From contig JASANH010001440.1 of NCBI GenBank assembly GCA_030248295.1, positions 1,044,501 to 1,108,500 of the forward strand: DNA of 64,000 nucleotides, in the 5' to 3' direction. Position numbers and translations under genes: made by a program. Below the pieces are notes generated by a model. It searched no databases and had not been told where the DNA came from. It was given only the letters and a program-made list of their open reading frames with translations. This DNA comes from Mesodorylaimus sp. YZB2_4. Lineage: Eukaryota; Nematoda; Enoplea; Dorylaimida; Dorylaimidae. Numbering within the stretch: position 1 is the stretch's first letter; every line of letters begins with the position of its first letter. Positions 1 through 64,000 of this stretch are shown here, in pieces.

Positions 1-806
1 TCGCGGTCCCATACATTCGTTGACAGACACCAAGGCGCAGGACATCTGACTGTGAGCGCAAGCGGCCTCGGTGCAAGAGCCCAGGGTGCATGGGTCCCTC
101 ATCTGGCGGGCGCCTCGAATAGCACAAGCGAGGAAAACATTTAACATTACCCTTACCATAAAAGGACTGCTGTCTGGTGCACCTAAACCTTGTCACCGCC
201 CCCAGCCAGGCACTAAACAGGCGTAAAGTTTCAATTTTTAGACTGACGCCCCACATGCTTCACTCGGCTTCGCCATCTACAGCGACTCTGTATCGTAAAT
301 CACCCTTTTTGCTGCACTCAGAGGTCCTCGCGCCCACGATCAAACGTGCACCCAAATGCCCTGCAGCCTAATCTTTAATTGTCCTTACTTGTCATCAGTG
401 CTTACCATGAAGCTTTTCTCATCTTCCTGCAAATTGATCTTTGACAAAATTGTAAGCAACTACTGCACTTGCATTATTCCCACTATTATTTTCGTGCCTC
501 ACTAGTCAGCGCAGATCGAGCATTTGATAGAGGCAAGGCCATAGTGGGCAATGTATGTGGAGGCCTCTATCAGCTTTTGCTTTTCATGGAATAGTAAAAA
601 AGTATTGGCTGTTTCGCGACGGGAAAATTTCGCGGGTGAATCCTAACCGCGAAAACCGCGAACTTTATCCGGTGCAAATAATTTTCCGTTTTACAGTATT
701 GTAATTACTTGGAGTCGCTTTGCGTGGTCAGGGTCTAAGACGAGACATTCGGTTTAATTGTTCTTTCAAAAAAATAATTTCTCTATCCAAAACATTCTTC
801 TTTCAG
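1..806. other. No gene recognised; upstream of the partial glucosylceramidase
   Basis: I see no exon I can defend here. The missing 5' exons of the glucosylceramidase gene (signal peptide and the first ~80 residues) should lie here or left of the window, but no open stretch matches them. Positions 612-668 carry a CG-rich patch with repeated CGCGAA/TTCGCG words, which looks like a decayed repeat. Confidence 0.5.
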
Positions 807-3800
807 GCTATTTCGCTAACATTACTCTCGACGCTTCCCAAACATTCCAGTCAATCGAGGGTTTTGGAGGTGCTTTCACGGACGCTGCTGGCATAAATAT
901 TGCAAATTTATCTGATTCGGCTCAGGACTTTCTGCTAAAATCTTATTTTAGCAGCGATGGTAAGACATTGTCTAAACCTGTTTCCTGTTCCCGGTTTTCG
1001 AGATTGAAGGCTTGTCTAACAGGCATCGAGTACACAATTGGTCGCGTCCCCATCTCGAGCGCGGATTTTTCTACCCGGAAGTATTCCTATGATGACGTAC
1101 CCAACGACTTCAGCTTGACACATTTTGCATTGGTTGAAGAAGATTTAAAGTACAAGGTGTGCTTATGTTTCTTTCTTCTTTGCTTCTGCGTCTTTTGCTG
1201 CGACAGAGATTTGTCCTGATGCATGCCTAACAACTAAGTTTGATGATGCGCCCAGAGGGGCAGCCAGGAATTGGGATTTTGCTTAGGTGCCTCAGACCTC
1301 GACAGTGCAGTGTAAGATCGTATGCCTGCCAAACGGAAGTTCGCTTTGAGATTTTGTTTTGCCAAGGCGACAATACCGATTCTTTCTTGCATAGAGTTCG
1401 TACGGCCTTCAGCAGGCTGTTCTAGTTACAAACTTATGCCTGCCTTGAATGTTTCGCATGTGCAGAATTATGACAAAAATTTAACTTCTGGTCTCTCTGC
1501 TGTAGATTCCGTACATCAAAGCAGCTCAAAAGCTTAGCCAGCGTCAAGTTAAACTGTTCGCCAGTTCCTGGTCAGCTCCAGCCTGGATGAAAACGAGTGG
1601 TCGAATGGAGAGTAATGGTACGCTGCTGGGAGAGCCTAAGCCAAACGATAGTTATTATACAGCGTGGGCTAATTATTATGTCAAGTAATTTGCAGTTCTA
1701 TCTGCATTGTGGCTGTGCAAGCAGCTTAACTTTGTTTTAGATTTTTGCAAGAATACGTGAAGCAGAATGTGTCATTTTGGGCGTTGACCGCGCAGAATGA
1801 ACCGACCACTGGGTAAGTTTCCTTGCATTGCAGCGTGCGCAAAGTAGAGTGGCGGCCACGGTGGTTTGGGTGGTTCGACTCTCGTCTACCTGTATTGTTT
1901 GGATTTCTTTCTTAGGCTAGGGTTCCATTCCCTGTGACGGTGGTTGGCTTGTACACCATAAACCCTCGCTGACCTTGCACGCCAGGCCGTGGGTCACTTT
2001 TCTGGAACCGTCGAGCGGAGAGACGGAAGCAGGCATCGTCATCTCTTACATAATCCTTTGAAAAACTTTTACATAATTAGGCATGAATGTGCACTTCGAT
2101 CTTTGCTTTCGCAAGACTCGTGCAAGTGCGAACGCAGACAACGGCAACTGGCTGCATAACATGTATATACAGTATCTACGTACATTAGGCCACCTGGTGA
2201 AAAAACAAAACTGAAACTGTGCCTCAGTTCAACTTAATAGAGATGAACCAAAGTCTTAGCTTGTATAAAACAGAGTTTCTTGTGAGTGCAAATAGCTTCT
2301 GCAAGTGATAGACGGTAAGAGTTTTGGAGATTACGTCAAAGTACTAGCACTGGGATCATTTTGGAGCACCTGGTGGCTGGACTCGTGCAAGTGCGAACGC
2401 GTACAGCGGCAACTGGCTGCATATCATGCAAGGTTTGCATGGATCTGTAAATGATGCGCGTGCTTTTGTGGCCCAACCAATTTCTCCTCACTGTGTTTCC
2501 AGGTTTCCGTGGCGTTTCCCTCCCCCAAGCCTTAAGTGAGTGTGAAGGCATCACGCATCAGCAAGCATCTAACATAGCCAGGGTGCAATCTCTGAGGGAT
2601 GGGGTTTCCGAATCAAAACACGAGACTACCCTGTATTTCTAGTTGCAAGTAGTGTTTTTTGCAGGTCATGAGCTCATACACAATGAAATTTGTGTGGCAT
2701 ACGCGCGATTTTTTTTCAGTTACCTTTACGATTACGACTGGCAAACGCAAGGTTTCACCGCCGAGATGCAACGTGATTTCATCAAGTATAACCTCGGTCC
2801 AGCTTTGCATCAAAACGGTTTCGAAAACGTGTCGATTATGATTCTGGATGATCAACGATTCATGCTACCTTCCTGGGCTAAAACTGTGAGGGAACTTTTT
2901 TCTTGCCGGGGATCTGGCAACACCTTTCTGAGTACAGGGGCACGTGTCAGACTTTGTGTGTTCAAACTGCAGGTCCTACATGATGTCGATGCCCGGAAGT
3001 ACGTGTCTCATATCGCTGTTCACTTTTACTGGGATCGCTTCACGCCAACCAAGACTTTGGACATGACTCACGAAGAATTTCCAACCTTTCCCTTGCTCGC
3101 TACTGAGGCGTGTGTGGGCACGATGGGTGGTCCAGATCAAGGCAAAGAGCATGTTATATTAGGAAGCTGGGAAAGGGCTGAAATATATGCCCATGATATC
3201 ATCGAGGTAAGGTATTAGTCGATTTAGGACTGCTCCCTTCTGAATTCTCCTTTCGTACAGGACCTCAACCATTGGTTTGTCGGATGGGTAGACTGGAATA
3301 TCGGTAACTAGATCCTTCCTTGGAGTTTTTCATCCCTATCACCGGTCATAACTTTGAATTTGAAGCACTCGACCTCGAAGGCGGCCCAAACTGGGCCAAG
3401 AATTTTGTGGACAGTCCGATCATCGTAAATGCTAGTGCTGGCGAATTTTATAAGCAGCCGATGTTCTATGCTCTTGGTCACTTCAGGTACTTTTTTAGTA
3501 GCAGCAACTATTTATCTCAGAGATTGTAGGTAGAATCCTTGTTTTAGTAAGTTTCTCCCACCAAAATCGTATCGTATTGGATTATCATCGAATATTGATT
3601 CGTCTAAAATTGAAATGACAGCCTTTACAAATGCCAATGGATATAAAACTGTCATTGCAATGAATAAGTAAGCCGTATTTGATTTTGATGCCAGATAATT
3701 TTTTGACGAAAAATGTTCTTTAGAGGGGAAGCTGCTGTCAGCATATCATTGATGGAGCAATCGAAAAAAGGTCAGGTCGTCGATGTGAACTTGCCAGCAC

Positions 3801-3829
3801 GAGGGATCGTGACAGTTTTGTGGAAATGA
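807..3829 (+). CDS. Glucosylceramidase (acid beta-glucosidase, GH30), 5' end missing
   Basis: Lysosomal enzyme that hydrolyses glucosylceramide to glucose and ceramide. Ten exons are visible: 807-959, 1023-1156, 1506-1684, 1741-1812, 2720-2885, 2973-3206, 3261-3303, 3366-3486, 3548-3667 and 3724-3829 (stop TGA). Frames close across all nine introns and give 441 residues. The order follows human GBA1: [15 protein letters not shown] near the start, [10 protein letters not shown], then NEP, where the Glu (residue 175 of this fragment) is the expected acid/base. TEACVG follows, and its Glu (about 279) is the expected nucleophile. Next come [24 protein letters not shown] and a C-terminal beta-domain ending VTVLWK. 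The first exon needs one base from an upstream exon, so the start and signal peptide are outside the model. Most introns are about 60 nt, but intron 4 (1813-2719) is 907 nt and holds a SINE and a direct repeat. Both catalytic residues are present, so it is probably functional. Confidence 0.93.
1905..2040 (+). repeat. SINE-like element, family B, in a glucosylceramidase intron
   Basis: It contains a box-B-like GGTTCCATTCCC followed by GTGACGGTGGTTGGCTTG and CTGACCTTGCACGCCAGGCC. The same order of words occurs inverted at 18835-19015, so this is a dispersed family. The RNA polymerase III box-B motif suggests a tRNA-related SINE. Confidence 0.55.
2114..2428. repeat. Two direct copies of a ~50-bp segment inside an intron
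   Basis: A segment starting GACTCGTGCAAGTGCGAACG and ending GGCAACTGGCTGCAT occurs at 2115-2163 and again at 2380-2428 with few differences, about 265 bp apart. It lies wholly in intron 4 of the glucosylceramidase gene. Confidence 0.75.
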
Positions 3830-5644
3830 TGAACTACACCATATGTTGGTCAAGCAACGATTTGAATTTTCTGGTGTCAGAAGTCTTTTGTTGGCAAGAG
3901 AAAAATCGTGGATAGATTTTGTAATAAACAGTGGTAATAATACAGCCCATGCATACGAATACATAGAGGAGCAATGGTTTTTGGCAAAAGGGTACAAAGT
4001 TTCGCTACCTCCAAAAGAAACAGATTCCTATGGTCGAAACCTGGCGAGGCCGCTTGGCACCTGGTCGTGGCAACGTGGCCACTTGGCAAGGTTTGGACCG
4101 ATCTTTACAGAAACCTTGTCATAAAATCATCTTTAAATAGGATAATGATCACAAATAAAATAATATCCTGGCATGTCATGTCATGCTTTAGTCATACATA
4201 AACGCATAAGCGCACTTGGAAATGTATACAACCCGGACAAAAAAAGAACCACAAATTAAAATGTCTATTAGAAATCACAGATCTAAAATTGAACAAATTC
4301 GAAAAAGCTACATCACTAGGTGAATTATTCCATAGCTTAATCGCTGAATACTAGAAGCAATCCTTAAGATTTATAAAATGGCACAGGCGTGACAAGATGA
4401 TGGAGTTCCGAGATCCTTTCGCTGGTGCGAAACACCGCCCTATAAACAAAGCGCTTATTGCAAAAGTCGTGAATACCATGATGGTACTAATAAAACTGAC
4501 AAAGCTTCAAAAGTTTTCTGCGAGCATACAAAGATGACCCACCATCTGATGCTACACCTGTTTCATACAGAACCATAAAATCGTTCATAAAAAGTCAAAG
4601 TGCGTAAAAATTTGCACGTTCTCAATAAACAATATGCAGTATTTCCTCGAAATTCTCCACGGGGGAGAAATTTTTTCATATCGGTCCCAGACGGGGTAGA
4701 ATAACCAAAGGGGAAAGGATTTCCCGAGAGGGGAGAATAAACCTCAAACATTTTCCATATGTCAAATAGAAAGATAGACAGCCTAAAGCTTGCCAACAAG
4801 TACTGCTAACTTCGTTTATTTCAATACTTCTCTTCCCTTATTCATGCTACCCATAACTGAATTCAACTAATATGCACGATATCTTCGTCTTCAACCTCAT
4901 CCTCACCATCTGACTCCTCGAGGAAAACATTTTCTATCACGCCAACACTCACATCCTTCAAATACTTCTCTTCCCGTATTCATATTAAATATTTGAAGGT
5001 TAAAAAATCATGATTGCGACGATACCGCGTAGCGCGTGGGAACGTTTTATTAGCCATGCCATACGGAAGGTGGTTTTGAGGTTAGCCGTAGTTCATTTAT
5101 TGGGTCATTCGTAAGTACAGGTCAGCTTGTATAACGAGTGTCGCACTGGCGCAGTGGAATTTGATCAGGAGCGACAAGGGGCAGAGTCCTGGTGACAAGG
5201 GCGATCAGTCGACGGAAGAGCAAGTGGCCGGAGAAACGTGTATGCGACAAATTATGGCACATAATTTTCAAGCCTTGAAAGTTTCGCCTTGCATGTGGTC
5301 AGAGTACGGTAGCTGGGCTAACCATTTGTCGTCTGATAATAGACTTTTTGGAAATCAATAATCCTCTCCAACTTAACAGAGCCCAGCAGTGAGAAACTGC
5401 ACTCCCCGTACGATGAGGGCAATTCCTAGTTCTTCAGCCTGTCAAAAGTGTAGTTGTGACTGGACTACACCTTGTCTAGTCGATATTGTAATGTACAGTA
5501 CAGCAAAGCACAATATTTATGCCTGTATTCTACGAGTAGAAGTGTCGGTTGCAGGTCACAGCACCCACGACTGTGCCGCGTACCCTGTGCCGACTTTACT
5601 TCCTCAGTAGTATGTAACATTTTTGCCTCAGACGGACGTTTCTA
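3830..5644. other. Intergenic, no gene recognised
   Basis: 1.8 kb between the glucosylceramidase stop and the OATP start. A 23-bp sequence, AATACTTCTCTTCCC followed by TTATTCAT or GTATTCAT, is repeated at 4823-4845 and 4961-4983. On the minus strand, 4983-4869 is open and reads as a short acidic tail (EESDGEDEVEDED) that I cannot assign. 5311-5366 is a diverged partial copy of the repeat found at 27286-27375. An AATAAA signal near 4153 could serve the upstream gene. Confidence 0.5.
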
Positions 5645-8600
5645 ATGGAGGCCGACGAAAAACCTGTGACTGATCCGACATCGGTAAAGAATATAGAGAA
5701 GAACAAGAAATCGACAGGTCGTTACGGATGGAAAGGGTGCGTAAGTGAAATTTTGACTCATAAAAAGCGTAATAATTTTGGTTCATGATTGGCAGGTTGT
5801 CTCCGCTGCTAAAAAACATGTGATCCTTGTTTTAGATTTACTCCCGATTGTTTGCAATGTTTTCATAAGCCTAAATGGCTTCTCGTCAGTTTGAGTTTCG
5901 CTTTGATGGTGCAAGCATTCATTGTGAATGGTATCATTCGCGCTATTCCTACGCAACTCGAACGTCGATTTCATATCATGAGCGATGATATTGGATGGAT
6001 CGACAGGTAAAGATTTGTGCATCAGTTTATTTTTTTGGAGACGTTCTTGCTTTTATTCGTTAGCATGAACGATGTAAGCGGTATAATTATGCTATTTCCG
6101 ATTGCGCATTTCGGTCACAAAGGTAAGACATATTGTTTGGACAAGTACAAACTTACGATTAGTCCTATGTGTCACATTTCAGCTCACAAAGGTCGATGGA
6201 TCGGATTGAGCATGATTGTCTTCGCTGTGGGATCATTCATGTGCGCTATCCCGCACTTTTTCGGTCGATACGAACCCGGAATTCATGAAGAGCTCCGATG
6301 CTACACAAATTCTTCAGACGAATCGGACGCATCGGTGACAGGCGTTGCATCAAAATGGTCGCTGCGAAACTGGAAATATATGTTTATTTTTGGTCAACTG
6401 TTGCACGGTAGGAGAAAATTGCGGCGCTTTTTGGTTCGTGATTCTTCTACTTTTGCAGGATTCGGAGCCGCACCTTTGTTCACAATGAGTATAACTTATT
6501 TGGACGAGAATGTGTCGCAGAGGCGATCGGCCTTGTATGTCGGAATTTATCGTGGATGCAATCTGCTTGGACCATTGCTTGGATTCCTGTTTTTTGCTGC
6601 GTGCATGAAAATATACGGCGATTTTGATAAGGTTAACATGAAAGAGTAAGTCCCTTCATTTATTAACTTGCTGAAGGAAATTTGAAAACTGCACTGTAGG
6701 GTTGCACCCAGAAGATACCGCGTGTTTTTAATTCACAGGCCTCCTTCGACACACTTTTTAAATTTCCCGCTGCGAGTTACTAATAAGACACTTTAAAAGA
6801 GGAAGACCGCCCCCCCCACCACAATATAAATCCTGTGCGCGTGCTAAAAACAGGAAGGAAACGGTCTTGGTTTTTATACCCTTCTGTCATTTTATTATAA
6901 TTTTTCGATTGATTGAACAGGCAGAACCGCAGAAAATAACTGTGTGTATACTAGGTATAATCAAAACGGCTGCGCATTTTTAAAGCTGTAGTAGACTCGA
7001 ATAAGTTGACTCACATCCAACGCCTTTGACAGTGATAGGTAGGCAGCGAGTCATACTGCAACCGCTACTTTCTCAGTTCAATCACCTTTCTTATCAGCAT
7101 TTTTATCAATAATATATCTTTCTCTGAATATCCGTTTGAGCGTTACGAAAATAGGCTTTAGGATCTGAGCAAGAAAGCTATGCCAGCTCACGGCTGGGAG
7201 GATCGGATGACGATTTGTCGAATCGGATCGGATCAGATCGGATGAGTTTCGGATTTTGCAAGTATTGCAAAAATTTTGCAAGTATTGCACATGTGTTTCG
7301 ACATGTGCAATACTTGCAAAATTTTTGAACAATCAATAACGCAACAATTTTTTCGAAAGCCGCCCCTATGATTAACAAGCAGTGCCCCTCTCAAGGCTGT
7401 GCCACACTGCTCATCATAAATTTGCGTTTCACCAACCGTGCTAACGCAGATAGATGTTAGCAGTGACTAATTTAAGTCAAGGAAGTTAGCCGAAAAATTC
7501 CCAGTTAGTCGATTAACGAGCGTTAGAGAGGTCATGCAATGAGAAATTTTATATTTTTTCGCAGCTACAGTATAAGGTGGGAACGTTTAAAGGTGTGAAC
7601 CCCGTCCGATAATAGGAAGCTAAGCATGCAGTGGAGGTATCATGAGGTGTTAGTGAATGTCATTACAATTCATGCAGCCCAGCGCTTGTGAAAATCTGGA
7701 GGCACTCAAGACGGAGTAGCTATTACTACAGTAACTCTTCAAAACCGTTTGATGCATAACAGCATCAGTTTGCCTTTGGATTTTACCAGTGGCCAAGTTT
7801 TCTAATGGATCTTGAATCGATCACGGAAAATCCTATTTTTGTAAATGAGCTGACGATCTTCAAGCAATTCATCCAAAAGTTGATGTAGCATCATGGCAGT
7901 TATGAAGTATACGATCAAAAACTAAGGAATTATGCGAGTCTCAACGTTTAAAGCGCCAATAAGTCAGACTTTTAATTGTGCTGGAAGCTGTTGGCAGTCT
8001 AACTGGGCTAGTCACCTTGGTGGAAGGAGACTGTCTAACTTACCTTGACTTACTCGCTTGCTAACCAACAGTTAGCAATCTAATTCGAGTCAGTCTCGTT
8101 AGTGGATACGGCTGTGGTCTCAAATAATAATGATGCGAAGACGAATTGCATTGTAACTTCAATTATGGGAAAAAGGGAGCAGCAATGCAGAATATTGACC
8201 TTATGTCATTCGTGCACTAAGTAGAGTGGTTAGAGAAACATTGCAATACTTATGTAGTTGCTTGCCAGCGGCTATTGCAAACACGATTGGCTAAGAATTT
8301 CGGATCGGATGATCCAATCCGAATTTTTGGATGGTGATTTTTCGGATTAGATCGGATTGAATCGGATATCAGATCCAAATGGATGGGATCCGGCCGCGAA
8401 TGCGAACCTTATCTCCCCAGGGACTTATATGTCAGCCATATATCAGCCATAGCACAGTCAGCCTCCTGGCCCCCTACCTGTGCAAATACCCCCACCCCCT
8501 ACTGATTCGGTAACTTTTGCCGTCAACCGTCAAGGGTTATTTGAATACTACTGTCAACGTAGTTTCTGTAAAAAGAGCTTTTTGTTTTCTTCGTTTATGT

Positions 8601-10540
8601 CTTCGTGATGAGTCCGAGTTTTTAAATACATTAAATTCATTTTGGTGCATGACTGAATAGTGCAGATAGTAAAGCACACCGCAGCATAGCTAGAGGCAAT
8701 GAAAATCTTGATTTCAGTGTAAAAATGGACAGTAGTGATCCGCAGTGGTACGGTGCTTGGTGGCTAGGACCTATTGCGGGTTGCTTACTGAGTTTATTCA
8801 TCGCCCCGATTATACTCGGTTTCGCAGCACAATTGCCAGCAGCTAAAAAGGCACGAAAACGAGATGTTGACCAAGCGCAACAAGTGAACCATGCGGATCT
8901 TCCAACGCAGTCAGCAGAGCATGGGAGTTTGTCTCACTCGTTAAAACGATTAAAGGTGAGAATACAGGGCGAGCTATAAGTGCTATTGATTTTAAATTGA
9001 ATCTTTCGTTTTAGCTTCTCCTAAAAAATTCCACTTATCTCTTCATACTTGCATCGCAAATTTTTGCTGGTTTTGTGGCTGCTGGATTCGCCTCATTTCT
9101 TTCGAAATACATTGAAACTCAATTCTCCGTCAAGACAGCCAATGCTGCTTTATTTGTTGGTACTGTAGGTGGCATAAAAAGACTTATTCGAGGCGGCAAG
9201 GCGTTTTTTGTTTTAGCTTGCACAGTTTTTCCAGCATCTATTTTTGGGATAATTACTGGTATAGTTATCCAACGGCGCATGCGCCTGCGATGCAATGGCA
9301 ACTTGATCTTGAGCATGGTCGGAATGGGTGGCTGCCTGATTAGCTGCCTCACATTTTTTATAATTTGTCCTACTGCTAAATTTGCTGGCATTACTGCACC
9401 ATATCCAGCTGATAAGTAAGTTTGCCAAACTAATTCTGAGTTCTCGCAATCGATTCTGTAGCCCCATTTCAGTGCCACTGAAGAGAATAATCAGCTGGTG
9501 AGTTGGTGCAACAGTGAGTGCTCCTGCACAAAATCAATTTATCAACCGGTGTGCGCGAAGGAAAATGGGACTTTGATATTTTCGCCATGTTTCGGGGGCT
9601 GCGAATTTGCCAATAGGACGGTAAGTGGGGTCGTATCGATTCAGCTGCTCAAGAGAGTCGTGCCTGATCTGTTGAGTTTTGAGTCAGACTAAATGCAAAT
9701 TCAAAATTTGAGTTGCTCGATCAGATGGTTCTTTAAAAAAAAGTAATAGCTGGACCCTTCGTTGTCCAAAAATAATTTGTGCCGTTTTCTCAACACTGAA
9801 CAAAATGATCAGCAATTGCAGAAAAAAAAGCACCAGCAAGTACCAAGTACTACCTACTGTATCTAAATTCGTTTGGCATGCTTTGCCTACTGTAGTATGA
9901 TGCAATTCAAGTTTCAGCTCGTGGCAAACTGTTCTTGCATCCCTGGCGGTGGTCCTGCGGAGATGGGTCTGTGCCCATCCTCGTGTCCGAAATACAAGTT
10001 GATACTTTATCTCGTCGGCCTAACGCTGGTAACTTTTTTCGGCAATCTGACGCTTTCTCCCCTCTCGCAAGCGATTTTGAGGTAAATCATTAAACTTTGA
10101 AATAGTTTCGTATTTTAATATTACCTTTCGCCCAGATGCGTTCCCTTCGATCAACGTACTTTCGCAATGGCTGTCTTTATATTGCCTCTTCGTCTGCTGG
10201 GTAAATTCGCAGGAACAGAATTCAGAAGCCTCTGTAAGAAGAGTTTACTTTTCTAGGGCCGATTCCTGGCGCACCAATTGTGGGTTCATTAATCAAAACT
10301 GCGTGCATTTTGTGGCAGGAGGAAAACGGAGAACCCAAACTGTGTGTACTCTATGATAACTATCGTTTGTCCCTGGTGATCCAGGTGTTGGCTGTGATCT
10401 TATTTTTGCTCAGTTTTCTGAGCTTGTTTTGCGCATGGTGGTTCTACCGACCGCCGCCTGCTGCAATCGACCAAGAGGACCAAACTACGTCGTCCCTCAC
10501 TTCACCGGATGAAAGCGGGAAATCGGCTCGAAAAAATTGA
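5645..10540 (+). CDS. Organic anion transporting polypeptide (OATP/SLCO family)
   Basis: Plasma-membrane uptake carrier for large amphipathic organic anions, with 12 membrane spans. Twelve exons: 5645-5736, 5836-6006, 6064-6122, 6183-6407, 6459-6645, 8718-8955, 9015-9159, 9217-9415, 9473-9620, 9918-10081, 10136-10200 and 10257-10540 (stop). Together they are 1977 nt and 658 residues, with every phase consistent. Family marks seen include KPKWLLVSLSFALMVQAF-like TM1, VNGIIRAIPTQLERRF, a GHKxHKGRWIG-type loop, and WIGAWWLG-like WYGAWWLGP before TM4. A cysteine-rich Kazal-like extracellular loop is encoded by 9473-9620 and continues into 9918-10081 (SECSCTKSIYQPVC, SPCFGGC). The tail carries PFDQRTFAMA and GPIPGAPIVG. 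The start is the first ATG in a short charged cytoplasmic leader. Intron 5 (6646-8717) is 2.07 kb and rich in repeats; most others are 50-100 nt. Substrate cannot be predicted. Confidence 0.93.
7204..8395. repeat. Two GATCGGAT-rich patches in OATP intron 5
   Basis: Runs of GATCGGAT/ATCCGAT words occur at about 7200-7250 and again at 8303-8390, roughly 1.1 kb apart within the same intron. Such arrays are typical of subterminal repeats of non-autonomous DNA transposons. No transposase reading frame is visible between them. The boundaries are uncertain. Confidence 0.4.
7268..7327. repeat. Perfect 27-bp inverted repeat (hairpin)
   Basis: Arms 7268-7294 and 7301-7327 are exact reverse complements around the 6-nt loop GTTTCG. 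Part of the arm, TTTTGCAAGTATTGCA, is also present as a direct copy just upstream (7255-7270). It lies in OATP intron 5. Confidence 0.9.
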
Positions 10541-10700
10541 CCTTGTCAAATGAAAGTGTTTTGGAGGATTGTTTTTGTATTTCTTGGTCTACTAACTGTT
10601 CTCTGACTTCCTCTACGGAGTTTGTGACATGCAAATTATGCTGCTCGATTATGTAGCGGAAGAGCATTAAATACAGTCAAGTTTTCAACCACGTGTTCCT

Positions 10701-10876
10701 CTGGGCCCCGTTGCATATACGATAAGACGAGTCAGCTCGATAAGACAACTAAATACCCACGTGTTCTGCGATAAGAAGATTTTATGGAATAAGAAAACTC
10801 CTAGACCAGTTACTGCTTCTTAAACCAGTTTTCTTATTGAGTTCACTTGTCGTATTTTTTATGCAACGGGGCCCAG
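10701..10876. mobile_element. MITE-like element with CTGGGCCCCGTTGCATA termini
   Basis: The 176-bp segment starts with CTGGGCCCCGTTGCATA at 10701-10717 and ends with its exact reverse complement at 10860-10876. It is AT-rich inside and has no coding capacity. The inner flanks (ACGATAAGACGAGT versus ACGACAAGTGAACT, read inward) also resemble one another. I could not identify a target-site duplication. Confidence 0.75.
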
Positions 10877-11085
10877 GAGTGCCTGCTGCGGCAAGACTCC
10901 GCGCTTATCTTCGCAAGAACTTGAGATCGAACGGCAGTAATTCTTTTTCTGTTCCTACATGATTGCAGTAACTAAAGGGTGAAACTATATTTCACACACC
11001 GGTGCAAGAATGATGACCTGATGAAACTTGCATCGTTTACAGCTGTACAGCATGCAGTACCTGAAGTAGTGGGCCCCATGACCAA

Positions 11086-11230
11086 AGCCGGGAGCGTCTC
11101 CCGTCAGGGCGATGGTTTAGCAATGGACCAGGTTAGAAGACTTGGTTGGCTGCGAAGAGTGTTTGGCATAGTCAAAAGGTCCATTGTCCTCCCTCCCTGA
11201 TCCAGTACGTATCACAGAATTTTATCTTTG
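11086..11230. repeat. Dispersed repeat, copy 1 of 2
   Basis: This segment, containing CAATGGACCAGGTTAGAAG and GACTTGGTTGGCTGC, recurs in the same orientation at 17979-18122 with moderate divergence. No coding sequence is recognised in it. It ends where a serpin exon fragment begins. Confidence 0.7.
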
Positions 11231-11232
11231 TT

Positions 11233-11320
11233 GTTCTTGTCGTCGTTTTCTTGCTTAGCTCGCTTGTACGATTTCGAGGCCAATTGGGTGTTGGCTTGTT
11301 CCAAAGCTTGCAGCAACTGC
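11233..11320 (-). pseudogene. Serpin exon fragment (Q-rich serpin helix A region)
   Basis: On the minus strand this ~88-bp stretch reads as part of helix A of the neighbouring Q-rich serpin (ALEQANTQLASK followed by AKQENDDKN). It closely matches the serpin exon near 13989-14075, with a few substitutions. The similarity ends abruptly on both sides: one side joins the dispersed repeat at 11086-11230 and the other joins the repeat starting at 11335. There are no splice sites or further serpin exons, so it is a non-functional fragment, probably copied together with repeat DNA or left by a partial gene duplication. Confidence 0.8.
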
Positions 11321-11334
11321 AGCAGCTGTTATAT

Positions 11335-11463
11335 GGATGACTCACGATCAGAAGGACATTGCCAGATTTCTTTAATCCCTGAGTGAATTCATGTCACATT
11401 TGGACAAACTGCACTCCAACGGTCAAGAGGCACTCGTGCAGTGGAGTATGAATTTCACTCGCC
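11335..11463. repeat. Dispersed repeat with an inverted partner at 16265-16385
   Basis: Words such as GATCAGAAGGACATTGCCAG and GTGCAGTGGAGTATGAATTT are found inverted at 16265-16385. The two copies are about 4.9 kb apart and bracket the serpin gene. The rest of 10541-12105 contains no gene I recognise. Confidence 0.7.
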
Positions 11464-12105
11464 CACCAGCTGCACTCGTGCTTAAACTAGATGACCTTGC
11501 TGATTAAAATCTGACTCACGAGTCAGAGGTAACTCTTATCGGGCGTATTGCCTTGGGCGCGGGAGTGTAGGTCTTTTATAGGGATTTTCCTGCACTCCCG
11601 TAACCACCACAGTGTTGTGTAGCCATGAATGAAGGAGCTGGTCGCTGTGCAAAGTATGAACTATGGTTTAAAATGCCATTTTTCAGCACGAGCACTGCGA
11701 AGGAAGAAAGTTAAGGCTTTTAGTTCTGTCTATGACGGTCCTGAATTTTGAACTGCTGGCTCTGCTTTTCTATCATGCAATCAAAACCCCAAGAAACAAT
11801 AAAGTCTCAACTGAAGTGCGCTTTATTCTTTTTTTTGAATCGCTTCCATAAAATTATAAAAAAGAATCAATAGGCATCAAGACGTTTCGAGTGGTATACC
11901 CGATCGTCTGTGATGTGGCATCGACGAAACATCATAAAATCAATCAGCAATAACAAAATTGCTAACATCTCATCGCTACCCGCTTAAAAAAGTCATGCGC
12001 CCAGATTTTTGTGGAAACGAAACAAGAAATATCTATTTACGCTACCTTTGAAATCGATCGTTCGGGTCCGTGATCCAGTGGAAAGACATTCGAGCAATCA
12101 GAAAT

Positions 12106-14723
12106 TTATTGTTGGTCCACACCATTGAGCGATTGTTGTTCCTGTTGTTGTTGGCTGCGTTGCTGGGTCTTTGGGCGCTGAGCAGCATCGACCACACGAC
12201 CAGTCATGACGATCTGGTTGCTGGCGTTGTGTTTGAGCACGAAAGCGAAAGCGCGGTTGGCCCTGACCTTCTGTTGTTGACCATATTGGTCCTCGTCATC
12301 TTGGTATTGGAATTGTTGTTGTTGGCCACGGTTGCGGCGTTGGCGTTGTTGACGACGGCGTTGGTTCTGGCTGAAGACTTGCTCCAAGATTTCTTGGCGT
12401 TCAAATTGTTGTTGCAAGTATTGCTGCTCTTGATCGTATTCCTCCTGATCTTGTTCTTGTTCCTCATCTTGGTCTTGGTCTTGCTGGAATTGCTGTTGCT
12501 GTTGTTGTTGTCCTTGGCGTGGGTTGGCGGCTTGGATTCCTTGCTCATCGATCTGTAATGGTACAAAATATTACTACCTCAGTCTAGGCCTTAAAATCAT
12601 CTGGTAAACCAGATAACCGTGAGAAATCTATGATAATCCCGCCGAGACTATAAAAAGTTTTGCATTTTGCCCGTGGCGTTTCTTCACTTAACTGGCCCTT
12701 CCTGTACCTGCCTAGCCTGTAAATTGGCATACCTTGATGGTGGCTTGTTGAATCAATTTGTTGACGTGCAACTGCTGTTGTTGTTGGTCGTTCTGTTGGT
12801 ATTGGTCTTGCTCGTCATCTTGGTCGTATTGTTGTTGGCGGCGGCGGCGTTGCTGCTGCTGCTGCTGTTGTTGTTGCTGGCCATTGATTCCAGAGAAGTC
12901 GGCCTCATCAGCATCGAAGGCATCTTGCACGCCTTGGTTGCGAAGGGTTTGTTGGGCATCCAATTTGTATTTGATTTGGAATTTGGGCAATTCGATATCG
13001 ACTTGTTGCTGTTGTTGTTCGGCTTGTTCCAAAACTTGTTTCAGCTGTTGGCAATCTTGGATTTGGGATTTCTCGACTTGGTTCAAGCCATCCTTGTTCT
13101 TGGGCACCATGACGTACAAAGTCATCTCTCGTTGTTGAGTGGGGATACCGACAACTTGCATTTGCTCATCTTCGTAGTAGTTGAATTGGCCTTGGCTTTG
13201 CATAGTCTAAAAGACGTGAACATTGCAAGATTGCGATGATAGTTGGGTTAGGTGACACCAGTCCTACAGTATAACGTTACACTGTCGCTTGACATATCAC
13301 TGCAGTCCTACAAGCCTATGAATACGATCCGCATAGACTGCAACTAATGCCGATCACAGTACCCCAGACGCAAGGACCTACCTGGACGAGCTTGGGCTGC
13401 TGGCTGCCCAAGGGGTAGAAGCGCGCTTGTCTGGTTTGTTGTTGTTGACGGAATTGGCGTCCCCAGCGGGCCTTGACTTGAGCAGTGTTCACAACGACCA
13501 TCTTGGTGTTGGTGGTGATGGCATCCTGGGGCACAGCTTGTTGCAATTTCTGTTGGGTCTTCTGGGCGACGAGGCGGTTGATCTGTTGACGGCATTGTTG
13601 GGGTTGTTGTTGGAAGTTGCACTTCTTGACTTGGGTGTTGAAACAGGCTTGGACGGCTTGCATGAATTGTTGCTGGGCGCGGTTGCGTTGGTTGATAACG
13701 ATGGTCGTGGTGGTCTTGATTTGAGCTTGCTGTCTCCTAAAAAAACGCAATTTATAGCATTCTAGCTGGAAATTTAGATATTTAAAGCTTGTTTTACGTA
13801 CTGTCCAGTTTGTCTCTGCATTGGATCTTGGCCTTGAAGGCTTTGTTGGAGGGCGGTGGTGGCTTGGCGAGTTTGTTGTTGGTTCAAACCAGCGCCAGCG
13901 ACGCGTTGGAGTTGACGCTGAGTGTTACCACGGGCCCCGCGTTGCATGGCGGCCAGAGCTAATTGGAGAGCAGCTGGCGAGACAACGGTGTTCTTGTCGT
14001 CGTTTTCCTGCTTAGCTTGCTTGTACAATTTCGAGGCCAGTTGAGTGTTGGCTTGTTCCAAAGCTTGCAACAACTGGTATCTAGGCGTGCATTGGTACAG
14101 CTGTTGCTGGCGACGCCTCTGCTGCTGGTTTTGCTGCTGCTGTTGTTGGCGTTGTTGACGCTGGGTCTGGTATTGGTACTGGTCCTGCTCGTCGTCGTCT
14201 TGTTCGTCGCTGTCGTATTGGTTTTCATCATCGTCCATGCTCATGCTACCGCAACCTTGGGTACGAGAGCACTGCTGCTGTTGTTGGTATTCGTCATCAT
14301 CTTGGTACTGTTCATCCATATCGGCGTACAATTGAGCCAACTGGCATTGAGGACCGCAACCGTCTTGGTCTTGCTGTTGTTGCTGTTGCTGCTGCAAGAC
14401 GCGCATAAGGCGCTTGAACTGGCTGCGGTTGGAGCTGGGGTAGCTCGCAGCTGCAAAATAGAAAGCGAAAATGGGTTAAATACGGAAATGACAGCAATAA
14501 CGTGCTGCTGTGACTACTGACTGACATGCAGTAAAATCTTTGACGTGTATGCTGCGCGGGAGAGTATGCATGCACCAAGCGACCTCAAAGGATGGGTATA
14601 TTGGCCTTCAGGACAGAGTGCGCTCGCTCACCCACAACTATTTCCATGCGCCTACAGTAGGCTGCACATAGTATACTTACTGGCCACAGCCAAGCAGAGA
14701 GCGACCAAAACAATGAAGCGCAT
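12106..14723 (-). CDS. Secreted glutamine-rich serpin with a greatly enlarged reactive-centre loop
   Basis: Five exons, read from high to low coordinates: 14723-14681, 14450-13802, 13736-13382, 13206-12733 and 12552-12106. They total 1968 nt and 655 residues, with all phases consistent. Residues 1-14 are a signal peptide core (MRFIVLVALCLAVA). A Gln/Asp/Arg-rich region with two C-x(3-4)-C pairs follows (about 33-132). The serpin fold then starts (helix A about 139-159; NTVVSPAALQLALAAMQRGARGN). Later marks are TKMVVVNTAQVKARW, IELPKFQIKY, a DAFDADEADFSGI element, a 36-residue Q/R/D insert (459-494), and VRANRAFAFVLKH before the closing GRVV strand. The hinge EQGIQAAN (from residue 510) is followed by about 93 residues before the C-terminal strand; inhibitory serpins usually have about 20-25. 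The loop has polyQ, an acidic stretch and an RRRQQRQRR cluster. CAA and CAG are mixed. Whether it inhibits a protease is unknown, since the hinge is only partly canonical. Confidence 0.9.
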
Positions 14724-14844
14724 GGTTGTTGAAGGGCGATGATCAAATCAAACCGGAAACGATAAAACTCTAGGCGGGCGGACGACCGATTGTTCCTAAA
14801 TGGGACTGACTGCGGGCGATGCTTTGCTGTGTTGAGTGGGTCTG

Positions 14845-14854
14845 CTTATATAGG
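14845..14854 (-). promoter_or_regulatory. TATA box of the serpin gene
   Basis: The minus strand reads CCTATATAAG here, about 123 nt upstream of the serpin ATG at 14723. Initiation about 30 nt downstream would give a 5' leader of about 90 nt. No other strong TATA lies closer to the start. Confidence 0.6.
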
Positions 14855-16264
14855 CTCGGGGCTGGACCTTGTACGGCGGTAAAGCCCGGGCGAGTGTGGC
14901 TCGAGGGCATCGCGCCTACCAGCGTCCTTGAGCAATTCCTGCAATCATGTGGACTCCTGGTTTTTCCCAATATAATAAATTTGTTTCTCAACATAAGATA
15001 AGCACGTTTAGGTACGGCATTGAAAACTCCGTTTGTCACTGTCAGGTGGGACAGCCTGGTGGTCCCGATTCTTGTTGGTAACACATCGCAGAAAACCTTC
15101 GCCTCAGGGCAGAGGTGTGCACGTGAAGTATGGTTAGGCGTTCCCGTCAAGGTCTTTCAGTCAACTTTGTACTCTGGGCAGGGAAAAACTCTTCGTACCG
15201 ATAAGGCAACATAAAGTTTGATTTCAGTTTTAGACTAGAGTCCCTAATTTTCTTCTGACTTCGCTTTGGTTTTCAAAATGGGTCAAGGATACGAGATGAC
15301 GAAGGGCATCGTATGTTGCAGGTGGACTTTGCTCCTGTGCTGCCAAGAAATAATCGTTCAAAGTCTACTTTGCAAGAACAAGTTTTGCAAAGTTATGTTT
15401 TGCAAAGTTTTGTTTTGCAATTGCGCATGTTTTGCATTTGAGCAGCAGCAGCAATTGCTCGCTAGCTATGCGATGGGCGGGATCTATGTGGAAGAAGCGG
15501 ATTGGATGATTTGGCTTGATCACTTATAATATCACTGTCTAACCAGTTTGCCGTAAATCAAGCCACAGATGTATCACACTCACGTACAGTAGATTACCTA
15601 CAATGTGTACAGTACTTGCGGTACAACTGTTTTTGCAGAACGTATCAAGTCCACAATTATTATACCTTGGCCACCCTTTTCATGGTCAAATAGCTCTTTA
15701 TACTGTAGTCTCTACTTATCTAAAGTGACGCAGCTTTCACACTTTCGTTCTGATTGAACTTGCAGTACGAAAGTTTTGGCAAGTTTATTCTTTTGTGTCT
15801 CCACTTCTAAAGTCTTGCATTCGATTAGGTGAATCAGGAGTACTGTACCCATTACTATGGTAGTGACTTTTGTTGGTCACGCTCACGCGCACATGGGTAA
15901 GGTGAGCTACATTTTAGATCAGGTGACCTCCAGGCGTTCTACAAACGACGCAAGCATTCTTTTTTCTGATTGACTGTGCGTAAACACAGAAGGCATTAGC
16001 AGGCAAAAAACTTTTATAGTCAGAAAGAGCGTTTGCACAAGCGGATGCCTGCCGCCGAGTGCTCGTGGTAAGGAAAAGTGGCCCAGATTCAAATGGCATG
16101 TGAATAGTCGCAATGCGTCCACGTGAAACCCATAACAGCACGACACTGTTGGTTGCAGGAAAATCCACATGAAAAACATTCCCCCCCCCCCCGCGCCCAA
16201 GGCAATACATCCCATAAGAATTACCTGCTGAGTTTGATTTTAATCATCAAGGTTATCTATTTTG

Positions 16265-16385
16265 CGCACGAGGTGGGCGAGTGAAATTCATACTCCACTG
16301 CACGAGTACCTCTTCACCGTTGGGCTGCAGTTTGTTCTAGGAATCTGGCAATATCCTTCTGATCGCGAGTCCTCCGTATATCAGA
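16265..16385. repeat. Inverted partner of the 11335-11463 repeat
   Basis: The reverse complement of this segment matches 11335-11463, including the AATTTCACTCGCCCACC end. The matching region contains a ~25-bp length difference, so the copies are old. Confidence 0.7.
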
Positions 16386-17978
16386 TCTTCCACACTATCA
16401 TCAGTCAGGTGCGTAGAGTAGCACATCAGCTTCAGCGTGGGTACTCTGTAGCACAAGGAAATCGCGGGTATGTACCATGCCCGCGATGGGCTGGGGCACT
16501 GTACGTAGAGCGCTTATCTGCCCCAGCCTGCCCATCCAGTGTTCATCCTTTCGCAAACTTATAAAAGTCGTTTGGCAAGACTCTATGTACAGCAGTCAGT
16601 CCTGCAGCAGTTATGCAACCCCATTCGTAGATTTCATGTAATGTATATGGACTCAACGATTCTGTCCATTTATTTATTTGTTGCCAAAACTTGTCACGAA
16701 TTATCTGACCATTTGATCAAATGCTGATACACTGGGCATGAGTTATTTCTATAAGCAGTGCCACCAACTCGCATTCTTATCAAATCATGTAAATCCTCGC
16801 TTATTTTATCATACAGTATTTTATCGGATTCCAAGCTGGTCCGACCCTGGGTGGGGATGTAAGTGAGAATTCACGCTACAGTGAATGCAACAGGCGACTA
16901 CAGTCTTCTACATGACACATGCAACGATTCAGAAAAGCATCAATTGCCCAAGTGCCAGTGATACTGATCATGAGATCAGTAGCAACAAAAATGCTTTCAG
17001 GAGGCGCTACAGTTTGTTGTAAAGTACGTGTACCCGCGTAGATGCGCATCCTTAAGCAAGGCCAGTTTGTCTTGTCTATGGTCTCTTGGCAGTTTTTTGA
17101 TTTAGACGAAAACATCATACATAACAAACACACACAGCATCTACAAAAAACAAACACGGTTCTACTCGGCGAAATTTTCGAGCCCCAGAATGATACAAAA
17201 ATGAAAAGCAGTTCAAAGAACCCCATGTACAAAGTCTTGAGCTAGAAGCGGCCAGCAAAGACTTAAAGTCCCTACTTCAGAGCTTACTATTCATACATTG
17301 CAAGCCCCCAGCATATATTCTATAATTACGGGTCAGACATCCACCCAATATGGGTCAATTTTTTAGCGCCGTCATCTATTAATTTTCTTGTGAAACTGTC
17401 AAATACTAGGGTCGTTTGGGGCTCTAAGGGCTTCCTTTCTCTCAAATCTATTCGTATGCAATAAAACTGACAAAAGCTAACTAACTGTGCGTTGATTGTT
17501 GCTTGTTTTCTTTGGTGGGAGTTACAAAAACCTGCTACTAGAAGCAGGGATCCATAAATAAGAGGGTTAAATAATTTTGATCAGTCCTGACCCAGAGCTT
17601 ATGAATGACGGGCCAGGCCAACAAGAGCACTTGTTCCTCACTTGCGGTACTAACCACACGCGCATACGAGATTCAGTTCAAAATTTCATTTGTCGAGTAG
17701 CTTGCCAGCAACTGTCCATAATCCGGATTTGCGAGCGCCCTTCTGCTCTGGATTGGAAATGCGTTTGAAGAATTTTTGGGATAACGAGTGACGAAGGCTG
17801 CTCTGAAAAGAATTACGGCCAATAAATAAAACTGCAAATTGTTCTAACATCCTTAACAGAGTTCCTCATGGGATCCACATCTCCTTCTCAAACATTGCAT
17901 TTCTTTTCCAGACTTCTCACTGCCAATAAGACATTATAGACGCCCATCTGGCAATCTTTCCTTGACTCAGACCCAGCA

Positions 17979-18122
17979 AGCCGGGAGCGTAACCGTCAGG
18001 GAGACGGTTTAACAATGGACCAGATAAGAAGACTTGGTTGGCTGCCAAGGGTGATTGGCGTAGTACAAAAGTTCCATTCCTCCCTCCATGATCTAAGACC
18101 TATCACACACTTTTGTCTTTTT
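17979..18122. repeat. Dispersed repeat, copy 2 of 2
   Basis: Same orientation as 11086-11230. Shared words include AGCCGGGAGCGT, ACAATGGACCAG, GAAGACTTGGTTGGCTGC and TATCACA. Confidence 0.7.
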
Positions 18123-18834
18123 GCAGTCCGCAAAGAGCGAAGTCCAGACATGCATGACCTTCAGAAATCTCGTCCCGATTCTTTACTGGAAAGGAGTACG
18201 GAACGTTTTTAGGAGATTAGAGCTTCATGAATACACCGACAATGGGCAGCCAGCATCGACCGACCCGCCGATCCAGGCGGCTCAGTTTGGGGAACCGACC
18301 AAAGAACCTTCCGCCTCCCGCTCAAGGTTGCTTGGATCAGCAGTCCTGAGCGGGAGGCTATCAGGAAACTAGCCCTGCAGACCTGGCTCTGGAAGACTTT
18401 CTTAGTACCGTCAAGTGGCGGACGCCGAAAGAGTAGAGAACAATCAACAAAACGGGATGGATGTCACGCGGGGTAATTGGGGCGCAACCCAAAAACCTGT
18501 TCGCCTATTAGCCACCCCTCTACTCCACAAAGTGACGTCCACAAGCGAAGAGCGGTAGTGCAGGTGAGAATAGTGAGGTATTCACTGTACGAATTCGTGA
18601 AATTCGGTTAATCACGAGACGATCACGGAACTGACAGTTTTTTTTTCAATTTTTTGGGCCGAAGCCGGTTTTGCCTCTAGCCGGCCAGCAGTCAAACCTT
18701 ATAAGCAAGGCTGCGCTGGGACCAGCACACACAGCAGCTTCCCCCCCCCCCCCCCTGCGTATCTTCGCTAGGAGTACCTGCACGCAGGGCATCCTGGACA
18801 GGACACCGACTTCTTACGATGATGGGGGTGGGCT

Positions 18835-19015
18835 GTGAACCATGTCGGTGTTCGACAGCCGAAACTGTCTCCTCCCTCGTTTGGCTGACGTCTCTTCACT
18901 CCGAGCGCCTCGACGGTACTGGGTGAGACACTCATGGCCTAGCATGCAAGGTCAGTAAGGGTTCATCATGGTTCGCAAACCGACCCCCGTCACCGGGGAT
19001 TGAACCTCAGGTGAA
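18835..19015 (-). repeat. SINE-like element, family B
   Basis: Read on the minus strand it begins GGTTCAATCCCCGGTGACGG, a clear box B, and continues GGTCGGTTTG...CTGACCTTGCATGCTAGGCC. The 1905-2040 copy is its relative on the plus strand. Confidence 0.65.
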
Positions 19016-19534
19016 TCCAGCCACTTGCTCCCAAGCAACATGGAGAGACGAATGAGGAACAGATGCACCACCGCGGCCGCAAACCGGCAGCTCTTGCATG
19101 CAGACATAAATGCAAAAGCGGACGCCCTCTCTTCGCCACCTCTGCCCCATTACACCTCTCCCATGTCCATGTTTGTCTGCAATCCTTGAACTCCTTCTCA
19201 CTCCAGACTGCAGATGCCCTTTATCAATAAAGGAAAGTACGGCAAGCTAGAAAATACATAGATGAGCAGGCGCAATACAGCGTTAAGTCAGGTAAGTAGA
19301 TAGGGTCGGGCCGATACTGGTTTGACATCGATGGCAGTGCGAGTACATTGGGGGAAGATGCGCGTGGGAAAAATGGTCACGGTCTCAAATACGAGTATTC
19401 TAGGTCTTTTACTACACCGCAAGCATTTACCTATCCTAGAGACCCACTAAAGGGGGGCGTGTACAGGCAGCATAGAAGACTCATTAGTTTGAACCAAAAA
19501 CTCTCACAACAACTTGGCTCGCGGCCTAGTAACT

Positions 19535-19690
19535 AGTGGAATAAGGCGCCTGCCTCAAACTCTAGGTGCGCACTTACAGAGGTTCGACTCCCGCCTGGGT
19601 AAAAAATGATCGTCAATCCATGTGTTCCATAGCCTCGAGTGCGTTGCATAATACTTGGCTATGGATAAAGTGTGGCATGACCTGACAAAC
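19535..19690 (+). repeat. SINE, family A (class II tRNA-derived head)
   Basis: It carries TAAGGCGCCTGCCTC, a variable-arm-like GTGCGCACTTACAG, box B GGTTCGACTCCCGCC, then GGGTAAAAAATGATCGTCAATC and a tail containing TATGGATAAAGT. The best copy is at 59527-59700 and a diverged one at 23680-23820. This copy abuts the last forkhead exon found here, ending within a few bases of its splice donor at 19696. Confidence 0.75.
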
Positions 19691-19696
19691 ACTTAC

Positions 19697-22600
19697 CTTC
19701 CATGTGTTCGATGCAGTCAGTTCAGGGGCGTGTTGTATCATCCATTCATAAATATCCCCAACTGTCATGCATTTTGTTTTCGAACTCATGATGGCTTCAG
19801 TAATTGCATCGCGATAATGACGCACCCGTTTTTTATCTGCAGCGGGCTCACAACTGGCCTTGTCCGAATTTTCCTTGTGCAACGACATCAGGCGGAGGTA
19901 CTTTTCAGAATTTGAACAAGGATTACTCGGAGTTTGAGTCGACTCAGTTGTCTTGGGTGCCATAGACGGAACGTTCGGCGAAGCGGTCCTGGAAAAGCAT
20001 GGTGATTGACAATAAGTGCGAGTGGCAGAAACGCGAATTACTTTTGTTGAGGCCGTTGCACAAGCCGGATATCGTTGATCATCGGATAAGCAATAATGCT
20101 GATGCCGCTGGTATGAGGTCGCAGTACAGTCAAACCATTGCGATGTGGACGATCCAAGACTGCGATGCCTCTCTTCGGCAGCTTCAATACTGCGACCCGA
20201 TTCCTGTTGCGCTGAGTTTCGCTTACGAAGCCATGGATTCTCGCGTTCTCGATATCTCTGATTCCTGGCAAATTTGAATAAATTCGTGCAGTCGATGTCT
20301 TGGAATGCGACCAAACTTTTAAGCCCAGCTGTTGTTGTTCTGCTTTATGTGATTGAACCGAAGCAGAAGTGGCAGGCGATGAAACTAGCGACCTCTCGTC
20401 AGAAAAGCTGGAAGTAAGAACAACAAAGAAATGCGTTTAGTCTTATTGAAGCATGGCCTTCTTGGTTTTCCCTGCCATTAAATAATTAGAGGTTTTTAGG
20501 GCAGCGACGATGGCGGAGTCGTCAGCGTAGTTCTGTCTGCTTGCCTGATCTTTATCCATATCCAATAATATTAATATCTTTTAAGATATTAGTCCTAAGG
20601 AATGCATAGCCTACCACGGGTCCTTGCGACTAAACGTGCCTAAACCAGAGTCCTGCATGGGTACCCATTCCGGTACCCGCCGGGTATGGGTAAGAGGCCA
20701 CATGCAAGGGTATGGGTGCGGGTATTCGTTCATGTTTAATTTTTTTATTCATATTTATGATAGCGCACCAAATTTAAATCCTACGCATTTTGTGACGGCT
20801 TTTTTTGCGAAACATTTCTGATGTCTGCTATTTTGAGGCTAGTTGTGGCTACTGTTAATATCCATATCCATATCTAATCGATATCGATATTATTTGACAT
20901 ATTAATATCGAAATCATATCCATGTTTAAGTCTTTTGGGATATCCATGTCTGCTATCTGTTTTGCTTGAGAATGTACAGACGGCACGTTAAGGGCGTGTA
21001 TATTTTCAAAGAAAACAGGTTATATGTTATATCTTTTCACAACAAAGATATTGGTAGAAAGATATACACATTTAAGCGTTTTCGAGATTTGAAAATGGTT
21101 GTTTACTGCAAAAAAGAACATGGTTTATGCCGATAAACCGCTGAGGCGCCATCCATGGAGAGCGTCAAGACCCCTAGTGGCGGGTGTCACATGACTCGAC
21201 ACGACTGACTTCTTGATTATCTGTCAAAGCTCCTAGCAGAGCAGCGACAAGGAATTTAAAAAAAAATAAAGATGAAATGATGCTTAGAAGCTGGATTTAA
21301 GTGAAAATTTACCTGGAAGATAAAACTACAATAGAGATCCTCAGTGAGAAAACTTTAAAACAAAGTAGAAGAAAATATGAACGAGTATTTCTGAGCTTAA
21401 AGAGGGAGCCGAGGGAAAATAAGGGTGTGGCGCTAGGATTACGTACTGTACTTATATATGACAGATATGCACCAGTGCAGCAACCTCGACTCTTCGCAGG
21501 ATCCAAGTCAGTTTCACTCCTGGGTCAGCGGGTCCTTAGCGGGTACAGTTACCACACCCGCATCAGGGGCGATAAGCTAAAGCATATGGACGGGTGCTTG
21601 AATATAGAGCCAGTTCAGGTCCGCTGCCAAAACTGGCAAATAGCAATTTTCTCCAACTTCAGTATTTTTATATGGCGCAAATAATACGAGATAAAGTTTT
21701 ACGATAGCACCAATACTGCAACAGCTAACCTTTAGCCTTTATTTATCCTTTAGCTCAGTGAACACCCTGTATTCGGTACAAAACAGCTGTGCTTTCTTCT
21801 GGAAAGCTTGACAATAAGTGTGGCGCGAGTCATAGATCCCTCTACTACCACATAGTCATGCAGGAGCTCAGGCGCAAAGGACCCAGTTTCAGCCAGACCA
21901 AATCAAGATTAGCGCGCTTTGCAGCTGAATCCAGACCTACATGCACTCATTTGCGCCTCGCGTCTTTTCACACTAACTGATAGTGCTACTGAAAGTAGTG
22001 GCTATTTGGTCCAAGCTAAGAATAACGGCTGTGTAACCAGCATTCCTGGCGGATACTCTCCCCTGGCTGGGAGACGTCAACCTATCCGCTTGATGTTTCT
22101 AGGGCAGGTATAGTCGCGAGACTTGCCTACCTCCAGTCTGATCGTGAGATTTTGCCCAGAGGCTTCAGTCTCGACAATCTCCAGCCGCCTGGGTGCGCTG
22201 GTTACACCTGTTCGCTTTGGTTTGAGTCCTCGTTCAGCCACAAAAGCTGGTTTAGTCAAACTTGGCATTCAATTCTCACAGCAGATTTGACGAATTTTTT
22301 GCGGAGAAACACAAAAGTCCATCCTTATGCTCGGCCGATGAAGCGGCAGGCGATGGAATGTAAGACATTCGACGACCAGCCCCTTTATTCCATACAGGAT
22401 GTATAAAATAGAGAAGTCAGGCGACACAATCTGTAGAGTTTCCTTTCTAGAGGAGTGGCCTTACATTCCAGTATGGTGCAAGTGTAGCCCACGACTAGCT
22501 GGCCATGTCGAGAAATAGAAACTTATTGATCTCCCGTGGCTGGGAAACGTCAGCCACTCTGGTTGATGTTTCAGCCTTACGATAAGGTATCTGTGGCTTG

Positions 22601-23358
22601 CTTTGGTCAAATTTTTTGTCCCGTACTCTGCACTTTCTCTCCTTATATAACCAGCCAACGGTTGCGCAAGGAAAATTATGAAAAAGTTGCTATAGAGGTT
22701 TAGCTCAGCTTTGCGCAGCCTTCTTATATGACCATATACGATAGCTGTTCTAGAGCTTACTTTGTAGACTTACCCGTATGCGTAGTTCAAAGGCGTAGAT
22801 GGTTCCGTTGTACCTTCTTCAGAAAAACATCGTGCCCCGCCATGCCTTCGGTCTTTCATACAGAAGTCATCAAGTCGTGATCGTTTTGGAGTCAGTTCTT
22901 GGTCGAATTGAGTAAGTTTCATCATCGCCTCTTCATCGGTTAGTGATTTTATGCTTCTCGGTTCCGAAATTGGACCAAAGGGATCCGCTCCCTTTTGTGC
23001 TATTTCTTGCAGATAATCCTCGTCGTCTTCTGGATTAATAATCTCTTGTTTCAAACCGGACAGCTCCAGATCGATGGGCTCCTTCTCTGCGTCATTTTTA
23101 GTCGAACCGATTGTGGCGCATTCAAAGGTGACAATCGGCGCAGTCTCATCGATCCGCTCTTCGCGAAAACCAGCAGTCAAATACGAACTTGGTACATCGA
23201 AAGGACAGTCTGATGGAAACACACGCGATTCTTTTATCCGTTCATTACTTTTAAAAATAATGGTCGAAATAATTTTTTCTTCCTTCGGTTTTGCAGGTAA
23301 GAACCTGTCTTGACGCAAATGAGACTGATCGTGAGTTGAAACCAACGATCCGGTGACA
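19697..23358 (-). CDS. Forkhead-box transcription factor, partial (first half of the DNA-binding domain)
   Basis: Three exons in consistent phase, 23358-22774, 20407-20042 and 19988-19697, encode about 414 residues. Neither the start nor the stop is found. The first exon is acidic and low in recognisable motifs. The last exon ends with a forkhead start: HYRDAITEAIMSS, TVGDIYEWMIQHAP and NTWK at the spacing of helices 1-2. It then stops at a GTAAGT donor immediately after W-K. FoxO, FoxP, FoxN and FoxM genes share an intron at this point, before N-S-[IV]-R-H-N-L-S, which supports the assignment. The recognition helix should follow downstream on the minus strand, but I see no such exon down to the serpin. 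The usual PPYSY start is replaced by HYRD and FPYF by APEL, so the domain is divergent. It is either a gene with a very long last intron or a decayed copy. Subfamily is not resolvable by eye. Confidence 0.6.
20555..21620. repeat. Simple and subterminal-type repeats in a forkhead intron
   Basis: Intron 20408-22773 has ATCCATATCC and TAATATC/GATATT words at 20555-20600 and 20855-20945. GGGTACCCGCCGGGTATGGGTA-type patches lie at 20655-20735, with related CGGGTACAG...ACCCGCATC at 21538-21565. They look like decayed transposon ends. No gene is seen. Confidence 0.4.
22043..22150 (+). repeat. Dispersed repeat, family C (GGCTGGGAGACGTCAACC)
   Basis: The core GGATACTCTC...GGCTGGGAGACGTCAACC...TTGATGTTTC...GGTATAGTCGCGAGACTTGCCT also appears, wholly or in part, at 22525-22600 (+), 25405-25455 (+) and 30170-30290 (-). 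The 30170-30290 copy lies in an intron of the mitochondrial carrier gene. No coding potential was seen. Confidence 0.7.
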
Positions 23359-23374
23359 CTGAAGAGAAGGAATA

Positions 23375-23592
23375 GCAAAATGTAGATTTACAGATTATTT
23401 AGGGTCCCATGATTATTAGACCTTCAAATGAATGGGACACGCTTCCTGATGGAATGGCATTTGAAAAAAGGAAGACAGTGCATAATGGCCTTCTAGATTT
23501 GGAAAAACATTCGACAGGGTGCCACACAACCTGATCGCTACGTCCTTAGATCGCACTGTTTACCTGAGACCTATGGGTGCGTGCAAAGCCGC
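23375..23592. repeat. Left arm of a ~220-bp inverted repeat pair
   Basis: Its reverse complement matches 27726-27945, including GATTATTAGACCTTCAAATG, GGAAGACAGTGCATAATGGC, CTTCTAGATTTGGAAA and CCTGATCGCTACGTCC. The homology stops at GCAGAGT on the inner side. About 4.1 kb lies between the arms. Confidence 0.85.
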
Positions 23593-23679
23593 AGAGTCCA
23601 GATCGATGTGCAGCTGGAGTGTCTGATGCATTCAGGCAGGATATCAAAGTGGATGTCCACCAAGACTCGGCCTCGTGGC

Positions 23680-23820
23680 CTGGTGGGTTGGGCGTCTGCC
23701 TTTCACGCCAGGTGCGCAGTTACGGGCGAGTGTTCGACTCGCAAACAGGTAAATCATTTCGTGTATAATGTGTCCCTTCACCCTCGAGTGCGCATAAGCG
23801 TTTGGTGATGTGGTAAAACA
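23680..23820 (+). repeat. Diverged SINE, family A
   Basis: It has GGTGCGCAGTTACGGGCGAG, a box-B-like GTTCGACTC, GGTAAATCATTTCGTG and CGAGTGCGC in the order of the 59527 copy, but with many changes. Confidence 0.5.
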
Positions 23821-23924
23821 TGAACATGAACACGAAGACTCAGCGCTTTCTTCGCTTGCTCCTATGTATACTATGCAATGCATAGATGTTGTCTTGGCAG
23901 ATATAAAACAAAAGCACCATGGAC

Positions 23925-24300
23925 CGTGCTCTTCGCCGTCGCTATGATGCTGGCCCATAAAGCTGCTGCAAAAGTGGAAGGGTCGCCTGGAGAAATATGG
24001 CATGACAGTGAATTTAAAGAAAAAGGAATATCTAGAATGTGGCGCCACGGACCAACGGCTGTGTAACAGTGTATTGACCGAAACCAACAACTCACGATCA
24101 CTTCAAGTACTTAGAATCCCCTGTAAAAAGTGGCTGACACAGACACCTTGCCAGATGTACGAGTAAGACTGGGCATCCATAACGCGTGACAGAAGTGGCT
24201 ACAGGTGGCAGGTATATTGTGCACCATACAATGCCAACATACTTCAAATCAAAGGTGTGCAAAACGGTGGTTAGACTGGTTGCTCTGCACATTCCAGTCA
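23925..24300 (+). mobile_element. RTE-type non-LTR retrotransposon remnant (reverse transcriptase 3' part)
   Basis: Three frames together read as the end of an RTE-clade reverse transcriptase. LLQKWKGRLEKYGMTVNLKK and EYLECG come first, then HFKYLESPVKSG, DVRVRLGIHNA with QKWLQVAGILC, and TYFKSKVCKTVVRLVAL. At least three frameshifts or stops interrupt it, and the position of the catalytic aspartates is degenerate (AMMLA). It is a dead fragment of about 375 bp with no other element parts found. Confidence 0.8.
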
Positions 24301-26620
24301 TGAAAGAAACACCAGCAGGCGCTGCAATATCGCATGCTCAATTCTTAATTCGAGTAAGGGATGCAATGAAGTCCCAGAGGGAAACGACCACTCGGCGGAG
24401 CAAAGAAACGATGACTAGACATTCTAAGAGAAGACATAAAGAAAGTGAATGTGAATACATGAGATGCAACAGGCTGGAAATAATGAAGTAAAAAAGCAGA
24501 AAGGCAGATTCTGCCCCAAGGCTGGACAAAACTCTAGGAAATAGATAAATAAGACCTCAAACAAATGTGTTAAAGACTAGATGCGTTCAAATCGGCAAGC
24601 TGAGTAAGCCCTAGGAAGCGATAACTAAATTCAAACCTGGATTGGGTACACCGGCAAGATGTGCGACCTGACGCACAATGTTGATTGCACCTGACGCAAA
24701 CTCCAAAACCAGTGCGTAGATATAATCTAGCTTGACTGAGCTGATGGACAAAGTGGAGGTCACTTTCACACACCACACTGGTTTTGGGCACTGGGACCCG
24801 CATTCTATTCAATTAGGATTCGACTGAAGAAATAGCCACAGCGCGTGCGCCAATTGCGTTGTGGAGACTGGTTTGTTCAAACTCTACGCACTAAACATTC
24901 AGCGATGCTTTCTTCTGTTGCAGACGTGAAGCAGCAGACGAACAAAGTCTTTAAGATCAGCAAGACTGATTTGAAAATGCTTTTACGAGGGTTACGCTAC
25001 TTAGCAGCTTACGACAGAGGCCAGAACTCAGCCGAAGTTCGCGCCTGCTGTGCATACCCGGCTGGGAATCCTACTTATCAGTTTTACATGCAACGTCAGA
25101 CCACAGAGTCACCTACTCCAACGGGACGAGTCCATAAACGAATGTAGATTACCGGAAGGCGACCTAAAATAGAAAATCCTGAAGGGGCCTATATAACCTA
25201 CAGTATTTTAGTGCATGGCGAACTGTCGGTCGGTTATATTGCATGTGTTGGAAAATTTACAAATGCAAAGCCACCTGCAGAAAATCGGCAGAAGGGTTAT
25301 GAAGGGGGTCAAGAAGGGGAAGGGAGGATGATCAAAATATGCGACGCATTTTTGCATCAAAGTTTTCCTAAATATGGGTAACTGATCATTTTGTTTCAGC
25401 CGCAGGTATAGTCCCAAGATTTGCCTCGCTCCAGTCAGAGTTTTTGTCCCGCCGACTTCGCTTAGCCACATTCTCTCATGCCTCTCTGCTGCAGTTACAT
25501 GAGGCACCTGACGCATGAGCAATGAAAACTACTGTACTGGCAGCGCTAAATCGTTTTATCTGCCTCAGAAATAGAAAAGCCAAAATGTTTTAGAAAACTA
25601 GAAATAATCAATCAGTCACTTGACGAGGAGTCCTCATGGGATCATGGTTTGTACCTGACTGTCGCTTCATAATGAATACTCTAATGATTTTATATCCAGT
25701 ATTCACTGTTGACAATTTTGCTCTTTTTCGAAGATATTGCACGCCGATTTCGAGAAATGAACGTCCACATGGCGTCAGCTCCCCCAACCCCCGCCCACCA
25801 ATTTTCCGCTTATCCCTAACCCACCCAGCCTGGTTGGATGGACGTCCTTTATGGATGCTGGATCGAACACCTGTCTCTTTCAGGGCCACGATTCCTACAG
25901 ATATGGAAACACTAAAGAAAAATACCGCGCCAATCGAATTCTGGTGTAAATCTTGGCCTTGTCCCGCGAAGTGGGTGGAGGTCATAACTCTTAAAATAAA
26001 ATAAAGTGGGGTTTTAAAAAGGCAAACGATTCCGCGTGCAATACACACAAATCAAGATAGAAAAACTAAGTTTCGATTTGAAGGATCCTTCAATCATAAT
26101 ATTATTCGATGCATTGTTTTACGTACAGTACTTACTTCGCGCAAGAAACGTGGGTCCCGTCGTGATCCTTCTTCAAACTAATGGCTTGAATGATCGGATA
26201 ACAGTCCTCATCATCGTTTCGCACGATCGTAGATGGAATTTTTTCTTGAAAATACTCTGCATTTATTACGAATTCACGGCAGGAATCCATTTTTTGAAGG
26301 AACTAACGGAAAAAGTATCGTACTCGCCGCTCTGTCCGGTTCGCAGCTGTCTGCCAGTCCATGAGGCTACTGTGTTGAGGACCATTCCAGCGTGGGTAGA
26401 TGTATTAAACCCGGCGTCGGTTTTCTGACCAATGGGCGAAGCCGTAGTCTGCTGTCTACTATAACCGCGAAAAAGGCGCCCATTCAAAGTTTTGATTATT
26501 GTGAAGACTCAACTCGAGGTTTCCTTCGCTTCTCCAGCGGTAGCGGAATGTTTGTGTATACATAGTCGGACTAGCGTCAATAGAGTTAAAATTGCAACCC
26601 AATTAAAGTTGCAAATTTCT

Positions 26621-27375
26621 AAAAAAAATCTGTTATCAGACAACGAAAAGGTTAGCCCAGCCACCCTACTCTAACCAAATGCCAGGCGAGACGAGGTTGG
26701 CTGGGCTCCTTTGACGGCACATGCATGAGTGGTTTATACTTATCTAGATACGAGATATCAACGTTTGTGTTGCGTTCAGGGCGAGGCTCACAATCCCTCC
26801 CACACTCACTCATAATGAATGCCTCTGTGCTATACTGTGCATCGTGGAGTCGTGGGATCGACTCCCCGTGGGATTTTACTCCTTCTGTTTTACCCAAAGG
26901 CAGTACCCACATACTTATTCGTATTTTGGAGCATGTTCGGAAGTTGGAGTTTTGGAGTACGACTGCCTTCTGTTACCTTGAACTCACTTGGGAAGCAATG
27001 AGGGCTTGCTGCAGTAAGGTTGCATCTGCCGTGACAGCACGAGTAATGAATGAGTGACCCATCCAGTGACGCTAGAAGAGGAAATTCAGCTTCTGTGAAG
27101 CCAGCATGGTAATAGCTTTGGGCGTACAACCTTCTGCAGTAGAACTAACGACCATCAGCCCTTGTGTTTTCCATCTCTCTATTGTCTGAATGAAGTGGCT
27201 GAAGGAGGGAACGCCCTGCTGCACATTTCATTAGCGACAGTGCAGCAATTCTGTTTGATCACAATTTTTCTGCAAACGCCGCCGAGGGAGCCCAGCCAAC
27301 CTCATTTGCCTCGCATTTGGTTAGAGTAGGGTGGCTGGGCTAACCTTTTCGTTGTCTGATAACAGATTTTTTAGA
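26621..27375. mobile_element. Element bounded by ~90-bp inverted repeats
   Basis: 26621-26712 and 27286-27375 are near-identical reverse complements (CTGTTATCAGACAACGAAAA, GGTTAGCCCAGCCACC, CTACTCTAACCAAATG). Each arm is itself partly palindromic, with AGCCCAGCCACC against GGTTGGCTGGGCT. A diverged arm piece stands alone at 5311-5366, so this is a family. The ~570-bp middle has a tRNA-like box B but no open reading frame of note. Confidence 0.75.
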
Positions 27376-27725
27376 AATAATAGTACTTTTTCGCACCCAC
27401 ATTTGGTTTTCAGAATAGATAGAAGAAATTTGTCGTCTAGTCCCTCCTGAGTTGACGCAAAATTCGTGCAAAGAAAGTTGCCACGTTATGCTCTGTCACT
27501 GTAGCCTACTGCGCATAAGTTCCAGAGTGGCTGGGCTAAACAGGCCACTATTGGACTGCTGATAGGCAGGGGTTTTCACACTGTTGAAGACCTCCATTGC
27601 TGGTGGTGCCAGCAAAAAATCGACAGGCGAGTTATTCTTCTGGTGGTAAGCGGCCTCAATTTTCGCGACAAATATTCTATGCTACAGAGAATGTATACAG
27701 TACATCGCAGGTATATTTCCGAACT

Positions 27726-27945
27726 CTGCGGCTTTGCTCGCACCCATCGCACATAGGTCTCAGGTACACAGTGCGATTTGAGGACGTAGCGATCAGGTTA
27801 TGTGGCGCCCTGTCGAATGTGTTTCCAAATCTAGAAGGCCATTATGCACTGTCTTCCTTTTTTCACATGCGGTTCCATTGGGAAGCGAGCCCCGTGCATT
27901 TGAAGGTCTAATAATCATGAGACCCTGAATAATCTAAATATACAT
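27726..27945. repeat. Right arm of the ~220-bp inverted repeat pair
   Basis: Partner of 23375-23592; see that entry. It ends 85 bp before the next inverted repeat unit begins at 28030. Confidence 0.85.
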
Positions 27946-28029
27946 TTTTCTTATGCAGAGAAGGGTAAAAAGGACCACTTGAGTCAAGTTTTTTCTCTTT
28001 TTAAGGCTAATTATAACCCTCTGACAAAT

Positions 28030-28590
28030 CTTTTGGGCACACTAACTCTTGCATCTGATCCCTCCCTCCCGATCAGGAAGACAAATGGTGCGAAATTTGA
28101 AATTCTCGCCGAACTCACTCAGGTTTGTGTTGGAATTCATGCACTTCTCACGATTATAACCTGCAAAAAATTGAAATTTTGATCAAATAATTCAAAGAAG
28201 CTTGGCGGCGTTCAAAACTTGAGAGTTCAAGCCTCTTGCAGCGAGCGGTTCGTCAGCTAGATATACTGAGCTCATAAAGCATTAGATCACCATCAGATTC
28301 CTTTTTTCTTCCCTCTTTCCTTATAAACGATTTAACATAAATGCCTGCGTTCCTCAAAAACGTGAATTTCTATTTTTTTCGGGAGTAGCCGTGGGGCATT
28401 TTCGCGCACACCTGTCCGTTCCAACTCGAACCTGAATTTGAATTTCACAGCATTTCAATCTTCCTGAGCGCGAGTGAGGGACTGGGCACATTAGGGGCTC
28501 AATTATTGATTTCCTAATTTTTGATTAGTCAGAGTGTATTCGTAGTTGGCTCTCGGCAAACATTGACTTCAATGGCCCTCCAACGTGTGC
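28030..28590. repeat. Left copy of a ~560-bp inverted repeat flanking the carrier gene
   Basis: Matches 31360-31940 in reverse complement over its whole length with modest divergence. The unit is itself a foldback: TTTGGGCACACTAA...GATCAGGAAGA...GAAATTC at one end mirrors GAATTTGAATTTCACAGCA...ACTGGGCACATTAGGGG near the other. Confidence 0.85.
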
Positions 28591-29168
28591 ACAATTTGTG
28601 CACAAAAAAAACAAGCGAAAGGACTTTGAAACAATCACACTTTTCCAGTAAGTTATCGTTGAATAACGATCAACTGTGTGCCCACGCTACCGTATGGTCT
28701 CTGGTGCATTGATGTGATGCCATCTCACTAATGCACGAGAGGTCATTGCATCAATGCGCCTTGTGACGTGTTGCACTACCCTAAGACATTATCCATTTAA
28801 TAATGTCTCAAGAAAAGACGAGGCGTTAAAAATATGAAATAAGTCATATCCAGCATTAGCAATTTTTGGTTTTCTTTTCTTTTATTTGATAGAAGTTTAT
28901 GACGCTTTGAAATAAACTTGTTCGACTCCACGAAATCTATTGAGACAGTGCGCTACAGATTTATGAACAAGCCACACTCTGTTTTTCTATCTATTATTTT
29001 CCAAACCTTTTTAAAATCCATCGTGTCTTAAAAAATTATCAATCAAGTACCAACGGAAAAATTCGCTCGCTCGCGCTGAGGCATCATCGACCGAGAAAAA
29101 TACCAAAGTTTTTAGAGGTCACAGAATGTTCCACAAAAATCCTGACATCGCAACCGACTACAACACTC

Positions 29169-30927
29169 TCACATTACCCGCACAATGCCATCATATCTCA
29201 GAACGTATTTTGCGTACAGCCTCGAGAATTCTTCCATAAACACGAATAGAAGCACAGTTTGCGGTGCTACACGCGCATAAAATGGCCCAAAACCTTTCCA
29301 GAGGCTTGCCACTCCTTCGTATTTGATAATTTTTAACCATACGTCCTGTAATGCGCATTACAGTCACTCTAGAAAACCTTGCTGAAGGGTACTGTCGGCA
29401 CCTACCAAAGTATTTCTGTATAAGTGCGCCCCAGGAGCCAAATGCATGTTTTGCATTCTGGTTTTTGCGATATCTGCTGGAACACAGGCCACCGATGTAG
29501 CTAAACCGCTGCACAGGCTAGCCATGAAATGTGTGGTTATGGTGTCCTTGAAGTAGCCAGTGTCCATCAAAGATTCTTTAGCTTGCGAGTATGTCGCTAG
29601 GAGCGCAACTCCTGCCAATGTGGACCTCACAATGGTCGCTTCAGCGCCCTGGAAAAGACATTTTCTGGTACTTTGATCTCAACAAATTGGCATTTAATAA
29701 ATTACCCGCCAAAGGGTGAAAAACCCTTCATCTCTGACTATGCGATACATAGCTTCGATGACTCCGCTGTAATTTCGCCGCTGCTCCAAAGGCAGTCGAC
29801 CATCGACTGACATGCGTACCATGGCGATGTCTGGCGGCAGACTAACCAGCCCCGAAGTAACACCTGCAACCACACCGATGGCTGCTTTGTTTGCGTAAGT
29901 TGGTCGGCGCCCATCTCTGAAACATGCACTTGATGGTTGCCAAAAATGGGCAGAGAAACCGTCTTGAATGGTTATAAAATCAAACAAGTTAACCAAGATT
30001 GTCCTGGCATTATGCCCACTGTATTGTACTCTTGTAACATGCGCCTATCACCTTCTCTCTTGGCAGGCTGTCACCTCCTGAGTCGAGGGGTCCAACACAC
30101 GCAGGAGAATTCTCCAAGGAAGGGGTTTGTAACCAAGCCTGGCAGGCGAGGGAGGGAGGCGGCCTACCGAAGTCAGTGAGCAGGCAAGTCTTGCGACGAT
30201 ACCTACGGCTGAAACATTAACCCGAGGGGTTGACGTCTCCCAGCCAGCGAGAGTATCGATTACTCTCTCCCACTCGCCATGGCCTACCAGGCTCGAGGGT
30301 TACAGGTGAAAGGGCAGCTAGATACTCTAGGTGATGAAGCTACTCCTACTAATAGTACAGGTCAGTGCAAAATTAGCCCGACTGGTTGTGCCCAAATAGT
30401 GCCAGTCGATAGGCACAAACCCGTTAGCACGAGTTTCACCCTTCTTGCTAAAATCTGCCTGTGGTCTGTCAACTGTCTTTCTCGCCTCTCTTTAACGCAC
30501 TTTGATATTTCTTCTAGTAAGCAACTGTACGTCCCCATTCGAGTTGTGCCGTAGAGCGACTGTCGTAATAGCGATGCGGAGAGTCTGCAAAAGGTTTTAA
30601 TATCTGTGGCATTAAGTTATATCATGAAAACTATTCGAAGTATATGACCCTCGATAGATTGCACCAAAACCTTCCCGTCTGATGATGTAGAACAACGCGT
30701 GAAAACTTGACTTATACAACCGTGCCGCGCCCATTTCCCCACTCATTTGCATTCGATTTTTCAATAAATCCAAAGGATGCGTAAAACAAACAGCCGCCAT
30801 TCTAAAAACACAGCAGATTGTGATTTACACAAGAAAACGCTATCAAGGTATACCCTGCAAGTCCGCCGATTTGAAATTTTGCATAGTTTGGAATATGGAA
30901 TTCAGAGCGACCATGCATTCTGGCCAT
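29169..30927 (-). CDS. SLC25A11: Mitochondrial 2-oxoglutarate/malate carrier
   Basis: Inner-membrane antiporter of the malate-aspartate shuttle, exchanging 2-oxoglutarate for malate. Six exons, high to low: 30927-30854, 30801-30649, 30584-30501, 29916-29706, 29648-29406 and 29345-29169 (stop TGA). They total 942 nt and 313 residues (human protein 314), with all phases closing. The three carrier signatures are P34-L-D-L-L-K-N-R, P131-P-D-I-A-M-V-R and P231-A-D-I-A-K-T-R. SLC25A11-specific stretches include KFQIGGLAGMAA, SLLRQSLYGTTRMGTYS, VDGRLPLEQRRNYSGV and GPFYARVAPQTVLLF. The second signature has M where K/R is usual, as in the human protein, where the second repeat is also irregular. Two ATGs nine bases apart (30927, 30918) could start it. 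The third intron (29917-30500) carries a family C repeat, and the gene lies between large inverted repeats. Confidence 0.95.
30170..30290 (-). repeat. Dispersed repeat family C in a carrier intron
   Basis: On the minus strand it reads GATACTCTCGCTGGCTGGGA, GACGTCAACCC, TTAATGTTTCAGCC and CGCAAGACTTGCCT, matching 22043-22150. It lies in the third intron of the carrier gene. Confidence 0.7.
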
Positions 30928-31359
30928 TAAACAAAAAGTCCAGTAGAAGGGCAGACTTCCAGAGTCATGTCCACGCACTTCTTGAAAGCAGGCCCATTGC
31001 AGTTGCGATACACTTTTGCGGCAGCAATGAAAATATTGCATGCGTCACAATAGAATAAAGACAGCGCTATGCTAACGTTGATTTAATATTTTGGACACTC
31101 CCACTTTCTTTGTTCAACATGCTTTTTGCAGCTGTCATTCTTTTGTCAACAGCTCTTCTGGCAGGATCTCATCACCAGTTCGCTCACACTACTCATAGCT
31201 CATACTGATTTTATGAGATGTTGAAAGCGCCGCGCGCTGGGCACTTCTCTTTCGTTGCTCCAGGATACAACTTATAAAATGATGAAAGTCTTTTGCGAGA
31301 ATACACAGTTTTTAGCAGCTCGATTTTTTGCCAGCATCTCATTATTGCACTCTTAGCCT

Positions 31360-31940
31360 GCCTAGCACGTTGGGGGGCCATTGAAGTCAATTTTTGCTAT
31401 GGGCCGACTACGAATACCCTCTGACTAATCATTTGAGCCCCTAATTTTTGTACCCAGTCCCTCACTCGCGCTTAGGACGATTGAAATGCTGTGAAATTCA
31501 AATTCCCGCAAGACGGCCCCTCCACACTCAGGTTCGAGTTGGAATGGACACGTGTGCGCGACAATGCCACACCAGTGACCGGAAAAATAGAAATCCACGT
31601 TTTTTATGAACGGCAAGCATTTATCGTACATAAAAAAGGCGCGAGGAAAAATAAGCATAGAATCTGATGGCGATTTGATGCTTTGTGAGCTGAGAATATC
31701 CAGCTGACGAACCGCTCGTTGCAAGAGGCTTGAACTCTTCAAGTTTTGAAGACCGCCAAGCTTCTTTGAATTATTTAATTATAATTTCAATTTTTGCTAG
31801 ATTTAATCGTAAGAAGTGCATCAATTCCAACACGAACCTGAGTGAGTTTGGCAAGAATTTCAAAATTTCACAGCATTTTTATCTTCCTGATCAGGAGGGA
31901 GGGAGCAGGTACAAGACTTAGTGTGCCCAAATTGTGGCGA
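31360..31940. repeat. Right copy of the ~560-bp inverted repeat flanking the carrier gene
   Basis: Reverse complement of 28030-28590. Its outer end is CTAAGTCTTGTACC/TTGTGGCG on the appropriate strand, and its inner end is GGCCATTGAAGTCAATTTTTG. It lies 433 bp upstream of the carrier start codon. No gene was seen in 30928-32374. Confidence 0.85.
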
Positions 31941-32374
31941 TAAGTCCTGAGCCTGAACCAAATGTGTCTCTTTGCATAACTGGTCTGCACCGTCAGCAGT
32001 CGCTTACAAGTGGAAAAAAACTGGCAGAGGACGCTGTCCACCAGAGCAATCCATATTTTTTTCTGGGTCTCTGAGCGACTCTGAAAATACTCTTCTGTAC
32101 TCACGATTTGGTTTCATCTCACATCAGTTGACACAGGTGAACATGATTAACTAAAAGAGGCATCAGCCACATTTCTTGATATTTTAAAATCCTTTGATCA
32201 TAAAGCTTTTCATAAAAATCTTCGTATTCTCCTGTGCTTCAGACCATTCTTACAAATTTTTTCAGCACGATGTCCTGAAGACAATTTTTAGATTTTCTGT
32301 TGATTGTAATTTGTATGAAAAGGAACAGCTTCAAATGGCAAAGTGTCTCTCAGTTTCAAAATCTAATCCCCAAG

Positions 32375-32863
32375 TCACTGCATCGGCATATTCAAGCGAT
32401 TCGTGTCTTCATCCTGTTTCCGCTTCACACTTCCTTTCACCAAAGCCTGTTTTATTGCCTTGGGCTCATTGGTCGCTAGGTCAATGTCAGCGATTATCTC
32501 TGCCATATTATTAGCAGATTTTGAATATTCTTGTTGCCGACCCGGCTCAGGAATATTGCGATGCATGCTATATTTAGCCAAATAATCCAGTACGTTAGCC
32601 ACATCGGTCTGAATCGATTTTGAAGGCACTTCTAAGCCAATAGTGGCGCTCATTCTTCTGAACATTTCGTTCCACATGAGTACACCAGGGTAAGAACTTT
32701 TCCTTTGCTCATACCAAAAGTAATCCGCTTTGCTAAGATCAGGGCAACTGGTCGTTCTGGCAAGTGGTTGCTTCGGAACTGGCCAAAGTGGACGCTTCCC
32801 TTCTTCGTATATATCGGGAGGTTTTGGTCGAATCCATTCGCCAATAGGATCGTTGTAAGACAT
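32375..32863 (-). CDS. Unknown 162-residue protein
   Basis: A single open frame from ATG at 32863 to TGA at 32375. I do not recognise the family. It is hydrophilic, with no signal peptide or membrane span. The N-terminal half is rich in Pro and Trp (MSYNDPIGEWIRPKPPDIY, RPLWPVPKQPLA, SKADYFWYEQRKSSYPGV). The C-terminal half is predicted mainly helical and ends in a Lys/Arg-rich tail (KGSVKRKQDEDTNR). Amino-acid use is balanced and unlike the shadow frames around it, which is why I call it a gene. The frame stays open upstream of the ATG, so an upstream in-frame exon is possible. Short Trp/Pro-rich proteins of this kind are common among axoneme-associated factors, but that is only a resemblance. 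Confidence 0.55.
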   Translation of the reverse strand: MSYNDPIGEWIRPKPPDIYEEGKRPLWPVPKQPLARTTSCPDLSKADYFWYEQRKSSYPGVLMWNEMFRRMSATIGLEVPSKSIQTDVANVLDYLAKYSMHRNIPEPGRQQEYSKSANNMAEIIADIDLATNEPKAIKQALVKGSVKRKQDEDTNRLNMPMQ

Positions 32864-34119
32864 TCGTGACTCGCTGAGACGACGTTGCCGCACAAACACT
32901 TTCCAATGCAAGCTGTCTCTCTCTCACTTTGTGCGCTCGCTGCCATAATAGAGCCATGGAAAATTCTTTTTTGTGTTGTTTAAAACTACAAATCTAGTTC
33001 TCCTAACAATCTCATAAACTTTTCTTACTCGTCAACAGTATAACCTATTTTCGCTGGTAAACGCCAGTTATTGAGCCGCCGGCTATTTTCAGAAAAACGT
33101 CACTTTCCACAGAATATCAGGTCAAATAAAGGAAGAAGGATGTCGTGTGTACAGCGACTGGAATCCCTGTGATATGCATCAGCCGACGACGATTTTTTTT
33201 ATATCCCCATCTCTCCTGCTGCCCATCTTTGGTGAATGAGGCCAGCGACTTTTCACAAAAATTTGTGCCGTTTACCCGCATTGACGGCACGCTGCAGTTG
33301 AGTTGGACCCCGTTGGTATAACGTAGTATTGTTGAAGGACCAGTAATCTCAGGGACGGGGAATACAATTACGCCCGGGGCTCATGATTTTCATTCTCTTC
33401 CATTAGCATTTCTCGATTCCAATCTGAGCCATTGCTTCTATCTGGAAGGCTGTTACTCTGTTGACTTGATGACTACGGCTAATATGTAGAAGAGGGACTG
33501 ATCTTAGCTCCCACAGGAGTAGGCTCCATCACACTAGTGTTTCGGGTTCAATGCCTCAACAGCGGAAAAGTATATTCGGTGGGAAGCGAACAGCAGAATT
33601 TCCGTATCAGCTAATGATTCTTACTGCTCATATTATGGTCTTGTGACGCTTGCTACGATGAGAAGCTGTACGGCAATACAGTAGGTTCCCAGGCCATTGT
33701 CTGTACAGCAACCGAAATGTCCATTTGTTGGTTAAAAATACCTCTTTTTTGTGAATATCTTATTCATATTTTATGAACCTGAACCTCAATTCTCCCCACT
33801 ATAGAATTTTCTGTTCGGCAAGGCATTATGAGTGAAAAAAGACCAAAGCGGAATTCTGCGCCAGGTCCACGACATCTGAAAATGCTTGTAAACACGCAAA
33901 TGTGCACTCACGATCAGGTTTATTAGAACGTGGGTAAACCAATCCACACTCGAGAGTGCGTGCGCACAAAGTGTTGAGTCGATACCAGTAAATAGCAGAT
34001 GCATTGAGAAAGGACACCTACCATGTATCCGTAGTTACATAAAAGGTATGCACTGACGATTAGCCTTGTGTATTTTATCTAGTTGCTAAATGTAAGCAAA
34101 AAACAACCCCTCAAATTTA
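32864..34119. other. Intergenic, no gene recognised
   Basis: About 1.25 kb. A box-B-like GGGTTCAATGCC at about 33544 may mark a decayed SINE. Nothing else is supported. Confidence 0.5.
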
Positions 34120-37100
34120 TCAGGCCTTCCCTAATTCCAATCCTTTGTAAAAATAATAGGGCAAACTCGCCAATTCGACCATCGATATCACGCTGAGTCC
34201 AACCCACAATCCCAACTGATTCGCGAAGTCGGACAGAAATTCTTCCAACTGCAAAAAGGGGAATATATGGTATATGCAGCCAGATCCAACATCGGGTAAG
34301 GAAAGCGAACCTGACCCAACCCGAGACCTAAAATCCAAAACCCGAACCTGACCCGACTTTTTCCGACTCCCTTTCTACGATTTTTTTTAAGATATTGCTT
34401 TTTATCATGCTGAAGATGTATCTTCTGTATTTTCATGTTAATTTTATCAAAATTACGCGAAAAAAGTGGGCTATAAGCATTTTGAATTGTATCGGGAAAT
34501 TTTAGTCCATCTGTGAGTCATAAAAGTCGGGTTTTTGGTCCCGTGACGTTTCTTCCCACTTAATCGATTCCCACACTGCGTCGTTTCCCCCCACCGTACC
34601 TGGTGGGGGAATCGACTCACTGAGGCATGTGACGTTTCCCCTACTGCGCCGGTTCCCCCACCGTGTCGTTTCGCCCACCATAATTTTTCGCCTGATGTGC
34701 AGACACGGCTTGGGTCGCAACAGGCAGTACAACTGTGATAGGCTTGTACAATGTGGGAAGTGAAGTAAAATTTCGGTGCTGCAGCTCATGTGCAAGGTAC
34801 TCAGGCTACGAACTTTTTGGACTCCTTCAAGCATTTCAGGAAGGATATTTGACACGCTGCCAATACGAGTGAATTTAAGACCAGCCCAGTTTTCTCTGGT
34901 ATTCGAGACAGGGTTCAAATCGCAAATGTATTTAAAAACCGATCTGAGGGGTGAATCAGTTCCCAATCCGATCCGACTGCTGGATCGACAGGATTGGCAG
35001 CTGAAATTTTTGCTCTGTATCTGCTGAAGAATGATAAGGAGTGGCATTCTATGATGAGAAAATCCCGTTTTTCCTCTCAAATTAGCATTCAATCCCACTT
35101 TATGTTCTGCTTATCTCTCACCTGTGTCCTTTGGAGTAGACTGACAGAGTGACAACGAGGAAACATAGCAGATTGGCGAGGACGCAGTGCCAAGTACGTC
35201 ATCCCCATCGCAATTGAATGATAAAACAGCAAAATCGTGAACTATTTGAGGTATATTTCATATCTTCTAGGATTCATGATGACGATTTGTGCATGAGTGC
35301 TTTATTCTTAGACGACGGCTCAAAATTTGGATAGCCGCAGTTTTTCAAAACTGATGGTGGGGAAAAGACACGGTGGGAAAACCGTCACAGCGGGGAAACG
35401 ACACAGTGGGGGAATCGTCTCAGTGGGGGAAACGACCAAGTGGGGGAAACGTCTCACAATCGGGTTTTGGGGGGGTCAAAAATTAGAGCCCGACCCAACC
35501 CAACCTGAGAGAAATCAAACCCGACCCGAAACGAGGTTTTTTGGGTTTGGGTAAGGGTCAGGTACCTGATCTCAGACCTGGATTTGCAGTAAATACATAC
35601 ATACAGCTACGGCAATATGGATACTTACTCCAGTGATTCGCTCCTCTTGGTAGTAGACAAACATGCGTCTGTAAGCGTACACTTCAAGGACGCCGATGTC
35701 TTTACTAAAACAGGCATACTGTAGAAATAATATGTGAATGGGATGATCATGGTTCAACTTACGCCGAGGTTGCCGCTCCATTTAACGTCTTATATGGCTG
35801 AAAAGTAAAGCCGAAACATGCATTAAAGAATTAAGAGGCAAAATGTAACAGTCACATACTCCAGCCATTCGTATTTTCTTGTGTGATTCCACAAAATAAA
35901 AATCTCTCGACTCACATCGGCTGTCGCAGCTACAATTGAATTTCGGTAGCGACATTTGTAACAGCTTGTCGATGCACGTTTCTAAAAGTTTCAGTCAACT
36001 TCCTTTCATGGTCTTTTCATACAGTAAATAAAAGGTAAGCTACTTCGAGTAAAATTGCAAAATGTAGCATTTGGGAACGCATTGACATCCTGCGCTGGAT
36101 CAGTGCAGCCGCAAATTTTTAATGCCGCATTTTGGAAACATTTTTGGAAACAAGTCTACATCCGATATATAACAAATTAAATTGTGTCATTATCTTATTT
36201 CTGGGGCATACTTCTCTGTCATATCGGTTGCTAGAAGTGGCTTCATCAAAGACCCCATCCTCAGCATTGCACGACTTAATCTTTTGCCGTTCATCCTGTC
36301 ACGAAAAAAGAAACTTGGCTTTTCTCCACAAATCCAAGATAGGGCAGACTCACATAGGATATTCCCAGCGATGTGATCAAGCCTGGCGAAGCGATATGGT
36401 TTTCGACGGATGGTAGGATAGGCATCCCTCGATCACTGATCAACACTTGAATGCCTGCTGTGTCTGTCGTTGGTAAATATGTCTTCTGGTTGGCGTTGAA
36501 ATAAATACGCAGCCCTACAGTAGATGGAAATTGATCATTTAAGAAATGGATTTAAAAACTAGGTGGTAGCTGGTTGAAAAAAATAAAATGATACCTTTAT
36601 CAGGGCCCATGCCATAAACCAGTTTTTCTTCATTCAGGTAATGATTGAACGAGAAGCAGTTGCCCACGGACGTGGTGTACCACTGATAGAAGTCTCTAAA
36701 AGTAGAGTAGAGAACTGCTGCTTCCTTTTACTCCTCATATGCTAGACTTACAGTGAACAATTTTTCCCTCCGTAGTGACACATCAGCACAACTTCGTTGA
36801 GTTGGTACCCCATTTTGCTCTTCACGGATGATGGTAAATTGGCCAATAAATAAGGCATAGATGCTTGAATCTTGGTCGTCTTTGCTCGATCGTCCTTGAC
36901 AGACTAAAATTACACGTAGAAAATAAAATTATCTCAGAAAAATAGAAGCGGCTTAAAGGTTTGTAGCGACATACATGAAATGTTTCTGTCAAGTTTTCTG
37001 CGGGCACGTCGCAAACTAAAAGATGCTCATTTTTATTTCAAGTGGTAGGTACTGTATATTGTAGCTAGTAGCCCTCACTTGTAGCCAGTGTCTCCAGTAG

Positions 37101-40100
37101 GGTTTCAGTCGTCTTAATAACATCGTTAGACTCTGTCGGATGAAGCAATGCGATTATCTCGTTGAAACCATCGATCTTAATGGCAGGTGAAGCGGGAGCT
37201 GGTGGGGTTTGAGCAGTATTTTGTTCTGTCTGGTATGAATGCTTACCAATTCCATCAGTCGCAGATTCGTCTGCTAGATTCGCTGTTTCTTTCGTTGCAG
37301 AAGAATTGGCAAGTTTAGCTAGATAATCTGGGGATGAATTTGGAGCTGCTGTTGTGAATGGATTAGATTGTTTCCATTCAATTACTGCATCTGACCTTAT
37401 GCTAATTGGTCCTATTTTATTTTCAAATTCGACCTCTTGTATTTGGTTGCTACTAGTATCTGGAATTACTGGGCCTACTGATATAGGTTTTGCTGCGCCT
37501 TGCTCTACAGGCGGAATAAACGTAACTGTGCTCGCCAGCCTATCAGCATCCGATATCTGCTGTGATGCTGCTGTCATGATGGGTCCGAGTGCCCTCGTGT
37601 CACTGCCTGCTTGTGATTTGATGCTGGATGGAATACTAGGCCTAACTTCCAGCGGTGATGTCGAATCTAGGTCAGTTTCCCCTTCTTCCATAAACAGCGT
37701 TGCCATTGGTGAAGGTATAGCATTTGTGGTATGCCAATCAGAAAGTAATAACGTGGAAACAACATTTTCATGAGGATTTACTTGAGCGGTTGGTTTCTGC
37801 AGCACTTGCGTTTGTCGAGACATCATTTCAGGTAACACTTGCTGCTGCTCAAGGGTTGCTGCACTGCCGTATGCAGCTTTACTTAACTGGGGTTCAGAAA
37901 CACTTGAAGAATCAGATTTTGGTTTGATGCTTATAGTGCTCTCCATTCGTGACATTGATGAGGTTGCAGCTCCTCCTTCGATAGTTGCTCCTTTCATTTC
38001 TATCTGCCCTATTTCTCCATACGCTGTGCTTGAAAAACTTGAGACAGGAGCTTTTGCACTTGTTTCTATCCTGCTTTTTGGTGACGCTGTAACATTTGCT
38101 GCATGTGGTTGATCTATTGTGTGGTTGGAAACAACAGAAAAATTATCAGAATAGAGCGGGTTTGTTGTTACTTCATCAGGGGTTGAGAGTTTTGTCGAAG
38201 CATACTCTTCAACAGTGTTTGCTATTGATGATTCAGCTGCTACCTTTGTAACATTATGTGGTATAAGCCCCCTGAGAAAGGGGTTGCGACCACTGTGATT
38301 TGGTGAACTCACTAATTCTACTAGCAATAACTCAGTGGGCGAAATGGAGAAAGTCGACTGACTTGTTCCAAAGGCGCCAGATGCGTCTAAACCATTTGTG
38401 TTCGTGAAATACCTAAGAGAGTATGATGCTGAAGTCACAAGTGTTTGTCCAGAGGTCGATACAGGGTTCTGACCATGAGTGGTCGTCATTTCTGTCGAAA
38501 GGCTCGTGTGGTTTTCAGTGGGCTTAGCGTGTCCAGAAACCGTGCTGGCTGGATCCGTCGACAACTGTGTGGCAGGTGTTTGCATTTCTGCAAGTTTTTG
38601 CCCAGGCAAAAAACTGATGGTTGAGAGGCCCTCGTCAACGTCTTGATATGATAAAGCCGTTGGTGCGGCTGTTATAACAGCAGTAGGTGTAAGCGCTGCT
38701 GTGAGATTGTGGCTATGCAATGATGTAATATTGATCGCATCATCTACTTCCAATAACTGCGACGTCCCAGCTAAATTTGTTGTCATATGCTTAGAACTTG
38801 TTGAAGTCGATTGAGTAGCCTCCATATTAGAGAAGCTGGTCAGATCGTAAGCGTCTTGATTGAACGAAGTCGTCGATGTGGCTGCAGGGTCAAAACCTGG
38901 AGCTGCTGTCATGTTATGACGATGCAGTGATGTGACATTTATTTCGTCATCCTCTTCAAATAACTGCTGGGATGTACCAGATGGATACTTGTATGGTGCC
39001 GAATGCTGAATGCTCAGAATATTTACTGCGGTTTGCGCTGTGGCTGGTGGCAAGGTTGTTTTAGCTGATGAAGAAATCTCAAAGATTCTCTTTATTAAAC
39101 TTGTTGGCATATGTTTTGAGGACACTGAAGAAAAGCTAGTACTCTCTGTGGTCGGATTGGCAACTATTAGCTGGCTTTGCGATGACAGTGCTTTCAAAAA
39201 TTCCTGGTCTGAGTAGTTTGAAGAAGCTGTTGACAGTTGCGTGGCCACAGAGACAGTGGGAGTATCAGTTTGCGTTGATTCAACGTCCACGAATCCTGGT
39301 TTTTCTGAGTTATAATCTGTAAGCAAGAGGGAACTCATGGCCATATTTGCAGGCGTGTCCACATCATCTTCAGTTGTACTAATGGAGAGAGTACTCGCGC
39401 AGGAAGAGGAGATCTTGTGGACTGTAGCTGAGACAGGTGTCGTATTCTCATTAAAAGGTTTCGTGCTTGGGACAGATTTCACTTGAGATGAGAACTTCGT
39501 TTTCGATGTAGTCGATATCGTGCCAGTAGGTTTTGTTGTTTCAGTTGTCGCAGGTGTAGTTGCTTTCTTAGAAGATTGCATAACAGTCGAAAATGTTGCA
39601 GTTAATGGTTCTGCCGTTCGTGAAAAACTTTTACTGCTTGATAGCGGGGATGGTTTTAGTAAATCCGCCTTTTTTGTTTGTGTTTCGATAGCTTCTGACG
39701 TGCTGTAAAACTCTAAACTGTAAAAAACTGTAAAAAAGGTTTTTGATGGTTTAGCTGTAGAAGAGTCCGCACTGGAATTTGTGTGAGCTGCAAAGGAAGG
39801 TTTTGAGGCAGATGTAAAATTTGTGCCATCTAGGTTGCTTGTTTGACTTTCTGACGTGAACTCAGCAGGAGTCTGCATGGATGAATAGGTAGTACTGCGG
39901 GTGATGGAAGGTGGCGTTGATTGAACTGACTCAGATATTTTTGCTTTTTCAGTCATTGTCGAAGAGCTTTTAGGGGTATTTGTATAATATGAGGAAGAAG
40001 CAGAGACCAATGCTATTGGTGCAGTTGGTGCGACATCACTCGCTCCAGCCGACTGCGATGCTGACATTGTCGCCATCGGCTGTTTAGACGTAAATATCAT

Positions 40101-43100
40101 GGTGGAAGCCAATGACATTGCGTCGGTTATTGCATCAGAATCTAATGTTGTTTCCATATCAGATGCAGAAGAGTGCATACCGCTAGTCAACGCTGGATAT
40201 GCATTTATATTTTTTAAAGTAGGTTCTGATGTTGCTGTCGTCTTTTCGATGACTGGTACCGCCGAAGTAAATGTGAAGCCTGATACTTTTTCTGGTGTTG
40301 TCGAAGATGGCGGTGTAAGACTTGTGGATTCAATGGTTATTTCATTTAGCTCATCCAAGATTTCAGTCGTCAGTACCGCTGTAGAATGTGAAAACGAACT
40401 TGTTTCGAATGCAGCACTTGCAGTACCAGCAGGGATTGCGTTCTTTGCAGTCGAGCCGCTGCTCGCGACTGAATGTGAAGTAGCTTCTTGAGACACTGAA
40501 GTAGATGGTTGCCTTACTATTGTCTGTGATGTTGTGCTAGATGTACTCAATAGAACTGACGACGCAGTGGTTGCCCAGTTTTCCAAGGTCGACACATTCG
40601 ATTGATCAGAAGATACTATATCGGTGTATGATGGTGTATCCGCTCTTCTGCGTTGTGGCGACACAGACTGAGACGAATGTGTTGTTGAAGTCTCGGCCAT
40701 TGAGCTAACACTAGTTTGACCTATTGATGCAGCACTTGCTGTACTTTTGGGGCTAGTGCTAAATGTGGCAACTGACCACCCGCTATAGTTGCGTACAGCC
40801 TGGGTAGTAGCGCTGGGCAAAGTAGCTTCATCTTGCGGTGTCAAGGTGACTACGGGTGCAGCAGATGTAGGCGAACTGCCACTGTTGAATGCTCCAGACA
40901 GTGAAAACGTACTTGATGTTGAACTTGCCCTAGTTGATGAGTTGGTGGCAGATTCGACAGTTCTTGGAACGAAACCTGTTGAAAATGACTCTGTAACAGT
41001 TGATCGAGAAGTCGACTTGCCAACTGTTGTACTTTCCATCTGTATTTGCGGATCTAAGCTACTGAATGACAACGTTAGCGCCATGCCCATTGTTGCCTTT
41101 TTTGAAAATAGATCCATTCTAGCTGTGCTTTTTGGCATGAGAGATTCAGTTGCATCTTCGCTGTTACCTGGCGTTTTCATTGTCCCTGGACTAGTAGGCA
41201 TCGCATCAGTGGTCGAGCGCGCCTTCGCGTAGTCTGTTGTGCTTACTCCTGTGGCAGAACCAAATGAGATGTCTTTGGCGGTGGTCGAATTGTGACTATT
41301 TGTCATGATCCTTGATGTGATTGTGTTGCTTATACTGGGACTTACTGTTATTGTTCCTCGAAGAGTTGGTTCAGTTCTAGACCCTGATGTAAGGCCACTA
41401 ATAGTTGAATCTGTAGTTGGCAAGGTCTGTGATGTCGTTGATGTTGGAATTGCTGATGTCAGTGGCAATGACAGAGAAAATGATGCAATTGATGAAATTC
41501 CAGGTGTACTGATTGGGGCACTTTCAGACGATGTACGACTAATTGTAACTCCTGTTGCCATGGGTGCTGAAAGGGTAATGTTAGCTGATCGTGACACAAA
41601 GTTTGAGCGTGAAGCATCAGGAGTCGTTGACGTCAGCGGCGGTAATTGCATCAAACTGGCTCTTGTCGACGTCGACATAGAGGAAGCATTTCCCATAGTC
41701 GTAATGGTGCCACTAAATTTCTCGCTTGGTAGAGTGGAATCGGCAGGCAAAGGATAATTTGTGCTTGCGCTTCCAATTGATGCAAATGAGTTCGTTGATA
41801 TTGGCGATGGCGTTACCATGGAATTTGTTGAGGTGTTGCTGTGCGGCCCCGCGGATGCTGTTGGTATTGTTGAAGCATAGACTGTTGAAGATATGCTGCT
41901 TGCACTGGGAATGGTGATGTCTATCTTTCTTGTTGTCTCAGCAATCGATGTTCTCGCCGAGGCTGATGAAAAGATGCCTGTGGCGATGGTTGGAAAACTC
42001 ACTGCTGATGATGTCGAACCTGCAATTCGGATTATGTTTGTAAAATATTGCTGTAGACTGGTGTTCATAAGTCTCTAATTACGTGATCATATGCCACATG
42101 CCATGCATTTGGAAACAGAAATGCCCAATGCTCCTTCCACTACATTGTAATTGTTAGCTCCCAGCTTGACTAATCACACAACATGTCCGATTAGTTTTGA
42201 TACACGGATAATCGTTCTTACTTATCACGGAAGAATAACTCTTTAACGATCCAGTTGTTCTAGAAATTGCTTCGGCTGATGTACCTGCAAACATTTATAG
42301 ATGACTATGAAACTCTGCTAGGACAGATAGATGAATGAGCGTACCATGAAACGTTTCCACTGATAATGTTGGTAACATACCTAAAGAAAGACAACAGATG
42401 CTAAAAAATTCGGAATAAGTGTTCTTGAGTCATACTGGTAAAACCCGCAAGTGCAGACGTTGAGGTGGATGAGTATGAAGAGGTCGCTGTGGAAGTTTGA
42501 AGTGAGCTTTGATGAGCAGCGAATGTTGAAGAAGGCGGCTGTATGGAAGTTGTTACATTAGTTGACTTGGAGGAGGTGGATGATCCCATTGAGCTTGATA
42601 CTTTCGTTAAGGTTTGGGAGGGGGACGAATGTGGGGAAACTGATGTTATGGTCGAATGTGAGGAGAAAGAGGAACCAGACGACACTGAGGTTGGATGAGA
42701 GGCAGTTGATACAATGGCTGGGTTTGAGGAGGCTGCCACAGCAATCGAGTATGGGGAGATCGAAACCACAGTAGGATGTGAAGTGCTTGACGCCATAGCG
42801 GGACTCAAGGAGGTTAATACTATGGTCAGGCTTGAGGAGGCCGTCACTGCGGTCAAGTTTGAGGAGGTTGAAACTGTGGTAGGGCGTAAAGATGTCATCA
42901 TCATGGGGGGGTTTGAGGAGTTTGACACGATGGTCGAGTGAGAGGATGTTGGTACTGCAGCTAGGTTTGAAGCTGTTGATCCCACAGTTGAGTTTGAGGA
43001 AGCTGATACTATGATCATGTTTGAGGAGGCTGTCACGACAGTGGAGTTTGATGAGGTTGAAACTGTAGTAGGGCGTGAAGACATCGCCACTGCGGTGGGA

Positions 43101-46100
43101 TTTGAGGAGCTTGGTTTTGTGGTTGGGTGGGAGGATGTTGTTACCACACTTGGATGTGAAAATGTTGAAGCTACTGTTGTTTTTGAGAAAGCTGATACAA
43201 TGGTCATGTTTGAGGAGGCTGTCACAACAGTCGAGTTTAAGGCGGTTGAAACTGTAGTAGGGTGTGATGATGTCGTCATCACTGTGTGGTTTGGAGAGTT
43301 TTGTTCGATGGCCGAGTGAGAGGATGTTGGTAACATTGCTGGCTGTGAAGCTGTTGATGCCACAGTTGGGTTTGAGAGAGTTGGTGCAATGGACATGTTT
43401 GAAGAAGCTGTGACTGTGGTTGAGTGTGAGCAAGTTGAAACTGTTGTAGGGTGCAATGATGTCGCCACAATGGTGGGGTTTGAGGAGTTCGATAGTGTGG
43501 TCAGGTTTGAGGAGGTTGAATCTGCAGTATGGCGTGAAGATGTCATCGTCATTGTGGCGCTCGAGGAGTTTGATACCATAGTCGAGTGAGAAGATGTTTG
43601 TGGCATAGCTGGGTGCGCAGATGTTGATGCCACCGTTGGGTTCGAGTAAGTTCGTACTATTGTCATGTTTGAGGATGCTGTCATTGTGGGTGAGTTTGAT
43701 GAGGTTAAAAATGTAGAAGACTGTGAAGACGTCGCCATTGCGGTTGAGTGAGAAGAGGATTTTGGTGCCATGGTTGCTGTTTGTGTGAATGTTGTTATCA
43801 TGGTCGCCATTGTCGTGTTTAAAGATTTTGACGCTGTTGTCAGGGTTGCGGATGTTGTTACAACAGTCGGGGTTGAGGAGGTTGATACCATGGTGGACCG
43901 CAAAGAGGTTGACTCAAAGGTCGAGCGCTGAGACGATGTCATCGCAGTTGTATGTGATAAGCTTGTGGGCATTTCGAATGATGAAACTGATGTTGTTGTA
44001 GAAGGTGTCAGCCTCAAGGTTGATGGTACTAATCTTGAGGTTGACTGTAAAGTGGTTGAAACAGACGATGCGGAGGATGTAGTTAAAGGAGCTGTTGTCA
44101 CAGGAACTGTACTGGCAGAAGTCGTTGATGCTGATGTGCTTGTTATTTCTAGCATAAAGTTTGGGACTGCGTCAAGTTCAGGGCTGAGTTACTTTGAGGA
44201 AGGTATATTGGTCAAAAACTTATAGACAAGCAGCTTGAAAACTTTGTTTCAGGTGATGAAGAAGAGAGGGCAAAAGGGGTGGGTATTTTTGGTGGGGTTG
44301 TACATAACTAGATTGACCAGAGGCCGTATTCCAGAAGCGTTTTCTAGCGAGATTTTCCAGGGAGGTGACTGGATTCTAGTTAGATGACTGCGTTTGCTAT
44401 TACAGAAACAATTACAGTCACATAGTTCCATTCACTGAGCCTAATAACACAGTCACTCAGAAAAAATACCTAAAAAGCTATTCCATAAAACTTTGTCGCT
44501 TGGAAAGTCCAGTCAACTATCGAAGGTGGCTTGGAAAAATCTTCAAGTGCTCTCGATCGCCTGAAACTGTTTTCCAGCGAGCTTTTACCCTATATTAACA
44601 GTAGAGTTTTGCCGTGAGTTGTCCCAATGGCAAAGCCGAGATATGGCGGTCAATGTGTGGGGGGGGGGAGGATTTTTTCAGGTTTCCAATTAAAGTAAGG
44701 AGGTGAGGGAATTTTAGGACCACAGATAAACACTTCAGCAATTTCGAAAGTGGATAACTGCCCAATTGATTAGGCACGTGCTATCGATGCAGCAAGTGCG
44801 TCTTTAGCACGAGTTCGGATCTGACTGTAGAATAAAAGAAAGACTGATCGTTTTACATCCACATACTGTACTGTAATGTTTGTTTCGAATGATTTTCTGC
44901 CTGGCCTTAGTGGTGTTCAGCTTGATTTTGACATCGATCGGGCGATCCAAGTGGTCCAGGTGGTCAACAGTCCAGGCAATAGACAGATCCTCTGCACTTC
45001 AAAAAGAGGAAGAGCTTCAACCTTCGATGACAATTCAAACGTGATAAGCACATGTTCAATTCTCCCACCCAGCTTCACAAGCATAACATTCCGTAGATTC
45101 CCTTATACCTCACAGGAGAAGTTTCGAGGGGCTGGCTACACTCCTGTGCATATACTCTTGAGATGAAACATTCGTACTTTTGTTTGGCACTTGCAGCTCT
45201 CCTAGAAGCGTCATCAAAAAGGGGAAGAATTCATGAAAGAAGGTGTGAAAATTCAGAAAAATTAATGTAGGAAGTGCAGGAGTAGGAAGGAATAAACGTG
45301 AGAGAGAGGGGGGGGGGGGGGGGTAAGAAAGAAAAGAAATCATGACCTGCAATTTATTTTCTCTACTTTGTCGCTATTTTCCAGTTAGCTTTCAGGAATA
45401 CGGCCTCAGGTTTCACATTACTGACAAGGAACTAACTCCCTTTAGTGCATTTGTTGGCAGGACAAGTGATAAATTGAAGGGGTACTAAAATAAAAATTTT
45501 TAGTTTTTCTTTGCTCATGATGACTTTGTACAATTGTCAAGCATTGCTCCCCACTCAAAATGAGCAGTCCTGCAAATGATCACATGGACAAAGGTTCTGC
45601 GATCTTAAAAAAACTGAATAGCACACTGCTTCATAGAAAATCATTAAACAATTTTTTCGCAAGATGTGGTTTAATAGACCCAAGGGTAGTCCCCAAGGGT
45701 CGTAAAATACCCTCTGTAAGGTCAAATATTTCAAAGGTTTCCCGATAAAAACAAACCTTACCTGAGTCGCATCTCGTAGTAAATGATGGCACTACACATG
45801 AGGGCTCTAAAAATACAAGTCAACCCTGTCTGTGGGTATTGTAAACAAAAATTTCAATGACAGAGCTCCAAGCATTTGAAAAAACATTTGAACCCCACCA
45901 GACTACATACATTATGTAACAGCATATTCGCGTGCAATAACGCGTGCGTTGGCCATTATGCTGTAGATCTTCACTCTTGGTGGTGATACCAACATCTGCT
46001 CCTCTAAACTGAGGGGCGCCATAAGATGGCGTTGAAGTGGGGCCGCTTAATATACTGTATGTACATATGCTGTTCGAGAATTGCTCTTTCCGTCCCATTC

Positions 46101-48012
46101 TTAGTACACTTTTTGAGTAAAAGCTTGGCAACGTTGCACCAAATCTTATTAAAGCCAGTCCTTGATTTCTCATAGCCAGGTTCCGTCCTCAGTGGTGTGG
46201 CATCAGGAGGGCGTGGTGTCTCGGTATCAAGGACTTCTTATTCTTTTGAGGACTATTCAAGAAAGGAACGAAAATTTCGTCACCGAGTAGCGACTCAACT
46301 TTCTTTGTTAATTTTTTTAATATCTCAAGACACTAGCGACAATCCATCTGAAAAAGTTCCCGGTAGGAGCGAGCCGAGCCATTTGCTTTCCTGTAGTTCT
46401 GTGACGGGCGTAGTGTTGAGCCACTCATGTCGCGCCTGCAACCAGAGGGCACACGCAAAACTCATCTTCATTACCCTACATGTATATCATAAAAAATCTA
46501 TTCTTCTTGTTGGTTTTTGGCTGATTGTGGATCTCATTTGAGTCTCTCGCGCCGCGGCCGCGCCCTTGGCCTGTCTAGCTAACGGAAATAGTTTCCTGCC
46601 AGCCTAACGCCCTGCCGTTTTCTTTGTTTGGTAGATCCTTCATGATATGCTTGTGGCCACCATCATGGGATGGTGGCCACAAGCATATCATGCGTGCCCT
46701 TTACTTTGTGTTTTGTTTAATTCTGTTCCTTGGACTTTTCTTTGGATTTGGGAAGCCGTGGTTGGCCTAACATAGTTCGTTTTACTTATGGCCCTGCAAA
46801 GGTATCATCGTATTCCTCCAAACTTTTCCCACAGAGAGAGCAGGGCGGCTTTGCACGGCGCACACTGCATTAAGCCATGGAGCCCATAGAGCGCCTATAC
46901 AATGTCCATTCATCGTGTTTCTTGCTGATGATTTACCATGTCAACGAAAGCGGGTGTGCACACTCGAGGAAAGGGACAAATTATACAAGAAATTATTTCC
47001 TCGGTCGCGAGCCGAACATCAGCTGGCTATTGTTCATCTTTCTTTCACGAGTGAAAAGATCAGTGCTCTCACAATGGCATGCAACTCAAGGCGTTGGGCG
47101 CGTGCGAGAATTTGAACAGGTTTGGGCATCGTACAGTACATATGAACTTTCCATCCCCTTTTTGTGCGTATTCTTTCCTTTCCTTTCTTGCAAAACAATG
47201 TATGCTAACAATAAAAAAATTTTTAAAAAAAGATCAGTGCTTTCGGAAAAATAATTTTCTAAATTTCTTCTGTGTCTGCTCTTGGGTCTTCAGCCTCCCC
47301 ATCCAGCATCGGCTCAAATATACTCATTGGAGCGAAAACGTACCAACATGAATTTTATTAGAGTATTTTAGAAGTTTATAGACCTATGCAGTCTATCCAC
47401 TTTCCCCTCCAATCCTCTTGACATCACGTCAGTTTTGATTGGTCATGGTTGAACTGGCTTCACAAATAATTTTCATAACAAGAAATTATAGCAACTTACG
47501 TGACCTCTTGACTCGCCCGTACGCTGATTTTTCACTCTGCTCTTTCTCATTCTCAGTCTTTACATTTGATGAATCAGTATCTGCGCTTCGCAAATTCTAG
47601 AAAAAAAACGAATAAAATCCATTTATCGCGTAATTATCATCCACGATCTTGCCTACCTGATCATTTGTGGTCAACGCTGAGAGGGAGTCGCGTTTGTAAG
47701 GATTCAAGTTGCAGATGGTGACAGTGGGAAAAGTCAGTGCTGGTTGCTTAATCTGGAAAAATCTCGAATTCGCAATTTGTCTTACAATTAGTTCAGTATT
47801 TGCTTCTGCTGAATTCGCACAAGTGTCAAACTTACGGCAACTGCAACATAGATATCTTCATTCAAGTACGCCAACAGCGTCTGCGTCGTCATGTATAAAC
47901 AAATGGCCGTCATTCCAAAGGTGACACTGGCCCAAGATATTTTCCAGACTTTGCTCTCACGTTGATTGCTAACGAGTAATCGATCGAATGAATGCTTTTC
48001 GTGCTGCGGCAT
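34120..48012 (-). CDS. DEG/ENaC-family cation channel with a ~2,250-residue Ser/Thr-rich (mucin-like) insertion
   Basis: Eighteen exons, high to low: 48012-47836, 47752-47657, 47596-47500, 45806-45762 (tentative), 44148-42436, 42380-42345, 42284-42222, 42019-37079, 37015-36975, 36903-36752, 36695-36595, 36514-36354, 36295-36212, 36155-36044, 35981-35860, 35797-35763, 35704-35629 and 34248-34120. The sum is 8181 nt and 2726 residues; all phases close. Residues 1-59 hold the cytoplasmic N-terminus and TM1 (no HG gate motif seen). FPTVTICNLNPYKRD opens the finger domain, and R119-V-K-R122 is furin-like. Residues 124-2389 form the insert, followed by ICDVPAENLTETF, GYQLNEVVLMCHYGGKNC, SVGNCFSFN, GLRIYFNANQ, TAGIQVLISD, ETCFQKCFQN, ICGC, FNCSCDSRC and FLSDFANQLGLWVGLS (selectivity filter G-L-S, TM2). 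Family members are trimeric Na+ channels gated by protons, peptides or force. The main uncertainty is whether one transcript joins all parts. Confidence 0.8.
34261..35580. mobile_element. Foldback-type element in the last DEG/ENaC intron
   Basis: The last intron (34249-35628) is almost filled by a mirror structure. Outer CCCGACCC/CCCGAACC words lie at 34296-34360 and 35488-35570. Inner arrays of ~20-bp units of the form GTGGGGGAAACGACAC are found at 35350-35455 and, inverted, at 34545-34685. Tandem units in inverted orientation at both ends are the hallmark of foldback and some hAT-derived elements. No transposase frame is visible in the ~650-bp centre. Confidence 0.65.
44321..45407. mobile_element. 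Element with GAGGCCGTATTCC terminal inverted repeats
   Basis: GAGGCCGTATTCCAGAA at 44321-44337 mirrors the end at 45391-45407 with one mismatch, giving a 1.09-kb element. It sits in the DEG/ENaC intron between 45761 and 44149. It contains poly(G) runs at 44659-44668 and 45308-45323. A 96-codon open stretch at 44876-45166 resembles nothing I know. No clear target duplication was found. Confidence 0.65.
46641..46692. repeat. Perfect 24-bp hairpin with 4-nt loop
   Basis: 46641-46664 and 46669-46692 are exact reverse complements around ATGG. The arm contains GCTTGTGGCCACCATC. It lies in the intron upstream of the Ser/Thr-rich cassette. Confidence 0.92.
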
Positions 48013-48046
48013 CTTTGAATGCGTGAAATGATCCGGAGTTGTGTCT

Positions 48047-48053
48047 TCTTATA
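48047..48053 (-). promoter_or_regulatory. TATA box of the DEG/ENaC gene
   Basis: The minus strand reads TGTATAAGA about 40 nt before the ATG at 48012. That leaves a 5' leader of only about 10 nt if transcription starts 30 nt downstream. The same arrangement, GTATAGAAG before ATGCCGCAT, is kept in the degenerate upstream copy. Confidence 0.5.
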
Positions 48054-48639
48054 CAGCATAGACGGGTCTGTAACGCTAACGATAAGTCTGACAGTTTGCA
48101 GCCACCATGTGGGCTTAAAACGTAGGATGCGGCTGATAAGGGCACTAGGGAATCCATCATAGAATTTTCCCCTTTTCCTATGGAAAATAATTGGACAGCG
48201 ATTGATTTAATGATGCACATCCATTGTTCAGATAATGGGTCTACCAACCGTCCATTAGTAGACCAGGTCCAGGTCAGGCTTTTTGCACTCGAACGTGGGC
48301 GGGTCAATAGATTTTGGCATAAGCTATGGCCAAGTACAGTCTTGACTCGTTAAGCAAGTTACGACGCTCGAAACTTTTGATTGCTCGCGTAGGTCTACAT
48401 AAAAACTGAATGAACGAGCGAGGAAGTTCTTCCGAATTTCATCCGAGATAATATTTAAATGAGTTTTAATATAACTACGTGTTAGGTGTTATTTTCGCTT
48501 TTTTAACTTTTTGTGTCTTGGATCAATGTGGGTGCAGCAGCAGGCAAGAAAAATTTATACAGGGTGCATACATTTTGACGAAAGTAAAACCATATCGCCT
48601 GCAGGACAAATTTATGTCGCTTATACTCCGACTTGAAAT

Positions 48640-48835
48640 TATGAGCTAAAGGTCCACCTAGCGTCCCGCTTGGTAAATTATCGGCTGCTGCAACGAGGAA
48701 ATGGCCAGCGGAAAACAAATCCCAAATTCGTTGGGGACTGATGAGTAATCGGTCAAATGACTGTTTTTTCGTTATGCGGCATCATTGAGTCCGTGAAATA
48801 GTCGGGGGGTCTGGCTTCTATACAGCTTTGACGGG
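48640..48835 (-). pseudogene. Degenerate copy of the DEG/ENaC promoter and first exon
   Basis: On the minus strand 48835-48722 resembles 48070-47955: a TATA-like GTATAGAAGCC, then ATGCCGCATAACGAAAA, then a frame-shifted match to SFDRLLVSNQR (here SFDRLLISPQR). After that point the similarity to the channel fades and the TM1 sequence is replaced. A single-base shift breaks the frame shortly after the ATG. It is best read as a partial upstream tandem duplication that has decayed. Confidence 0.7.
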
Positions 48836-51787
48836 CCTTTCATGCCAAGTCAGACAGCTTGCAGTCACCAAATGGACTCACAATCAGAACTTGGGGTCCG
48901 TCGTTTGGGGATATCCTTGAAGTTTTGCTCTTGTTTTATGCTTTGGTTTTGCTCTTGTTTGCTCTTGTTGTTTTGGTTGTGGTTTTGCTCTTGTTTTATG
49001 CTTTACGTTATACCTTATGTGGCTTGCTGTCCCAGAGTGCAATCAATATGTTTCGGCAAGAAATAGATAGATAGACAGATAGAAGTCAGAAACGGGCTGC
49101 CTTTAGCAGATGCGGATTTCTATTCATATGCTACCTCGAATCTCTCGACAACTTGATGAGACTGCAAAAGTGCCAAAGCTGGAAAAGCATGCGCATGTTT
49201 AATTTTTATCCACCTACTGATCGTTTTCGTGTCATTGCTGCGGCATTTTCAAACGCACTTTTCAGCGACAAACACGCTCATTGGCTGACCAAAACCCAAA
49301 AAGCGAAGAGACGCTGCAAATGTCTTGAAGGGGTGTTCCCGATAGAGAAGTTAGAGGGAGTGCCTGGTTGGCCGGATCTAAGCTCCCTTAATCATTTCTG
49401 GACTCCATCAAACCTGGCCTTGCGGAAACAAAACGATAGAACCAGAAGCAATATCTCTTCTCAACTCTGGTGCTTTAAGTACTGCAGCACGGACGAAGTA
49501 AAGCAATGTTCCGTTATCCACTCCTCTAGCTGAAGTTCTCAGGTAATTATAGCTGCGTCAAAGGAAAACACAAGTTAGACTAACAAGGACCTGACGCTGA
49601 GGTTACTCGTGAACATCACCTTAATTTCGCACAATTTACTGTATCGATTCAAAAAATCATGGACTATGTCCACTTGGTGATTGTTGACACATTTATTCTA
49701 ACCTTTGCAAATTTCTTTTTGCGAGCAGTATTTTAATTGTGGACATTGTGGCTATGGTCTCAAATTGCTTTTTAAATCTTTATGGTCATATGGTCCAAGT
49801 ACGTACATGAAATCTTCGTGGTCTATAGATCTTTTGCCCCATAGACGCACGCTTGTTAGTTGGCCCGACGTATGTCCGTCGTCCCTCGAATGCAAGTATG
49901 CTCGTTAATCGTGTGGTTCAAGGAGCCTAACTGGTCTTTTTTGAACAGTTAAGGTAGATCTTTCGAAATCCATGGCTTTTTGCGTATGTGCGGACAAATC
50001 AGGTCTGTGCGGAACATCCAAGCTCAACAATCAGATTAAACGCAGATGCCCAGAGGAAAAATCAAAATAATGTCGGTTCTTTCAGCTAAATTACATCCAT
50101 CTTCGCTAATGGTTTTCTATCATAGCGACTGCAGTAACCTTTGTGTGTGTTAACTTGTCGTGAGAAGTTTCGCCGTGGGTTATGTTTGTTCCTACTGTGC
50201 ATTATCCGGAGGCTTTATCTGCCTCTTCTGATTCATGACATTTGAACATTTCGTCTATTCAAAAGCCCTTTATACACAAGGAGCTGACATTTTGTCGATG
50301 TTACCTGATATCACGCATACGCACTATGTACCTAGAAAAGCATTATCACAAGAGCTCCTGTCTTACAATATGCTTCAATTTCCTTTTTCTTATGAATCGA
50401 GACCAGACGTTGTTATTTCTTGTGAGGAGACCATATTTTCAAGGTGAAATTTAAAAAATTAACGCGCTGATGTTCGAACGGACTAAATCGAATCAGTTAG
50501 AGTCCGCCGATTGAATACAAAAAGTGACGCCCATAGGCAAGCAAACTTGCTTTTGCGGAGCATATGAGTGAAGAGACACGTTGTCAATACAAAATGAGAA
50601 AACCTGCACGTCATGCATTCCTTTCATTTTTTTGAGCGGGACACTAAGAAAAAACAGTGAATCCTCCAGTGCACTTGAACACCCCTGGTGCAAACTCACA
50701 ATCAATAATGGAGCCCTGTCCTTTTCGGTACATTTTTCCATTTCCACTTATGATGCTTTTCAGGGTAAACTTGGGTCAGGGAAAATTTTTGTACTGCATG
50801 TACAGTCCTTTTCATACATGTATCTGCAGGATCAAGCATCTTAGGGAGCGGGGTTCCGCCTAAATTTTGCCACTACATTTGCATCAGATCTCGCCATCAA
50901 GAAAAAACTCGCGATCAGTCTTGGCATGATTCCGCTGTCGGACAAGCGAGAATAGAAGCCAGTACGGGCGTACACATACAATACTCATATTGATTTTGAA
51001 ATTATTTCCTCCACCCGTTGCCTGCACAAAAGCCATGAGTAAATCGTGGATAAAAACTTTAGCACCTCATTGATTTCAATTATAAATATGAATGCGTAAA
51101 CGTGTCCCTACTCTCACCGATTAGGCGCAGTTCCATAGATGCGTTAGAGCACTTCCCGGCATTTCATTTTTCACGCTGCACCTTTTTCGAAACCGGCAAC
51201 CAGCTGTTATCTGCCACGTGTCGATGATTAATAATCGTGTGTATTCCATGAATATTTTCATACGGTTTTTTCCTAACTAGGAAATATGGGACAAACAGAG
51301 GCAGCTGCTCACTTTTCCCCTGCACGCCTTTTAAGATTGTTTCTATGAAAGCCTTAAGTACGTTCCTTGCTTCGCCCTTCGAATAATGACTCCTTTGTTT
51401 ATTGATCAAGCACGTGTAATAGACCCAAGTTGTAATATAAGAAAGCATACTGGCGCAGGCCTTGCGTGAGAAGGCAGCCAGATTATTGTATTAGGCCAGT
51501 GCAAGCTTCCGTTCCGCTAGGATCACAAGTTATCTGTTCGATCCGCTGATCCATCGTCTTTTCCTGACGGAAGTGCTACGAGGTGAATTATTTGCTCTGG
51601 GTCGGCTGTCCCTCGGAGTGTTGTGTTTCCTCAGTGACGGTTCCTCTGTCGGGGTACAATATTTTCGATCCCCGAGTGGAAATATTGTAGCGGCAAAGAA
51701 ACACACCTTCCTGCTGCTAATTATATCTTAATAATTATATCACTCTGTCTTTGGGTCTGAGCTCGAATATACAGCACTTGTCCGAGT
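48836..51787. other. Intergenic, no gene supported
   Basis: 2.9 kb. A direct repeat of GTTTTGCTCTTGTTTTATGC occurs at about 48931 and 48984, and a short GATA-rich run lies at 49066-49085. An open stretch at 49153-49533 has no recognisable features. Nothing else stands out. Confidence 0.5.
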
Positions 51788-52831
51788 ATGTCTGACAACA
51801 GCACTTGTGCTCTAGGCGAGACTGCACTTTCCATCGGAAATGGTTTGCATAGGTTCGTATTCTTTTATTACTTGCCATTTTATTATATTGTAGGTATAGG
51901 ATCTAATATTGTTCTTCTGGTAGCATTCTATCGTAAATCTAAAACTCAATCCGCTTATGTCTATCAAGTGTTGCTAACCTCGAGTAAGACAGTCGAGATT
52001 CTCGTTTACGGAGCCCTTTTGTTTTTCCTCTTTTGGTGGTCGGGTATATACTTTCCGGATGACATATCGGATTGGTTTTTGAGCACACCCGCATTTTTAT
52101 TCATTTTATGCCGAATTCTGGACCCGGGTCATATGCAGTGCATTTTGATGTCGTTGTTCTTGGCCGTTGCAATGTCTGCTGATCGAGTGTTTGCATTGAC
52201 CTGGCCCTTCACCTATAAGAATATCAATCATAAACGCCATCAAATAGTGGCCGCCGTAATCTGTACCATGCTCCCCATCCCTATCGCTTTTGGCTACTTA
52301 GGTTGGTGGACGTACAGACGAGAAGGGGATCACTTCAAGGGCTATGTGGACGATGCCTGGTTCGCTCAGCCTTACCCGAGAGGGGCTGCTCTAACTGGCA
52401 TAGCTACCCGACTGACATGCTGTTTTGCCCTGGTAACTTTGAACTTATTTTTAGTAACAAAATTTCGAGCACAAAAATCAAAAATAGGTCAAGCAGCGCT
52501 AGATTCGAAAGAATTAGCAAAAAAAGCTGCTGAAAGGACTATAATTCTTCTAAATTTATATCAATCGATTTTGATGTGTCTGAATCAAATGCCTCACGCA
52601 TTTCTGCACCTATTTGTCTCAGTAGCCCCAGATCTCGATGCTTGCTTTAGTCCCCTCACCCATCCTCTGGCTGACTTTTGTATCCTGCTAACTGATAGTT
52701 TAGACCTGTTTTTCATCATGGCTATAAACAAGAAAACGCGCCAAATGATTTTTAAATTGTTTCGTCGTTCAAATTCTGCAGCTACCTCGCAGTTTTTTAG
52801 CCGTACAGGCCAGAGTGTACACCATAAATGA
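51788..52831 (+). CDS. Rhodopsin-family G-protein-coupled receptor, intronless
   Basis: A 347-residue seven-span receptor in one exon; ligand unknown. The N-terminus has an N-glycosylation site (NST, residues 4-6). TM1 is about 28-48 with the conserved Asn in GSNIVLL. TM3 ends in D132-R-V (DRY variant) followed by FALTWPFTYK. TM4 is about 152-172. An Ala/Lys-rich third intracellular loop (KELAKKAAER) precedes TM6. TM7 (about 291-313) has DSLDLFF in place of NPxxY, then helix-8-like NKKTRQMIFKLF. The layout is that of the divergent peptide-receptor-like GPCRs abundant in nematodes and other ecdysozoans. The ATG at 51788 is the first in frame. Lack of introns, unlike its neighbours, is usual for such expanded families and may reflect retroposition. 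Confidence 0.92.
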   Translation: MSDNSTCALGETALSIGNGLHRFVFFYYLPFYYIVGIGSNIVLLVAFYRKSKTQSAYVYQVLLTSSKTVEILVYGALLFFLFWWSGIYFPDDISDWFLSTPAFLFILCRILDPGHMQCILMSLFLAVAMSADRVFALTWPFTYKNINHKRHQIVAAVICTMLPIPIAFGYLGWWTYRREGDHFKGYVDDAWFAQPYPRGAALTGIATRLTCCFALVTLNLFLVTKFRAQKSKIGQAALDSKELAKKAAERTIILLNLYQSILMCLNQMPHAFLHLFVSVAPDLDACFSPLTHPLADFCILLTDSLDLFFIMAINKKTRQMIFKLFRRSNSAATSQFFSRTGQSVHHK

Positions 52832-55800
52832 CACGTTTTTGTTACGGTGAGTAGAGTTCAGCATGTGACGTTTCCACTGCAGGTTTTGATATGCAGCAAG
52901 TGTGACTGATAGATATCAATGGCTATATACAGAATGTTATTTGTATTTTCTAATTTTTATCACGATATATCTGGAAGACTCCCTGTTAATTTTCACTCTT
53001 AGACTTCGTCAGAATATTTTTTAGAAAATGAATTTATAACTTGATGTATTTTGAGGCCATATAGTGCAGACCATATGAGGTGTGCTGTTAGTTATTTGAG
53101 AATTTCTGGTATGGTCAATCAGGGTTGTGGACTTGGGCAGTAGATATTGGACGAATATGGCCCGTAGCTTTTGATTGCCAAATCCATTCAGGGAATGGGT
53201 TTGATCGCACTGCGAAACGTGCGCCTATCGAACTGATATCGACATCAGTCATCGACACAGCGTGCACGAAGAAGCATTCGATTGATATTTTGATGCTATC
53301 TTGCTTCATTCTCACGGACATATGATTCGACGCGAATCAAACGGACGGTGTGTTTTCGTGAATTTATGGCGATCTGTACGTCATCTCCTCGTCGTAGGGA
53401 AACAACGATATCATTTGCCGTGCTTATTGTTAGAACCGTTGAATAATTCTTTATTGTAGCACTTTGTGACGTGTGCATAATCAATAGTGATAAAATGTTG
53501 TGTCAAATAGTGGGGGCTAGAGTGCCACTGCAGGGGGTTCTGGTGACGGATCAATCTTTAGCAGACTTGTCAGAATTATGTATTTTATGTTCCACTCTTC
53601 ATTTTCGTCATCGGCAGGTGTTTGTTTCTGCCCTGGGCATACGTTGTGTATGCAAAACGGGCAAGATACATAAACGAAAGTACGCGTAACAGGCTCAGCC
53701 ATAGCATTTCACACACACTAATGTATGCATGGTAGGAGTGTCTGGAAATTTCTGAACAAGAAAGGCTAAAAGTTTGATTCATCTATCTGGCGCGGTAGCA
53801 CGCCATCCCTGATCATGGGGTTCGAGGTCTGCAGATATACTTATCACGGTATACTGTAGGTGTGGAAAAAGGTCACTCGAGCATATGGTCAGATGCCGCT
53901 CAACATTCCTAGGATGCGGTCGGCCCATTTAATTTGCCATGTGCGCCTATGACAAATTCAAAAGACAGTCAATGAAGTTCCCCAAGTCAGCTACCGTAAT
54001 ACGAGGCATAGCCTATTCGCTGTGGCATTTGTTCGCTTAGATACTGTTTCCGAAACTTTTATTCGATTTTGAATGCATAGCCAGCCGTCCCACGAGCAAA
54101 CAAAGATTGTGGAAATATTCTGTGTACGCTCGGATACATTGTTTGACTATCGACTCGGCCCTGGAAGCCTAAAGAACGCACTTATTGCTTGGAACGGAAT
54201 GTTTCAGGGAAAAATGTGATCTATGTTTGGTCGAATGGCGCACAAGAAAAGGACAAGTGCCCAAAAACTCGATTTTCAGGGCTACAATACTGTAGCAGTA
54301 CCACTTCCTGAACCTCCTGTAAGCGGAGCCAGCATTTAAAGGGTGACACAAAGAGCGTTCTTTTAAGCGCAATTTTAACTTAAACGCTTTACATCCAAGC
54401 TCCTATAAGTCGAGTCGACTGGAGATATAATGCAAGCTCATTTAGTCAGAAGCCATCCTTGTGACTCACGACAAAGATTTGCATCATTTGTACGAATGAA
54501 ACTGAAGAGCCGTAATCCATGAGTGATGCAGGTGCGTCCACGCTCACCAAACAAACAGCTGAGAAAGAAATACATATTGCCTTTCCCCCGGCCACGAACT
54601 AACATCACGTACAATACTTTTAGTTTAGCAGCTTCGATTGGGTAAGACATGAAAATCCGCTTTTGGGCTTGCTATGCCTGACTGTTATTTCACATGCACA
54701 CAAGTTTCTCAGGGCAGGTATTCAAATTTGTCATACGCTCGTATCAAATCAACGCTGGCTGACCATGATAGTCCACCGGGTTTATCTGTACGATTGGAAC
54801 CAAGCAGAAATATAATCCTGCACGCGACATTGTAGTCCGTGGTGGATATATCATTTATAACTGGGGCTATTATTGTGCCCATCTAGCTGATATTGTTCGT
54901 CACGAAGTGCAAGGGAATAGATGTCCCTCCTTGCACATACCGTGCGTCATCGAGTATTCGAGAACGCACGGACGCTAGCAAACTTACGATTTAGACTCTC
55001 GCTTCTCGTGTTTGATAAAAATTATTGGTATTTAACTGGCTTATCTTACATAGGCCTAGAAATCGGGAAACAAGCTGCACAGCGTAAGCAAATGAAAGAA
55101 ATCTCGTCTATTTCAATGGCTGAAGGTACATGTTGTATGGTCAAATGCATGCATAAAAAAGTTTTTGTAACAAAGATGCATTAGCCCTTCCCGCGTAACT
55201 GCTTCTAGTCATAGCTTCATGAAATACCAGCCTCCGAATACAAAAGGTTGTGGTCCTTACTAGGTACCATTTTTGGCCCCTCATTGCTGGAGAAAGTGGG
55301 CGGTAGAGCTTATGCGCCACGTTAAAAACGGGCGCAGGCAACCAAGCTTCTGCTCTCTCTCTGAGCAGGTCAGTCAGTCAGTCAGCTCCCGTTTGTGCTG
55401 TAGTCCAGTGTGGCGGCTAGCAAACTGCCCCCTGTCTTAGGTTTCGTTCATTAGATTTCTGTCTGGATTTGTGAGCTGGTTGGCTTTATGCATTAGGCAC
55501 AATCTCATTTTCCCCACCTGCGGCTCCGTACAAACGCCAGACAGCCTTTTTACGCAGAGATCTGGGTCAGAACTCGGATAATGTGATTAACCGGAACCAC
55601 AGATTCCGAAAATGAGAAAGCCGATAGGTAGAGACTATTAATGGAGGATTCGCATGTTCATAAAAACCTTTGCATACCTCTTGATAGCTAATTTGGAGCA
55701 TGGACTTTAAATTAGCCTCTATAGAGACCTCATTGTTGCCATTAGCTTCTGTACAACTCAAATGATACATTCTAATAACCTTAGCGTGATACATTTATAT

Positions 55801-57556
55801 TTCCCAGAAACCTATAAAGCGTGAGGGTGGGATATAAGCAAAAAATAAACTAGCGCTAGACCACCATCGTTCGAAGAGCTACTTTCTCAGCAGGACATCC
55901 AGAAAAATCCATGCTTGCTTATGTATAGTAGACAATCCTAAATAGTAGTCTGCCTAGGATTCCACAAGATGACGAGTGATGACACAGTGAAATGATTGAC
56001 CAGGTGATGTTTTTTCTTGTGAGTGTGAGGACCTTGGACCTGTCTTGTCTTTACCCGCCCCTTTAATAAAAATGCATAAAAAACGACATTTAGTGCAGTG
56101 TTAAAATGGTCGCGCTGGTTTGCGTGGGTTTATCACGCCTTGGCTGCATTGGCCATGCATTGGTACTCTTAAGATATTCAATGCCAAAAAGTTTTGAAGC
56201 ACATGTGCATCTGTTCTAAAATCAGGACTTTGGGGCAAAAGCTCTCACGAAGGCCCGTACATACTCTATATGGTCGTTGCAGCCAAATATGCGATGATAA
56301 TTTCTTGGACCTACATCACATGGCAATCTTTGGGGAAAACTAATCCGGTTTTCAAAGCTGAAGTGGCACCTCAGGTTTGGCGTGAGAAGTTGCCGATGTG
56401 TATCGTTCACAGCGACTACACCTGAATGGATCAGTTTCATTTCACGCTGCTCTAAAAAATAGTCATTACATTCTTAGGGAGCCATGCAATTTTGTGATGA
56501 AGCACGGTCTTTACGAAATTGTGTCTTACAATCAGCGGCAGTTTTCCGTAGCTTAGATGCTTTCTTCTAAGATCCTTTTCCTCTGACTTCTGTCTGTCGA
56601 AACTGCAAACATACGCGTTATCGCACATGCGTAGAATTTCTGCCTGAACAATAACGAAAACCAAACATGGCGATCCACCAAACATTTACCAGTTTCTAAT
56701 TTTATGCCGGATGTGTGGAGCAGGAAAACGAAGGAAGTAGGCATCGCTGCAAATGTCATGAAAGGGACGGATGCCTGCTCGAGTAAACAAGATTTTTCGT
56801 CAAATAAGCACAGTTTTAGCTGATATCGACGATTCCTGCTCACCCACGTGAACACCTCTCATCGAATGGGGCGTTCTCCATCACTTTGATTTTTGCATAC
56901 CGCAACTTTCGATTAATGTCTTTTAAATCAACGCCTAAATCGGAATGGTTGCAAGAAACAAATTTTCTGGTGTAGATCATACACAATTTGGTGGACAAGC
57001 TATATATTTGTCCCGTAGTCATTTTATTTCTTTCTAACAAACTTATTTAAAATCGTTTCCCAAAACTGCACTTGAGCTATTCAGTTAGAAGATAGATGGT
57101 TAGATCACAATTTGAAACCCAGCATAACACATGTTGTTCTAGCAGGGCGTACGTTGATCATCAGGAGCCCATGGGTGTGCAATTACTCAAGTAGGTACGA
57201 CATACTGTATGAGTGCAAAAACTTGCAGCAAGCCTATGGATGTCTTGAAACTGCTTTATGCTTGCTCGTATTCAGTTTGGTGCACAGCCAAGATTCCGTG
57301 AAGACCAATCTGAATCTAGTTTTTTATCACAAGAATGCGTAAAACAAAAACCTACTAAGGTACGCGTATAATCGTCGCAGTTTCATTACGTACAGCACGT
57401 TTAGATATACTTAGTCCCAGAACATATAAACCTTTTGTACAGTAAATTTTCGTTCAACCAGGTTAAGCAAAGTCTGAAATATTCCCCAACGAATGCTTAG
57501 CATTCTAATAGACAAGCATACGATCACAAAAGGGTTATCAGACCCCTTTGTCCGCC
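52832..57556. other. Intergenic, no gene supported
   Basis: 4.7 kb. 53789-53838 has tRNA-like A- and B-box words (GGCGCGGTAGCAC and GGGGTTCGAGGTC) too close together for an intact tRNA, so a SINE remnant is likely. (GTCA)n lies at 55367-55384. An 8-bp stem CCGTGCGT/ACGCACGG lies at 54942-54973. No ORF has family resemblance. Confidence 0.5.
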
Positions 57557-58825
57557 TCACTCTGTACTGCACACTATGTCAATAAATTTAAGGACACGTC
57601 TTTTAATATTCGGATCACTCAGTTCGGCTGTCGCCATTCTGCCAGTTCCCTCAATAACATCTCTAGCCAGTGGTGTGCCCGCCTGTGAGTCGTGTTTCAT
57701 CTCATCGTGTACGTAGCCCAAATTTGGACAATCCACTTTCAAGAGCTTGCAAATTTCTCTGACGTAGGGCTTTGCATCAATAATCAAGTCCTCGAAGAAG
57801 AAGATATTATCAAAAGGAAACTTGGACCGTTTCAGTTTCAGCTCCCTCTCAGCCCAAAATTTGCTCGTGAGTTCCGTCAGGGTATTTTGAAGCCCAGCCT
57901 TCTTTGCTAACTCTTGAATTTCATTGGGAGACTCAAAAACTTGCAGCCTGGTCATGCGCAGCAGCCAGGGGAAATTGGCTCCTAAATATACTTGCATGAC
58001 TACAAATCCTAGGCGCAAGGCCTTGACATAGGAGGCGATCGTGTCCAATTTGTTTCGCCTACCCAAGTACACGTGTCGAATGTGAGGCAAGTCTCGCAAG
58101 CAACGATGCAAAGTGTCCTCCCGCAGCATAGTGGGCTTGACCAAGACGGCTTCAACATCTGGATACGATCTGAAATAGACTTTGAGAAGGCTTTTCACGA
58201 TGGCTACTTTCTCGTCTGTGCTTGCTTCTGTATCGTACTCGACTTCCCAAAAGTTTGCGGGAGGTTCGCTCAGACACATGATTTTAGGATTTGCTTGAGC
58301 CACCAATTTCGAAAGCAAGGTCGAGCCGCATCGAGTACCGTGCCATAGGAAAACCACTGGACACGTCAAACTGCTGCACTTTTCGGCTAGTTTATGCAGT
58401 TCTGAAATCGGAACTTGAATGGTTCGAATGGCTTCTTCAAAAATATTAATCTGAGACAATGGTGCTGTTACACTACCGTAGGCCCGGAGAGGTTTTGGCA
58501 ACTCGACGAAGACAATGTATCGGCAGTTCACATAGTAAGGAATGATTCTATCGTTTTCGGGTCTAAGTATCTCCTTCGGCAGAGCAAAGCGTTCAAATTT
58601 TAAAATAAATTGATTAGGATGCGCGACGTCATAATAATGCCGGGTAAAACGAAGAATGATTTTAGATACGATGGCCACCGGTTGCGAGTCGATGAACGGC
58701 GTGTGGGGCTTCCGAAACTTTGCCGATATAGAATCAAAGAAGTGGTAGATAGAACGCATGTATAGAAATAATGCGGACAGTAGATGATTGCAAAAGAGCA
58801 ACAATACTTCTGTTATGCTGTACAT
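57557..58825 (-). CDS. Golgi-type sulfotransferase
   Basis: Transfers sulfate from PAPS to an acceptor, probably a glycan, in the Golgi lumen. A single exon of 422 residues, counted from the ATG at 58825. I chose that start because it places a hydrophobic segment (EVLLLFCNHLLSALFLYMR, about residues 6-25) at the N-terminus as a type II signal anchor. An open frame upstream lacks ATG. The 5'-phosphosulfate loop is WHGTRCGSTLLSKLV (about 162-175). The 3'-phosphate-binding strand and helix is HVYLGRRNKLDTIAS (about 252-265), with the conserved Arg and final Ser. A C-terminal FEDL / Y-V-R-E-I-C segment fits the usual lid. Acceptor specificity cannot be told. The compact, intronless structure contrasts with most genes here. 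Confidence 0.85.
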   Translation of the reverse strand: MYSITEVLLLFCNHLLSALFLYMRSIYHFFDSISAKFRKPHTPFIDSQPVAIVSKIILRFTRHYYDVAHPNQFILKFERFALPKEILRPENDRIIPYYVNCRYIVFVELPKPLRAYGSVTAPLSQINIFEEAIRTIQVPISELHKLAEKCSSLTCPVVFLWHGTRCGSTLLSKLVAQANPKIMCLSEPPANFWEVEYDTEASTDEKVAIVKSLLKVYFRSYPDVEAVLVKPTMLREDTLHRCLRDLPHIRHVYLGRRNKLDTIASYVKALRLGFVVMQVYLGANFPWLLRMTRLQVFESPNEIQELAKKAGLQNTLTELTSKFWAERELKLKRSKFPFDNIFFFEDLIIDAKPYVREICKLLKVDCPNLGYVHDEMKHDSQAGTPLARDVIEGTGRMATAELSDPNIKRRVLKFIDIVCSTE

Positions 58826-59526
58826 GCTGCCAGCGATTAAGCCCAGTGGACAATGGAGTGCGAGAAAGTTCAACAGAACTATGTGTACTGTTTAAAAATG
58901 GGCGTAGATAGTGGCGCGTTCGTATACCCACTGTGTGTGGTTACTGACGTACGTTTACGAAATTCTTAGATACAGTACTCTGGCGATGAAGAGCCAACTG
59001 GCCGATGACTGCAGTCGGTTTAAAAATAGGTATCATGGTTCCGTGACGCCCTACCCCGGATCACCTGATGGATGCATCGAAAATTTGCAATGGATAAGTG
59101 TCTGGGAAGGACTGGTTGAAACTCCCAATGTAAACATGGGATCCGCATGCGCGCTCATCGGTACGGTTTTTACGATGGGCGTAACGTTTGCTGAGCACAG
59201 TATACTTTGAGGTTACGCCCTCTCGTACATCATCTCAAGGGCTTGTCAATATGATACATTAGGCACCCCAACACATCGTAAATAATCGTTAGGACATTTT
59301 GCTCATGCCAAGAAAGTCCGCTATCGAGACACGACGCAAAGCTAGTTTTAAACAAGCACAATAAATCGAAAAGGTACATTTGTTTTAAACAGCATTGTCT
59401 ATATTGCAGTGAGCATAAAAGCAAATAATTTGATCGTGTGTCTTGCTATTGTAGAATTATTCATAAACTACTTTTCCTATATTAATGACAAATAATAATG
59501 CGAATGCATGATAACTAATGAATCAT

Positions 59527-59700
59527 GGGCCGGGGTCGTGGCCCAGCGGGTTAAGGCGCCTGCCTCTTACAGTAGGCTAAGTGCGCACTTACAGGAATTC
59601 GACTCCCGCCGGGGTAAAAAATGATTGTCAATCGATGTGTTCCTTAGCCTTCGAGTGCGCTGTATAGTGCTGGATATGGATAAAGTATGGCAGCATAAGT
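59527..59700 (+). repeat. SINE, family A, best copy
   Basis: The head resembles a class II tRNA: GGCCGGGGTCGTGGCCCAGC (box A region), GGGTTAAGGCGCCTGCCTC, a variable-arm-like AAGTGCGCACTT, and box B AATTCGACTCCCGCC. The body follows: GGGGTAAAAAATGATTGTCAATC, GAGTGCGC and TATGGATAAAGTATGG. Relatives lie at 19535-19690 and 23680-23820. Confidence 0.8.
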
Positions 59701-61175
59701 GGAAACAGTGTCGGGTAACAAAAAACTATTGAGCGCCATCCATGAGAAAACAGTTAATCCTATCTTTTTTGGTTAAAGCTCTACCCAAACTAAACTTCCT
59801 CCATTGCGTCCAAGGTTACCCACAACGTTTCTATACAGTATGCATTAGATGGCATAGTCAGAGGATGCAGTCAGCTGTTGCCTTGTAAACGAAAAAGGAG
59901 AAAATTAGTACATCCACGCGTGTGTAAATGTGGAGTTAAAGAGAATGAAGTGTGGAGTTTCGCTAGGTTTCTTTTTCAGACTTGATCCGTCCCATTTCTC
60001 TGGGATGGAGTAATTGCAGCATCTGTTCTCACGTGCTTTGTGTGAGTACCTAACACCAACTAGGACCCACAGATATAGCGTCGGTGGTACTGTCACCCTG
60101 TGCATGTATTCCGAGCCTGCACCTAGGGACACCCGATTTCAGGATCCTCCCATCCCATGAGACCTCTCTTCGATTATTGATCCATGTGATGTGATCTCCA
60201 TCGTCAGCGCGGGCAGTATCTCATATCACAGCGCCCGTGAGACCCTGATGACCGGGTAGAGGGCGAGTATAAAGCGGGAGGCATCGACCCCAGCAGAAAA
60301 GAGATAGTACAGGACGAAGTAAGTCCTACAGAGCCCTACCGAAATTTCAGTATTTTACCATTCACAAGACTTTCTAGTTAACTGTATCCATAAAAGTGCG
60401 TTTACGGCGCGAAAACAACGATGCGTCAGCTGCTGTCACGCAGAATCTTTTTGCCAACAAGATATATGGAGCTCCAAGCGGCAAACGGAACTGTCGATCA
60501 ATAACGTGTTTCGCACCTGGCGGGAATGTTCGCCAAAACCTGAGTTGGCCAAGATGGAAGCGCAGGTTACTTTCGTTTGATAAAAATAGAAATACGAATA
60601 TTTATGGTGATCCGCGAACTTTAGCAAATATGAAAAATGGTTTTTCTTTTTTCTTTCTCTTTACGCCAATGTTGAAATCACGAAATCAGATACAAAGAAA
60701 GCTGAAGCTACAGTACATTGCACTCGTCCAAGCCTATCAGAGCACTCCAAGGGCTTAATCGTACTGTCGCAAATTGGTGCCTTTGGTTTTACTGCTTTTG
60801 AGACGGCTTCTGTAAGGTTCGACCCATGTGAAACATGAGTTTCCAAGCTTCAATTTTTGACCCCCTTTTTATGTGTGAATTCGATGAACCCTTGAATGCT
60901 GATAGTGATGCAACAATGCTTTTTTGTGCCCACTCAATTTCCACGGGATTATCCCAAAAAAACGTTTTTTGTGCTTTGGTGATATTGGCCATCAGTCACT
61001 GGTCTTTCTGTCTTTCTCGATCAACGACACATCAGCATGTTTAGCAAATCAGTGACGAGTTGAATGCTTGTCGCGAAAAGTTTTATCTCTTACCTGTCTT
61101 GAGATATTGAGCGCCAAAGTCGGAGGTCCCCTCCTCCAAGCTGACGACTTTTAGACCTTCTGCTCCTCAAAGCCC

Positions 61176-61305
61176 GAAGTATAGTTCGATGCGATGCGTC
61201 AAAAAAGCGTGCGATGCGGCACTTTTGGGTCAACTGACGATGTAAAAAGGTGCCTAAAACGTCGCATCGCAAGCTTATTTGACGCATCGCATCGAACTAT
61301 ACTTC
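61176..61305. mobile_element. 130-bp foldback MITE
   Basis: Begins GAAGTATAGTTCGATGCGAT and ends with the reverse complement ATCGCATCGAACTATACTTC. The arms continue imperfectly for about 50 bp (GCGTCAAA...GCGATGCGNCNTTTT). It lies between the arms of the larger inverted repeat. Confidence 0.85.
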
Positions 61306-61636
61306 CAGCTTAATACTGACTGGGAGACGGGGTTTGACCAGCCTAAAATATGCCCAATCCATGAAGCTCTCAACGTGATCCCCATGGTCTATACTTCAGC
61401 TTTACATTTGATATCCAAGTATGCAAAAAACTGCAACAAGCTACAGAGAATTTTCAAAAAATCCATTTTTGAAAATTTTGCAAGGCAAATCGTAAAATCG
61501 GACATTTATTTTCGGAAAAAGCATAAAAAATTGCGTCGATTGGTTTACTCCAGGTTGAAATTTTACATATACAGTAGTTGTGGATATAACAGGGGCAGAA
61601 ACTAGGGGTAACCAAGTGCAAGAAGTACGCGCCTTT

Positions 61637-61874
61637 TGAATTTCCCGCCCAATGTGCTGCTTCTGACAAGAGTGCGGTTTGGGCTGCTACTTACTTTGGA
61701 AATCGCCTGAAAATATTCGCATTTTTCACTTTTCACGATGTGTCGATTTAAATTTGTTCTAGAAAATCTGTTTTCTGTGAAAAATAAGAGAGATAATAAA
61801 TTTTTTCCCGCGATTTCCAAAGTAAGCAGCCCGAACCGCACTCTTGTCATAAGCAGCACGTTGGGCGGGAAGAT
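61637..61874. mobile_element. MITE with TTCCCGCCCAA termini
   Basis: 61637-61709 and 61807-61874 are near-perfect reverse complements of ~65 bp (TTCCCGCCCAA, GACAAGAGTGCGGTT, TTACTTTGGAAATCGC). The ~100-bp AT-rich centre has no coding capacity. Confidence 0.85.
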
Positions 61875-62515
61875 ACGTGAGAGATGGAAACTTTTCGCGA
61901 CAAGCATTCGACTCCTCATTCATTCGCGAACACGCTGATGTGTCGTTGATCGAAAAAGACAGAAAAGTTAGTGAGTTATGGCCAATATCACCAAAGCACT
62001 ATTACCCATGCACAATTCAAAAGGGCACGTGTTCTCGCCCCCCCCCCCCCCCCCGCGCGCTGAACACGAAAAGTGCGATTTTTAGTCGTCCACGCGGACG
62101 ACAATCATCGACCAGGACGGAATCGATTGATCGTCCGCATGGACGATCGACCAAGGAAGGGTTGAAAAACGTTTTTTTGGGATAATCCCATGGAAATTGA
62201 GTGGGCACAAAAAAGCATTGTTGCATCACTATCACCATTCGTGGGTGCATCGAATTCACACATAAAGGAGGGGGTCAAAAACTAGAGCTTGGCAACCACT
62301 GGGTCGAGCTGTGCCAAATGTCACAGCCTTCGGATCGAAAACTTTGGATGAAAGCTCTTAGATCAGATAGGTGGGACCCATGGTCATAGTAACAATACTT
62401 ATGCTGCACCGCGCTTCGATGAACCGAACCATATTTTCCCCTAATGCTTTAACTGCGTATTTTCCAAAAAGTGTCCACTTCAAAGATAAAAACAAAATAT
62501 TTTACAGCATTGCTG

Positions 62516-63385
62516 TTATAAAGTTTTGTAATATCTTAGCTGACAGCTCTCAGGCTGTGAGATAATCTGATTCATTTGGGCGCCATCATTTTCTCCCTTT
62601 ATCTCCTCTGCGCGATTTTCATTTTCATCGAAATTTGTATCATTGATATTGTCTCTCACAGGATCGCCATGCCTGTTAGTGGTCTGCTTATCCACCGCGT
62701 TCAACGATACCACTCTGGTCATTCGCCTCAGCATCCCACCTCGGCTTTGCGTACTATCCATAGCGACCAAAACTTCGTAGTCGTCAAAATTCCAGTCTCT
62801 CCATTCGCTAATAAATCGATAATAGGCAACAAAAAGGCAAAACATGGCCAAGTCCTTACAAGTGACCAGCCAGAGGACGAGTAATCGCTCTAAATAAGGT
62901 CTCTTTTCGAGCCATTCCAAATGGCACACGATAGCGATGGTCAGGAGGACACAAATGGACAATTGTAAACCCATGCGCAAGGTCAAATCGGTCATGACAA
63001 ACAGAAGACAATTCGGACTTCGACGTTTCATTGCATAAAGTAGAAAAACTAATGCTAATCCTCTCACTCCCATTATGACTGCCAAACAAATGGACACGGT
63101 CCCACATCGAACGTGCTTAGATGCTTCTTGCATAACGTACTCGCACACACTCACGAATCGATCCGTAGAGTGCAAGTACACGAAATAGCTGACCATTGCT
63201 ACTAAAAGAAGGAACTCCAGTGGCACAACCAACAACATGCCAGTCTTGGTCTGGGTGCGGCCGAAACAACAATACTGATAGGAAGTGAGACGAGATGATA
63301 CTTGTTGAAAATCTGAAAGTGTTGTCGATCGACGACGAGTGATTCTGGAATTTTTTGGACGACGGAGATTGACGTTGTTGTTCAT
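62516..63385 (-). CDS. Four-span membrane protein, resembling LAPTM-like/DUF7027 proteins
   Basis: A single exon of 289 residues. An Arg-rich cytosolic N-terminus (residues 1-35) leads to YQYCCFGRTQTKTG and four hydrophobic segments at about 49-71, 94-118, 127-156 and 166-191. A long hydrophilic, acidic C-tail follows (about 200-289; DENENRAEEIKGENDG). The Cys-Cys-x-Gly-x-x-Thr-x-Thr-Gly lead-in to TM1 and the four-span plan resemble lysosomal LAPTM-type and nematode DUF7027 proteins. Those are membrane adaptors rather than enzymes. I cannot name it. The ATG at 63385 is the first in frame. A TATA-like CCTTTATATT (minus strand, 63561-63570) lies ~175 nt upstream. Confidence 0.75.
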   Translation of the reverse strand: MNNNVNLRRPKNSRITRRRSTTLSDFQQVSSRLTSYQYCCFGRTQTKTGMLLVVPLEFLLLVAMVSYFVYLHSTDRFVSVCEYVMQEASKHVRCGTVSICLAVIMGVRGLALVFLLYAMKRRSPNCLLFVMTDLTLRMGLQLSICVLLTIAIVCHLEWLEKRPYLERLLVLWLVTCKDLAMFCLFVAYYRFISEWRDWNFDDYEVLVAMDSTQSRGGMLRRMTRVVSLNAVDKQTTNRHGDPVRDNINDTNFDENENRAEEIKGENDGAQMNQIISQPESCQLRYYKTL

Positions 63386-64000
63386 TTTAACGTGGCGAAA
63401 CTATGTCGACTGTCTACATCGGTCCACTTCTTGGCAATCAACAAGTCGAGGTGACTTGGCCCTTGCTAGCTGGCACGTAGTGAAAAGTCAACAATACTTG
63501 TAAGGGAAGTGAGGTGAGCCAAACTGAGACGCTGCGGAGACCGTCTTACAAGGATTGTCAAATATAAAGGGGTGCTAGCACCGCCTTTTTTAGCAGCTAT
63601 CGATTTTTCTTAGCTTAGCGAGCGACGAGGGTGCCAACACACAATGCCTCAATTTGCATAATTCATGAAGTCGAGAGGGCTTTTCATGAAACTAACAAGA
63701 TTTCATTTATGCCGGAGGGAAAAGCCGATGTCGGAATTTAGATGCTTTTGTGAAATGATTAAGTACTAGATAAGATGGAATGTAACTATTGCGGCTAGTA
63801 CACATGGGAAAAGGACAAGGAAAAACTGACTATCGGGCTAATAACTCGAAGTTTGTTCTGGCCACTTCGGAAAAATCTCGAACACATGTTCTTTATCTGT
63901 CTCTGTATATTTCTGCAGCCAAAGATAGTTCGTCCACTAGGGCGCAGCACAAAAAATAAACGTTAGTCAATGCCAATTGAAACAAAGATCAGAAAGTATG
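63386..64000. other. Upstream flank of the four-span protein gene, no further gene
   Basis: A possible TATA box (minus strand) lies at 63561-63570. No other feature is supported up to the window end. Confidence 0.5.

Follow-up and report, generated by a model that had tools for sequence, protein, structure and literature searches.

The window analysed here is a 64 kb stretch of contig JASANH010001440.1 from the nematode Mesodorylaimus sp. YZB2_4, and all coordinates are positions within it. At 34120-48012, on the minus strand, lies a gene that could be modelled as 18 exons, giving a coding sequence of 8181 nt (2726 aa plus the stop) with every intron GT-AG (Table 1). This rebuilt model reproduced exactly the exons, splice phases and length that an earlier, sequence-only reading of the window had put forward, and the 63-nt intron placed there between the large Ser/Thr exon (exon 8) and channel exon 9 was likewise correct.

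Table 1. Exons of the gene model and one additional candidate exon
Feature	Position in window	Strand	Content
Exon 1	47836..48012	-	Start ATG, short cytosolic N-terminus (HS at the HG position of gamma-ENaC), TM1
Exon 2	47657..47752	-	Palm strand beta1 FPTVTICNLNPYK; finger helix alpha1 begins here (helix from alignment position)
Exon 3	47500..47596	-	Region past alpha1; sole strict furin-type site of the protein, RVKR/S, 47515-47504
Exon 4	45762..45806	-	Short Cys-x8-Cys element PSCVVPSFTTRC ahead of the mucin-like tract
Exon 5	42436..44148	-	Ser/Thr-rich tract 1 of about 570 aa; contains a 189-nt repeat array, in frame, at 42817-43489
Exon 6	42345..42380	-	36 nt, in-phase; weakest exon of the model
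Exon 7	42222..42284	-	63-nt Ser/Thr exon, in-phase
Exon 8	37079..42019	-	Ser/Thr-rich tract 2, about 1647 aa; S+T from about 40-47% down to 21% near the end
Exon 9	36975..37015	-	Linker ICDVPAENLTETFH; phase-0 end, as at the tract/channel junction of paralogs
Exon 10	36752..36903	-	Finger helix alpha2 (from alignment position) and first ectodomain cysteines, CHYGGKNCS
Exon 11	36595..36695	-	DFYQWYTTSVGNCFSFN
Exon 12	36354..36514	-	Ectodomain
Exon 13	36212..36295	-	Ectodomain
Exon 14	36044..36155	-	Cysteines TCFQKCFQNAALKICGC
Exon 15	35860..35981	-	Cysteines NCSCDSRC
Exon 16	35763..35797	-	Ectodomain
Exon 17	35629..35704	-	Final ectodomain part ahead of TM2
Exon 18	34120..34248	-	TM2 with GLS (GxS-type filter) and stop
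Possible alternative first exon	45436..45518	-	ATG and hydrophobic signal-like stretch; donor phase would suit exon 5; speculative

A DEG/ENaC channel gene

Ion channels of the DEG/ENaC family serve in touch and in the transport of salt. In the window gene, TM1 and FPTVTICNLNPYKRD are encoded by exons 1-2, the remaining ectodomain and TM2 by exons 9-18. With the intervening insert left out, this channel part matched the PF00858 (ASC) profile with 197.8 bits (cut-off 23.6; E = 4.5e-58), over positions 15-453 of 455. TM1 and TM2 (exons 1 and 18) flank one large ectodomain, and gamma-ENaC could be aligned at both ends, the TM2 piece being weak (11.7 bits). The palm-strand pattern FPxVTxCNxNPY is present as FPTVTICNLNPYK.

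An HG gating motif before TM1 and a GxS filter in TM2 are characteristic motifs of DEG/ENaC channels. The filter is found in exon 18 (GLWVGLS). The HG motif, not needed for the PF00858 profile, is absent ahead of TM1, where HS aligns with the HG of gamma-ENaC; because of this degenerate motif, the sequence suggests a modulatory subunit in a heterotrimer, and HS in place of HG could mean that the subunit conducts poorly.

To rank the junctions around the insert, we used a splice-site matrix built from 11 introns outside the tract, with the 662 GTs and 845 AGs of the gene region as background. The exon 3 donor was outscored by only 6 GTs, and the acceptors of exons 4 and 9 by 3 and 14 AGs, respectively. 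The donors of exons 4, 5, 7 and 8 were outscored by 39, 32, 28 and 87 GTs, and the acceptors of exons 5, 6, 7 and 8 by 86, 30, 126 and 103 AGs, while the lowest-ranking junction was the exon 6 donor (244 GTs). By these ranks, the tract has good splice sites at its outer junctions and sites of middle rank at its inner ones, and the 36-nt exon 6 is the least certain part.

Every intron between exon 3 and exon 9 is of phase 1, and therefore any or all of exons 4-8 could be skipped in frame. Since the tract exons are all phase 1-1, the worm could make both long and short forms of the subunit: alternative splicing, with which the weak exon 6 donor is also consistent, would yield short, ordinary subunits and long, mucin-bearing ones from the same gene. 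We place this possibility on the unlikely side, given the structure of some paralogs (see below).

The Ser/Thr-rich insert and its position

Between the end of exon 3 and that of exon 8, the predicted protein contains an insert of 2266 residues with 21.6% Ser, 17.1% Thr, 6.6% Pro, 4 Cys and 37 N-x-S/T. A mucin-like domain of ~2,250 residues had been proposed here, in line with the measured length and the Ser+Thr content of 38.7%. As a rule of thumb, mucin-like (PTS) sequences have 40% Ser+Thr and 5% Pro, and 977 of the 2167 100-aa windows of the insert have at least these values. The C-terminal third, having just 21-33% Ser+Thr per 100-aa block, lies under this rule and may not be mucin-like.

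Exons 5 and 8 matched no Pfam family at E ≤ 0.1. Over both strands of the 64 kb window, only three stop-to-stop frames of at least 120 aa have at least 28% Ser+Thr; two of them are exons 5 and 8 and the third is 124 aa long, so that the Ser/Thr-rich exons cannot be attributed to chance. Tandem repeats, namely one 189-nt array of 3.6 copies and some 27-nt units, were all located within exon 5, and none were found in exon 8. Between exon 5 units 189 nt apart, codon position 2 was the least divergent, unlike at lag 378, where it was position 1; this codon test is weak, 68 codon pairs of the array being alike, 28 showing silent differences and 65 residue changes.

In the alignment with human gamma-ENaC, the insertion point corresponds to an unaligned stretch, gamma residues 125-235 (between 124 and 236). 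The ENaC GRIP domain sits between finger helices alpha1 and alpha2 (PMC6197857), and the tract occupies this same position, replacing the GRIP domain. The claim that the tract lies inside a DEG/ENaC finger is supported by paralogs with palm strand and tract in one frame, and the site can now be sharpened to the GRIP position. A scan of the 2726 aa for [RK]x[RK]R, looser sites and other proteases aside, returned a single match, RVKR at the N-terminal edge of the insert; no second strict furin-type site flanks the tract, and at the level of strict sites the two-site arrangement of ENaC is absent.

Paralogs in the same genome

Paralogs were taken from the same nematode genome, with their channel pieces picked out by visual inspection of open frames. 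In three of them (C86, C81 and C14:711 kb) a single open frame, of 1813, 1665 and 923 aa, respectively, spans both the palm strand and a Ser/Thr-rich tract, with channel pieces in order downstream; the best-scoring in-phase tract/channel joins are of phase 0, with introns of 206, 64 and 58 nt. Two others, C10 and C612, have the exon order of the window gene, with a tract that lies on the same strand and separates the channel halves. Ahead of its tract, C14:711 kb (L063) shows a C-x9-C similar to the Cys-x8-Cys of exon 4. The strict furin motif occurs once in the C86 frame, once in C81 and twice near the start of the C10 tract frame; it is missing from the C14:711 kb frame and present in 14 of the 18 palm-strand frames having at least 80 aa behind the palm. 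The observation that, as predicted from sequence, the window gene encodes a DEG/ENaC subunit interrupted by a mucin-like tract is upheld, and we regard it as confirmed.

Alternatively, the locus could comprise two genes, with a mucin gene inside an intron of the channel gene: the Ser/Thr exons would then form an mRNA of their own that ends at the TAG at 37067-37065, and the channel would be spliced from 47500 to 37015. Such a splice would be in frame (phase 1 on both sides), an AATAAA follows the TAG inside the 63-nt intron, and the signal-like ATG exon (45518-45436), which has a fair donor (27 of 662 GTs outscore it), could start a secreted form. We nevertheless deem this arrangement very improbable: exon 8 offers a usable donor 11 nt ahead of the TAG, the exon 9 acceptor ranks high, C10 and C612 also carry a same-strand tract between channel halves, and the scenario is inapplicable to C86, C81 and C14:711 kb, because palm strand and tract share one frame there. 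That common frame argues equally against the alternative splicing considered above, as the tract in these three paralogs cannot be skipped alone.

The genome contains roughly 60 degenerin-type loci, and the pattern CNxNP[YF] has 71 matches, versus 8 for the reversed control pattern. A tract was looked for at 35 of the 71: the window, C10, C86, 12 chosen loci and 20 drawn at random from the other 56 (L050 and L027 included), C612 being outside the motif list. The chosen loci form a biased sample, picked mostly for a 3' channel match some kb away, and 9 of the 12 have a long Ser/Thr-rich frame, judged on S+T+P (L060, with 32%, L065, with 31%, and L066 were left uncounted). Among the random 20, 18 loci have a genuine palm motif within an open frame (L073 has none and L074 is a chance match). 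Eight of these 18 true loci (L070, L071, L072, L076, L081, L082, L083 and L085) have a frame of at least 120 aa with at least 28% Ser+Thr within about 2.2 kb downstream, and 10 do not. L076, L081 and L082 are weak positives (30-33%), and the palm frames of L071, L080 and L085 are shortened and may belong to broken genes, L071 and L085 being among the eight positives. The antisense control gave no Ser/Thr-rich frame at any of the 20 random loci.

The idea of a single freak locus could be rejected, as paralogs with a tract occur in both the chosen and the random samples. Split PF00858 matches with large open-frame figures (C223, C215 and others) were also rejected as insert-bearing genes: of ten such loci, 6 contained a frame of at least 250 aa, and in every case the longest frame was a piece of channel with no long Ser/Thr tract. 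Cuticle-collagen N-terminal matches numbered 133, and a search for SL1 within two mismatches found none, as would fit a nematode that probably falls outside the groups bearing SL1.

Many paralogs, inspected by eye, have a lectin-like domain behind a basic site, and in several a Ser/Thr-rich frame follows the C-type-lectin-like domain. A profile of six lectin-like domains matched 19 PDB sequences at E ≤ 1, each of them named as C-type-lectin-like; the best whole-sequence E was 2.3e-8 (LY75, with many domains and no single stretch passing) and the best single-domain match 6.4e-4. One such domain had nine matches in the genome, eight of which follow a palm motif by no more than about 320 bases. 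At the C1 locus (L066), an RTKR site is followed by a Cys-rich region that includes a short run of Thr. In PMC8144518, the degenerin and the C-type lectin are separate proteins.

These lectin-like domains, with their position, PDB matches and proximity to the palm motif, would suit receptor-channels in which lectin-like domains and mucin-like tracts in the GRIP slot capture glycans or microbes, with the pore gated by this binding; the window gene would then be a member lacking the domain. Against this, none of the six members had a Pfam match, and no C-type-lectin-like domain was seen behind the furin-type site of the window gene, by translation or Pfam; we find this account rather improbable. 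A broader proposal, possible and distinctly tentative, is that the genome encodes tens of lineage-specific, self-tethered receptor-channels. In these the degenerin GRIP slot would dock adhesive modules, whether mucin-like tracts or C-type-lectin-like domains or the two one after the other, in most cases after a furin-type site whose cut would leave the module on alpha2, and pull or binding would gate the pore.

Possible role of the tract and comparison with known systems

There is no settled account of how DEG/ENaC channels sense force, and whether they are pulled on by matrix tethers is debated. For the window gene we propose, with a confidence just under even, a DEG/ENaC subunit in which a ~2270-residue mucin-like tract in the GRIP slot, cut once, acts as a built-in tether. 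Taking the gene model, the position and composition of the tract, the single strict furin-type site and the design of the paralogs as they are observed, we infer that a proprotein convertase would cut once at RVKR in the secretory pathway. As there is no second strict site, the tract would not be excised as in alpha and gamma ENaC; it would stay joined to alpha2, its free end pointing outward as an O-glycosylated brush. Extended mucins measure about 0.25 nm per residue, at which the brush would reach roughly half a micrometre. Cuticle, mucus or matrix dragging on the brush, or binding it, would pull on alpha2 and on the finger-thumb gating unit, and the built-in tether might also screen the finger from proteases. 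Added N-glycans raise the shear response of delta-ENaC in a matrix-dependent manner, a precedent for a tether (PMC7958617), and plasmin, for which sites are predicted in the finger, raises MEC-4(d) currents (PMC8223032).

The roles put forward in the earlier reading, sensing of shear or matrix strain and shielding from proteases, would both be possible. Functions as a shield, a decoy or an adhesion brush would suit the sequence equally well. A glycocalyx-type shield or decoy would guard an exposed channel (in gut, excretory or cuticle-facing membranes) from proteases or microbes, with no role in gating. The large family is compatible with this, as is a BLASTP comparison of the window tract with the tract frames of five paralogs, which found nothing (a weak test, SEG masking being on), while the compositions are alike. 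However, the tract is placed in the gating part of the ectodomain and not at an end, and a furin-type site near the tract edge is common among paralogs; we judge a pure shield unlikely.

Should the tether reading be right, the channel's own chain would bear a very large extracellular brush within its gating part, and a single polypeptide would suffice for testing the tether question. The family indicates that entire foreign modules can be accommodated and retained in the protease-gating slot of ENaC, and that the helices alpha1 and alpha2 of the finger can lie well apart in the sequence. Channels carrying their own tether or shield are hinted at by the window gene and by its similarly built paralogs.

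Among the open-licence papers searched we found no published description of a mucin-bearing DEG/ENaC channel, which agrees with the remark in the earlier reading that it knew of none of such form. The EGAS proteins of C. elegans are DEG/ENaC channels with acquired extracellular modules, which are EGF-like; we know of no mucin-like tract or lectin-like domain in them. Membrane mucins and polycystin-1 are further membrane proteins with a long ectodomain, which in polycystin-1 includes a C-type lectin domain; to our knowledge, they are not DEG/ENaC proteins and have no insertion inside the finger of a trimeric channel. MEC-4 has the palm strand NLNPYK and, in its finger region, a short Thr-rich stretch and a dibasic site; the region corresponding to the insert is about 300 aa, as opposed to the 2266 aa, without a Cys-rich domain, of the window gene. 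The nematode degenerins MEC-4 and UNC-8 share the palm strand with the window gene, and a protease effect and predicted plasmin sites in the finger are described in PMC8223032. Vertebrate ENaC (alpha, gamma) has in common with it the fold family, extra sequence between alpha1 and alpha2 and a furin-type site at the N-terminal edge of that sequence. As described in PMC6197857 and PMC8791634, the GRIP is a small beta-stranded domain that is cut twice, releasing an inhibitory tract, whereas the slot of the window gene is 2266 residues long, largely Ser/Thr-rich and provided with one strict site.

Gene model and splice sites

The window gene was rebuilt on the minus strand as 18 exons, from the ATG at 48012 to the stop at 34120, reproducing the 8181 nt counted in the sequence-only reading and predicting a product of 2726 aa. 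Residues 1–123 comprise TM1, the palm strand FPTVTICNLNPYK and then a basic site (RVKR); the Ser/Thr-rich insert, or tract, occupies residues 124–2389, and the DEG/ENaC ectodomain and TM2 lie C-terminal to it. Without the insert, the protein clearly matched the Pfam profile PF00858 (4.5e-58), and its top relative of known structure was human gamma-ENaC (2e-26).

All introns from exon 3 through exon 9 are in phase 1, so that the tract forms a symmetric cassette, and the frame stays intact when exon 6 (36 nt) is skipped; the gene may alternatively yield long and short forms of the subunit. A splice matrix was built from the 11 introns lying outside the tract, and scores were ranked among the 662 GTs and 845 AGs of the gene region. 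The exon 3 donor was outscored by 6 GTs, and the exon 4 and exon 9 acceptors by 3 and 14 AGs, respectively. The exon 8 donor (87 GTs above it) and the inner tract sites (28–126 above each) were middling, and the exon 6 donor was weak (244 GTs above).

Within exon 5, differences at a lag of 189 nt were 0.51, 0.38 and 0.53 at codon positions 1–3, position 2 being lowest; at lag 378 the lowest value fell at position 1. The repeat array gave a small contrast (0.23, 0.21, 0.31), with the residue altered in 65 of 161 codon pairs. This pattern is weak support for coding, and the open length of the tract frames is the stronger argument.

Upstream of the gene, the exon 1 region has a diverged tandem copy, whose reading frame ends early. 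Between exon 17 and TM2, intron 17 (1380 nt) contains an inserted foldback-like element.

Features accompanying the DEG/ENaC gene in the window
Feature	Position	Remark
GH30	758-1219	Pfam
OATP transporter	6011-6649	Pfam
Gln-rich frames	12106-13924	adjoin serpin-like frame
Serpin-like frame, long Gln-rich stretches	13774-14475	PF00079, 1e-12
Forkhead	19613-20344	Pfam
Mitochondrial carrier	29694-30044	Pfam
GGGGAAACGACACAGTG-type repeats, intron 17	34555-35456	inverted, ~0.7 kb apart
Exon 1 duplicate	48743-48878	vs 47974-48115; 74% over 143 aligned columns
Srx-type 7TM receptor	51761-52831	Pfam
Frame	57557-58891	no Pfam match at E<=0.01
Frame	62516-63400	no Pfam match at E<=0.01

Paralogs joining channel and tract

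Using the two channel halves as queries on the same 145-Mb genome, we found relatives whose halves are separated by 6–7 kb. Frames of 1657 aa (contig C10; Ser+Thr+Pro 51%) and 1293 aa (C612; 42%) lie between them. On C86, the palm strand FPAVTFCNLNPYKKS and the tract share a single 1813-aa frame that also includes a KRKKR site, and ordered channel pieces follow as far as a TM2-like frame (GLFLGVS). Palm strand and tract likewise share one frame on C81 (1665 aa; downstream pieces recognised only as far as the cysteine-rich thumb part) and at 711 kb of C14 (923 aa; pieces extending to a TM2-like frame, GLFTGVS). Since palm strand and tract are one open frame at these three loci, the tract is not a neighbouring gene there. 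The top-scoring in-phase join from tract to alpha2 exon was phase 0 in all three (introns of 206, 64 and 58 nt, respectively), as is the exon 9/10 junction of the window gene, at the same place. Judged from predicted sequence, the paralogs settle the combined architecture, and we are highly confident that it is a DEG/ENaC channel with an inserted Ser/Thr-rich tract.

A degenerate CNxNP[YF] pattern gave 71 matches in the whole genome vs 8 for the reversed pattern. The tract check covered 35 of the 71; a random sample took 20 of the 56 still unseen, and in 18 of these the palm motif was genuine and lay within an open reading frame. A Ser/Thr-rich frame (at least 120 aa, S+T at least 28%, no more than ~2.2 kb downstream of the motif) followed at 8 of the 18 and was absent from 10; three of the eight were weak (30–33% S+T), and in two the palm frame was shortened. 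On the antisense strand, taken as control, 0 of 20 had such a frame. Seven matches on one 114-kb contig (C290) form a local cluster of degenerin genes. The genome also holds 133 cuticle-collagen N-terminal matches, and SL1, sought with up to two mismatches, was not found in it; it is taken to be that of a nematode, probably one from outside the groups that have SL1.

Lectin-like domains

In several family members the basic site is followed by a Cys-rich domain (~150 aa), and the family may instead be one of lectin-type receptors. At E<=1, a six-member profile of the domain retrieved 19 PDB sequences, each bearing a C-type-lectin-like name; the lowest whole-sequence E-value was 2.3e-8 (LY75, with no individual stretch passing), the lowest single-domain value was 6.4e-4, and Pfam matched none of the six members. 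When one such domain was searched in the genome, 8 of 9 matches had a palm motif no more than ~320 bases upstream. At five degenerin loci (L057, L059, L061, L067, L072) the finger slot holds both a C-type-lectin-like domain and a Ser/Thr-rich tract, and on contig C281 (L040, L062) two lectin-like domains seem to follow one another. At L066 (C1:1175300-1177200), the same slot of a degenerin is occupied by a Cys-rich region together with a short run of Thr, perhaps the older state.

Position in the fold and possible mechanism

Residues 7–96 of the window protein align with gamma-ENaC 39–124, and those from ~2421 with gamma-ENaC from 236; the insert point falls in the alignment gap. PMC6197857 places the ENaC GRIP domain between finger helices alpha1 and alpha2, and the first furin site on the N-terminal side of that domain. 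A single [RK]x[RK]R occurs in the window protein, at the N-terminal edge of the insert. The C86 and C81 frames have one apiece, close to the frame start, and the C14 frame has none; C10 has two close to the tract-frame start and one in an upstream 420-aa frame. Among the 18 palm frames that continue for 80 aa or more past the palm, 14 have the motif.

A single cut would free the tract's outer end with alpha2 still anchoring it, so that the held tract could serve as brush and tether. We give this tether mechanism slightly less than an even chance; the tract may also be a shield. In the gamma-ENaC alignment the HG motif reads HS, which disfavours a simple conducting subunit.

In the open-licence papers searched, we found no degenerin channel with a mucin-like or (C-type) lectin domain. 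By analogy, the tether mechanism is made reasonably plausible by two precedents: added N-glycans give delta-ENaC matrix-dependent shear sensing (PMC7958617), and MEC-4(d) is protease-sensitive (PMC8223032). ENaC activation, according to PMC8791634, requires two cuts, whereas the window protein offers a single [RK]x[RK]R.
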